DNA from: Stenomitos rutilans HA7619-LM2
Lineage (GTDB): Bacteria; Cyanobacteriota; Cyanobacteriia; Leptolyngbyales; Leptolyngbyaceae
Direction: 5' to 3'
DNA: 41,766 nucleotides
Assembly: GCA_019358945.1 (NCBI GenBank)
Contig: JAHHIE010000060.1
Span: 1 to 41,766 of the forward strand
Shown one piece after another: positions 1-41,766 of the stretch. The position numbers were made by a program, and so were the translations under genes. The notes under the pieces were generated by a model, which was not told where the DNA came from, made no database searches, and saw nothing but the letters and a program-made list of their open reading frames with translations. Positions within the stretch are counted from its first letter, which is position 1. Every line of letters begins with the position of its first letter.

Positions 1-1
1 C

Positions 2-295
2 CGCCATTTTATGGGCGGTCTCTATACCGATGGAACCAAATACCTAGCTGATAAGGCTGGTGCCTATTGGCTCTTAGATGCCATCTTCGCTTGGCAGACA
101 GACGCGAACGTTTCTAAAGAGTCGTTTCAAGTCTGGAGCCTGAGAGTGAACGACGATAAGTCGGCACTCTTGACTGGCGATGACGGAAATGGAAATGAGA
201 TTGCTTCACAAGCTATTCCTTTTACCGATTTTCCGCTCTCTGAAATCCAGCTCTATTTCACGGACAGGACAGTTCTTCTACCCGGTGAATATTAA
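2..295 (+). CDS. DUF6876-like protein, C-terminal part (gene spans the circular join)
   Basis: This is the 3' part of a gene whose start lies at the other end of the window (ATG at 41587). Because bases 1-127 repeat 41640-41766, joining the ends gives an unbroken 115-aa protein. The reading frame enters at base 2, in phase with the 41587 start. The segment YTDGTKYLADKAGAYWLLDA resembles the DUF6876 family, small proteins of unknown function common on bacterial plasmids; this assignment is from memory. No signal peptide or membrane segment is visible. It lies directly downstream of the TIR gene on the circle. An apparent ATG at 11 is internal and should not be used as the start. Confidence 0.85.
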   Translation, partial: RHFMGGLYTDGTKYLADKAGAYWLLDAIFAWQTDANVSKESFQVWSLRVNDDKSALLTGDDGNGNEIASQAIPFTDFPLSEIQLYFTDRTVLLPGEY

Positions 296-304
296 ATGAT
301 CTTA

Positions 305-334
305 GCTATGGGGTGGAAATCCCTGCCCCATAGC
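305..334 (+). terminator. Stem-loop after the DUF6876-like gene
   Basis: GCTATGGGG (305-313) is perfectly complementary to CCCCATAGC (326-334), with a 12-nt loop. It starts 10 bases after the stop codon at 293-295. No U-run follows, so it could be a weak terminator or an mRNA-stabilising 3' stem. Confidence 0.5.
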
Positions 335-356
335 CCCAGGCTCTTCTAGCATTCGT

Positions 357-398
357 CCCCTACCTTGCCGCAAGACACATCTTCAGCAAGGTAAGGGG
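357..398. repeat. Inverted repeat between the DUF6876-like and subtilase genes
   Basis: CCCCTACCTTGC (357-368) pairs with GCAAGGTAAGGGG (386-398) apart from one bulged A, leaving a 17-nt loop. With the preceding stem-loop it fills much of the 290-base gap before the subtilase gene. It may be a regulatory hairpin or a second terminator. Nothing else in 296-585 is recognisable. Confidence 0.4.
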
Positions 399-585
399 TG
401 GTGATGAAAACACTGTGAAGATGTGACCTTTTCCAAAAGAAAAAGGCTAGTATCTAAGTGACATTTTAGACATCCAACCCAGAAATACCGTCAGGCTTCG
501 CTTCTACTCCGCAGGGTCGGCTTTTACACCAGCATCATCTACCTGATTGCGTTCGCTGTAGAGTCGTTACACAAAGCGCCACGGT

Positions 586-3500
586 ATGAAAAACCCAAAC
601 GATGCACCCTTGTCAGTACAAGGGCAGCTTGGCACTGCAAATTCTTTATCCTGCCTGACACAAACACCGCTGCAAGATAAAACACACAGTTTCAAGGAAT
701 CAGCAGCCAGCAATGCCGCTGACTACGTTATCGTTCCAGGTACGGTTGATACAAAAGTAACGGAACGTTTTACGTGGTTTTATCGAGAAGCACTTTACAA
801 CAATGAAGCAGGCGTTTACCTGACTGATGAGCAGGGGCGAGTGAACGGCATTGCTCCAAGCGATCCAGGCTATGCTGAGGCAGTATTAACCAGCCCAACC
901 CACAAAACTCTCTTCACCAGTGGGCAGCATCCGCTTGTCACTACAGAAGCCACATTCAACGGTGGCGATCGGCTTTCGTTCTACATCATTCAGAACAACA
1001 CGTCTGAGGCGTGGCTCAACGCTAATCCGCAAAACACTATTGGTAAGGGTAAGCCTTTAGCGTTCTTTTCTGTAACTGATGCAAATGCCGATCATTTTGA
1101 CCATACGCACAGCACGGCACGCAGTGATGGAAATTGGCAAATCAACTGGGAAGACCTGACCTACGGCGGGGATAAGGATTTTGATGATGTTGTGTTCAAG
1201 ATTGAACCGATCGCAATCGAAACGCTGCAAAAACCGCAATTATCCATTGGAGACGTAAGCGTTACAGAGGGGGACGCAGGGTTTACCCCGGCACAGTTCA
1301 CCGCAACACTCTCAGCCGCCGCGACGACACCCGTTACCGTTTCTTATACAACGGCTGATGGCACCGCCAAAGCAGGGACGGACTACCAGGCAAGCAGCGG
1401 GCAATTGACCTTTAACCCTGGAGAAACCAGCAAAACCATCGTTGTGCCGATCGGGGGTGATTTGCTACTGGGGGCGGATCGAACCTTCAGCATTACCTTA
1501 AGCGAACCGCTGAATGCCCTGTTAACCAAAGCACAAGCAACAGGCACCATTGTTGATAACGACACCGCAGCCTTTGCAAGCACTGTCAACCAAGTTGGCG
1601 CACTGAGCAGCACGCTTAAAAGCGAGCTTGACCAACTGGATGCAAACCTTGCCCTATTCAAAACCGAGCTAGCAAACGCTCAAACTGAGTTTGCACAGGC
1701 GCTTCAAACAGGAGCAAACCAGCCGCCTAGCATTATTTCGATACCGCAAACACAAGCCGTCGCGGGGCAGCTCTATCAGTACACCGTGCAAGTCCAAGAT
1801 GCGGACGGCGATCCGATCACCTTTGGATTGGACAAAGCCCCTAATGGCATGACGATTGATCCAAAGACAGGCGTTGTCTCTTATAACCCTACTGCCAATA
1901 CCACGACCCTTGTCTTTGACACGTCACAAAATCCATTCACACCGGGAATTAATAATCAAGGGTTCTGGAGTGCTACTTATCCTATTGATGGATATAGCTC
2001 CTACACGGTGGGAGAGCCATTCTGGATTGCTTCCAATCTGCCTACAGGCGATGTTATTAACGGCTATTGGACGTTTGACTTATCGTCCCTCACAGCTCCT
2101 ATCACTTCAGCTACGTTAGAAGTTCAACGCTATTACGGCAGCGGCGACCCGACAGAAACGTTAGGGCTTTTTAGTGTGGAGACCGATGCCGCCACACTCA
2201 ACAACCGTATAGGAACCAATAGCGCTATTTTCAACGATCTTGGAAGTGGTACAAGCTATGGCACTTATGCGGTAAGCACGACGGGCGATCCGACAGAAAT
2301 TCTTGGATTCAACCTCAATACCGCTGCGATCGCTGCGATCAATAAGGCAAAAGGCGGCTTCTTCTCCATTGGTAACACCATCTTGAGCTTGGATCGTCCC
2401 AACAGCCAAAGCCCAGAGTATTTGTTTGCCTTAGTCGAGTTAGCCAGTAGCAGCGGGGTTCCACGGCTGGTTTTAGAAACCAGTGGACAGCAAGATGTTG
2501 TTATTACAGCGAGTGATGGGCGCGGCGGGGAAACGACCCAGCAATACACGCTTAACGTTACGGAAAACGCCTCCGGTGTCAGCAGCTCGCAGGGCGCAAC
2601 CACTATTGTTCAAAACAACAGCCCGCGTTCATCAAGCTTTTTGACCAACCTGTTTAAGGAATCTATCAACACGGGACTTACCCAGTCGCAAGCGGCGGCG
2701 GCAGAAGTGACCACTCTTGCCCAAAAGCTGCACACAGCGCAGCAAAACCTGGATGAGATCACCGCGCTGGATCAGAAAGTTCTGGCGACCACAGCAGGGG
2801 ATAACAGTAGTGGTGCAACCTTCCTCAGAGGACTTGCCCAGTACGTTTTAGATAGGGCTGTGAGCGATACCAGCAGTCTGACGCAAGACCTGACGGCAGC
2901 GCAAGCCAAGCTCACCACCGCAACAACCGCACTGGATGCGGTGAAAGCGCGGGTAAACAGCTATGTCACCCCACTGCCATCGGCAACCAACACCTTTAAT
3001 TTTCCTGTTTCTAATCAGCCGCTGGTGGGCGTGATTGACACAGGCTTTGCCCAAAACAACCCGGATATTGATTACAGCCGCATTATTGCAGGCAAGGATT
3101 TAGTCGATGGTGATGCCAATCCCTTCCTTACACCAGGGCAGGGAAATGAGCATGGAACGGCGGTACTGGGCGTGATTGCGGCAACACGCGGCAATAATCT
3201 TGGTATTGATGGAATTAACGACAAAGCCCCGGTGTGGGTGGGCAGGGCTGTTGGCTCTGGTAATTGGGCAGCGTCTTTAACGGAATTTGTGGATGCGGCA
3301 AAAGCTGCCAATAAGCCGAATGCGATCGCGCTGCTCGCCTTTGATCTGACGCAGACAAACCCGGATGGCAGCGTGACTACTCGTGACAAGCTGACGCAAG
3401 AAGAGGTGGATGCCCTTACTTACGCACGGAATAACCACATTTTGGTGGTGGTGGCGGCTGGGAATCAGAACGGCGCACTCTCTGCGTTGGGGCAAGCCTC

Positions 3501-4479
3501 ACAATGGTTTGACAATGTAGTAACGGTCGGTGCTGCCACGGGTACGAACAAAGCTAGCTATTCTTCCTTTGGGCAAGGGCTGACCTTGGTGGCAACGGGC
3601 GGTGATGGTGCTAGTCCTGTGCTGTCCACGGTCGGTAATGATGTGGGTGTGATGGATGGAACCTCGATCGCAGCAGCGGAAGTAGCCGGAGCTGTCTCAG
3701 AGGTATGGGCAGCAAACCCAACACTGAACTACCAGCAAATCATTAGCATCCTAAAGAATACCGCAACAGACTTGGGCGATTCCGGCTATGACCCACAAAC
3801 AGGCGCGGGGCTGTTGAACCTTAATGCTGCGGTTACACAGGCGATGCTGACCACCCCCTTACAAGCAACCAGCACCGCTACTGCTCCCGCTCCCGTTCTC
3901 AACACCGCTAATTTGCCTAAAAGCAGCCTTATGGAAAGGGCAGCGAACGAGAATTTAGCTTTACGCAATGTGCTACCCATCGAAGCAGCGTACAAGTTAG
4001 GAGAAGGATTAGCTGTTCTTTTTGCAGGGATTGCGGCGATACTCCAGACACCTCATATACCCAATGATGTAAAGGATAACCCTATTGCCGAGGGAGATCC
4101 AATACCATCTCCCGGCAGTAGCGGTGGCAGCAGCAATGGCGGTGGTAGTGGCGGCAACGGTGGTAGTGGATCGAATACAGGATCACCAGGGGATCTACCA
4201 CCTCAAGACCCTAACGAGCAGGGAAAACAGATTTGTGAAAAAATAAAACCTTACATCGATGCAATTCAAGAGGGAAGGCTGGATAGGGTTACTGGTTGGA
4301 ATACTATTGATTCCCTTTTTACATACTTCAGAGGGCAAGGATACTCAGAGGCAGGACTAAACGCGGCACGGCAACAATGCGGACAATATGCATTTCCTGA
4401 TAGCACAGGCAAAGAACCACTACAGAAAGAATATGAGTATTTTGTAGAACTTATGAAAAATATAGGAAATCAACGCTAA
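586..4479 (+). CDS. Giant DUF4114 / Calx-beta / subtilase (S8) multidomain protein
   Basis: A 1297-aa mosaic protein. Residues about 60-206 are a DUF4114 domain ending in the hallmark NWEDLTYGGDKDFDDVVF. Residues 217-325 are a Calx-beta repeat closing with IVDND. A predicted coiled coil covers about 335-375. An Ig/cadherin-like (He_PIG type) domain starts near 378 and resumes near 633; between them (about 438-632) sits a separate beta-rich domain. A second helical/coiled stretch covers about 680-805. The subtilisin-like domain (about 812-1090) has D818 (VIDTGF), H856 (NEHGTAV), oxyanion N960 (AAGNQ) and S1027 (GTSIAAA), so the triad is intact. A Gly/Ser linker (about 1165-1195) leads to a roughly 90-aa C-terminal domain I do not recognise. 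No signal peptide is visible, so export, if any, would need a non-Sec route. The start is the only ATG in this frame with the full DUF4114 domain; its ribosome site is weak. Confidence 0.93.
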   Translation: MKNPNDAPLSVQGQLGTANSLSCLTQTPLQDKTHSFKESAASNAADYVIVPGTVDTKVTERFTWFYREALYNNEAGVYLTDEQGRVNGIAPSDPGYAEAVLTSPTHKTLFTSGQHPLVTTEATFNGGDRLSFYIIQNNTSEAWLNANPQNTIGKGKPLAFFSVTDANADHFDHTHSTARSDGNWQINWEDLTYGGDKDFDDVVFKIEPIAIETLQKPQLSIGDVSVTEGDAGFTPAQFTATLSAAATTPVTVSYTTADGTAKAGTDYQASSGQLTFNPGETSKTIVVPIGGDLLLGADRTFSITLSEPLNALLTKAQATGTIVDNDTAAFASTVNQVGALSSTLKSELDQLDANLALFKTELANAQTEFAQALQTGANQPPSIISIPQTQAVAGQLYQYTVQVQDADGDPITFGLDKAPNGMTIDPKTGVVSYNPTANTTTLVFDTSQNPFTPGINNQGFWSATYPIDGYSSYTVGEPFWIASNLPTGDVINGYWTFDLSSLTAPITSATLEVQRYYGSGDPTETLGLFSVETDAATLNNRIGTNSAIFNDLGSGTSYGTYAVSTTGDPTEILGFNLNTAAIAAINKAKGGFFSIGNTILSLDRPNSQSPEYLFALVELASSSGVPRLVLETSGQQDVVITASDGRGGETTQQYTLNVTENASGVSSSQGATTIVQNNSPRSSSFLTNLFKESINTGLTQSQAAAAEVTTLAQKLHTAQQNLDEITALDQKVLATTAGDNSSGATFLRGLAQYVLDRAVSDTSSLTQDLTAAQAKLTTATTALDAVKARVNSYVTPLPSATNTFNFPVSNQPLVGVIDTGFAQNNPDIDYSRIIAGKDLVDGDANPFLTPGQGNEHGTAVLGVIAATRGNNLGIDGINDKAPVWVGRAVGSGNWAASLTEFVDAAKAANKPNAIALLAFDLTQTNPDGSVTTRDKLTQEEVDALTYARNNHILVVVAAGNQNGALSALGQASQWFDNVVTVGAATGTNKASYSSFGQGLTLVATGGDGASPVLSTVGNDVGVMDGTSIAAAEVAGAVSEVWAANPTLNYQQIISILKNTATDLGDSGYDPQTGAGLLNLNAAVTQAMLTTPLQATSTATAPAPVLNTANLPKSSLMERAANENLALRNVLPIEAAYKLGEGLAVLFAGIAAILQTPHIPNDVKDNPIAEGDPIPSPGSSGGSSNGGGSGGNGGSGSNTGSPGDLPPQDPNEQGKQICEKIKPYIDAIQEGRLDRVTGWNTIDSLFTYFRGQGYSEAGLNAARQQCGQYAFPDSTGKEPLQKEYEYFVELMKNIGNQR

Positions 4480-4488
4480 AAACAGATC

Positions 4489-5355
4489 CTATTTACCAAG
4501 GAGAATTTTCCATTGCTTAGGCATGGTATAGGGGAAATACCTTGCAACAAAGGCTGAACCTTTCTTCATAAGACGGACAGGCATAAAATTAGGATTAATA
4601 TAGCCTTGCAAGTGGCTCGGCATTATTTCCATAGACGGAAGATCAAAAATATACCCGGCTTTATCAAGCATAGAAAGTCTTTCTGTGAGTATAGTAAGCG
4701 AGGTATTTGCCCTGTCTATGTCAGTTTCCAAATCATCTTCATTACCTCTATTCAAGAAATACCGTCCTTCTAGGACGTACTCTTTTAGTTCTTGTCCAAA
4801 AGTTTTATGTTCTACATTATATATCTCGCTAGGATGTCTTTCTAACCAGTAACGTTTTGCCCACCTCGATTGCGATTGCGAACTATCTTGCTGATTAGTT
4901 TCTTCAAGCCATTTTTCGTATTTATCAGCGCAAAGTGGCAGTAGGCTAATGAAGCTGCAATTATTCTCCTTCCAGAGACGGAATTGCATACTACGCAGGA
5001 ATTGATAATAAATGTAAGCATCTTTCTGGAATTTTTTGAATCCCTCTCTATTATAGTGAGCAAAATCAGCATCATTTTGATAATAAACCCATGATGATTC
5101 TCTTTTATCTTTTTTGTCTTTAAACTCTATAAGCATTCCCAACCATAATTTATTTCTTTCTTCCCGTCGTGTGTCGTTCAAATGATTAACAATTTTTCCT
5201 AGTTTTTCAAAGGTTTCTTCTGGAATTTGCTCTTTGTTTTCTTCCCAGTTCTTGACAAGTTCAGGTTCGATAGATAAGTTCATTATCTTAATAAATTTCG
5301 CTCGACTAACACCCAAGTAGTCGTGTCTGAGTATAAAAAATGTTTCACCATCCAT
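4489..5355 (-). CDS. Hypothetical protein with helix-turn-helix-like N-terminus
   Basis: The frame opens at a TTG at 5415 inside a palindrome; I prefer the ATG at 5355, giving 288 aa that begin MDGETFFILRHDYLGVSRAK. Residues about 10-60 (YLGVSRAKFIKIMNLS followed by more helical sequence) look like a Cro/XRE-type helix-turn-helix, but weakly. The rest is rich in Trp, Tyr and charged residues, soluble, with no motif I recognise. The gene converges with the subtilase gene (10-base gap). It is AT-richer than its neighbours, which suggests a separate origin. The 39-bp inverted repeat 26 bases upstream of the ATG could be its own operator. No function is assigned. Confidence 0.75.
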   Translation of the reverse strand: MDGETFFILRHDYLGVSRAKFIKIMNLSIEPELVKNWEENKEQIPEETFEKLGKIVNHLNDTRREERNKLWLGMLIEFKDKKDKRESSWVYYQNDADFAHYNREGFKKFQKDAYIYYQFLRSMQFRLWKENNCSFISLLPLCADKYEKWLEETNQQDSSQSQSRWAKRYWLERHPSEIYNVEHKTFGQELKEYVLEGRYFLNRGNEDDLETDIDRANTSLTILTERLSMLDKAGYIFDLPSMEIMPSHLQGYINPNFMPVRLMKKGSAFVARYFPYTMPKQWKILLGK

Positions 5356-5380
5356 ACAGGCAATAAGGCAGAATAAATTT

Positions 5381-5419
5381 GAATTTGTCAATAAAAACAA
5401 TATTTTTATTGACAAATTC
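5381..5419. repeat. 39-bp inverted repeat (17-bp perfect arms)
   Basis: The left arm 5381-5397 (GAATTTGTCAATAAAAA) and right arm 5403-5419 are exact reverse complements around a 5-base centre. It includes TTGACA-like hexamers on both strands and lies just upstream of the preferred start of the leftward gene and about 100 bases from the rightward DUF5710 gene. It looks like an operator for a dimeric regulator, or a hairpin. Confidence 0.7.
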
Positions 5420-5523
5420 TAGCTTTAAAGTGATTCTCGACATTTAGCGATAGCTTTGGTACTGTTCATTCTGCGAATCAAAACACAAATCTTCGTACTC
5501 ATACTCTTAACAAGAGAGTGGTA

Positions 5524-6189
5524 ATGCAAGAGCCACTTTTCCTCGATGTGCCGTTTCAGGAAAAAGAGCAAGCCAAGCACTTAGGAGCGCGATGGCACCC
5601 TGACCGTAAGAAATGGTATGTGCCAGAAGGGATGGACAAAAACCGCTTTCGCAGGTGGCTTGCTGTGGAACCTTCTGTCGCCTTGATGCCTCCCTTGTGG
5701 CTGGTAGAGGCACCGCAGCGGCATCCACCACAATGGATGGGGTGCGTGCAGTGCGGGTTTGATGATAATCAGTGCTATACCTTGGCAGCCTCTGGGGGGC
5801 ACGATGAAAGTAAACCGTGGCAGCCGCGCCTAACCAATGAATTGGTTGTGCTGCGGTGGATGGATGCACCGCCCGAAGCCATAGCGGCGGCGATCACACG
5901 GCAGGCGAAGGGCTATTTTCCCGATCGCTCCAAGCAGATGGGAATGCGATGCTACGTCAACCATTGCCAGCAGTGCGGCATGAGCCTGTATGAATCCTAT
6001 CTGGGCGATCGCCTTGCCCCTTTTCTGGCAGAAACAAGGGATTGGGCAAGCAGAATTAGGCTTTACCAATTGCCGATCGCAGAGCCTGTCCGGGTGGAGT
6101 GCAGCTATATTGCTGGTGCAGCCGTTTCTCTGTTGGCAGAGCACGCGCAAAGGCTTTTATTGCCAGAACCAGCAAGATTACAGCCTTAA
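5524..6189 (+). CDS. DUF5710 domain protein
   Basis: The N-terminal 45 residues (LDVPFQEKEQAKHLGARW followed by KKWYVPEG) match the DUF5710 domain, which is often attached to plasmid primase, topoisomerase or mobilisation proteins. The rest has two Cys pairs (CVQC near residue 75, CQQC near 150) that could bind zinc. A GTG at 5518 is in frame, but the ATG at 5524 is better placed after a purine-rich AAGAGAG, giving 221 aa. The gene stands alone, divergent from the preceding gene. A nucleic-acid role is likely but not shown. Confidence 0.8.
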   Translation: MQEPLFLDVPFQEKEQAKHLGARWHPDRKKWYVPEGMDKNRFRRWLAVEPSVALMPPLWLVEAPQRHPPQWMGCVQCGFDDNQCYTLAASGGHDESKPWQPRLTNELVVLRWMDAPPEAIAAAITRQAKGYFPDRSKQMGMRCYVNHCQQCGMSLYESYLGDRLAPFLAETRDWASRIRLYQLPIAEPVRVECSYIAGAAVSLLAEHAQRLLLPEPARLQP

Positions 6190-6361
6190 ATCTCACATGG
6201 GAAAGGATTTCAGGCAGTGTGATACCTAAAATTGCCAGAAACGGTGTCATATCCCGAATTAAGCCGCAAGGCGTGCGCGTGGAGCGAAGTGACACACAAT
6301 TCGCTTACAGCGGTGTAGGATAAAGATCCAGTCAATTCAATCAAGCAACCAGAATACAATC

Positions 6362-6526
6362 ATGGGACTTTTTAATATTTTTGGTAGTAGTGATCGAGTT
6401 CGAGTTCGAGGGAAGGAAGGTAAAATTATTCGGAAGGAGTTCCTAGATAATGAACATTGGATCACGGTTGAAACTGATGATGGTCAGACCATCACTGTTA
6501 AACAATATGAGGTGACTGGGATATAG
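6362..6526 (+). CDS. Small 54-aa hypothetical protein
   Basis: ATG at 6362 opens a 54-codon frame starting MGLFNIFGSSDRVRVRGKEG and ending in TVKQYEVTGI. The alternating hydrophobic/charged pattern in the second half suggests a small beta-barrel (SH3-like) fold. No clear Shine-Dalgarno is seen. Codon use and amino-acid composition look protein-like. Function unknown. Confidence 0.5.
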   Translation: MGLFNIFGSSDRVRVRGKEGKIIRKEFLDNEHWITVETDDGQTITVKQYEVTGI

Positions 6527-6636
6527 ATTAAAACGTATAGAGCAGAGGAGAAGGTTAAGTTTCGGCAAATCTTTCACTTCAATAATCGCAACCTTACGAT
6601 TTGAGCCAAGCCTAAAAGTACTGAGCAGAAAAAACT

Positions 6637-7029
6637 TTAGCGCCCGCCTCTATTCTTTCTCTTCAAGTCATCTACCAGCGTGCGCCGAATGCTTCCACCA
6701 ACTTTTAGGCTTTTCGATCCTCTCCAGGCATAGCTATCGGCAATGAAGCTGGCGGTGCGTTCTGTTGCGTCCGACAGTCCCAGAGAAAACCCTAACGAGA
6801 TCCGCAAAAGTGGCACGAGGAGCGCACCACTTACCAAAATGACACCCATATACTCAATCGTCATGCGCGGAATTAAGAGCAGCAGGGGAACTTTGGCACT
6901 GTAGTACAGCACAATCAGAGCAAACAGACCAAAGTACAGGATGAAACACAATAGGGGATAGCGGGCGCGTAAGAATTGGTAGAAAATCCAACTGCCTGCA
7001 ACCAATCCTAGAAAAACTTCTATTTTCAT
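6637..7029 (-). CDS. Small membrane protein
   Basis: From the ATG at 7029 the product is 130 aa, beginning MKIEVFLGLVAGSWIFYQFL; an in-frame GTG at 7041 would add four residues. Three hydrophobic segments lie at about 3-20, 25-43 and 46-80, followed by a basic cytosolic-type tail ending in RKNRGGR. It lies near the coupling-protein block and could be a mobilisation accessory, but no family is recognised. Confidence 0.7.
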   Translation of the reverse strand: MKIEVFLGLVAGSWIFYQFLRARYPLLCFILYFGLFALIVLYYSAKVPLLLLIPRMTIEYMGVILVSGALLVPLLRISLGFSLGLSDATERTASFIADSYAWRGSKSLKVGGSIRRTLVDDLKRKNRGGR

Positions 7030-7230
7030 GCTGGCTCTCACGCTACAAGTGTGGCTGTGTAAGAACGTTGAACGTTTTGGTCAAAATGCAAGGAACACCA
7101 TTGGTAGACCTGATTTTTTATTCCTGCTCCATAGCAAAAATCCGGTAGATTGCAGAAATTAAGGGATAAAAATGTACTGTTTTTCTCAATAAGACATTGA
7201 CAAAAGTTCATCTTTTTTGTATCAGAAGTT

Positions 7231-7848
7231 GTGGATGATATTTACGATTTTGAGCAGCAGCAAAACCAACAGCAGCGGAAATTGAGCAAGAGCTATGCCG
7301 CGCTTTCGGCGCTGGGTAAGTATATTCATCCGACATATCAAGACCCCGCCTGGACAAAACGGCTTGACCCCGATTTTGTTGCTGGAGAGCCGGATACAAA
7401 CTATACCCTCTACAACGATCAGGGTCTGCCGAAAGGGATTGATTGGGAGCGGTTCTTCAGCGATCAGGCGGCTAAAGAGGCGGCTCGCCCGGTTAATGAA
7501 AATGCCTTGCCTTACCCGCAACAACCCTACAAGGCTTTTTCGGTGAAAAGTACATCATCTTCTGATGAAGAAAAGACCAATCCTGCAACATTACGCGCAA
7601 GTATACAGGCAACGAAAAAAGCCGCATTGGTTGCCCGTATTCATGAGCTAAGTGAACCCGCTAAATCAAGCTTGCTGGCATACCTTGATAAGGATGCTGC
7701 GTTACAAACCAGCCCTAACCAAGCAAAAGATACCTCAATCATCGACAGGGTGGACTGTCGCACAATGGATCGTGCGCTCCTTAAAAGCCACTTACAAAAG
7801 GAGAGAGCGCAGGAAATACTTGCGGAACAGCAGCGGAAGAAAACCTAA
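7231..7848 (+). CDS. Hypothetical protein, Gln/Lys-rich
   Basis: A 205-aa soluble protein starting at GTG (7231), MDDIYDFEQQQNQQQRKL. No later Met gives a sensible start. The C-terminal half is alpha-helical and basic, ending in EQQRKKT. It overlaps the next, convergent gene by four bases (7845-7848). No family is recognised; its position beside the coupling protein suggests a plasmid maintenance or transfer role. Confidence 0.7.
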   Translation: MDDIYDFEQQQNQQQRKLSKSYAALSALGKYIHPTYQDPAWTKRLDPDFVAGEPDTNYTLYNDQGLPKGIDWERFFSDQAAKEAARPVNENALPYPQQPYKAFSVKSTSSSDEEKTNPATLRASIQATKKAALVARIHELSEPAKSSLLAYLDKDAALQTSPNQAKDTSIIDRVDCRTMDRALLKSHLQKERAQEILAEQQRKKT

Positions 7849-8459
7849 CGCTCTCGTTCCTGATAATGCGCCATATTTTGGGCTTGTGCGCCATGTCGGG
7901 CTTGTGCATCTTGGGTTGCTATCTCTCGCCCTACATCGCGGTATCGTGCATCTAGGCTGGCTGTTTTCGGGGTATGGCTTTCCTGCAAAGAACGCTCTGG
8001 TCTTTGATTTTGCTCCTGCTCAACCTTTTTTTTCATCTCTTCGGTCAGCTCACTGCCATACTTTTGCTGCTGTTCAGGGGTTAGATTGGCGACAAAGGGA
8101 CTATGGGTTGCCAGCGTCTGGGCAACGCCTTCAGGATCACGCTGGTGGTGCAACATGTGTTTGGCGATCGCGCCGTCCATGTCGCGACTGATGACTTTTT
8201 CGGGATGCCTTTCAACAATCTTGTCTTCGGCAAAACCCAGCGTTTTTTGATAGAGTTGCCGATTCGGTAAAAGATGGTCATCCATATCATAGACAACCTC
8301 ATAAGTTTTTCGAGCCGCGTCTAAGCGTTCTTGCTGCTCCTGCGTTAGGGGCGGACGGGTGGCGCGATAGGCGTTTTGAGAAAACTGGCTATACTTGCTG
8401 CTGTTGGGATTCACCATAGGTCTAGGGGTAAGGGAATTAGGATGCCTGTAGAGGCGCAT
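7845..8459 (-). CDS. Hypothetical protein of the mobilisation block
   Basis: A 204-aa hydrophilic protein starting at ATG 8459, with a second possible start at residue 15 (MVNPNSSKYSQF). It is rich in Gln, Arg and Glu with long predicted helices (residues about 35-60 and 125-160). It runs in the same direction as the coupling-protein gene that ends upstream at 8541, so the two may form one transcript. No motif I recognise. Confidence 0.7.
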   Translation of the reverse strand: MRLYRHPNSLTPRPMVNPNSSKYSQFSQNAYRATRPPLTQEQQERLDAARKTYEVVYDMDDHLLPNRQLYQKTLGFAEDKIVERHPEKVISRDMDGAIAKHMLHHQRDPEGVAQTLATHSPFVANLTPEQQQKYGSELTEEMKKKVEQEQNQRPERSLQESHTPKTASLDARYRDVGREIATQDAQARHGAQAQNMAHYQERER

Positions 8460-8540
8460 TAAACGGCTCAGGGATGATGGTTGTGTATGGGACTGGGGGG
8501 GAGGATGCCTGCTGCTGCTCCTGATCCTTAAAAACAGGCT

Positions 8541-10718
8541 TTAGCGGCGGCTTTGCCCGTGATCTTTATCCCGGTTGGCTAATCCGGGTGGCAACGTCCC
8601 ATTGGGCGGGGGTGGGTTATCTTCTGCGTTTAGAAAGCTCAAGTCGAGTTCCGGCGCTGGCGGCGGGGTTACTGTAGGCATGTTGCCAGCATTGAATGAA
8701 GGCTTGATGCGCTGCTCGTCCCGTTGTTTTGCCTCGCGTCGCTGTTCTAGGCGCTGCATGATACTGGTGATGCCAAGACGCTTCCAATCTTCCCTATCCC
8801 AGAGGCGCAGCCGCTGATAGTGGTCAGGAGCCGCGAAGAAATCAGCGCACGCCTTATTTGGGGGTTGCAGGTTTTCCGCTAAAAATCTCAGCGGATAGGT
8901 GTGCTTGTGGGTGAAACGTGTTCGGTAATAGCCTGTAAGTCCCTGGTCGCTATCAATAGGGGGAATATTCAGGAACTCCGCAGGTAGAACGGTGCGCTCC
9001 GTGATAATTTGCTGGCTTTTGCCTGTGGGGTCGTTATAGCCGAACAGTTCACCCCCTTCGTCTTTATAAACTTTGGTTTTACGGTCTAGCTGTTGCTCTC
9101 CGATCGACTGCGCTGTCCACTCAGCGGTACGCGGCTCATCAAGGCGTAGCATTGCTTTATGGCGAAACTGTCCGGTGATCGCTTCACTCATGCCATCGCC
9201 ATAAATCCGCCGCAGGTCTTCCATCGACTGGAAGCCAACTACGAGGCACACGCCCTTGCTGCGTCCTCGTGTTGCCAGAGGGTGCAGTTTATCAATCTTG
9301 CCCAAGCCTGGTAACTCATCCAGCACAATGAATGTGCTGGGCGGCTGTCCCGAAGGCTGATCACGACCATTCAGCAGCAGTTGCGCGGCACGGGTGAAAA
9401 TCACGCGGTTGAGGGTGCTTAAGATTGTCTCTGCTTCATTATCTATTCCCAATACTAAAATACTGCTGCCTTGTACCCACTGTCGCAGGCTGATTTTATG
9501 CTCTGCTCGGTGCCAAAGGGCAGCGATCGTTCGATATTGCCCGATCTTGGTGGCAACCGTGGACATGATATTATCGGCGGTTTTTTCACTGCCTAGCACT
9601 TGCAGAAAATGGCGCGTGGCAGGATCTGAACCCAGCAACCCCACCGTCAATTCCAGAGATTGCAGCACAATTACCACATCCCGCAATGTCCACGCGCCGG
9701 GGGCATGACCGATAAAAAACTCGATCACGCCTTGGAACAATTGAATGGAGGCGGATCGAAAGAATTCGTCTTCTCTATCGCCTTCCCGTGGCACGAGGAT
9801 ATGGACGAGCGATTCAGCAGCGGCAAGGGTATTAATATCTGCCGCTATATCCCACGCATGGCAGCGATCATCAAACGGGTTCAGAATGCAGACTTTGGTT
9901 TGAAGACCCATGCCCGCAAGAATCGGCAGCATATTGCGCTGAGCGTCATAAATGATCGCTCGTTTGCGACTACCTTCAGTGATACGCGGCAATATATCCT
10001 GCATTAGTAGCCGTAATGTAACGGTTTTGCCGCTTCCCGAAGCGCCAGCGACTAAAAAATGGGTAACGGCTTCTGATTCAGGTATTCGTGCGCCGCCCCA
10101 TAAAAAACCAGGATTTTCCGGGGTTAATCGACCGCGATAATAGCGCTGCGTTTTGGCAACAGAAAGCAGTTGTGTCCCTCGCAAATGCCTATCATTGCTA
10201 GCTTCGCTGCTTAAGTAATTTCGCCCCACAAACCACGGGGCAAGCAGCCCCATTACAGTGCCAAGAAAGAAATGCATCAGGTAGGCAAGCGTCAAACAGA
10301 GCAGACCAATGCCCTGAAAAACGTAGTATGCTCGCAAACGCTCTTTGTTGTTCTGAAAAATTCTCTGCAATCGTAAGAAGGCTACCAACAGCATGTTTGC
10401 CACAACAAGCAGTAACAGCCAGCCATTAGCGGTTAAGTAGTACGGTTTCCACAAAATAACCTGCGGGTACAAGTCGTGCAATGAGGAATGAACACAATAC
10501 AAGACAACATTCATAAATGTTGGCTCTAACTGCGTTAGGGGGCGTAGGGCGTTTTGAGCGTTAACAATAGGCAGAACGACCAAGAACGTCCATAGAGCCA
10601 ATAATCCAGCGGTGGTGTACCAGTGGAAATTTCGTTTCTCGAAGCTGTTTGCAAGAAAATCTAAGGCTAGTTGGAGCCGCCACATACCAGTACCAGGTGA
10701 GGGACATGAAGAAGACAA
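8541..10718 (-). CDS. Type IV coupling protein (VirD4/TraG/TraD-like ATPase)
   Basis: A 725-aa inner-membrane DNA-pumping ATPase that would link the relaxosome to a secretion channel. Hydrophobic segments near residues 35-55, 98-118 and 135-165 form the N-terminal membrane part. Walker A is GASGSGKT at 225-232; Walker B is FIVLDELPG at 463-471 with D467-E468. The region after it (QFRHKAMLRLDEP) is typical of the family's RecA-like domain. A Pro-rich tail follows residue 680. The frame opens with TTG at 10718; an ATG at residue 12 (10685) is an alternative. No VirB/Tra channel genes are in the window, so transfer would need a helper plasmid. Confidence 0.92.
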   Translation of the reverse strand: MSSSCPSPGTGMWRLQLALDFLANSFEKRNFHWYTTAGLLALWTFLVVLPIVNAQNALRPLTQLEPTFMNVVLYCVHSSLHDLYPQVILWKPYYLTANGWLLLLVVANMLLVAFLRLQRIFQNNKERLRAYYVFQGIGLLCLTLAYLMHFFLGTVMGLLAPWFVGRNYLSSEASNDRHLRGTQLLSVAKTQRYYRGRLTPENPGFLWGGARIPESEAVTHFLVAGASGSGKTVTLRLLMQDILPRITEGSRKRAIIYDAQRNMLPILAGMGLQTKVCILNPFDDRCHAWDIAADINTLAAAESLVHILVPREGDREDEFFRSASIQLFQGVIEFFIGHAPGAWTLRDVVIVLQSLELTVGLLGSDPATRHFLQVLGSEKTADNIMSTVATKIGQYRTIAALWHRAEHKISLRQWVQGSSILVLGIDNEAETILSTLNRVIFTRAAQLLLNGRDQPSGQPPSTFIVLDELPGLGKIDKLHPLATRGRSKGVCLVVGFQSMEDLRRIYGDGMSEAITGQFRHKAMLRLDEPRTAEWTAQSIGEQQLDRKTKVYKDEGGELFGYNDPTGKSQQIITERTVLPAEFLNIPPIDSDQGLTGYYRTRFTHKHTYPLRFLAENLQPPNKACADFFAAPDHYQRLRLWDREDWKRLGITSIMQRLEQRREAKQRDEQRIKPSFNAGNMPTVTPPPAPELDLSFLNAEDNPPPPNGTLPPGLANRDKDHGQSRR

Positions 10719-10896
10719 CCTGCTGGTAGATGCTTATTGTTGATGTTAAGGCACTGGCAAATAAAAATAAAGCGAGATACAGTCGTTGTAGAAAATGGTA
10801 CGCAGTGAAAAATTGCAGTATTTGCTACGTTTCGCCGTCACTTTATAGAACTGGGAGAGCATCTACCATGCCGTTACCCTGGAGTGATCAGCAGCA

Positions 10897-11595
10897 ATGG
10901 CTGAAATTTTCTTGTTTAGTGGTGAGAAGGGAGGGGTAGGCAAATCGTTTGTTTGCCGTACTGCCGTTCAATACCACCTCGATCAGGCGATTCCTTTTGT
11001 TCTGTTTGAAACCGATCGCAGCAACCCTGATGTAAAGCGGATTTACGGGCACGCCACGGGGTGCCGTGTCTCGGTGTTCTCGGAAGGGGAAAAGTATGAA
11101 GACGCTGCTAACAGCATCTATAACGCTGCCCTGACTTCACGGGTGTTGGTTAATTTGCCTGCCCAGGCGTTTATTCCCTTACGCCAGTGGATAGAAGCCA
11201 ACCAGCTTCTTGATATTGCCCCTGCCGATGGGGTGACGTTCGCCATTTGGTTTGTTTGCGACGGCGGCTATGACAGCCTGAAACTTCTGCGCCAATCGCT
11301 GGATTATTTCGGGGAAGCCATCCCGCATATTGTGGTGCGGAATTTTGGCAAGTGTGAGGACTGGGAAGCGCTGGATAAGGACGAGGGTTTGCAGAAACTC
11401 CTCAAAAAGTACAAAGCGCGGATGATTGATTTTCCCAAGTTCATTGGCAACGCCGATCGCAACCATATTGATGCCGAATCGCTAACCTTCGGGCAAGCAC
11501 GCGATTATGAGGGCTTTGGCTCCATCTCAAAGCAACGGGTGAAGCGCTTCTTGAAGGAAGCGTATGAGGCTATTGGTCAAGCTGGGGTGTTCTAG
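10897..11595 (+). CDS. ParA-like P-loop ATPase, MobD-like
   Basis: A 232-aa SIMIBI-class ATPase with a deviant Walker A, KGGVGKS, at residues 11-17, and ETDRSNPDV near residue 40 at the Walker A' position. It is distinct from the partition ParA at 24952: longer, without a DNA-binding partner next to it, and divergent from the coupling protein. Similar ParA-like proteins beside mobilisation genes are often named MobD-like. The stop at 11593-11595 is two bases before the next ATG, so the two genes are co-translated. A role in positioning transfer machinery is inferred. Confidence 0.85.
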   Translation: MAEIFLFSGEKGGVGKSFVCRTAVQYHLDQAIPFVLFETDRSNPDVKRIYGHATGCRVSVFSEGEKYEDAANSIYNAALTSRVLVNLPAQAFIPLRQWIEANQLLDIAPADGVTFAIWFVCDGGYDSLKLLRQSLDYFGEAIPHIVVRNFGKCEDWEALDKDEGLQKLLKKYKARMIDFPKFIGNADRNHIDAESLTFGQARDYEGFGSISKQRVKRFLKEAYEAIGQAGVF

Positions 11596-11597
11596 CC

Positions 11598-12218
11598 ATG
11601 CCCCACACCAACAATAAAACGCAGTGGCTGGACAAGGCACTGGACGGGCAGAGCGCTCATATCAAAGCGCGGGTGCTGGAAATCATCCTAAAGTACGGCA
11701 TTGATCCCGAAAACGAGTTTTTCATTATTTTTGTGGCACTGGGGCAATTGCAAGTCCTGCTTGAAAACAGCCCCACGGAGTGGGAAGGGGTGTTTCAGTC
11801 GTTTCATAACGAGTTAGACCAATGGACGGACAGCAACCTGAAAGTACTGGAATCGCTGGTCAGCAAGGCGGAAGCGACCGATATGCTGGCACAAAGCTTA
11901 AAAGAGCTGGTGAGCTTATTGAGCAATTTGACCACCACCTGCGGCACGCTGCTGCAACGATCGCAGACATCCGACCAGACATCAGCCGACTTGATGCCCA
12001 GGTTAGAACGCTTAATCAAGGATTTGGAAGGCTCCTTGAGCCACAGCAAGCAAGACATCAGGCGGCAGAACGAGGCAATCTTGCAAGAGATGGGCGAGAT
12101 CAGGAAGAAATGGGCTAACGCTTCGACGCATCTTAATTTGCTGAAGTGGTTGGTGGCGATCGCCCTGGGCAGCAGCCTCTTAAGTAACGTTCTATTGATT
12201 TTCTTGAGGAAGGCTTAA
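11598..12218 (+). CDS. DUF6753-like protein with C-terminal membrane anchor
   Basis: A 206-aa protein. The N-terminal part (LKYGIDPENEFFIIFVALGQ) resembles the DUF6753 family known from cyanobacterial plasmids (from memory). A long helical, probably coiled-coil, middle (about 75-175) leads to one membrane segment at about 184-203. It is the second gene of a pair with the ParA-like ATPase (two-base gap). A membrane-tethered partner for that ATPase is a reasonable inference. Its 3' end overlaps the convergent next gene by four bases. Confidence 0.8.
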   Translation: MPHTNNKTQWLDKALDGQSAHIKARVLEIILKYGIDPENEFFIIFVALGQLQVLLENSPTEWEGVFQSFHNELDQWTDSNLKVLESLVSKAEATDMLAQSLKELVSLLSNLTTTCGTLLQRSQTSDQTSADLMPRLERLIKDLEGSLSHSKQDIRRQNEAILQEMGEIRKKWANASTHLNLLKWLVAIALGSSLLSNVLLIFLRKA

Positions 12219-12712
12219 TCCCGTTCAATAGCTATCGTTTTAGCCTGTTCTGGTTGTGGTTGGTGCTCTACATCTGTTGCCAGGTACAGACGATCAAGGC
12301 GCTTTTCCTCAAGGAGAATGCTCTGCTGCGCTTTCCAGCTCATCCGATCGGCAATAAACTGCTTTACCTGCGGCTGCTCCCAGGCTGTGCTAACGATGCC
12401 TTGCCCGTAGTCGGTTTTATGGGCTGCTTGAGGACTGGCATCATTCAGCGCTTTGATAACGGTGTCGCGGTTGTAGCCTGCTGCCAGCAACATGACCGCG
12501 CTATTCATGTCATGGATCTGTCTTTGTAGCGGCGAGCCTAAAATCTCGTCCGCTCCTTGTGTCTGAATTTTACGGAACAGCTCTTTTTGGTATTCCCGCA
12601 GGGCTTCTCCCTGGTAGGCTGGCGGGTCTGGTTGCAGAGACACTTGCCTTGCCTGGTTGCAGCGCTTTTGAAACTCTTGGGCAAAGCTGGTCTTCAGATC
12701 TGGGCTATCCAT
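12215..12712 (-). CDS. Hypothetical soluble protein
   Basis: A 165-aa helical, Gln-rich protein starting at ATG 12712 (MDSPDLKTSFAQEFQKRC). It has no membrane segment and no motif I recognise. It is convergent with the DUF6753-like gene (four-base overlap) and downstream, on the same strand, of a 51-aa gene at 12830-12985. Probably a mobilisation accessory by position only. Confidence 0.7.
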   Translation of the reverse strand: MDSPDLKTSFAQEFQKRCNQARQVSLQPDPPAYQGEALREYQKELFRKIQTQGADEILGSPLQRQIHDMNSAVMLLAAGYNRDTVIKALNDASPQAAHKTDYGQGIVSTAWEQPQVKQFIADRMSWKAQQSILLEEKRLDRLYLATDVEHQPQPEQAKTIAIERD

Positions 12713-12829
12713 GCTGCTAGGCGTTTGAATGCACCATCAGCATAACCAACTTCTATCAGCGATCCTTCAAGTGATCGCCCCTTTTCCCGCTTGACAAGTG
12801 CAGGTCGCTATACCGATCGGTCTTCTAAT

Positions 12830-12985
12830 TTACGGTTCGGGTTGTTGCTTTGCAACAATCTCTTGTTGCTGTTGCACGTCGAGCGCCTGGGCAAGCAAGC
12901 CTGCTGATCCATGCGTTTGACCAACCACTAAAGACTTGGCTTTGTCTAGTAGCTGCTGAAGCGTGGGTATTGCTGGTTTGTCCAT
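12830..12985 (-). CDS. Small 51-aa hypothetical protein
   Basis: ATG at 12985 is preceded by AGGA eight bases upstream, a good ribosome site. The 51-aa product begins MDKPAIPTLQQLLDKAKSLV and ends in a Gln-rich helix (DVQQQQEIVAKQQPEP). It is the only supportable gene in the 405-base gap 12713-13117. It probably shares a transcript with the 165-aa gene downstream. Function unknown. Confidence 0.55.
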   Translation of the reverse strand: MDKPAIPTLQQLLDKAKSLVVGQTHGSAGLLAQALDVQQQQEIVAKQQPEP

Positions 12986-13117
12986 TGCTCAATTCCTGGC
13001 TAATTAACCGTAGGCGATCGCGCTGGCTGGAGATACCTTTAGCCTTACTGGTTTTCTAGCAAAAGGTTGTACGGCTGGCAACGGCTTTAGCTTGCCCTCA
13101 TCGTGTGATAGTGGGCA

Positions 13118-14059
13118 ATGCGGCAAGCAGGCACCCATGTTAGAAACAGCCGCATGACTGATGCGTCCAGCAACAATCCTGCTCATAAAGGCTATCCGCG
13201 TTCTGCTGCGACCGTCAAGCGAGAATTTCAGCGTATTTTAGAACAACTGGCAGGACACAAGCGCCCTTACGAAATTTTTCGGGATTGGGCTGAGATGGCT
13301 GCCATCTCTGTTCATCAGCTACCTTATCACGCAGGTGAACGCCCCGTTGATGCCGTCTTTGAGGGCTTGGAACAGCAATTTTCGGAACGGGAACAACGCT
13401 ACACGCCAGAAGAGCGAAAAACGCTCTCGCACCTGTTTGCTTTAACGATGGAAGGATTGGCAACTCCGAATGATTTTCTCGGTGAGCTGTACTGTGAGCT
13501 GGGCTTTACGAATACCAATTCAGGGCAGTTTTTCACACCCTATACTGTCAGCCGGATGATTGCCCACATGCAAATGGGAAATATGGAGGCAATTGTGCGT
13601 GAAAAAGGCGTTATCACCGTTGAAGACCCTGCTTGCGGGGCGGGGGGAATGCTGGTTGCCGCGACGGAAGAAGCCTTAAGTCAAGGACTTGACCCTCGGC
13701 AAATCTTGCAATTTTACGCAACAGACATTGACCGGGATTGCTTCAACATGACCTACCTTCAGCTCTCCTTGCTGGAGGTGCAAGGCACGGTAAGGCATGG
13801 TAATACGCTTTCTCAAGAAATATGGGAAACCCGTGATACACCACAAATGCAGTTCTTTAAGGACTGGCTCAAAGGAAGACAAGCCGAAGAACGTATACGG
13901 CGAATGCTGGACATCATGAAAGGGATGGATCGCCCTAGCGACAGTACTGCCGCAACGCCAGAGCCAGAAATACCAGAACAGCAACCAACCCCTGATATTG
14001 TGTTTAATCCGCAGCAGCTATCCCTGTTTGATTGGAATGAATTATCACAAGGCTTGTAG
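13118..14059 (+). CDS. Orphan N6-adenine methylase-like protein (HsdM-type fold)
   Basis: A 313-aa protein. The motif GQFFTP (about 136-141) and SAM-binding motif I DPACGAGG (170-177) are those of type I N6-DNA methylases, followed by an ATDID motif near residue 203. After GNTLSQE, where HsdM proteins carry the catalytic NPPF/Y, no such tetrapeptide is present. There is no specificity or nuclease subunit nearby. It may bind SAM without methylating adenine, or act on another substrate. Two starts are possible (13118 or 13154). It reads toward the replication origin. Confidence 0.85.
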   Translation: MRQAGTHVRNSRMTDASSNNPAHKGYPRSAATVKREFQRILEQLAGHKRPYEIFRDWAEMAAISVHQLPYHAGERPVDAVFEGLEQQFSEREQRYTPEERKTLSHLFALTMEGLATPNDFLGELYCELGFTNTNSGQFFTPYTVSRMIAHMQMGNMEAIVREKGVITVEDPACGAGGMLVAATEEALSQGLDPRQILQFYATDIDRDCFNMTYLQLSLLEVQGTVRHGNTLSQEIWETRDTPQMQFFKDWLKGRQAEERIRRMLDIMKGMDRPSDSTAATPEPEIPEQQPTPDIVFNPQQLSLFDWNELSQGL

Positions 14060-14179
14060 TTGCAAAGGAAGCTTGCCGCCTCGAATGTAGCGCGATAGCG
14101 CCTTTCCCCGCCTAGCGACCGTAGGGAGTGGGGCGCGTGTGGGTAGTCTGGGATTATTTCTTCAGGAATGCCCGCTTAA

Positions 14180-14250
14180 TCGCAGCTTCCTTCTTAATAT
14201 ATTAAAAAAAGATTAAAGAAAGATTAGCAAGATTTTCTAATGCTCAATAA
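14180..14250. other. AT-rich putative DNA-unwinding element of oriV
   Basis: An AT-rich stretch with repeated AAAGATTA-type motifs (around 14205-14230), placed just before the first DnaA box and the iterons. This is the usual order in iteron-type plasmid origins. The boundary is approximate. Confidence 0.6.
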
Positions 14251-14278
14251 CTACTTGTTAAGAATGTGGAAATTCGGC

Positions 14279-14287
14279 TTATCCACA
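14279..14287 (+). promoter_or_regulatory. DnaA box 1
   Basis: TTATCCACA, a perfect match to the consensus DnaA box. It begins 17 bases before iteron 1 begins (14296), the same spacing as box 2 to iteron 7. Confidence 0.8.
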
Positions 14288-14295
14288 GGTTGTTT

Positions 14296-14426
14296 TGTGC
14301 ATCGAAAGCCGTGCCTCTTGTGCATCGAAAGCCGTGCCTCTTGTGCATCGAAAGCCGTGCCTTGTGCATCGAAAGCCGCGCCTTTGTGCATCGAAAGCCG
14401 TGCTTTGGTGCACCGAAAGCCGTGCC
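14296..14426 (+). repeat. Iteron block of oriV: six 20-bp repeats
   Basis: Six direct repeats of TGTGCATCGAAAGCCGTGCC start at 14296, 14319, 14342, 14363, 14385 and 14407. Spacing is 21-23 bp, about two helical turns. Repeats 4 to 6 differ at one to three bases. They lie beyond the 3' end of the TrfA-family gene and are the expected binding sites for that initiator. Confidence 0.9.
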
Positions 14427-14466
14427 TTGGTTTTATGATGCGGTGTTTTGCGCCTAAAATCTTGAC

Positions 14467-14475
14467 TTATCCACA
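14467..14475 (+). promoter_or_regulatory. DnaA box 2
   Basis: A second TTATCCACA followed by GG, identical to box 1 and also 17 bases before the start of an iteron (14484). Confidence 0.8.
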
Positions 14476-14483
14476 GGTTTGTA

Positions 14484-14503
14484 TGTGCATCGAAAGCCGT
14501 GTC
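14484..14503 (+). repeat. Separate iteron 7
   Basis: TGTGCATCGAAAGCCGTGTC, one solitary iteron 77 bp after the start of iteron 6. Its last base is part of the stop codon of the TrfA-family gene (14503-14505 on the minus strand). Confidence 0.85.
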
Positions 14504-15321
14504 TACTCACTACGGGATAGAGTGGCAACTCGCGTGACTGTTACGGCATCGTCTTCAATGTTGTAGTTTTGCAAAAAACCTATTTTCACAAGCTCGTCTA
14601 AAGCGGTACGGGATTGTCGTTTGAAGCTCGCGGCTTGTGTATTTTTGCAGCCCGTCAGCCGTTGCAAGGTCGCAAGTTTTACCGGATACGGTGTGCGATG
14701 GCTGCTGTAATAGGCATGGAGGGCTTGTGCAAGAGATTTGCGGCGCAAGGCTAGGCGCTGTTCCCAGTCGATCGCCGTCCATTGGGATTCACCGTAAAGC
14801 CGAATCAGGTCACGGTTAAGCTCTATGGTGTAGTGGGCTGTCGGCTCGCTTTTTGTACCCGATTTGATCAGCGATCCAAAGTATATTTTGCCTTCGTGGA
14901 TGATCTCAACGGCTGTTGCGGTTAGCCGAATAATGGCTGAATGCAGTTGCCTGTGCTGCTCACCACCTGTTGGTAAGCGCATCGCTTTCAAAATCCCGTG
15001 CGCTGTGAAACTGCAATGGTTGCCTAAAGGGTGTTTTCTGGCTAGATGCACCAGGGTTTCCCAGAGCGTTAAATCTTCTTGGTTGAGCTGTTCGCCTGTG
15101 TATTTGACGGTGATACCCTGCTGGCTATAGAGCGTGGCTTCTTTCAAAGAACGCCGATCTTTGCCCTGAATTGCTGAAAACAAGGCGGATCGAATAAAAC
15201 TGTTTGGGGTGCCGCGCTTGGCTTCTTGCCATAGTGGGAGCTGGATAACTTGGGCGCTCGTCTGCACTTCAACAGCGCGGCGAAAAGACTGTAGGCTTTC
15301 ATCTAGCTTCTTGTCTGCCAT
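14503..15321 (-). CDS. trfA: TrfA-family plasmid replication initiator
   Basis: A 272-aa protein related to RK2 TrfA, the iteron-binding initiator of broad-host-range IncP plasmids. Recognisable blocks are LPLWQEAKRGTPNSFIRSAL (about 27-46), GITVKYTGEQLNQEDLTLWE (about 69-88), ARKHPLGNHCSFTAHG and a C-terminal winged-helix region (LQRLTGCKNTQAASFKRQSR). Its length matches the short TrfA forms. Iterons with two DnaA boxes lie immediately beyond its 3' end. It should bind the iterons and recruit host DnaB. Confidence 0.92.
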   Translation of the reverse strand: MADKKLDESLQSFRRAVEVQTSAQVIQLPLWQEAKRGTPNSFIRSALFSAIQGKDRRSLKEATLYSQQGITVKYTGEQLNQEDLTLWETLVHLARKHPLGNHCSFTAHGILKAMRLPTGGEQHRQLHSAIIRLTATAVEIIHEGKIYFGSLIKSGTKSEPTAHYTIELNRDLIRLYGESQWTAIDWEQRLALRRKSLAQALHAYYSSHRTPYPVKLATLQRLTGCKNTQAASFKRQSRTALDELVKIGFLQNYNIEDDAVTVTRVATLSRSE

Positions 15322-15506
15322 ATGTTGCCCCTTTATGAATGCGGCATATAATCGCCATATCTACAGAATTTGTCAAAGCCGCAATGCTTGCGGGATGCCT
15401 CATTGGAAAGGTGTATGCTTTGAGCGCGTCGTAGCAACGCTTTTCCCTTCAGGATTTGGTTAGACTGGTGTATACTTCCTCCTGTTTCGCCCGTATCGGA
15501 GATACC

Positions 15507-15845
15507 ATGAGCATTAGAGAGCAGATTTTTCGTCACATGGAGGCTATTGAGGCTTCTGGGGATATTGGCTCTCTGAATGCCGCGATTTTGGCATGGCTGG
15601 GAGAGGTAGACGAAACGGATCGTCACCTAACTGTATTGGAACAAAAATTGGCAGAAAGCCGTGCTGCGCTTTCTGTTCAAGATGAAGACGCAGACATTGA
15701 CAACGCGATCGGTTTTGAACCATTAACCAAAGACCAGCGCTTGCAACGGCTCGATCAGCGCTGGGAGCGTTATCAGCAAACAGGTCGTACTGTTTCGCAC
15801 GACGAGATGAAGACCTGGGCTGCCAGCCTTGCGACAAAGCAGTAA
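15507..15845 (+). CDS. Antitoxin of a RelE/ParE-type toxin-antitoxin pair
   Basis: A 112-aa acidic, helical protein starting at ATG 15507 after CGGAG; an upstream in-frame start at 15456 lacks support. The C-terminal part (KDQRLQRLDQRWERYQQTGR) is typical of the toxin-wrapping region of such antitoxins. A TATACT hexamer at 15471-15476 could be the -10 box. The toxin gene follows after six bases. It presumably neutralises the toxin and represses the operon. Confidence 0.75.
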   Translation: MSIREQIFRHMEAIEASGDIGSLNAAILAWLGEVDETDRHLTVLEQKLAESRAALSVQDEDADIDNAIGFEPLTKDQRLQRLDQRWERYQQTGRTVSHDEMKTWAASLATKQ

Positions 15846-15851
15846 TCGTTT

Positions 15852-16142
15852 ATGTATGCGGTCACCTGGCTTGAGGAAGCATCGCAGGATGTCTTCCGTC
15901 ATTATGAGTTTCTTAGCGCCAAAAATCAGCCAGCAGCAATTCGCGCTGTCCAGGCAATCCTAGAAGCTGGGGAAAGCCTACAAACGTCGCCTTATAGAGG
16001 AACAGTCTTGCGAAGCCGACCCCATATCCGCTGGGTCAGGGTATTTTTTGGCAAATACGGGTACATCCTGCATTACAGGGTTGAGGAAGACACGGTGATC
16101 ATTCTTGAAGTCTATGACGGGCGGGAAGATCGCGCTTTGTAG
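15852..16142 (+). CDS. RelE/ParE-family toxin
   Basis: A 96-aa protein with the RelE/ParE pattern: an N-terminal beta strand (MYAVTWLEEASQDV), two helices, then the strands GTVLRSRPHIRWVRVFFGKY, GYILHYRV and VIILEVYDGRED. Length and order fit the family. ParE members block gyrase and RelE members cut mRNA; the sequence does not decide which. It probably stabilises the plasmid by post-segregational killing. Confidence 0.85.
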   Translation: MYAVTWLEEASQDVFRHYEFLSAKNQPAAIRAVQAILEAGESLQTSPYRGTVLRSRPHIRWVRVFFGKYGYILHYRVEEDTVIILEVYDGREDRAL

Positions 16143-16216
16143 GAGTTGAGGTGAACTCTAGCAAAAACAATCACCCCACCTGTTGAGGTTTAACTTAACT
16201 CCAAGACCAATATCTT

Positions 16217-16423
16217 TCATAACTTATCCGCTTCTTCCAGAGAATGACGCAATCTTTGCCAAACCTGCTGTAGTAGCTGTGGTCGCAGACACACAAACAC
16301 AATTAGTCCACCAGTTATTAGCTGTCCCCAACCGGAGCCATTGTAAGTTGGACAATCCCACAAGCAGATGTTACCGTCACCGAAAAATGATGCAAGCAAG
16401 GAGATTCCCACAATTTGATACAT
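16217..16423 (-). CDS. Small possible membrane protein (68 aa)
   Basis: MYQIVGISLLASFFGDGNIC starts a 68-aa frame with two short hydrophobic segments (about 3-14 and 33-47) and a basic, helical tail. The ribosome site is poorly spaced. It runs in the same direction as the two following small genes. I would call it a probable but unproven gene. Confidence 0.45.
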   Translation of the reverse strand: MYQIVGISLLASFFGDGNICLWDCPTYNGSGWGQLITGGLIVFVCLRPQLLQQVWQRLRHSLEEADKL

Positions 16424-16478
16424 CCTTAAGAACTCAACTCAATTAGTAAAGAAAAATGATAACAATTAGAAATTAGCT

Positions 16479-16796
16479 CTAACGCTCCTTGTTCAAAACT
16501 TTAAAGTTAGCTTCTAGCCCTTCAGAACAGGCAACTGCTTCTAAGATTTCTATACGTCTTTGCAAATAGCCAATTTGCTCTGATAGCCGATTCTCTGAGG
16601 GCTTACCAGCTATCCAGATAGCAATACTACTAAATCCAGAAGTAGCTATGATGAGACATGGAAGTATAACGCCACTTTTTGTAATCTCTATGAGAGGTAC
16701 ACATAAAAGCAGACTCAGAACTGATAAGCCCCAAACCCACTTTGTAGCGCTAAAACGTAGATCTATACGCTGAGTATCTGCGGCAGCCTGAGTCAT
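16479..16796 (-). CDS. Two-TM small membrane protein
   Basis: A 105-aa protein with hydrophobic segments at about 20-37 and 43-63 and a C-terminal helix (SENRLSEQIGYLQRRIEILE) with coiled-coil character. No family is recognised. It lies between two other small membrane-type genes on the same strand. Confidence 0.6.
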   Translation of the reverse strand: MTQAAADTQRIDLRFSATKWVWGLSVLSLLLCVPLIEITKSGVILPCLIIATSGFSSIAIWIAGKPSENRLSEQIGYLQRRIEILEAVACSEGLEANFKVLNKER

Positions 16797-16838
16797 ACCA
16801 AAGCTTATAATATGTTGTCTGAAGTAAGAGCATTAGGC

Positions 16839-17159
16839 TTAGGCGTGTTTAAGCACCTCTATTGCACCTCTTAGTAAAAGATGCTGAAAGGAAAAGCTAC
16901 CTAACACAGCATGAGCAGCGCCAGTTACAGTAGATTGAGTAATTGTTGCTGCGTAACCTACACCTACATCGCCGACAGCAGAATTGACCACGCCTGCAAC
17001 GGCGGCAGAAGAGACGAAATTGCCTGCACCACCAGCCAATCTACAAACTAATTCGGGGCAGTCCATTGCTTTAGCAACTTTTTCGGCACAATATCCACCA
17101 ACAATTCCAGCTATTACCCCAATGGGAGCAGAGATAGGCGTTGAATACCCAATTGGCAT
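16839..17159 (-). CDS. Gly/Ala-rich small hydrophobic protein
   Basis: ATG at 17159 follows AGGAG with five-base spacing, a strong ribosome site. The 106-aa product is rich in Gly, Ala and Val, with stretches such as PIGVIAGIVGGYC and SAAVAGVVNSAVGDVGVGY that resemble glycine-zipper membrane helices. Such composition occurs in pore-forming peptides and in membrane anchors; neither role is shown. It is first in a row of three minus-strand small genes. Confidence 0.65.
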   Translation of the reverse strand: MPIGYSTPISAPIGVIAGIVGGYCAEKVAKAMDCPELVCRLAGGAGNFVSSAAVAGVVNSAVGDVGVGYAATITQSTVTGAAHAVLGSFSFQHLLLRGAIEVLKHA

Positions 17160-17350
17160 AAATTCTCCTACTGGAGCAACAGAAGGGAAGTTAAATATAT
17201 ACTAGAGCATTGATCCCAAGATATGCTGTGTTAAGCGTTAAGCGTCAAAATAGCAGTATCTTTACATTGCATTCACATAAACAAGCTGCTGTAGTTTTGA
17301 TCCGACATAAGTGGGGTTGAGTCAAGCTCAACTTCTTTAGCAAAAGCCTT

Positions 17351-19231
17351 CTATCGCTCCTGTTCCCGGTCTATTTGCTGCTTGAGGATATGCGGCTCTG
17401 GGTTTGATGTCTGCGCCTGTTGCTCTTGTTCCCGTTTCGCTTTGGCGGCAATAACTTCGGGGTCTAGCAGGACTTTATCGACTGTTCGGTTAACATAGTC
17501 ATCGACGTGCCCCGCTTTGCGCTCGTGCAGGTTGGGGCTGGTCTCGCTTAAGGCGTGTTTGATCGCATCCGCGCTAAAGCCCAGCTTCGCCAGTTGCTTA
17601 CACACCGCCCAATCCATTCGGCTTGCGTCTTCGTTCGGGTGATGGTTTGTATGGCGCTGGTAAAATCTTTGGAACGTGGTGTCTGCCCGTTGTTTTTCGG
17701 AAGGGGTCGCGGCGGCTTTTTGATGGCTTTCTGATGGTGCCTGGTTCTCTTTTGGTGCCTTGGTAGCCTCCAGACGCTTGTCTGCTTCGGTGAGCAATTT
17801 CTGGGCGTTTACGGCGATTTTGCCGTGATAGCTTTCCAGCAGCACGTAGGGTTGGTTGCCGTCGGCGCGGGTGTGGATGCCTTTCTGATTGGTAAAGCCC
17901 GCTAAACGCCCGAAATGCCGCCAGTCCGCACTATTAGGATCGCCGCCGTAGCGTTCGGCTAAGATCTTCGCTGCTGCGGTTGCCTGTTCTTTGGGAATAG
18001 GTTGATCGCTGAGACGCACCCAGGCTTGATAGTTCATTGGGCTGGTTTGGGTAATGGCGGCAGGTTTAAGACCGTCCTTGCCCATGCGCTCAAAGCTGCC
18101 TAAGTCCAGGTCATCAACCAGAATTAACCCCGCGCTGCCCAACGGGCGGATGTATACGTCCCTACCTTGGCTGTTTAACCGCTTTAGCCAAGGCACCGAA
18201 TTTTTAACCTGGTCGCTTGCCCAGGTGCGGGTTAGCATTTTGCCTGTTTTGCTGTCCCTTAACCCTATTTCATACTGCTCTGCACCCATGCCTTGCAGTT
18301 GGCGGGTGATGCCTTGATAGGTGCGATCGCGCCGCTGGTTTACGGGCGGTGTGTCATCCTTGCCAAGGCTAGGCTGCTGTAATCCCGGTGCTGGCGGTGT
18401 AGGCTGTTTGGTCATGTCTTTTTCAATAGCAGAATGCAGCGGCTCCGCCACGGGCTTTTGCTCCCCTTGGCGGTGATTGTTCTGCTGTTGGGCAATCTGC
18501 TGTTCAATGTCTTGCAGTTCGCGGTTGATGGTGGCAATTCGCTGATACTGCTCGCCCCGTTCGGTGCTGATGACTAGGTTGTTACGCAGATCGCGCTTTA
18601 GCATCTTGTTCACTTTGGCTCCCAAGTGGATCTGGGGTAGCCGCTCAACGCCTTGTTCCTCCAAGCTGCGGTGGTCGATCCGCGCCTCATGCGCTGCTTG
18701 CTCAAGGGCGCAGTTTGTGTGCTGCGACCAGGCTTCCCGCCACTGCTGCAACAGGGCTTTTTCATTCCAGCTTCGGTTTTTGTTACCGAACCCATCTGCC
18801 CTAATTTCCCGCAAGGTCAGCAATACATGAGCATGAGGATTTTTCTTGTGCAGGTCGTGGTAAGCAATGTCCGCGATCATGCCTTTGCTGGTGAATTGCT
18901 CTTGCACATACTGCCGAACCAGTTCCATTTTCTGGTCATGGGTAAGCTCAATGGGTAGAGCGATGTCTATTTCCCGTGCCAGCTCTGCATCTTTGCGCTT
19001 CTCAGCGTGTTCAACTCCATTCCACAGTCTGGCGCGATCGCGCATCCATATTGGAGCATCGGAAGGAACTAGAATTTCCGTGGCATACACACCCCGCTTG
19101 CGGGTGTAGTCATGGGTAAGTCCCGTGCGCTCATCGTGGATTTCTTGCGCTGCCCGATACGCAGCAGCGCCCGTTGCAGTCCGTCCGGCACTGCGCTTAA
19201 TTTTGCTAACAGATAAATGGTAAATCGCCAT
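17351..19231 (-). CDS. mobA: MobA/MobL-family relaxase fused to a RepB-type primase
   Basis: A 626-aa protein. It starts MAIYHLSVSK, like RSF1010 MobA (MAIYHLTAK), with the likely catalytic Tyr at position 25 (AAAYRAAQ) and the metal-binding motif NPHAHVLLTLR at 131-141. A coiled linker (about 225-300) leads to a RepB-like primase domain (about 302-470) with VDDLD at 372-376 and SADWRHFGRLAGFTNQK at 434-450. A helical C-terminal region (about 510-605) follows. RSF1010 shows the same relaxase-primase fusion. The relaxase would nick oriT on the 5' side of its gene; the primase could prime the transferred strand. Confidence 0.93.
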   Translation of the reverse strand: MAIYHLSVSKIKRSAGRTATGAAAYRAAQEIHDERTGLTHDYTRKRGVYATEILVPSDAPIWMRDRARLWNGVEHAEKRKDAELAREIDIALPIELTHDQKMELVRQYVQEQFTSKGMIADIAYHDLHKKNPHAHVLLTLREIRADGFGNKNRSWNEKALLQQWREAWSQHTNCALEQAAHEARIDHRSLEEQGVERLPQIHLGAKVNKMLKRDLRNNLVISTERGEQYQRIATINRELQDIEQQIAQQQNNHRQGEQKPVAEPLHSAIEKDMTKQPTPPAPGLQQPSLGKDDTPPVNQRRDRTYQGITRQLQGMGAEQYEIGLRDSKTGKMLTRTWASDQVKNSVPWLKRLNSQGRDVYIRPLGSAGLILVDDLDLGSFERMGKDGLKPAAITQTSPMNYQAWVRLSDQPIPKEQATAAAKILAERYGGDPNSADWRHFGRLAGFTNQKGIHTRADGNQPYVLLESYHGKIAVNAQKLLTEADKRLEATKAPKENQAPSESHQKAAATPSEKQRADTTFQRFYQRHTNHHPNEDASRMDWAVCKQLAKLGFSADAIKHALSETSPNLHERKAGHVDDYVNRTVDKVLLDPEVIAAKAKREQEQQAQTSNPEPHILKQQIDREQER

Positions 19232-19436
19232 TTTCAGAATCGCAAAAAGAAGAAAGCAAAAGTGCTAAAGCCTAAACCGCACCATGCGCCATCGGCAATA
19301 CAAAACGGATAACCTGAGCCTGTTAAATCGAAGCAATGTCAAACGTTCATTCACAAAAAGGTGCTGCCCCTAGCAAAAGCGAATGAACATTAACTCGCTA
19401 ACCTGCTGTTTTCAAGTTTGAAAACGCCAGGTCTAC

Positions 19437-19488
19437 CATTGCGTTCCTTGGGGAGCGCAATGCAGGGGTGCAGGGGGTTCCCCCCTGC
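19437..19488. repeat. Two hairpins beside oriT
   Basis: CATTGCG (19437-19443) pairs with CGCAATG (19456-19462) with further TCC/GGA pairing inside. GCAGGGGG (19470-19477) pairs with CCCCCTGC (19481-19488) over a three-base loop. Both lie in the 448-base gap between the divergent relaxase and MobC-like genes. Confidence 0.6.
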
Positions 19489-19530
19489 CGCACTTACATC
19501 GCTTGCGATGTGTAAGTGCGCTCTTCACCT
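19489..19530 (+). other. oriT: oriT-like site with MobQ-type nick core
   Basis: TAAGTGCGCTCT (19513-19524) matches the RSF1010/R1162 nick-region core TAAGTGCGCCCT at all but one base. Just before it, GCACTTACATCG and CGATGTGTAAGTGC form an imperfect inverted repeat with a two-base bulge. In R1162 an inverted repeat also precedes the core on the nicked strand. The site lies between the relaxase gene and the MobC-like gene, where a MobQ oriT is expected. The exact nicked bond is not claimed. Confidence 0.75.
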
Positions 19531-19679
19531 CCTCGCTGGCGCTCAATGTTCGAGGGGCAGCCTGCGGCTGACGCGGCTTGCCGTTGCTCCTTTCTTCACA
19601 AGGTTTCCTGAATTTCTTGAAAGATTCGGAATAATTTTCTATAAATTCACTGAAATTCTGGCAACTAGGGAGAGGGCGT

Positions 19680-20102
19680 ATGTCAGGAAAACTGGAAAAG
19701 CTCTTAACAAAGCAGCAACAGCTAAAAGAGCAGATTAGACAAGAAAAATCCAAAGAGTCACAACAGCAACGCAAACTTGATACCCGTAAGAAGATCCTTG
19801 CTGGTGCAATGGTGCTGGAATGGATCAATCAGGGGAAGTTTTCTGAAGAAACGTTGCTGGCGGGTCTGGACGGTTTTTTAAGCCGGGATCAAGATCGCGC
19901 GGTGTTTGGTCTGCCCCTCAAAGCGGCGACAGGCGACACCGAACTGTCCCCACCCAAACCGCCTGCGAAACCCGCTGCCCCTAGTACAACTAACGCTGCC
20001 ATAACGCAGCAAATAGGGAGCACTGCCCCAACGCTGCCCGCTCCTCGAACCCGACTGGTGGAACGGCAGGAACAGGCAGAATTGGAAAAAGAGTTTTTTT
20101 AG
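19680..20102 (+). CDS. MobC-like mobilisation accessory protein
   Basis: A 140-aa protein starting at ATG 19680 after a GGGAGAGGG ribosome site. The N-terminal 45 residues form a charged helix (KLEKLLTKQQQLKEQIRQEK), followed by a block (RKKILAGAMVLEWINQGKFS to DRAVFGL) typical of small accessory proteins of MobQ relaxosomes. The C-terminal third is Pro/Ala-rich and probably disordered. It diverges from the relaxase gene across oriT, so it probably binds oriT. Its stop codon overlaps a 44-bp palindrome. Confidence 0.8.
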   Translation: MSGKLEKLLTKQQQLKEQIRQEKSKESQQQRKLDTRKKILAGAMVLEWINQGKFSEETLLAGLDGFLSRDQDRAVFGLPLKAATGDTELSPPKPPAKPAAPSTTNAAITQQIGSTAPTLPAPRTRLVERQEQAELEKEFF

Positions 20103-20144
20103 CGAAAACCAGAAAGCTGGTATACCAGCTTTCTGGTTTTCGCT
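20101..20144. repeat. 44-bp perfect palindrome
   Basis: The half AGCGAAAACCAGAAAGCTGG plus TA (20101-20122) is followed without a loop by its exact reverse complement (20123-20144). It contains CCAGAA, CTGGTATACCAG and TTCTGG, the motif found at the partition locus. It begins inside the stop codon of the MobC-like gene, so it could also act as a terminator. Confidence 0.85.
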
Positions 20145-20223
20145 ATTTGCTTACTCACTTTCTACGCTGACACTGTGACAGGGGAAAGCAGATAGGCAAA
20201 GGTTCTGCCTATCTGCCTTCGGC

Positions 20224-20877
20224 TTAGATAAATGCGCCTGCGGTGAAATTTGCAGGCACGGCTTCGGGATAGCGCTGCGCTTGTTCTTCGCGGTGTTCTT
20301 GCTCCCATAAATACCGCCGAAAGTTGAATTGGTAAGAAACTTCTTCATCCGGCTGAATATCGCGGTCAAGTTTAACAACCAAGCGGTATAGTTCACGCAG
20401 ACGCTTAAAAGGTAGGGTTTGTAGGTATTCGATAAAGTCAGTAGAATTGCCGCCTTTGATGGTCGCATCTATCATCCATTGGGTTGTATCCATCCACTGG
20501 GTCATGCAGAGCCAGCCGCCGGATCGCCCTTCTATAGTAAATTTGCAGTCGCCTGCGTAACCATTGAGGTAATACCGTAAGCCGTCCTCGCACGCTCCCG
20601 AAAAATAGAGGTCTCGGAAGGTCTCCCCGGTGCGGCAATGGGCAACGGTCGCAAGGTGCGCTTCCCATGCTGCATCGTATTCAGACGTAACGGAATAATC
20701 TGGGTTGCCATTGTTCCACCCCGTTTCGTCGCTGTTATAAACCTTGATATTCCACGCCAGTGGGTAATAGGTATGCCTGCCGAAGTAGGCGCACCGCTTA
20801 GGCGTTTTATTTGTCAGAAAGGAAATAATCGCTTGACGGGAGCGTAGCGGAAAAGCGTAGGGGGAGCGGAGCATCAT
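20224..20877 (-). CDS. Hypothetical protein
   Basis: A 217-aa soluble, aromatic-rich protein. The N-terminus has two adjacent ATGs (20877, 20874). Sequence such as YNSDETGWNNGNPDYSVTSE and the C-terminal RRYLWEQEHREEQAQRY shows no motif I recognise. Downstream, on the same strand as the 20954-21568 gene, it could share a transcript with it. Its codon use resembles the mobilisation genes rather than the cargo. Confidence 0.75.
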   Translation of the reverse strand: MMLRSPYAFPLRSRQAIISFLTNKTPKRCAYFGRHTYYPLAWNIKVYNSDETGWNNGNPDYSVTSEYDAAWEAHLATVAHCRTGETFRDLYFSGACEDGLRYYLNGYAGDCKFTIEGRSGGWLCMTQWMDTTQWMIDATIKGGNSTDFIEYLQTLPFKRLRELYRLVVKLDRDIQPDEEVSYQFNFRRYLWEQEHREEQAQRYPEAVPANFTAGAFI

Positions 20878-20953
20878 AATGTGGGTCTTTCATGTTTTGC
20901 GATGATGGGGATAAGAAAGGACAGGACAGCAAGCCCTGCCCTGTTCAAGATGC

Positions 20954-21568
20954 TTAAGCATTGCGCGGTAATAGCTCGCGAATGACTTCAAGAAACTGCT
21001 TGGCGATCGGTATGGGCAACCAGTCACACTTCAGCCGTACCGTTTGTGAAAAGTAGGATGCATCCACATCCACATTGAACCCGCCGCCCGTGGCGCTGGT
21101 GGGCACATACAAAGAAGCGTTGTCTTTTGCCTCATACACCCGCACCTGATCGAGGCAATCAGCAAACACAGCGGTAAGCGTGGCAAAGTTTTTCTTGCCG
21201 CGCTCGCGTGTAGCGTCCTCTTCGTGTTTGATTGCCACGATCGCCGCCTTGAAGGTCTGAATGTAGTCACCTAAAAAACGGCGGATGATGTCTTTGGCGA
21301 TCGCCTCTGGTGGGCGGCGGTGTGAAACGCTGATTTCGGGTCTTTTATTGCCGTTTCGCGGGCTAACATTCGTTTCTGGGTATCTACCGTAAACGCGCAG
21401 GCGTTCCGGCTCACTATACCGACTGTGGCGCAATACAAAGGCTGCACCATCTTCGCGGGTAAAAGTAACAGCATCACAATGAAGCTCAAGAGCGAGTGTC
21501 CAGTCTGGAAAGTAGGCGGCGATCGCTTGAAACAATGCCGGGAAGTCCTGGGGGTCTTGCGTCTTCAT
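20954..21568 (-). CDS. Hypothetical protein with structured leader
   Basis: I place the start at ATG 21568 (MKTQDPQDFPALFQAIAAYF, 204 aa). The frame stays open a further 44 codons upstream, but that stretch is the conserved leader element, not protein. The product is soluble with an alpha/beta pattern and no family I recognise. Its leader is a relative of the one ahead of the J-domain gene, suggesting common control. A GC-rich inverted repeat lies in the short gap before the 20224-20877 gene. Confidence 0.75.
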   Translation of the reverse strand: MKTQDPQDFPALFQAIAAYFPDWTLALELHCDAVTFTREDGAAFVLRHSRYSEPERLRVYGRYPETNVSPRNGNKRPEISVSHRRPPEAIAKDIIRRFLGDYIQTFKAAIVAIKHEEDATRERGKKNFATLTAVFADCLDQVRVYEAKDNASLYVPTSATGGGFNVDVDASYFSQTVRLKCDWLPIPIAKQFLEVIRELLPRNA

Positions 21569-21588
21569 AAGGTTTGCTCGTGTTGGAA

Positions 21589-21781
21589 AAGGGTTAAGAA
21601 CGTCGTTCTGAACCCTTGCCCCTCGGCGAGAGTGGGGAGGCAAACGCAAGCCCGTAACAAGGGGGTGGGGCATCACCCTGTCTGCACGCAGCAAGTGCAA
21701 CGCAGCGAAGGAAGATAGGGGATACCCCTTTGTGTAGCCTGAAGGGTTGGCTTGCGTGCGCTAGGGGCAACGTCCCTTAGC
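21589..21781 (-). ncRNA. Candidate structured leader/RNA element, copy A
   Basis: About 193 nt upstream of the 21568 start, similar over its length to copy B at 24597-24780. Stem P1: AAGGGTT (21589-21595) with AACCCTT (21611-21617), then AGAAC with GTTCT, each arm broken by one mismatch. Long-range stem: ACGCAAGCC (21644-21652) with GGCTTGCGT (21749-21757). A terminal GGGG/CCC hairpin lies near 21764-21776. Both stems are kept by compensatory changes relative to copy B. I do not recognise an Rfam family. Strand is assumed from the flanking genes. Confidence 0.6.
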
Positions 21782-22034
21782 CCTGGAATTTACTGAATGA
21801 ACGGTTGACAGCAATGCGCGTCGCCGTCGGGAATTGGACAACCACAGGGGCGCAGGGCTTCGCCCTACTCAGAAAAAGGGTGCTTCGCACTTGCGGGAAG
21901 TTGCCACGACAGCAATGACTTTATGAAAGAATCCCGGATGGGGCACAGCGCCTAGCGTTTAATGCTGTAAGTACTTACCCGCCTGCTTTTATTGATATTC
22001 CTTGGCTTGAATAAACGCCATTTGGAGAAACCCT

Positions 22035-22121
22035 ATGTCCATACTGAGATCGAAAACAGTCTGCTTTTGCCTCGGGAGGAACTCCAACACCGCGATTCAG
22101 ATAGGAGTTGAGTTAGACTAA
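22035..22121 (+). CDS. Possible 28-aa small protein
   Basis: ATG at 22035 is preceded by GGAG with seven-base spacing. The 28-codon product begins MSILRSKTVCFCLGRNSNTA. A stem-loop (AAGCCGG with CCGGCTT, about 22120-22145) follows the stop directly. Apart from this and copy A, the 720-base gap 21569-22287 shows only a short GGGC/GCCC hairpin near 21851. Real-gene status is uncertain. Confidence 0.35.
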   Translation: MSILRSKTVCFCLGRNSNTAIQIGVELD

Positions 22122-22287
22122 GCCGGACGGTCGCCTGCCCGGCTTGCTTACAAAAATAAAAATCTTCAAAGTGACTGCTCCGCTGAGTTTAACCCCGATT
22201 ACTGGTAAATCTTTAGGTAAAATAAATTTATTCTTAGTAACATTACCGACATGTTATAACCGTGCTGAGTCCAAGTAAGCATCAATC

Positions 22288-23190
22288 ATGCCAAAAAGTT
22301 ACAGGCTTCTCATAGTAGCTCTTCTTGTTACAGCTTTCGCTGGCGGGTGTCGATCTACTGAAGAGTATCAAAAATTATCTGAGGCTGGTACAGCATATAC
22401 TAATGCTCTAGATAGTCTACTAACAGTTGCAGGTAACAAAAGGCTTGATGCAAGCTCCGAATTACTGCTAAAAAGTCGTGCCTTTGTACCTCAAACGATC
22501 GAGGACTACAAGAAGCGCACTACTGCTGACATTGAGAGACTCATTGTTCTTGAGGACATCCGTAGACATAATCAACTTCTGGCGCGTTATTTCGACCTAA
22601 TTAATCAACTGGCATCTTCTAATGCGCCTGAAACTGTTCAAAAAGAAATTGGAAGCACTGTTGATAGCCTCAATAAGGTTGGCAATAAATTGCGGGGTAG
22701 TGACTTTATCACGAATAAAGCAGCCATTCAAGGAATTGCTGGTCTTGTTGTCAGTGGTCAAATTCGAGGTGCCTTAGGCGAGGAACTGAGTAAGCGTAAA
22801 GATACAATCAATCTTGAATTTATCACGCAGAAAGAACTACTTCTAGCACTAAGTGAATCGCTACAACAAGACATAAAGGTGATAAAAGAGCAGCAAGAAT
22901 CACGCTTTGTTATTAAGCCCTTTGTCTCAACTACTACTGTTAACAACGCTCGTGCTTCTAGTCCGATTGATGATGACGGGTGGATTACTCAAAGAAGAAC
23001 TATTTTAACGATGGAGGCAACAGCAGCAGAGTTAGAAAGTGCTAGTAGCGCGATGAGTGAATTCAACGAGGTTTTCAAAGATTTTGTTGAAGGAAAGTTG
23101 AATCAAGGCAGACTTAACTCCCTTTTGTCTGACATTGAATCGTTTGTTTCGGTGGTTGAGAAACTGAAACCTAGTCAACTTAAGAACTAG
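22288..23190 (+). CDS. Lipoprotein with long helical domain
   Basis: A 300-aa protein with an n/h-region (KSYRLLIVALLVTAFAGG) and a lipobox Cys at position 21, so a probable lipoprotein. The mature part is almost entirely helical, with heptad-like segments at about 70-130 and 175-215. No family is recognised. It is AT-richer than the mobilisation genes. The next gene starts 37 bases after its stop behind a strong ribosome site, so the two likely form an operon. Confidence 0.8.
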   Translation: MPKSYRLLIVALLVTAFAGGCRSTEEYQKLSEAGTAYTNALDSLLTVAGNKRLDASSELLLKSRAFVPQTIEDYKKRTTADIERLIVLEDIRRHNQLLARYFDLINQLASSNAPETVQKEIGSTVDSLNKVGNKLRGSDFITNKAAIQGIAGLVVSGQIRGALGEELSKRKDTINLEFITQKELLLALSESLQQDIKVIKEQQESRFVIKPFVSTTTVNNARASSPIDDDGWITQRRTILTMEATAAELESASSAMSEFNEVFKDFVEGKLNQGRLNSLLSDIESFVSVVEKLKPSQLKN

Positions 23191-23227
23191 TACAAGAGTC
23201 GATTTTTAATGGTGGAGGAACTTCAGG

Positions 23228-23668
23228 ATGACAAGAAAGCGTGATAAAATTGTTGAGGGATTCTTTGAGGAAGAAGTACTATCAGTCTTTGGAAGATCAA
23301 TTGCTTTTGAAGGTCGTCTATCCACAGAGTTTGATGAGTTAAAGAAAAAGCTAGACAGCGACCTTAAAGATCTGCGTGAGAAAGAATTAAAGCTCTTTTC
23401 TGATGAAGTTGAAGGTGCCTTTGCAGGCAAATCTGAAGACGAAAGGAAAAAATTTGACCAGTATAGAGCAGAACTTAGCATTACGCGAGAAAAATTGGAA
23501 ACTGAAATATTTGCTAAAATTGCAGGTCGATTTAAAACACTTTCAGGAGAGCTAGAAAAAGGAATCGAAGCTTTAAAGGTTGACATCGAAAGTGTGAAAA
23601 AAACAACTCAGTTTTTTGAAACTCTAGCTCGCGTTGTTGGCATTATTGCTCGAATTCTTGTACTTTAA
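23228..23668 (+). CDS. Coiled-coil protein with hydrophobic C-terminus
   Basis: ATG at 23228 follows GGAGGA nine bases upstream. The 146-aa product is highly charged and helical, with coiled-coil segments at about 25-65 and 75-125, and ends in a hydrophobic segment (ARVVGIIARILVL). Second gene of a pair with the lipoprotein. The pair could span the envelope, lipoprotein outside and coiled coil inside; this is inference. No family is recognised. Confidence 0.75.
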   Translation: MTRKRDKIVEGFFEEEVLSVFGRSIAFEGRLSTEFDELKKKLDSDLKDLREKELKLFSDEVEGAFAGKSEDERKKFDQYRAELSITREKLETEIFAKIAGRFKTLSGELEKGIEALKVDIESVKKTTQFFETLARVVGIIARILVL

Positions 23669-23754
23669 TGTGAGTGCCCGTCATGCCCGATCAAAGCAAG
23701 CCCTATCCATAGCTTTGCAATGCCAAGTGGTAGCAGTTGTATAAAGCAACCGCG

Positions 23755-24012
23755 CTAGCCGTTCGATCGCCCATTTTGCCTGCTTAACCAGTCCTGTCGG
23801 GTAGCCTTCCAGAAAGGCCAGGATGTGCCGTCCTCAATAATGATGCGGTTGATCGTTGCGCCATCTAGCGCGACCGTTACCTGGAAGGGGAACCAATCCC
23901 CATAGACATAATAGTCCTGGCGGATTTGCTCCAAGTTGAGGCTGTATTCGCCTTCCAACGCGATCACAATCAAGCCTTCTAAAGCCTCTCTCGATCCGGG
24001 GTTTATAGCCAA
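23755..24012 (-). CDS. Small hypothetical protein (85 aa)
   Basis: The frame has no internal Met; the likeliest start is TTG at 24012 (MAINPGSREALEGLIVIALE). The product has an alpha/beta look and ends in RQDWLSRQNGRSNG. It follows the J-domain gene on the same strand, separated by an inverted repeat of the CCAGAA/CTGGT type. Function unknown; moderate confidence because of the unusual start. Confidence 0.55.
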   Translation of the reverse strand: MAINPGSREALEGLIVIALEGEYSLNLEQIRQDYYVYGDWFPFQVTVALDGATINRIIIEDGTSWPFWKATRQDWLSRQNGRSNG

Positions 24013-24015
24013 AAA

Positions 24016-24068
24016 ACTGGTATGCCAGAAAACCAGAAAGCTGGTATTATTGTAAACCAGCTTTCTGG
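24016..24068. repeat. CTGGTATT/CCAGAA site cluster with 13-bp inverted repeat
   Basis: CTGGTATG (from 24018) and GCCAGAAAACCAG precede the perfect repeat CCAGAAAGCTGGT (24033-24045) / ACCAGCTTTCTGG (24056-24068), ten-base loop. The arms share CCAGAAAGCTGGT with the 44-bp palindrome at 20101. It is also placed to act as a terminator for the J-domain gene. Confidence 0.7.
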
Positions 24069-24089
24069 AAGGCTCTGCCGCAGCAATCC

Positions 24090-24581
24090 TTAAGCGGTGG
24101 TGGGAATATTTTCCCTATCTGCTGTTTGAAAGCCTTGGTAGCCGTACTTTTTCGCTAATTCACCTAGGCTGCCTTTAGACCTTTTGCTCTTCTTCCAACC
24201 TGCTGGCTTGTAGTACCATTGCTTGCGCTCGCTATGCCATTGCAATCCGGCATCCTTCAAAGCGGCGCGGTTGCTTTTGGTATCTCCAGAAACCCAGATC
24301 CAGTAACCGATTAGGGCAATCTCTAGTGAGCGTAATTTCAGCAGTTCTAGCAGCTTATTCATAATCTCATTTTCAACCGCTTCTTTATACCGATAGGGTT
24401 TTTCGCTGTTCTCACCTACCCTGCCCTCGCTGCTTTTCAAGGCTTCGTGGTACTGGCGGTTGATTTCTTTCATGCTGTCCTCATTCCCGCCTCTGTCGGG
24501 GTGATGTTGCATTGCAAGAGTACGGTACAGGCTCTTAATGGCTTCAACGGTTTTTGTATTGATAAAGTAATTGATGGTCAT
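24090..24581 (-). CDS. J-domain (DnaJ-like) protein
   Basis: I place the start at ATG 24581 (163 aa), after AGGA at good spacing; the longer open frame upstream is the leader element. Residues about 8-50 (VEAIKSLYRTLAMQHHPDRG) are a J domain with its HPD motif, which stimulates Hsp70 ATPase. The C-terminal part (GLQWHSERKQWYYKPAGWKK) resembles the DUF5710-like fold seen in plasmid proteins. It might recruit host DnaK to plasmid replication or mobilisation proteins. Confidence 0.85.
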   Translation of the reverse strand: MTINYFINTKTVEAIKSLYRTLAMQHHPDRGGNEDSMKEINRQYHEALKSSEGRVGENSEKPYRYKEAVENEIMNKLLELLKLRSLEIALIGYWIWVSGDTKSNRAALKDAGLQWHSERKQWYYKPAGWKKSKRSKGSLGELAKKYGYQGFQTADRENIPTTA

Positions 24582-24596
24582 TTTCAGTTTCCTTTC

Positions 24597-24780
24597 AGGG
24601 GTTGAGAACATCGCGTTCTGAACCCCTGCCCCTCGGCGAGAGTGGAGGAGGCAAAAGCAAGCCCGAAGCAGCGGAAGGGGTATCGCCCAGGCTGCACAAA
24701 CACCGTGCGGAAGCTTGGGGATGCCGATGCGTAGCTTGAAAGGTTGGCTTGCTTGCGCCAGGGGGCAACGTCCCCTTAGC
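24597..24780 (-). ncRNA. Candidate structured leader/RNA element, copy B
   Basis: About 184 nt directly ahead of the J-domain gene's ribosome site. Stem P1: AGGGGTT (24597-24603) with AACCCCT (24621-24627), then AGAAC with GTTCT over a five-base loop. Long-range stem: AAGCAAGCC (24655-24663) with GGCTTGCTT (24746-24754). Conserved blocks with copy A include the segment around GCCCCTCGGCGAGAGTGG and the terminal GGGGCAACGTCCC hairpin. Substitutions in the stems are compensatory. Could be a riboswitch-like leader, an independent RNA, or a mobile palindromic element. Confidence 0.6.
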
Positions 24781-24783
24781 AAA

Positions 24784-24950
24784 CTGGTATTCTGGTATTC
24801 TGGTTTGCTGTTAAACCTGAATACCGAAAAACTGGAATGCAATAAAACTGGTTTACCATTTAGCCAGAAACCATAAGTCTGGTATTCTGGTATTCTGGCA
24901 GCTTTGTTCAGAAAGCCAGAATACTGGTAAACCAGAAAGGGAGAAAACCA
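24784..24950. repeat. Partition-site-like octamer array (candidate parS)
   Basis: Two identical 20-bp blocks, CTGGTATTCTGGTATTCTGG, lie at 24784-24803 and 24879-24898, each made of CTGGTATT octamers in tandem. Between and after them are variants (CTGGAATG, CTGGTTTA, CCAGAATACTGGTAAACCAG). Short tandem repeats ahead of a small ParA and an RHH partner gene are the classic layout of type Ib partition centromeres, which also serve as the operator. The array ends right at the ParA start codon. Confidence 0.8.
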
Positions 24951-24951
24951 G

Positions 24952-25545
24952 ATGAAAATATTGACGGTGACTGGCTACAAAGGTGGGGTGGGGAAAAGCA
25001 CGACCGCTATCCACCTAGCAACGTATTTCAGTGACAAGGGCAAAACCGTTCTTGTGGACGGCGATCCGAATCGGACTTCCATCGCATGGGCAGAGCGCGG
25101 CAACTTGCCTTTTACCGTGGCAGATGAACGGCAAGCCATGAAAATGATTGGAGATGGCGAGTACATCGTGATTGATACTCCGGCTCGTCCCCATACCGAT
25201 GATTTGAAAGAGCTTGCTAAGGGATGCGACCTGCTCATTTTGCCTACGGCTCCAGACGTTTTAAGTTTGGAGCCGATGTTGGAGACAGCGCGGGATTTAG
25301 GCGACGCGAAATATAGAGCGCTGCTTACGATCGTTCCGCCAATGCCCAGCAGGGAAGGGGAGTTGATGCAAAAAGACCTGATAGAGGGCGGCGTTCCTGT
25401 CTTCAAAACGATGATTCGGCGCACGGTTGGTTTTCCCAAAGCAGCGCTGGCAGGTGTCCCCATTCGGGACGTAACCGATCACCGTTTGAAAGATGCGTGG
25501 CAAGACTACGTTGCGCTGGGCAATGAAATCATGGAGATGTTGTAA
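24952..25545 (+). CDS. parA: ParA-family partition ATPase (small, type Ib)
   Basis: A 197-aa ATPase without an N-terminal helix-turn-helix, as in ParF-type ParA. KGGVGKST (10-17) is the deviant Walker A, VDGDPNRT (about 35-42) the A' motif and VIDTPA (about 73-78) the switch II motif. It should form nucleotide-dependent gradients on the nucleoid to separate plasmid copies. Its stop codon overlaps the next ATG (25545), so the two products are translationally coupled. The octamer array ahead probably controls it. Confidence 0.93.
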   Translation: MKILTVTGYKGGVGKSTTAIHLATYFSDKGKTVLVDGDPNRTSIAWAERGNLPFTVADERQAMKMIGDGEYIVIDTPARPHTDDLKELAKGCDLLILPTAPDVLSLEPMLETARDLGDAKYRALLTIVPPMPSREGELMQKDLIEGGVPVFKTMIRRTVGFPKAALAGVPIRDVTDHRLKDAWQDYVALGNEIMEML

Positions 25546-25808
25546 TGAGTGGTAAGTTCGGCGATTTAATCCGCAAAGCCAGAGAAACGGAGCAACAACC
25601 AGAAGACCAGAATACTGGCAAGCCAGAAACCCAGAAGACCAGTCAAGAGGTTGCGCTGGTGGCTGAAAAGGAAAAAGATGTGAATTTGTCCATTAAGGTG
25701 CCTGAATCATTGCGCCGCCACTGGGCAGCAGAGTCAAAACGAATTGGCGTTAGCATGACAGCCGCGATTATTGAAGCCTTGACAGAAAGGTTTGGTACGC
25801 CGAAGTAG
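25545..25808 (+). CDS. Ribbon-helix-helix ParB-like centromere-binding protein
   Basis: An 87-aa protein. The unstructured N-terminal half leads to a ribbon-helix-helix domain (VNLSIKVPESLRRHWAAESK, then SMTAAIIEALTERFG; about 45-85). Position and size fit the ParG/omega class that binds tandem repeats and stimulates ParA. Unusually, the gene itself contains CCAGAA/CTGG motifs (25597-25645), so part of the binding array may lie inside its coding region, where it encodes the disordered tail. Confidence 0.88.
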   Translation: MSGKFGDLIRKARETEQQPEDQNTGKPETQKTSQEVALVAEKEKDVNLSIKVPESLRRHWAAESKRIGVSMTAAIIEALTERFGTPK

Positions 25809-25993
25809 CTACAATAGCACTCATTGTTATGCCACCCATCTCAGGACAGCCAACCACTATGTCTACGCTAACTTTTGTCATGCCTAGCACCAGAGTTACA
25901 CGTAGACTATAAAACTGATGTGAAGTTCCTAAACAAATATTGTCTAACCAAGTTTAATCAGTAAGAATACTGAGAAGCATACGTATGCATCTA

Positions 25994-26027
25994 CCTTCGT
26001 AATTAGACGTTAATTCATGTACGAAGG
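25994..26027 (+). promoter_or_regulatory. Hairpin able to mask the ribosome site of the PTPA-CTERM gene
   Basis: CCTTCGTA (25994-26001) pairs with TACGAAGG (26020-26027) over an 18-nt loop. The right arm contains most of the Shine-Dalgarno AAGGAG of the gene at 26037. A 12-bp palindrome GCATACGTATGC (25977-25988) lies just upstream and could be an operator. Confidence 0.5.
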
Positions 26028-26036
26028 AGAGAAGTC

Positions 26037-27224
26037 ATGGCTTTCAAACAACTTGCTATTGCAGCAGGTTCACTAGCTACAGTCACAGCATCACTTTTCA
26101 CTGTTGCTGTTCCCGCTCAAGCCGCGAGCGTAACAGCAACTTCATATGTCAACCTGATTGATGGACCTAATATCGTCACAGACGTAGGATTGAATCCATC
26201 AGCCTCATCATCTGCTGGCGGCGGCGGCGGTTCAGCTATTGCAAGCGCTGGACCAACCGCCAGCTTGAGGGCGTTTGCAAATTCAGAAAACTCTATCTTG
26301 AGTACTCCTGCGGGTGCCTCCGCAGGATTTGGACTTAATTATGTCCTTGCTGGAAACCCAAACGCTGCCTTCATTCCTCTGACGTTCAATTTCAATCTTT
26401 CAGGAGGATTGAATGCCAGTGTTGATGTCACTAATACGGGCAGCGTAGCCAGTGCTAATTTCCAATATCTCATCATAGACACTGCTTCTTCTAATGTCGG
26501 AGGCAGTTCCTCATTAACCTTGCAAGGAAGGCAGGCTCCACTATTTTTTAGCTCTGGAACATTGGGTGATACTGGTAATGGCGGTCGTTTGGGAGCAAGA
26601 GTTACACCAGTTCTCAATATTCAAGGAACTGTTAATGTTGAAGGAGAGAAGATTCGAGCAGAAGACTTTCAGGATCTCGGTGAAACCCCTGCAGAGAAAG
26701 CACTATTTGCAACAGTAGGAAAGTTTTTAACAACAGATATTCCTCTGGAACAGTTTAGAACGGAAACTTCTTTCTTAAATGGTGCTATTATCAACGCCAT
26801 CTCAAGCTTTGGGCTACCAAGATTAAATATTCCTGCGGGAAAAGTGTTAGGTGCAGACATTGACCTAGGGTTCGATACAGAATTTTTCTTTAACACCAAT
26901 GTTCAGCTAACTAGGCAAGTTCAGGATAAGGGGTTCTTGATTGGTAGTCTTACAACTTCTGCTGCAACAAGTCCATTCGATGCCAATGCTAGCTCAAATT
27001 TTGGTAGTACCCTTAAGTTGACATCAATTACTGTTCCTCAGTCGTTTAATGCTGTTGATGTTAGCAATCTCAAGGTTATGTTTGATTCCGGACAAGTTTT
27101 TGATGTGATAAGGGAGTCCAATCCAACTCCTGTCCCGACTCCTGCCTTACTGCCAGGGCTTATTGGCTTTGGATTAAATATGTTTCGCAAGCGCAAACAG
27201 TTACAGCAAAAGCAGCTTTGCTAG
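26037..27224 (+). CDS. PTPA-CTERM sorting-signal exoprotein
   Basis: A 395-aa protein with a Sec signal peptide (MAFKQLAIAAGSLATVTASL to about residue 30, ending PAQAA). The C-terminus has PTPA (367-370), a hydrophobic segment (LLPGLIGFGLNMF) and a basic RKRK tail, the tripartite PTPA-CTERM variant of PEP-CTERM, cut and anchored by an exosortase. The body is Ser/Gly/Ala/Asn-rich beta-type sequence without catalytic motifs, so probably structural or surface matrix. The exosortase must be chromosomal; none is on this plasmid. Strong GGAG ribosome site. Confidence 0.88.
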   Translation: MAFKQLAIAAGSLATVTASLFTVAVPAQAASVTATSYVNLIDGPNIVTDVGLNPSASSSAGGGGGSAIASAGPTASLRAFANSENSILSTPAGASAGFGLNYVLAGNPNAAFIPLTFNFNLSGGLNASVDVTNTGSVASANFQYLIIDTASSNVGGSSSLTLQGRQAPLFFSSGTLGDTGNGGRLGARVTPVLNIQGTVNVEGEKIRAEDFQDLGETPAEKALFATVGKFLTTDIPLEQFRTETSFLNGAIINAISSFGLPRLNIPAGKVLGADIDLGFDTEFFFNTNVQLTRQVQDKGFLIGSLTTSAATSPFDANASSNFGSTLKLTSITVPQSFNAVDVSNLKVMFDSGQVFDVIRESNPTPVPTPALLPGLIGFGLNMFRKRKQLQQKQLC

Positions 27225-27249
27225 TTCTACTTAAGTAGTGTCCATCTTG

Positions 27250-27291
27250 CATAGAACCATAAAACCAGAATTCTGGTTTTATGGTTCTATG
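27250..27291. repeat. 42-bp perfect palindrome
   Basis: Perfect dyad centred between 27270 and 27271, core AAAACCAGAATTCTGGTTTT, with no loop. It shares CCAGAA/TTCTGG with the partition array. It lies between two convergent genes and includes the last codons of the winged-helix gene, so it could serve as a bidirectional terminator. Confidence 0.85.
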
Positions 27292-28196
27292 GTTTTATTT
27301 TTCAGTTTTACAAATTCCTTGAGTTCAGTCATTGGAAACATCCCGCTAAACTCTTCCCACACTTCTTGCTTATCGAGGTTGGTGTAAACATACTGCACAC
27401 CGTCCAGCATGGTTGCGCCACGGACAAGCCCGATCGCGCTGGCTAGGTCATACCATTCGTTGAAGCCAGGAGGGGCACTGCGCTGTTTTTCATTTCCAGC
27501 GCTGCTGTTGGAGCCTAATGCAGTGTTTTGCCTGCTATTGGGTTGCCATTGGTTTTCTATGGCTTGGCGCAAGAAACCAGCGGGGTTTTTGACCCGTCCG
27601 TTTTGCATCCGCTCCTTGAGGGCGGCGATCGCGTCTTTGACGGCTGTGGTTGTTGCAGAAACAACCACCTTGATGAGGTGTGGATTCAGCCTTACGCCTG
27701 TTTGTTCGGCTTCTGTTAATAATTCTTGATACGCTGGGTATTGCGTTTCTGGCTGACTTGTGTGGCTTTCATCCTGTTTTTCTGTAACAGGGTGGTGGGT
27801 GGGTTCTTCTGTCTGTTTGCTTTGAAATTCTCTGTTAGAGGGAACCGAGGAATGCGGGTTTGCGGGGCTTTTTTCGGAAGTTTTCTGCTGGTGAAAGGAA
27901 GATTCCTGCCTGTTTAAAGAAGTTTGCTGCCCTGGATGCCAAGCAATGAGCTTGTAGATCCGTCCTGAATAGCGCCTTACCACTTCAACCAAACCGTAGT
28001 CTACGAGCTGACCAAAGGCGATTTTTACCCACTTGAGGCTGTAGCCTGCCCATGTTTGAAACTCATCCAGTATGACTTCCTGGGACTTTCCTGCGGGGAC
28101 AGCCCTGAGAAGCCAGCGGTACAGGTGTCCGGCACAGGGCGTTAATTCAAGGGCAAGCTGATCATGCTGTTCCGTAATCCTTGCGAAAGCAGTCAT
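27279..28196 (-). CDS. Winged-helix domain protein of plasmid type
   Basis: A 305-aa protein. Residues about 18-88 (AGHLYRWLLRAVPAGKSQEV, then KWVKIAFGQLVDYGLVEVVR) form a winged helix-turn-helix. A Ser/Gln/Pro-rich disordered linker (about 90-150) joins a second helical part (about 155-225) and a short C-terminal domain. Architecture resembles plasmid replication or regulatory proteins in cyanobacteria but I cannot name it. It does not look like a second replication initiator with its own iterons. Confidence 0.7.
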   Translation of the reverse strand: MTAFARITEQHDQLALELTPCAGHLYRWLLRAVPAGKSQEVILDEFQTWAGYSLKWVKIAFGQLVDYGLVEVVRRYSGRIYKLIAWHPGQQTSLNRQESSFHQQKTSEKSPANPHSSVPSNREFQSKQTEEPTHHPVTEKQDESHTSQPETQYPAYQELLTEAEQTGVRLNPHLIKVVVSATTTAVKDAIAALKERMQNGRVKNPAGFLRQAIENQWQPNSRQNTALGSNSSAGNEKQRSAPPGFNEWYDLASAIGLVRGATMLDGVQYVYTNLDKQEVWEEFSGMFPMTELKEFVKLKNKTIEP

Positions 28197-28320
28197 TTTT
28201 GCAGTTCTCCATTAATAGATGTGTTCATTCGCACGAAGAACTGCTATCCTTGAATTGCCACACTCAAAGACAGTTAGTTCTTCGCTTACTTTTCAAGCGA
28301 CTAACGATTAATAAAGTTTG

Positions 28321-28364
28321 AAACCAGCATCCTAGAAGTTCTTGTCCAACTTCAGTGCTGGTTT
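28321..28364. terminator. Stem-loop downstream of the RHH gene
   Basis: AAACCAGCA (28321-28329) pairs with TGCTGGTTT (28356-28364). It lies in the gap after the leftward RHH gene. A second 7-bp stem (AGGCTGA 28418-28424 / TCAGCCT 28436-28442) spans the RHH stop codon. No clear U-run, so termination is only possible. Confidence 0.4.
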
Positions 28365-28435
28365 TCAGCTTTTTAGGGCATCTCTAGTTTTTATCGTTAT
28401 CATCACCTCCCTAGTTCAGGCTGATTACGCTTCGG

Positions 28436-28687
28436 TCAGCCTTGAGCATCCTTCTTATTACCCGACGATGGCTCGTCGTTAATTTTGCCGTCGGCTTTTG
28501 CCCTGCGGATCGCTTCCTCGATCGCAAACAACGCCATCTGTGAGAGCGATCGGCGTTCGTAATTGGCAAGCTTCTCAAAGTCCTCACGGACATCGGGAGG
28601 CATGTAAATCACGATTCTGGGTAGTTTCGAGGGCACACCGTTGACCATAGCTGTAACCATGCTGCCTGATCTTACTCCTGAGTGCAT
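28436..28687 (-). CDS. CopG-like ribbon-helix-helix protein
   Basis: An 83-aa protein, or 74 aa from the second ATG at 28660, which has AGG just ahead. The segment PRIVIYMPPDVREDFEKLAN followed by RSLSQMALFAIEEAIRR is a ribbon-helix-helix DNA-binding fold. A 19-bp palindrome lies 27 bases upstream of the first ATG, as expected for an autorepressor. It could control copy number or the divergent operon. Confidence 0.8.
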   Translation of the reverse strand: MHSGVRSGSMVTAMVNGVPSKLPRIVIYMPPDVREDFEKLANYERRSLSQMALFAIEEAIRRAKADGKINDEPSSGNKKDAQG

Positions 28688-28713
28688 TTAACAGTTCCAT
28701 TATGATCTAAAAG

Positions 28714-28732
28714 TGTCAGTCCAGGACTGACA
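28714..28732. promoter_or_regulatory. 19-bp palindromic operator candidate
   Basis: TGTCAGTCC (28714-28722), A, GGACTGACA (28724-28732): perfect 9-bp arms around one base, between the leftward RHH gene and the rightward operon. Confidence 0.6.
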
Positions 28733-28787
28733 AGGTACTGCTACTATTGAAACCATGTGTGGCGTTTGCACGTTGCACGCAGCAAAA

Positions 28788-28828
28788 AGCCCTGTCCAGA
28801 CAGTTTCTGAGGCTCATCGGACAGGGCT
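28788..28828. repeat. 10-bp inverted repeat before the hypothetical operon
   Basis: AGCCCTGTCC (28788-28797) pairs with GGACAGGGCT (28819-28828), 21-nt loop. On the minus strand it is followed by TTTTT, the form of an intrinsic terminator, though no minus-strand gene precedes it. On the plus strand it would be a leader hairpin 21 bases before the ATG at 28850. Confidence 0.5.
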
Positions 28829-28849
28829 ACCCCTTAACGAGGTATATCC

Positions 28850-29329
28850 ATGATGACAGAACAGCGAAGACAGGACTGCTGGGGCGTTGTGATGCGCGTC
28901 TCCAGCCAAAAGCATCCTACGTTTCTCAAGCATCAGATCGGTGTCATGCAAACGGTTGGGGCGATGGCCATTTTTATTCCGCTGCTACTGATTACTGGCG
29001 ATCGCCAGACGCAAGCCGCGCCATTTACGGGCAAGATTGCTCAAATAACAGATGATTTACGCCCGTATGCCCAGAATGGGGGCATTAGCCAGCGTCAAAT
29101 TGATCATCTGAACCGCTCCTACGCCAAACGGCAGAGTTATAAAGCCATTCAAACACTACGGCGGCGCGGGGAACTGGGTAGTCCCAACTACGTTTCGGAG
29201 TTCAGAGAGGTTTATGAAATCAGAGGCGGCGATCGGTATCACGCCCCGCAAAAGTTTCACATCCTCTACCGTCTCTCGCCTAGCTGCAACTACCGATGCA
29301 GTGAGGCATACGACTGGTACAAACAGTAA
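28850..29329 (+). CDS. Hypothetical exported or anchored protein
   Basis: A 159-aa protein with an unusually long N-terminal cytosolic stretch, a hydrophobic segment (about 33-50) and a possible cleavage site QAA before PFTGKIAQ. The C-terminal part has four Cys-rich/aromatic residues (SPSCNYRCSEAYDWYKQ). First gene of a three-gene set with small gaps or overlaps. No family is recognised. Confidence 0.65.
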   Translation: MMTEQRRQDCWGVVMRVSSQKHPTFLKHQIGVMQTVGAMAIFIPLLLITGDRQTQAAPFTGKIAQITDDLRPYAQNGGISQRQIDHLNRSYAKRQSYKAIQTLRRRGELGSPNYVSEFREVYEIRGGDRYHAPQKFHILYRLSPSCNYRCSEAYDWYKQ

Positions 29330-29357
29330 ACTAAGAGCAATACAAGGAGAAGCCGAT

Positions 29358-29852
29358 ATGCTAGACCAACCCTGGACTCTGGAAACGCTGAAGAGCAAAA
29401 CGTATGACTTGTGGCGCGAGCTGCACAAGTTGAATGAATGCTATTTCCAAGAGAACCCAGATGCTAGCAGCAACCTGCCTTTTGTGACTGAAATTCAGTC
29501 CTATGGGGAGTTAGAGCACGTAGAAACTTGGCAAGCCGCCTATGCCTCCCTTAAAGCCAAATTTTTGGCTGATGGGTGTTTGGAGGATGGGCAGTATCTG
29601 ATTGAGTTCTACTTGCTGTATGCCTCCAAGAAATGGGGCTGGCGGCATCTGCTTCCCCTTGTGATTGCTCAACTCGAAATGATTCCCAAAGCTGTAGAAG
29701 CGATCGCCGATGGGCTTCGCACTATCGGTGTCTACGGCTGCGAATACGGTGCGACCGCCCAAGACATTGAGCAATTCAAGGAGTTTTTAATCAATGGCGA
29801 TTCGGAAAAGTGGCGATTCTTCCGACCTGAACCAGCCGCAATCTCTTCGTGA
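29358..29852 (+). CDS. Hypothetical protein
   Basis: ATG at 29358 is preceded by AGGAG at eight-base spacing, so I prefer it to the longer frame from 29214. The 164-aa product is helical and aromatic-rich (MLDQPWTLETLKSKTYDLWR at the start), with no motif I recognise. It ends inside the next gene. Confidence 0.7.
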   Translation: MLDQPWTLETLKSKTYDLWRELHKLNECYFQENPDASSNLPFVTEIQSYGELEHVETWQAAYASLKAKFLADGCLEDGQYLIEFYLLYASKKWGWRHLLPLVIAQLEMIPKAVEAIADGLRTIGVYGCEYGATAQDIEQFKEFLINGDSEKWRFFRPEPAAISS

Positions 29853-30195
29853 TGTCCGCGTTGAACAACGCAGAAATTACACCGATGCCTGCTCTGAAAA
29901 GGGGGCTGATGGTGAGGGGATTGCACGCGGCACAAACCGTGTCTATAACGAGACCTTCGGCAGTAAACCAGCAGGCAAACGCGACGATTGGACAGACAGG
30001 CAACAACAAGAAATTGCGGTTTCTGAAAACTTTGCCGCTAACCGGGTGCGCGACCTGCCTACACCAGACGAAGGCAGTTCACAAAGTAAAGCGAATGATC
30101 GGGTTGTTGAGGCTTCTGGAGAGGGAGCTAAAAACGCTAAAGACTATGTGGACGATCAGTCCGATAACGGTAACTGGTGGTCGAGGCTTTTCTAA
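29794..30195 (+). CDS. Hydrophilic hypothetical protein
   Basis: ATG at 29794 follows AAGGAG ten bases upstream and overlaps the previous gene by 59 bases. The 133-aa product is highly charged and probably disordered, ending in WWSRLF. The competing frame 29849-30244 has no ribosome site. Third gene of the set; function unknown. Confidence 0.6.
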   Translation: MAIRKSGDSSDLNQPQSLRDVRVEQRRNYTDACSEKGADGEGIARGTNRVYNETFGSKPAGKRDDWTDRQQQEIAVSENFAANRVRDLPTPDEGSSQSKANDRVVEASGEGAKNAKDYVDDQSDNGNWWSRLF

Positions 30196-30201
30196 AGGAA
30201 A

Positions 30202-30234
30202 GGGCAGGGGGCAAGGCTTTCCTGCCCCCCGCCC
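30202..30234 (+). terminator. Strong GC-rich hairpin
   Basis: GGGC-A-GGGGGCA (from 30202) pairs with TGCCCCC-C-GCCC (to 30234) around AGGCTTTCC. It lies seven bases after the stop of the preceding operon and insulates it from the defence operon. AT-rich sequence follows but no true U-run. Confidence 0.65.
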
Positions 30235-30348
30235 AAATATCTAACGATTTTCAGCCTGACGATACTGCGATCACCAGCATTTAACGACCTTGGAGGCGTA
30301 GAAACTGGCAAACACTTTGCGAGCGGCTTGAGTTTCCAGGAACGCAAT

Positions 30349-30377
30349 TTGAACATTCACTGGACAGAGGTTATAAT
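30349..30377 (+). promoter_or_regulatory. Consensus-like promoter of the MBL/E2-E1-JAB operon
   Basis: TTGAAC (30349-30354), 17 bases, TATAAT (30372-30377). An inverted repeat TAATAC/GTATTA (30374-30379, 30384-30389) overlaps the -10 and the start site, a natural operator position. The leader to the ATG at 30517 is about 133 nt and can form GAGGAGA (30392-30398) / TCTCCTC (30440-30446). This accounts for the 321-base gap 30196-30516. Confidence 0.75.
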
Positions 30378-30516
30378 ACGTTAGTATTACTGAGGAGAGT
30401 TATTATTCAGAAATGGAGGAAACGTGAGAATATTCATAATCTCCTCTGAACTAAGCTGAATATGTAGCGATTTTCCTATTTGTATTCAACATAGCGACTA
30501 AGCGTCTTGACTGCCT

Positions 30517-31623
30517 ATGCATACTGCCACCTTTTACCCGATTGGAAATGCTGACACCTGTTTTATCGAACTTGGTAATGGACGGCGTATTCTTTTTGAC
30601 TACGCAAACACTTACGATCCAAACGATGAGAAAGACAAAAGGATTGATCTCGAAAAAGAAATCCGCAGAGCGTTTGGCAGTAATAAAGAAACCGATGTTT
30701 TAGCACTGTCACATCTTGATAGGGATCATTACAAGGGGGTAACTGAGCTTTTTTGGCTAGAGCATGATGATAAGTTTAAGTCTGATAACCGAATTAAAGT
30801 TAAGACTTTATGGGTTCCAGCATCTGCTATTCTTGAAGAAAATCTTAAAGATGAGGGTGTAATTCTTCGTGCTGAGGCGCGTCATCGCTTAGAGAAAGGT
30901 GAAGGAATTCAAGTCTTCTCAAACCCGAATGCATTAGATGATTGGTTGAAGGACAAGAAAATTAATCCAGACGATCGCCAGGATTGCATCACTCACGCTG
31001 GTGAGCCAGTGCCAGGATTCTCACTCGCAAGTGATGGTGCTGAATTTTTTGTTCATTCGCCTTTTTCTGAACGCTGTGAGGATGAAAGCCTCGTTGTACG
31101 AAATGCGTCAGCGCTTTTTATGCAAGTTACGTTTGAGGTAGATGGAAGAAAAACTCGTCTTATACTGTCGGCAGATTGCCCATACGAGGAAATTGAAGCA
31201 ATTGTCAGAGTAACTAAGAAACATCAGAATGAAGATTGGCTGAAATGGGATATAAATAATATTCCTCACCACTGTTCTTATCTCTCTCTCTCGGATGAGA
31301 AAGGTGATAAAAAGACAATACCTACAGATAATGTAAGATGGTTGTATGAGGAACAGGGGGAAGAATTTGGATTATTAGTTTCAACAAGCAACCTGATTCC
31401 TACCGAGGATACGGTTCAGCCACCGCACAAGCAAGCTGCGGCTTATTATGAAGATGTTGCGACCAAGCTTCATGGTGAATTTCTTGTCACGATGAATGAG
31501 CCGAAATCAGCTTCTCCAAAACCCCTTATTATCGAAATTACAGGTTCAGGCTATAAGGTAAAAAAATCTATATCCTCACCTGCAATAGCCATAACTACTA
31601 ACAAACCACCGCGTGCCGGATGA
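30517..31623 (+). CDS. ComEC-like metallo-beta-lactamase-fold protein
   Basis: A 368-aa protein. The N-terminal part (YPIGNADTCFIELGNGRRIL) and H66-L-D68-R-D70-H71 (SHLDRDHYKG) are the start of an MBL fold of the ComEC-type branch. LSADCP (about 214-219) and IPHHCSYLSL (about 249-258) supply the later metal ligands. It could be a hydrolase or nuclease. The last 15 residues (about 354-368) form a flexible tail ending PPRAG, with glycine as the last residue. Its stop overlaps the next ATG (ATGA at 31620). See the findings for the idea that it is a conjugation partner. Confidence 0.88.
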   Translation: MHTATFYPIGNADTCFIELGNGRRILFDYANTYDPNDEKDKRIDLEKEIRRAFGSNKETDVLALSHLDRDHYKGVTELFWLEHDDKFKSDNRIKVKTLWVPASAILEENLKDEGVILRAEARHRLEKGEGIQVFSNPNALDDWLKDKKINPDDRQDCITHAGEPVPGFSLASDGAEFFVHSPFSERCEDESLVVRNASALFMQVTFEVDGRKTRLILSADCPYEEIEAIVRVTKKHQNEDWLKWDINNIPHHCSYLSLSDEKGDKKTIPTDNVRWLYEEQGEEFGLLVSTSNLIPTEDTVQPPHKQAAAYYEDVATKLHGEFLVTMNEPKSASPKPLIIEITGSGYKVKKSISSPAIAITTNKPPRAG

Positions 31624-33878
31624 AACTAAGATTACTGTCAGGCGATATAATATCGCCGGAGAAACTACGTTCTCCTCGTGCAGTAGCCCTTCATCGTTAT
31701 TTAAATACTAGGCATTCTCTCTATTTCCAACTAATTGAATGTCTAGCTACTGAGCGTCTTGATACACTTGTGGTACAAGTCAGTATTGAGGTTTATCAAC
31801 ACCGTACTATTGATATTAGACCAAAGGAAATATTAGCGATTTCATTTGTCAGTGATAGGGATACCTTACCTATTTTCTATCCATTAAGGCTCGATTTTCC
31901 AATTGATCTTGTCCATATAATGGTTGATTGGAATGAAGAGTATCCAAGTCTTTGTTTATGGGAAGAACCATTTGAGGATCTTCGTTCTAGGCTTACGCCC
32001 TATCTACTTCTTGCACGGCTAAAAGAATGGCTTGAGCAGACGGCTGATGGAACATTGCACGATGATAAACAACCATTAGAACCTGTTTTACTAGGCAATA
32101 ACGATCAAATTATTATCCCAGTGGACGCAACCGCGTCTGGGAAAAAATATGTTGCCCTCAGCTCGGAGAATGCTCAAGGGCAGTCAACTCTTTGCTTTGT
32201 AGAACAGAATAAGTTGGGGAAAGATGAAAAGCCTGGTTTTGTTTTAGCTGGGTTTACGACTCCTCCGATTACGCATCGGGCTGTAAAATATGCTCCTCGA
32301 AATCTTGAGCAATTGTATAACCTTTTACATGAGATTAAATTTGACATAAAGGCAGAATTAACAAAATGGATACAACAGATAAAATCATACGAAGATTTAG
32401 TAGAAGCCCGTCTGGTAATTTTGATTGAATTTCCGAAAAAGCGGACGGAAATAGGAGCAGTTGAATCAACTGAAAGTTGGGCTTTCATCACAATACAATC
32501 AATAGCAGATATTGGTGAAGCACTCGGTACGCTTGTTGATGCTGGCTCATATGGTATTCCAGCTATGGGAATTGTGATTAGCCCAAATACCATTAATTCT
32601 GATTTGGAAAAGTTTGAGATCTATGCACTTGCAGTTCGACGTGAGTTATCGAGCGAAACCTTATCAGTTCTCTCTGGTTATGGTGAAGAGACACGACCTT
32701 CTATTGCAGCTATCGGAGCTGGAGCCTTAGGATCGAAAATAATAGAGCTTGCAGTTCGTTGTGGCTTTGGTCAATGGTCAGTAATTGATAAAGATATTTT
32801 TTTACCACATAATTTTGTAAGACATGTACTCGGTGTCTGGGCAGTGGGAAGACTTAAAGTCAATGCACTTCAGAGTTTTGTTAACAGCTTGGTTCCTAAC
32901 AACCCAGTACGTAGAATCGTTGTCGCTGATGTAATGGCTCGCCAAAATAATCAGGAGATAGATGAGGTATTTATCAACGCTGATCTAATCCTTGATATGT
33001 CAGCATCTGTATCAGTTTCACGTCAATTGTGTGAACACGTAGTTAGCAAAAGGCGTGCGTCACTTTTTTTAAGTCCCAGTGGTAAAGATATTGTGCTTCT
33101 TCTTGAAGATGTTGAGCGAACAGCTTCTCTTTGGGATTTGGAAGGCATATATTACAAAGCACTCGTTAATGAAAGTTTATTACAAGGGCACCTCACTGAT
33201 GAGGATGCACCAACCCGTTATGGAAATGGTTGCCGTGATTTGACAGCTCGAATTAGCGCTGATCAAGTTTCTACTTTAGCTGGTATTGGGCTTCGGCAGC
33301 TTATTCAGCAGTACAAGACTTTAAACAGTTCGGCGACTATCTGGCGTTCAAATTTGCAAAATGGTGAGGTAAAGGCACTCAATTTATTAGTTACCCCAGG
33401 AATTGAAATTCAACTCGGTGACTGGTGTGTTCGCTGGAATAAGGGCTTACTTGATGAGCTAGTTACCCAGCGGTCAGGGAGCCTACCTGATGAAACAGGC
33501 GGTGTTTTAGTGGGAATTGTAGATTTTGAACATAGGAAGGTAGTGGTGGCAGCCGACATCCCGGCTCCACCCGATAGCGTGAAGCGACCGCACTATTTTG
33601 AGCGTGGAGTAACAGGGTTGAACGATACTCTAGTAGAAACAGCACGCAAGTCAGCAGGACAGCTTAGGTATATTGGTGAATGGCATTCTCATCCCAATGG
33701 TGTAGCGGCACGTCCTAGCAATGATGATGAAGGTGTTTTCACGAAACTTGGCGAAGTATTTGATGAAACAAATGAGTTCTACCTAATGGCTATTCTTGGA
33801 GCTAATGAGTTATTTGCTCGCATGGGTTTAGATGGAAATATTCAAGAAGGAAGTATCCCATTACTAAACGAAAATTAA
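31620..33878 (+). CDS. E2-E1-JAB triple-fusion ubiquitin-like conjugation enzyme
   Basis: A 752-aa protein carrying all three activities of a conjugation cycle. Residues about 1-165 are a prokaryotic E2-like domain with candidate Cys at 112 (YPSLCLWEEP) and the family's TADGTLHDD-type tail. Residues about 350-580 are a ThiF/E1 adenylating domain: GAGALGSK at 366-373, RHVLGVWAVGRLK, and a likely E1 thioester Cys at 538 (NGCRDLT). Residues about 600-745 are a JAB/JAMM isopeptidase: E625 (ETGGVLVG), H689-S-H691-P, S700 and D703. CBASS Cap2 is E2-E1 and Cap3 is JAB; here they are one chain and no cGAS-like cyclase is nearby. Acts in the cytosol. Confidence 0.9.
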   Translation: MKLRLLSGDIISPEKLRSPRAVALHRYLNTRHSLYFQLIECLATERLDTLVVQVSIEVYQHRTIDIRPKEILAISFVSDRDTLPIFYPLRLDFPIDLVHIMVDWNEEYPSLCLWEEPFEDLRSRLTPYLLLARLKEWLEQTADGTLHDDKQPLEPVLLGNNDQIIIPVDATASGKKYVALSSENAQGQSTLCFVEQNKLGKDEKPGFVLAGFTTPPITHRAVKYAPRNLEQLYNLLHEIKFDIKAELTKWIQQIKSYEDLVEARLVILIEFPKKRTEIGAVESTESWAFITIQSIADIGEALGTLVDAGSYGIPAMGIVISPNTINSDLEKFEIYALAVRRELSSETLSVLSGYGEETRPSIAAIGAGALGSKIIELAVRCGFGQWSVIDKDIFLPHNFVRHVLGVWAVGRLKVNALQSFVNSLVPNNPVRRIVVADVMARQNNQEIDEVFINADLILDMSASVSVSRQLCEHVVSKRRASLFLSPSGKDIVLLLEDVERTASLWDLEGIYYKALVNESLLQGHLTDEDAPTRYGNGCRDLTARISADQVSTLAGIGLRQLIQQYKTLNSSATIWRSNLQNGEVKALNLLVTPGIEIQLGDWCVRWNKGLLDELVTQRSGSLPDETGGVLVGIVDFEHRKVVVAADIPAPPDSVKRPHYFERGVTGLNDTLVETARKSAGQLRYIGEWHSHPNGVAARPSNDDEGVFTKLGEVFDETNEFYLMAILGANELFARMGLDGNIQEGSIPLLNEN

Positions 33879-33925
33879 AATTTTTAGAATGTGTAATTTA
33901 GCAAGATTCAACAAAGGAATGAATT

Positions 33926-34636
33926 ATGGGATTACCTGATGTATACGTCTTGAGAGCACGAGTAGCACCAGTAATGATTGTTGGAATTCCTATATTGGCA
34001 CTGTTTATAAATGGTTTGATAACAGGGGCTGAATTAAAGAATCTGGCTGTTATCGGCATTGTGGGAGTTGCAGTTATCACTTTGTTTGCACAGTTAGGAC
34101 GAGATTTAGGTAAAAAAATCGAACAAGCTTTATACAAAGAATGGGGTGGAAAGCCAACAACCTTGATGCTGCGTCATAGTGACAATCGCATTGACACAAC
34201 TACAAAGACGCGCCTTCATAATCGATTAAGTGAAAAAGTTCCAGATCTTCATTTGCCCAATCCTGATGAGGAAAGCAATAATCCTCAAGATGCTGATTTG
34301 ATATATAACTCAGCCGTCCTATGGTTAAGAAGTAATACACAAGATAATAACAAGTTTTTGCGCCTCCATGAGGAAAATATCAGCTATGGGTTTCGCCGAA
34401 ATCTTATGGGTTTAAAGCCATTAGGGTTGTTTTTAGCTTTTAGCGTTATAGGCATAAAAATTGCGATTGATAGACCATTTATGTTAGAGAAAATTGGTAA
34501 TTTTGTTCTTCAGCCATCGATTATTGCTTCGATTTTATCAATTTTATTTCTTGGCTTAGTAGTTACTAAGAGTTGGGTTAAATATGCTGCGGAATCATAT
34601 GCATTCGCTCTCTTTAATGCAGCAGAATCAGTATAG
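33926..34636 (+). CDS. Four-TM membrane protein of the conjugation operon
   Basis: ATG at 33926 follows AGGA at seven-base spacing. The 236-aa protein has two N-terminal membrane segments (about 13-32, 38-57) and two C-terminal ones (about 163-181, 193-213) around a soluble domain with the motif GGKPTT (74-79) and FRRNLMGLKPLG. I recall the same pattern in proteins beside other predicted conflict systems but cannot name a family. As third gene of the operon it is the best candidate for a membrane effector. Confidence 0.82.
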   Translation: MGLPDVYVLRARVAPVMIVGIPILALFINGLITGAELKNLAVIGIVGVAVITLFAQLGRDLGKKIEQALYKEWGGKPTTLMLRHSDNRIDTTTKTRLHNRLSEKVPDLHLPNPDEESNNPQDADLIYNSAVLWLRSNTQDNNKFLRLHEENISYGFRRNLMGLKPLGLFLAFSVIGIKIAIDRPFMLEKIGNFVLQPSIIASILSILFLGLVVTKSWVKYAAESYAFALFNAAESV

Positions 34637-34748
34637 ATTGTGTTCCTACGCCCTCTACTTACAGTAAGGCTGCTATGTTATCTCCGTGGCATAAAATTAC
34701 ACGTATCTCGGCTCAATCCCTAGTAAAGTTTCATAGATCGGCTTAGTT

Positions 34749-35207
34749 TCAGCATCGTTGCAACTTTGCAGCTAAAGCTGCTGCCAGCATCTGTTCTATG
34801 CGGTAACGCGGGTCAAGCTTAGGATCAGCTAATTGCACAATGCCAGCATCAATCAACGGTCTTGCTGCTTGGAAAACGCAGTCCGCGAAATACGAAGCAT
34901 CGCCTGGGCAGTGGTGCGTATTCCAGTTCTCTAGTACGCGGTCTTTTGTCTCTGGTGGTAACAGTCTTAGAAGCTGCCGTGCGCGTCTCCAGGTTTGGGC
35001 GCTGTAGTCACGCTCGCGCTGAATGCGATCTGCTTCTCTATTCTGGAATGTCTCTAACCGTTCTTCAGGGGTTGGTTGCTGCGCCGCAATCCAGTCTTGA
35101 AGTAACGGAAACTTCTCACGCTCTTTTTGCAGTGTCCGTTCAGCAATTTTCAATCGTCGCTGTGTGATCGGTCGCGGCAAACGCTTAGAACTGCGGGTGA
35201 ACCGCAT
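34749..35207 (-). CDS. Hypothetical protein, Arg/Gln-rich
   Basis: A 152-aa basic helical protein (MRFTRSSKRLPRPITQRRLK) with two Cys near residues 108 and 115 and a helical C-terminus. It follows the 35214 gene after six bases and is co-transcribed with it. No family is recognised; it may bind nucleic acid given its charge. Confidence 0.65.
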   Translation of the reverse strand: MRFTRSSKRLPRPITQRRLKIAERTLQKEREKFPLLQDWIAAQQPTPEERLETFQNREADRIQRERDYSAQTWRRARQLLRLLPPETKDRVLENWNTHHCPGDASYFADCVFQAARPLIDAGIVQLADPKLDPRYRIEQMLAAALAAKLQRC

Positions 35208-35213
35208 AAACGA

Positions 35214-35996
35214 TTAATCACGGCTCACAGCTTGCTGGAAACGGGCAAGAACAGCTTGCATGTCTTCGGCTCCAGCGGCAGGGTCAGACTTGGTTACGCT
35301 CGCTAGGTTAAACGTGGCTTGCACCACCTGCCAGTCTGCCTGGGCACGGTTGGTGACTTTTTCAGCAAGGGTGCTGGCAGCACCAAACAGCCTGTTCATA
35401 CCTTTCCTGATTTCTTCGCTACGCTGCTGCACCACAGCGGTTGTAGTCGTAGCTGTGTCTGCAAGGCGAGCTGCAACACGGCGCGGCATCTCCACTGTCT
35501 CAATCAACGGGTTCTTATACGCTGTATCGCCAGTCAATTGCCGATTTAGATCAGCAAGGGTTGCTTCAGCTTCCTTGTTGCCCTGAAGATGCGTAGCAAA
35601 CTCCATAAACATCATTGTGCCTTGCAAAAGTTTAGGGTGCATGTAGTCGAATTGGTCAGTTTTCTCTTGCTTCTGAGGTGCTTCCTGCTGCTGATCTTGC
35701 AGATCAGTTTTAATTTCATACAAAATGCTTTCGATCACTATTTCATCATTAAACAACTTGCCTAATTTAATCGGGGTAAATGCTGATTTCCCTTCTAATC
35801 CAAATTCTGCATTTACCTGATTGGCAACATCTTTATAACTGATGGCGTTGCTCGGATACGCGGTATTCTTGGCTGCTAGATACAAGGCAAGCCGCTCTGG
35901 CGATTGTGTTCTGATGGCTTCTGGAACTTGCTCTAGCAGTCTAAAAATGTTTGCATACCCTACTGGCAGTAGGCATGGTTTCAACTGCTTTGACAT
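35214..35996 (-). CDS. Hypothetical plasmid protein
   Basis: A 260-aa protein starting MSKQLKPCLLPVGYANIFRL. The first 90 residues are compact (SYKDVANQVNAEFGLEGKSA), followed by a Gln-rich linker and a helical C-terminal half. First gene of a two-gene minus-strand operon. The CTGGTATT/CCAG cluster at 36072-36110 lies upstream and could be its operator. Function unknown. Confidence 0.7.
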   Translation of the reverse strand: MSKQLKPCLLPVGYANIFRLLEQVPEAIRTQSPERLALYLAAKNTAYPSNAISYKDVANQVNAEFGLEGKSAFTPIKLGKLFNDEIVIESILYEIKTDLQDQQQEAPQKQEKTDQFDYMHPKLLQGTMMFMEFATHLQGNKEAEATLADLNRQLTGDTAYKNPLIETVEMPRRVAARLADTATTTTAVVQQRSEEIRKGMNRLFGAASTLAEKVTNRAQADWQVVQATFNLASVTKSDPAAGAEDMQAVLARFQQAVSRD

Positions 35997-36071
35997 AAAA
36001 ACACTCCCATCATTTGAGAATGCTTTTTAAGCATATAACAACACTAAAATAAACCTTCTTTGCTTTTAAGC

Positions 36072-36110
36072 CTGGTATTAGACCAGCATTCTGGTTTGCC
36101 AGAAAACCAG
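36072..36110. repeat. CTGGTATT/CCAGAA site cluster
   Basis: CTGGTATT (36072-36079), then CCAGCATT, CTGGTTTG (from 36091) and CCAGAAAACCAG. Same motif vocabulary as the partition array, 11 kb away, in a promoter-like position between two minus-strand operons. Confidence 0.65.
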
Positions 36111-36150
36111 AAGCTCTAGCCTTTATCAGGTTTGCTTTGAATTTGTCCTT

Positions 36151-36591
36151 TCAACTTGGTTCACTTCGCCAGTCAAAAGCTTCAATACCAAGTTCGTGAG
36201 CTATGTCCGCAAGACGCTTATCGGCAGTTGCCAGCGGTACACCCAGTTTTCGTGCAAGAGCCAGGTAGACACAATCATAGAGACTGTGCCGTTGCGCCAG
36301 AGATAATTCCACTTCGTCTTGATAGTCTTTGTCGCCTTCAACTGTAAATAGCGCGCGTCTGGATAGGGTAGAATGCCAGCGCTGAATTTGCCGGGTGGCA
36401 TCGGCGATGCTGAGCTGATTGCGGCGTGCAACCTTGGCGATGGTTGCCAGAACTTCAACACGAATGAGGGCAGGGGCGATCAGCTTGCAAGGCAAACGGA
36501 AGAGAGCGAGGGCGGGAGCACTATCTTCTTCATTCAGTAACCACTTCACGGCAACACTGGCATCAATAACTAAGATGTCAGTTGCGATCAT
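36151..36591 (-). CDS. vapC: PIN-domain toxin (VapC/FitB-like)
   Basis: A 146-aa PIN nuclease with the acidic residues D10 (ILVIDASV), E46, D106 (SLYDCVYLALA) and D124 (TADKRL). Such toxins cut tRNA or rRNA. It overlaps the antitoxin gene by 14 bases, giving coupled translation. The pair would stabilise the plasmid. Confidence 0.9.
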   Translation of the reverse strand: MIATDILVIDASVAVKWLLNEEDSAPALALFRLPCKLIAPALIRVEVLATIAKVARRNQLSIADATRQIQRWHSTLSRRALFTVEGDKDYQDEVELSLAQRHSLYDCVYLALARKLGVPLATADKRLADIAHELGIEAFDWRSEPS

Positions 36592-36820
36592 CGCGCAGTT
36601 CTCGGATCAAGGGCGTGCTATCAGGCATGGTCGGGTACTTGGCAGCAAGTTCAGCGAGTCCTTGCTTCAACTCATCGGCAAAATTGGCTTGTTCAATGAG
36701 CGGCGATTCTCGCAGCATCTGGCGCATATAGCCTTCAAGCGTTTTTCCTTGTTGCTCAGCAGAGTCTTTATACCAATTTACTAACCAATTGGGAAGGTTA
36801 CGAACTCGTATTTCCGGCAT
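36578..36820 (-). CDS. FitA/VapB-like RHH antitoxin
   Basis: An 80-aa protein. MPEIRVRNLPNWLVNWYKDS followed by TLEGYMRQMLRE is a FitA-type ribbon-helix-helix DNA-binding domain; the C-terminal half would wrap the toxin. First gene of the pair, probably autorepressing. Confidence 0.88.
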   Translation of the reverse strand: MPEIRVRNLPNWLVNWYKDSAEQQGKTLEGYMRQMLRESPLIEQANFADELKQGLAELAAKYPTMPDSTPLIRELRDDRN

Positions 36821-36931
36821 GAAGGCAATCCTTTCTTAAGGGAACTGAGTATATACACATTTTCCTATTTTGGCTACAAACTTTTTAGCTCTCTGTGTTT
36901 ATCTTGTGCTCAAAATGATCGCAGCGCGTAC

Positions 36932-37034
36932 TACCAACTTTAGCTCAAAAGTTGGTATTATGGGGCAACGCCGCAACGCCGCGCCTGGTTTTGCACCCTG
37001 CCTAAAAACCGTGCCCACCTATCGAAAGTTGGTA
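36932..37034. repeat. Three AAAGTTGGTA sites upstream of the YhcG gene
   Basis: TACCAACTTT (36932-36941) and AAAGTTGGTA (36948-36957) form a perfect 10-bp inverted repeat with a six-base centre; a third direct copy is at 37025-37034. They fill the 288-base gap before the nuclease gene and look like operator sites. Confidence 0.6.
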
Positions 37035-37108
37035 AAATGATCTGGACGGGCGACCCCGACAGTTGCTATGCGTAGGGGCGTGAAATTCCAAACGGGGATA
37101 AGGACGGC

Positions 37109-38125
37109 GTGGGTGACTTGATCGAAGGCTATGGCAATCTGCTGGTTGAGGTGAAGCAGCGTATTCACGCTGCCCAGTACGAAGCCCTAAAAGCAGTCAA
37201 CCGGGAATTGATTGCCCTCTACTGGGACATCGGGCACCTGATTGTGACCCGCCAAGAGGGGAAGACTTGGGGTAAATCGGTTGTCACCACTCTAGCCAAA
37301 GACTTGCAGGCTGAGTTTCCCGGTATCAGTGGCTTCTCGGCAGCAAACCTGTGGCGGATGAAATCGTTCTACGAAAGCTACGTTGCGAGTGAAAAACTCG
37401 CGCCAATGGTGCGAGAAATTAGCTGGAGCCACAACGTAACTATTCTGGAGAAGTGCAAGGACGATCTGGAGCGGGAGTTTTATATCCGCATGTCCCGCAA
37501 ATACGGCTGGACGAAAAATGTCCTTATCCACAAAATCGAAAACCAGACGTATGAGAAAACTCTACTAAATCAGACGAATTTCACGCAAACCCTGCCCGAA
37601 GCGATCCGCAACCAAGCGCACCTAGCGGTTCGGGACGAATATACCTTCGACTTCTTGGCTTTGGGCGATGAACACAGTGAACGGGAGCTGGAGCAGGCGC
37701 TCCTTGGCAAGGTCGATGCCTTTTTGCGGGAAATGGGCGGCATGTTTACGTTCGTCGGCAGTCAATACCGCTTAGGGGTGGGCGATCAAGAGTTTTTCAT
37801 TGACCTGCTGCTGTATCACCGCCGCTTAAAATGCCTGATTGCGGTTGACCTCAAGATTGGCAAGTTTCAGCCTGAATATGTCGGCAAAATGCAATTTTAT
37901 CTCGCCGTTTTGAACGAGAAGGTACGCCTCGACGATGAGAACCCCTCGATGGGCATCGTTTTGTGCAAGTCCAAAGACAAAACCATTGTGGAGTATGCCC
38001 TTAAAGATTCGGATAAGCCGATCGGGGTTGCCACGTACCGAATGGTATCCACCCTGCCCAAAGAGCTGAAAGGACAGCTTCCCAATCCTGAACAGATAGC
38101 AAAACTGCTGGAAAACATGGGCTAG
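37109..38125 (+). CDS. YhcG/DUF1016-family PD-(D/E)XK nuclease
   Basis: A 338-aa protein starting at GTG 37109 after AAGGA. The N-terminal DUF1016 domain (YWDIGHLIVTRQEGKTWGKS, RMKSFYESY) is followed by a PD-(D/E)XK nuclease domain (about 200-300) with FFIDLLLYH and VDLKIGKF. Family members are often carried on mobile elements and some act in DNA processing or defence. It precedes the recombinase gene by 32 bases. Confidence 0.92.
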   Translation: MGDLIEGYGNLLVEVKQRIHAAQYEALKAVNRELIALYWDIGHLIVTRQEGKTWGKSVVTTLAKDLQAEFPGISGFSAANLWRMKSFYESYVASEKLAPMVREISWSHNVTILEKCKDDLEREFYIRMSRKYGWTKNVLIHKIENQTYEKTLLNQTNFTQTLPEAIRNQAHLAVRDEYTFDFLALGDEHSERELEQALLGKVDAFLREMGGMFTFVGSQYRLGVGDQEFFIDLLLYHRRLKCLIAVDLKIGKFQPEYVGKMQFYLAVLNEKVRLDDENPSMGIVLCKSKDKTIVEYALKDSDKPIGVATYRMVSTLPKELKGQLPNPEQIAKLLENMG

Positions 38126-38157
38126 ATTACACCCTCACCGTTAAGGTTGCATCATTC

Positions 38158-38790
38158 ATGGCGGCAAACAGCAACGCACCTACACCCACAGACACAACGG
38201 AGCAGAAGCGGCGATCGCCCAATGCCCGCAAATATGCAGACGTGCGATCGCGCGAACATCTGTTGCCGGATGAAGTGGATATGATGCTGGCGGCAATTAA
38301 AAAGAGCAATGGCAAACACGCCCACCGGGACGCAACCTTGATCCTGCTTTTGTACCGTCATGGGTTGCGCGTTTCCGAAGCAGCCGCACTGAAATGGGAA
38401 CAAGTGGACTTCAACGGCACAACCCTGCACGTTACCCGCGCCAAGCGCGGCACACCGTCCACCCAGCCGCTCTATGGGGATGAGCTGCGAGCGCTTCGCA
38501 AGCTCAAGCGCGATTATCCCGCTTCAACCTATATTTTTACGTCATCTCGCAAAGCGCCACTCGCGAAAGACACGATCGGCGGCATCATTGAAAAAGCAGG
38601 TGAACTGGCTGGGCTACCATTCCCAGTTCACCCCCACATGCTCCGCCATGCCTGCGGCTATTATCTGGCGGCAGAAAAAGGCGTGGATACCCGCACGGTG
38701 CAAGCCTATCTGGGGCACCGAAATATTCAGCATACGGTGCGCTATACCGCTCTTTCACCGAAACCATTTAAGGGATTGTGGGACGATTGA
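38158..38790 (+). CDS. Tyrosine recombinase (short, FimB-like)
   Basis: A 210-aa protein that is essentially a lone catalytic domain: R71 (HGLRVSEAA), H160-x-x-R163 (HPHMLRHACG), H187 (LGHRN) and nucleophile Y196 (RYTALS). It lacks the N-terminal arm-binding domain of phage integrases, like FimB/FimE. Its 3' 150 bases recur as a broken copy at 40262. Could resolve plasmid multimers or move adjacent cargo. Confidence 0.92.
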   Translation: MAANSNAPTPTDTTEQKRRSPNARKYADVRSREHLLPDEVDMMLAAIKKSNGKHAHRDATLILLLYRHGLRVSEAAALKWEQVDFNGTTLHVTRAKRGTPSTQPLYGDELRALRKLKRDYPASTYIFTSSRKAPLAKDTIGGIIEKAGELAGLPFPVHPHMLRHACGYYLAAEKGVDTRTVQAYLGHRNIQHTVRYTALSPKPFKGLWDD

Positions 38791-38890
38791 CATTTCTAAA
38801 TGCCCAAGCCAAGAAGCTGTAAAAGAAGGGAGAACGGCATGTGAGTCTTGCTGACTAAACCAAATTACGGTGTTAGAAAGTTTCCTATCT

Positions 38891-38926
38891 TAAAAAAGAC
38901 CCACTCAATTGAGTGGGTCTTTTTTA
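38891..38926. terminator. 36-bp palindromic bidirectional terminator
   Basis: A perfect palindrome centred on AATT (38907-38910), with AAAAAAGACCCACTC on the left and its complement ending in TTTTTT on the right. This is an intrinsic terminator for both strands: the recombinase from the left and the 53-aa gene from the right. Confidence 0.9.
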
Positions 38927-38942
38927 GGGCTTTATTCAACGG

Positions 38943-39104
38943 TTAGAAGTCGCGGTTTTGGGAACTGCCTTCAAACTCAAGAGTTCCAAAGTTAGTTTGA
39001 ATGCCTCCTTTGAAGTCGTAATTGTTGGCAATGGAATAACCACAAAGACAACCAAAAACAAGCATAGCAATCAATAACAAACGAGCAAAGTCATTGTCTG
39101 ACAT
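38943..39104 (-). CDS. 53-aa single-TM protein
   Basis: ATG at 39104 follows AGGAG with seven-base spacing. The 53-aa product begins MSDNDFARLLLIAMLVFGCL, one membrane segment (about 7-25), then a Gly/Asn-rich hydrophilic tail (FKGGIQTNFGTLEFEGSS). The terminator at 38891-38926 follows its stop. The ribosome site, hydrophobic profile and terminator make a real gene likely. Function unknown. Confidence 0.75.
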   Translation of the reverse strand: MSDNDFARLLLIAMLVFGCLCGYSIANNYDFKGGIQTNFGTLEFEGSSQNRDF

Positions 39105-39686
39105 GATATTACTCCTGCTTAGAGTTGAAAAACGAAGGGCGAAGATTTGAGCTAAAAATAGTCAATTTCAATCTTTAAATTGATGTTGACTGTCAATTTA
39201 TCAAACTCTTATCTCTCAAATCTATTCACATATTAGCCCACAAAAGTATGTCTTGATTGCTGGTTTATGACATTCAAAAATAAACAGCAACCAACAATAA
39301 ACTGGTTAGTTACTAATATCTTCCTCTGCTTATTCGGTCTTTTTAAAAGAGAACACTGTGAGATGAGCGGAAAATCGCAAGAAGAAGTGCGAAAAATAGG
39401 TAGTTCGTAAAGAACTCTGAATATCATACAAAAATTAGATTGTCTCTACCTATGCTCTCGCCTCATTAGTACGTCTGTTCAAATACGTTCTCTGCTGTTC
39501 AGAGCGAACTATTACGCTCATTTACAGGAAATTATGTTATCAGAATTCATGAATTTAACGTAGTTTTTCATAAGCTACGCTTTTCATTTTCTATAATCCG
39601 AAGAAATTCTGAGAATTGTTGCGAAAAACAAGCGAATTAATCAGAATTTAAGAAGATGTATTGAGATAATCAGGGTAAATACTGAA
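39105..39686. other. AT-rich gap without a convincing gene
   Basis: 582 bases, clearly AT-rich. It holds a weak 47-codon frame at 39267-39410 (plus) and a 64-codon frame at 39233-39427 (minus), neither with a ribosome site. Presumably it contains the promoter of the 53-aa gene and the leader of the 39687 gene. I see no RNA gene. Confidence 0.5.
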
Positions 39687-40241
39687 ATGAGTGAGCCTGA
39701 CAAGGAACAGACTCCCTACCTGTCAGGGCACTCTGACGGTCAGAGGAGTAACAGACCATCGCGAGTCACATCCAGCTATATCGAAGAGATTGTATTAAGG
39801 ACTCTTGAGAGCTTGCCTACGGACGAAGCCAAGCGGAACTATGCCAAAGCAATGATGATGGCTGTAAACCTGGGAGATATGCGAGAGGCTTCTCCCTGTC
39901 ATCCTGAGCAGATTTATAAAGAATGTCGTTTTAATGCCTCTGCCCAGCGGGAGTACAAAATTGTGTTGAGCAAAGATGATGCTGTTGATTTTCTGAAAAG
40001 CTTTTGCGCTACTGATATTTCAGAAACAGGCTTTAAGCGGACGCATACACGGGCAACATACGAGCAGAAGTTTAGTCGGATTTCTTGGAAGGCAGGCAGG
40101 AGAAGTATGCTGTGTACCTATGCAGAATGGCTATATATGCATGACTACCTGTTTGAACCTAGGCTGCCAAAGCAACTCGTCGATCTAGTGCCAGACGGAT
40201 GGAAGCCTCCAATCGGTAAGGGAGAGCAAATTAATGAGTAA
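39687..40241 (+). CDS. Hypothetical protein
   Basis: A 184-aa soluble protein starting MSEPDKEQTPYLSGHSDGQR with a disordered N-terminus (about 1-30) and a basic, compact remainder (FKRTHTRATYEQKFSRISWK). Weak ribosome site. Lies between the intact recombinase and its 3' fragment, so it may be cargo captured by recombination. No family is recognised. Confidence 0.65.
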   Translation: MSEPDKEQTPYLSGHSDGQRSNRPSRVTSSYIEEIVLRTLESLPTDEAKRNYAKAMMMAVNLGDMREASPCHPEQIYKECRFNASAQREYKIVLSKDDAVDFLKSFCATDISETGFKRTHTRATYEQKFSRISWKAGRRSMLCTYAEWLYMHDYLFEPRLPKQLVDLVPDGWKPPIGKGEQINE

Positions 40242-40261
40242 GTTTGTAACGCTGGTCTGCT

Positions 40262-40415
40262 CACATGCACCGCCATGCCTGCGGCTACTACCTGGCGGCG
40301 GAAAAGGGTATTGATACCCGCACTGTGCAAGCCTATCTGGAACACCGAATATTCAGCATACCTGCGCTATACCGCCCTCTCACCGCATCCATTTAAGGGG
40401 CTGTGGGATGATTGG
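40262..40415 (+). pseudogene. Fragment of a tyrosine recombinase gene
   Basis: Matches bases 38635-38790, the 3' end of the recombinase gene, at most positions. Two single-base deletions (in the CCGAATATTC and CATACCTGCGC segments) break the frame, the GH motif reads EH, and the stop codon is lost. No 5' part is present. Confidence 0.88.
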
Positions 40416-40520
40416 GGCATTGTGATGCAATTGAGTAGGGCATCTCTGCTTTTTTAGTTCCTTAGTACTGTTTTGTGGGTATAACTTTGATAGGACAGTT
40501 GCTTCTTCTGAAAATCGCCA

Positions 40521-41492
40521 ATGGCTACACTCTTTTTCTCTTACTCACACCGTGATGAAACACTACGCGACGAGCTAGAGGTTCATCTCGCCATGTTGAA
40601 GAGACAGGGCGTTATCGAAACATGGCATGATCGGCGCATTACGGCTGGTGAGGAGTTTGACAAAGCGATCAGCAAGAACCTTGAAGAAGCAGACATCATC
40701 CTTCTACTCGTAAGCCCAGACTTCCTTGCTTCTAGTTACTGTTATGACGTTGAGATGCAGCGAGCGCTGGAAAGACATGAGCAAGAAACCGCGTGTGTCA
40801 TGCCAGTCATTCTGCGACCGTGCGATTGGCGCACTGCACCTTTCGGAAAGCTTTTAGTCATGCCGACCGATGGTAAAGCTGTCTCAAAATTCCCTGACAA
40901 GGATGATGCCTTTCTTGAGGTTGTCACTGAGATTAGAAAGGCAGTTACTCGATTAAAGCCACCTGAAGACAGAGTGCCGCAGCCAAGTAAAAGCTACAAC
41001 AGTACATCTAAGCAATATGTTATCGAAGAGCCGCGATCGAGTAATCTACGAATCCAAAAAACATTTTCGGATCGCGATAGAGATAGGTTTTTAGAAGGAT
41101 CGTTCGAGTACATAGCTAACTTCTTTGAAAATTCGCTTGCAGAGTTATCTACTCGAAACGCGGAAGTAGAAACTAGCTTCAAACGTATTGATACTGATCG
41201 CTTTTCAAGCGTTGTTTACATCGCGGGGAAAATTGCTGCCCAATGCCAGATTTGGCAGGGAGGGGTACGTCCTTTCATGAGTACCAATGGTATTGCATAC
41301 TCGCATAATGCTTCAAACAGCGGTAATGGCTTCAACGAATTGCTATCAGTAGCGGATGACAGCTACGACCTGTTCTTGCAACCTATGGGAATGGCGATAG
41401 GGGGAGGGCAAAATGCGAAGAAACTGCTCTCCTTACAAGGAGGTGCTGAGTATTTTTGGGAGATGTTGATCAAACCTTTGCAGCATCGATAG
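40521..41492 (+). CDS. TIR-domain protein
   Basis: A 323-aa protein. Residues 1-130 are a TIR domain: FFSYSHRDETLRDELEVHLA, the BB-loop region near 31-47 and the likely catalytic Glu E78 in SYCYDVEMQRALE. Bacterial TIR domains with this Glu cleave NAD+ or act as signalling adaptors. A linker (about 140-170) leads to a C-terminal domain (about 180-323) I do not recognise, presumably the sensor. It stands before the DUF6876-like gene. No SIR2, cyclase or STING-like partner is nearby. Confidence 0.9.
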   Translation: MATLFFSYSHRDETLRDELEVHLAMLKRQGVIETWHDRRITAGEEFDKAISKNLEEADIILLLVSPDFLASSYCYDVEMQRALERHEQETACVMPVILRPCDWRTAPFGKLLVMPTDGKAVSKFPDKDDAFLEVVTEIRKAVTRLKPPEDRVPQPSKSYNSTSKQYVIEEPRSSNLRIQKTFSDRDRDRFLEGSFEYIANFFENSLAELSTRNAEVETSFKRIDTDRFSSVVYIAGKIAAQCQIWQGGVRPFMSTNGIAYSHNASNSGNGFNELLSVADDSYDLFLQPMGMAIGGGQNAKKLLSLQGGAEYFWEMLIKPLQHR

Positions 41493-41586
41493 CTCTTATT
41501 CAGGCGGAAAATTTTTCTTGAATTGAAGCGCTATTGCTTTTATTAAGTCCTGGCTGTCTCTTCACGCTTCGGGCGTGTATACGGTC

Positions 41587-41766
41587 ATGGCTTTGTCCAA
41601 TGAAGATCTCAACCAATTTACAGGTACACAAAACTGGCACCGCCATTTTATGGGCGGTCTCTATACCGATGGAACCAAATACCTAGCTGATAAGGCTGGT
41701 GCCTATTGGCTCTTAGATGCCATCTTCGCTTGGCAGACAGACGCGAACGTTTCTAAAGAGTCGTTT
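41587..41766 (+). CDS. DUF6876-like protein, N-terminal part (continues at base 2)
   Basis: ATG at 41587 starts MALSNEDLNQFTGTQNWHRH, which continues in phase through the repeated 127 bases into 2-295 for a total of 115 aa. The N-terminal FTGTQNW motif followed by YTDGTKYLADKAGAYW fits DUF6876. The gene follows the TIR gene by 94 bases. Weak ribosome site. Confidence 0.85.
   Translation, partial: MALSNEDLNQFTGTQNWHRHFMGGLYTDGTKYLADKAGAYWLLDAIFAWQTDANVSKESF
41640..41766. repeat. 127-bp terminal repeat showing circular closure
   Basis: Identical to bases 1-127. An exact 127-base end overlap is what a graph assembler with that k-mer size leaves on a circular contig, so it is an assembly overlap rather than a biological repeat. 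Confidence 0.9.

Follow-up and report, generated by a model that had tools for sequence, protein, structure and literature searches.

A covarying structured element in predicted plasmid leading regions as a candidate single-stranded-DNA promoter

Two copies of a structured element of about 190 nt were identified in a 41,766-nt contig of the cyanobacterium Stenomitos rutilans HA7619-LM2 (JAHHIE010000060.1, assembly GCA_019358945.1; the whole contig is hereafter called the window). Both probably belong to a new and widespread class of single-stranded-DNA (ssDNA) elements, found in the leading region of conjugative or mobilizable plasmids and having a promoter role. The element is best read as a new structural class of ssDNA promoter that would work, and presumably drive transcription, in the manner of Frpo without detectable similarity to it. 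Its fold is conserved, it folds on the strand predicted to be transferred (T-strand), and it adjoins the starts of leading-region genes, often anti-restriction genes.

Copy 1 occupies positions 21589–21781 and copy 2 positions 24597–24780, as given in the original prediction, and they align at 76% identity (E 1.3e-28). In both, the folded strand is the plus strand, the predicted T-strand, and the copies start ~2.07 kb and ~5.08 kb, respectively, from the predicted nic. Each lies just ahead of a gene, as had also been noted, and both genes are on the minus strand: the gene behind copy 1 (ORF, 20954–21568, 204 aa), whose template is the predicted T-strand, starts at 21568, 20 nt from the element, and the J-domain gene behind copy 2 (ORF, 24090–24581, 163 aa) starts at 24581, 15 nt away. 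On the plus strand, each copy is predicted to fold into hairpin A, hairpin B, a long interrupted stem, and a terminal hairpin. Hairpin A of copy 1 (21589–21617, plus strand, predicted fold) adjoins the gene start. Hairpin B is read from the sequence CTC-GGCGA-GAG, with a pentaloop common to both copies (21622–21632 and 24632–24642, plus strand), and the minimum-energy fold of this stretch pairs somewhat differently in both; a G[GC]CGA loop on a paired 3-bp stem occurs in 77 of 105 distinct members, a count without a chance control. The conserved core, comprising long stem, internal loop, and inner stem, was located on the plus strand at 21651–21739 (60.6 bits, E 4.1e-13) and 24661–24737 (50.3 bits, E 2.2e-10) with covariance model R1, both copies being among the 89 sequences that built it. 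Folded as DNA, both strands of both copies gave z-scores of −2.5 to −3.0, with 0 to 3 of 200 dinucleotide shuffles as good; folded as RNA, they gave −2.9 to −5.2 against dinucleotide shuffles, the plus strand having the most extreme value of each copy (−5.24 and −3.19).

The original prediction drew on compensatory changes, which are present: G24598–C24626 corresponds to A21590–T21616, and A24656–T24753 to C21645–G21756. On their own, a pair of changes between two copies would carry little weight. The proposed covariance search did recover further covarying members, and the strong covariation of the 89 related sequences bears out the view of a functional conserved fold that is more than a duplication. 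In the model alignment, 88.7% of cells are paired and 324 cells carry double changes, against 105.4 ± 7.8 after shuffling (0 of 500 shuffles reach the observed number); as for the wobble counts below, these are cells in related sequences and not independent events. Most double changes (305 of 324) belong to the outer helix, a part that the search pattern left free, as it also did the third and fifth inner positions, hairpin B, the terminal hairpin, and the gene spacing. Five of the eight inner pairs are invariant because the pattern fixed them, and all 27 invariant alignment positions were pattern-fixed, so that their constancy cannot count as separate evidence of conservation. Before counting, duplicates and copies lying too close to a contig end were removed, which reduced 130 instances to 124 distinct ones; the samples were 123 members for inner-pair counts, 102 outer helices for wobble context, 103 copies for gene spacing, and 68 de-replicated proteins.

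Family counts include the two copies of the window. The core pattern was present in at least 118 genome stretches in an exact-pattern scan, and the core, whole or partial, in 81 plasmid records at E 0.01, of which 31 were typed as non-mobilizable by MOB-suite; a plasmid can carry up to six copies. The hosts are mostly Proteobacteria, but also cyanobacteria and, by labels of metagenome-assembled genomes unchecked for contamination, other phyla. Sequence searches found no further copies in the S. rutilans HA7619-LM2 genome. A search of 42 genomes from the taxonomic family of the host returned this genome and one 31-nt match (L004), which model R1 did not confirm, as was also the case for a weak blastn match in Nostoc CENA543 (L133). 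A phage origin was considered as well: phage records gave two weak 30-nt matches, and a shorter core pattern was found in 2 of 2.9 million viral contigs, one of them confirmed by R1 (L128, 66.8 bits) and the other not (L129). The element had been called unrecognised, and consistent with this, no Rfam family reached its gathering score in the whole window; the 9 matches obtained up to E 10 in both stretches searched lay over CCAG repeats (7) or beyond copy 1 (2), with none in the copies. No description of the element was found in the open-access article texts searched, PMC6856555 among them.

The tie of each copy to the gene behind it, suggested originally for the window, extends across the family. 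At 92 of 103 copies, the opposite strand carries an ORF of 80 aa or more whose ATG lies 70 to 180 nt from the core, versus 22 of 103 on the other side of the core and 28 to 31% at random positions. The distance between core and start codon has a median of 101 nt (IQR 96–106.5; 99 copies with an ORF of at least 60 aa). Among the 68 distinct downstream proteins, the families ArdC (17), ArdA (10), ParB_N (6), DUF932 (4), N6_N4_Mtase (4), and DUF3768 (4) were found.

The transferred strand was assigned from a predicted oriT core at 19485–19535 (plus strand), where the inverted repeat ACATCGC/GCGATGT is followed by TAAGTGCG/CTCT, with nic predicted at 19520/19521. This site matches the RSF1010 nic, given as TAAGTGCG/CCCT in the available text of PMC4814116, at 11 of 12 positions; once two mismatches are allowed, the window should contain matches to the motif by chance, and the weight lies on the oriT hairpin (z −4.45) and on adjacency to the relaxase. 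The latter is a MOBQ-type protein (MobA_MobL, PF03389, 3.1e-74) fused to a RepB primase domain (PF16793, 1.4e-33) and encoded at 17351–19231 on the minus strand. Since the predicted MOBQ-type nic adjoins this relaxase, the plus strand was taken as the T-strand, with the leading region to the right. A blastn search with the oriT region returned nothing informative. Seven replicons have a nic-like motif, and 13 of the 14 copies found in them lie on the predicted T-strand; the nic sites are predicted rather than mapped, being matches to a permissive set of motifs with no estimate of chance occurrence. The exception near a nic-like site is one copy on the other strand (L009:504–582). The test set comprised the window, L009, L130, L131, L132, L139, L140, L141, and L144 (L009, L141, and L144 being stretches of larger plasmids) and left out L006–L008, L142, and L143; two annotated plasmids had no nic-like motif, the match in L132 is weak, and in L131 a further weak match lies on the opposite strand. 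By hand tally, 34 of 37 multi-copy contigs have their copies all on the same strand and three are mixed, some of these plasmids being related and one pair lying 545 kb apart in a chromosome. In 22 same-contig pairs, tallied by hand with contigs taken as linear, element and relaxase are on opposite strands in 13 and the element points away from the relaxase in 15, and relaxase orientation alone is thus too mixed to decide the strand question.

The element is very probably an ssDNA fold on the T-strand. One line of evidence is the wobble pairs. Among non-canonical outer-helix pairs flanked by Watson-Crick pairs, the plus strand has 33 G-T versus 8 A-C (27 versus 8 in distinct contexts; 47 versus 22 without the flank filter), and inner position 3 is G-T in 55 of the 123 distinct members and never A-C. 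Because G-T exceeds A-C there, the fold was placed on the plus strand, which is the template of the genes, and for the same reason conservation of a fold on the mRNA strand was not supported. Another is the loops. GNA triloops are enriched in apical loops with at least two pairs (54 of 97; shuffled 7.3, maximum 14), with at least three pairs (10 of 97; shuffled 1.5, maximum 5), and in terminal regions with at least four pairs (33 of 123; shuffled 2.5, maximum 7), the control being mononucleotide shuffles, against which any 3-nt loop is also enriched (85 of 97 versus 48.5). The predicted folds of both window copies have no GNA apical loop. GNA mini-hairpins are described as extraordinarily stable DNA in the accessible part of PMC4686876, and their enrichment therefore points to a DNA rather than an RNA fold. 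Tetraloops of both the GNRA type (3 of 97 versus 4.6 shuffled; 4 of 123 versus 1.2, maximum 5) and the TNCG type (2 of 97, shuffled 0.4, maximum 2; 0 of 123) are rare.

These observations bear on the original proposal of a functional RNA, either a leader or trans-acting, of which the functional fold was upheld while the RNA leader is less well supported than the DNA reading, given a fold on the strand complementary to the mRNA, enriched GNA triloops, and an element on the predicted T-strand. A structured 5′ mRNA leader acting as a riboregulator would account for the start codon directly downstream at the 92 copies, and the minus strand likewise folds better than most shuffles; nevertheless, the wobble pairs are on the opposite strand, on which ground it was set aside as the main reading, GNA loops would read TNC on the mRNA, and the predicted T-strand position is left unexplained, so that we regard it as very unlikely. 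We give equally little credence to an antisense or trans-acting plus-strand RNA, transcribed away from the gene. It would show an identical wobble signature and has in its favor the extreme RNA-fold z-scores of the plus strand, but GNRA loops are rare and GNA triloops abundant, wobble pairs fill few outer-helix cells (39 of 1,068), and the promoter of such an RNA would have to sit at or inside the gene start.

For the favored ssDNA promoter, the course of events would be as follows. During transfer, the plus strand would enter the recipient as ssDNA from the predicted nic near 19520, and each copy would fold on it. The folded DNA would probably be recognised as a promoter by RNA polymerase, leading to early transcription of the adjoining minus-strand gene with the T-strand as template. 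Synthesis of the complementary strand would then abolish the fold and turn the promoter off, a timing that, like polymerase recruitment and transcription, we infer. The early-delivered genes, often anti-defence, could in this way be read before the plasmid becomes double-stranded. We lean, by a small margin, toward a more specific form, in which this class of ssDNA promoter spans phyla and has no relation to Frpo. Its conserved folded core, with the internal loop, the inner stem, and a GNA-capped tip, would attract the RNA polymerase of the host with no canonical sigma boxes and would turn on anti-restriction genes in cells, cyanobacteria among them, that receive MOBQ and MOBP plasmids. In 122 members, the best sigma70-like pair scored 6.35 of 12 versus 6.66 in shuffles, and the same scan of 400 nt ahead of two F leading genes yields no more than 7 of 12.

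The main rival is a single-strand initiation site, in which the folded T-strand would recruit primase, primosome, or RNA polymerase for complementary-strand synthesis. Strand, fold, and region are as expected for ssi sites, the sigma70-like boxes are not above chance, and the title of the Frpo paper (Masai and Arai, 1997) reportedly names both transcription and primer RNA synthesis, so priming may coexist with promoter activity. Yet priming needs neither the narrow start-codon spacing nor a copy ahead of each of several genes, and as the explanation of the element we consider it unlikely. A MITE-like mobile or repeat DNA, or a double-stranded protein site without an ssDNA role, would be in line with the multiple copies per plasmid; against it stand the narrow spacing, the fixed orientation to genes, the covariation, the mostly shared strand within a contig, and the 39 matched records, in which no feature is listed under the match in 37, ArdC in one, and one is unannotated (the gene table of this collection has gaps). 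Of the readings weighed, it seems to us the least probable.

Like Frpo of the F plasmid and the ssi/ssDNA promoters of ColIb-P9, the element is a large leading-region T-strand fold directly upstream of T-strand-read genes, can be present in more than one copy per plasmid, and has anti-restriction, ParB-like, DUF932, and SSB genes nearby. The F leading region, a known ssDNA promoter system, carries ssb, psiB, ParB-like, and DUF932 genes (available text of PMC9849209 and PMC11541004), and early expression from incoming ssDNA is, in the part of PMC9849209 at hand, shown for F and backed by evidence for ColIb-P9. The element shares with these promoters a stable single-strand fold and, by the predicted nic, a leading-region T-strand location, but not their sequence: model R1 gave at best 12.2 bits (E 0.55) in stretches of F (24 kb), R100 (30 kb), and ColIb-P9 (93 of 93.4 kb), and a Pseudomonas member had no match in 5,426 E. 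coli genomes. They also differ in size, since the element has ~190 nt and two F regions share 548 aligned nt. The STAXI motif (Weinberg et al. 2010) likewise has a conserved structure and lies close to SSB, integrase, and antirestriction genes, and its authors considered an ssDNA role; it differs in having tandem pseudoknots, often with UUCG loops, and RNA is the authors' preference (available sections of PMC2864571), whereas the window copies match no Rfam family. The EGeRS of pLS20-type plasmids are similar in being regulatory sequences common to several establishment operons, but the authors call an ssDNA-promoter role highly unlikely, one reason being that the nick falls in the non-template strand (portion of PMC8708921 available).

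Two surveys of Frpo-type promoters, as far as described in the accessible text of PMC11541004 and PMC12826799, used BLAST with known or derived sequences, and a few islands were identified by structure and box likeness to Frpo. If the promoter reading holds, the element would constitute a second, structurally defined class in Alphaproteobacteria, other Proteobacteria, and cyanobacteria, taking the zygotic expression of anti-defence genes well outside the enterobacteria, and an unusual case of strong covariation in an apparently DNA, not RNA, fold. The covariance model would then serve to locate leading regions, to tell the direction of transfer, and to flag candidate anti-defence genes, for example the two behind the window copies. 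The gene behind copy 1 has no Pfam match or assigned family and, by blastn, no match in plasmids, and the gene behind copy 2 matches DnaJ (PF00226, E 1.1e-05) more weakly than the Pfam cut-off. As a separate observation, a Nostoc gene (L035) with an N-terminus similar to that of the J-domain gene is also preceded by its own copy of the element.

The two copies of the element, at 21589-21781 and 24597-24780 on the plus strand, are 76% identical, and both precede a minus-strand gene, with 20 and 15 nt, respectively, between copy and start codon. Each thus leads a gene, as the original prediction held, and the compensatory stem changes that it named are present in the sequence. When plasmid records were screened with copy 1, weak matches were obtained, among others in Thiothrix, Paracoccus and Sphingobium; almost none of them covers an annotated gene. 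With a Paracoccus member as query, 81 plasmid records were matched at E 0.01 (18 covering 80% or more of the query), typed by MOB-suite as 31 conjugative, 19 mobilizable and 31 non-mobilizable. The exact pattern of the shared core occurs in at least 118 stretches of genome contigs; a shorter core pattern was found in 2 of 2.9 million viral contigs, phage records gave two 30-nt matches only (E 0.6), and one Pseudomonas query gave no match in E. coli genomes. A covariance model of the conserved core (R1), built from 89 de-replicated members, was positive in 3 of 388 genomes of the window's class and in 15 of 385 genomes of the class of a Novosphingobium member, the source genome being counted in each case.

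Read outwards from the gene on the plus strand, the element begins with a hairpin (A) adjoining the ribosome-binding region, followed by a second hairpin (B) whose G[GC]CGA pentaloop sits on a varying 3-bp stem (77 of 105 members). Next comes a long stem, in which an internal loop sets A-GGGGnATCr against GAnA, then an inner stem (CCCnGnCT/AGnnnGGG) with TGCAC...GGA at its end, and a terminal hairpin. The covariance search, which had been proposed as a check, spoke for a genuine element. In the R1 alignment, 88.7% of cells are paired, and pairing falls to 32-58% when partners are shifted by one to three columns. Both sides are changed in 324 cells versus 105.4 +/- 7.8 in shuffles, none of 500 shuffles being as high. 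The outer helix, left free by the search pattern, holds 305 of these cells, while the 27 invariant alignment positions are exactly those fixed by that pattern and carry no weight on their own.

In 92 of 103 copies, the start of an opposite-strand ATG ORF (80 aa or longer) falls 70-180 nt away from the core, versus such ORFs at 22 of 103 on the element's other side and 28-31% at random positions. Within this range, distances are narrowly spread, with a median of 101 nt (interquartile range 96-106.5; 99 copies, ORFs of at least 60 aa). Many of the families encoded behind the element are leading-region and anti-restriction families: the 68 distinct proteins include 17 matches to ArdC, 10 to ArdA, 6 to ParB_N, 4 each to DUF932, N6_N4_Mtase and DUF3768, and 2 to DnaJ. 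The latter two are presumably the J-domain proteins of the window and of Nostoc sp. CHAB 5715 (contig L035), whose N-termini are alike.

The folded strand can be told from wobble pairs, as G-T on the folded strand would appear as A-C if the opposite strand were folded. Among 102 distinct outer helices, pairs flanked by Watson-Crick pairs comprise 33 G-T versus 8 A-C (27 versus 8 in distinct contexts; binomial p 0.0001 and 0.002, ignoring the relatedness of the sequences), and 47 versus 22 without the flank condition. At inner position 3, where both sides are free in the pattern, G-T occurs in 55 of 123 distinct members and A-C in none. Therefore, the plus strand, which is the gene's template, is the one that folds. 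The functional RNA originally predicted is thus only partly supported: the conserved, covarying fold stands, but the wobble pairs place it on the strand opposite to the message.

The loops also bear on the choice between DNA and RNA. GNA mini-hairpins are not known to be special in RNA. Among 97 apical loops, GNA triloops occur in 54 when at least two pairs are required (7.3 in shuffles) and in 10 when at least three are (1.5); of 123 terminal regions, 33 have one on four or more pairs (2.5). GNRA tetraloops were found in 3 of 97 apical (4.6 expected) and 4 of 123 terminal regions (1.2 expected, maximum 5), and TNCG loops in 2 of 97 (0.4 expected, maximum 2) and 0 of 123. GNA mini-hairpins are described as extraordinarily stable DNA in PMC4686876; since GNNA loops are also listed there among stable DNA loops, the rarity of GNRA alone is no argument for DNA. 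Against the DNA reading counts that, for both copies, the z-score is most extreme when the plus strand is folded as RNA. On balance, a single-stranded DNA fold of the T-strand is very probable, and we put it no higher because the invariant core is wholly fixed by the search pattern.

Transfer direction was predicted from a putative oriT at 19485-19535, where an inverted repeat is followed by TAAGTGCG/CTCT, upstream of a MobA_MobL relaxase gene with a RepB primase domain (17351-19231, minus strand). This motif is one base off the RSF1010 nic, given as TAAGTGCG/CCCT in PMC4814116. By this prediction the plus strand is the T-strand, with the two copies 2.07 and 5.08 kb into the predicted leading region. 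Similar motifs lie beside relaxase or mobC genes in six further replicons: TATCCTGC, as in RP4, in L131, L009, L139 and L141, TAAGTGCG in L144, and a weakly matching ATCCTGA in L132; L131 has a second, weak one (ATCCTG) on the other strand. With nic sites taken as motif matches, 13 of the 14 copies found in these seven replicons, window included, are on the predicted T-strand. The exception, L009:504-582, is on the opposite strand close to the nic-like site; it precedes a MerR-type gene directed away from oriT. In the related plasmids L130 and L140, a search for a nic-like motif found none, and all copies (6 and 5, respectively) are opposite to the relaxase strand. By hand tally, all copies share one strand in 34 of 37 multi-copy contigs, and among 22 same-contig pairs element and relaxase are on opposite strands in 13, the element pointing away from the relaxase in 15 (contigs taken as linear). 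Relaxase orientation is a weak sole indicator of transfer direction.

Most likely, the element represents a new class of single-stranded DNA leading-region promoter, a verdict for which structure, strand and position were computed and transcription is our inference. The T-strand fold would act as promoter for the gene behind it, a reading we favor because the facts match the behavior of Frpo in the F leading region. There, according to PMC9849209, Frpo1 and Frpo2 fold as single strands, recipients require them for early expression, and conversion to the duplex switches them off; PMC11541004 describes many elements whose leading regions carry anti-defence genes with Frpo-like promoters. Leading-region genes in the F and ColIb-P9 records belong to the same types as those behind the element. 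However, R1 had no match in F, R100 and ColIb-P9 stretches (best 12.2 bits), and no sigma70-like pair above chance was found in the element, which is therefore not an Frpo member by sequence, although it appears to work like one. In that sigma70 scan, the F regions themselves score no more than 7 of 12. The main rival to the promoter reading is single-strand priming by the folded T-strand, and the two roles could coexist. In ColIb-P9 (L147), two very similar large T-strand folds, upstream of L147 positions 34105 and 26469, precede ardA and another antirestriction gene; these may be the known ssi (single-strand initiation) elements and make a good yardstick.

The window is plasmid-like, contig 52 of a 7.28-Mb genome, and its ends overlap by 127 identical bases (1-127 and 41640-41766), so a closed circular plasmid of some 41.6 kb is probable. 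It encodes a TrwB/TraD-type coupling protein (8541-10718, minus strand) and a TrfA-type replication protein (14503-15321), beside which seven short direct repeats of the CATCGAAAGCCGTGCCT type (14278-14504) are candidate iterons of the replication origin. Repeats of the CCAGAATACTGGTTT type, scattered around a ParA-like gene (20105-20140, 24013-24072, 24778-24951, 25592-25642 and 27253-27296), are candidate partition or operator sites. At 30517-33878, an ORF without Pfam match precedes a fused Prok-E2_A/ThiF/Prok-JAB protein, an arrangement like that of bacterial ubiquitin conjugation and possibly a defence system; a TIR-domain protein (40521-41492) and a YhcG/DUF1016 nuclease (37109-38125) are possible defence genes. 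Finally, a gene judged by eye to resemble a tyrosine recombinase is partly repeated: the stretch 38635-38789 has a counterpart of 87-88% identity 1.6 kb on, at 40262-40414.
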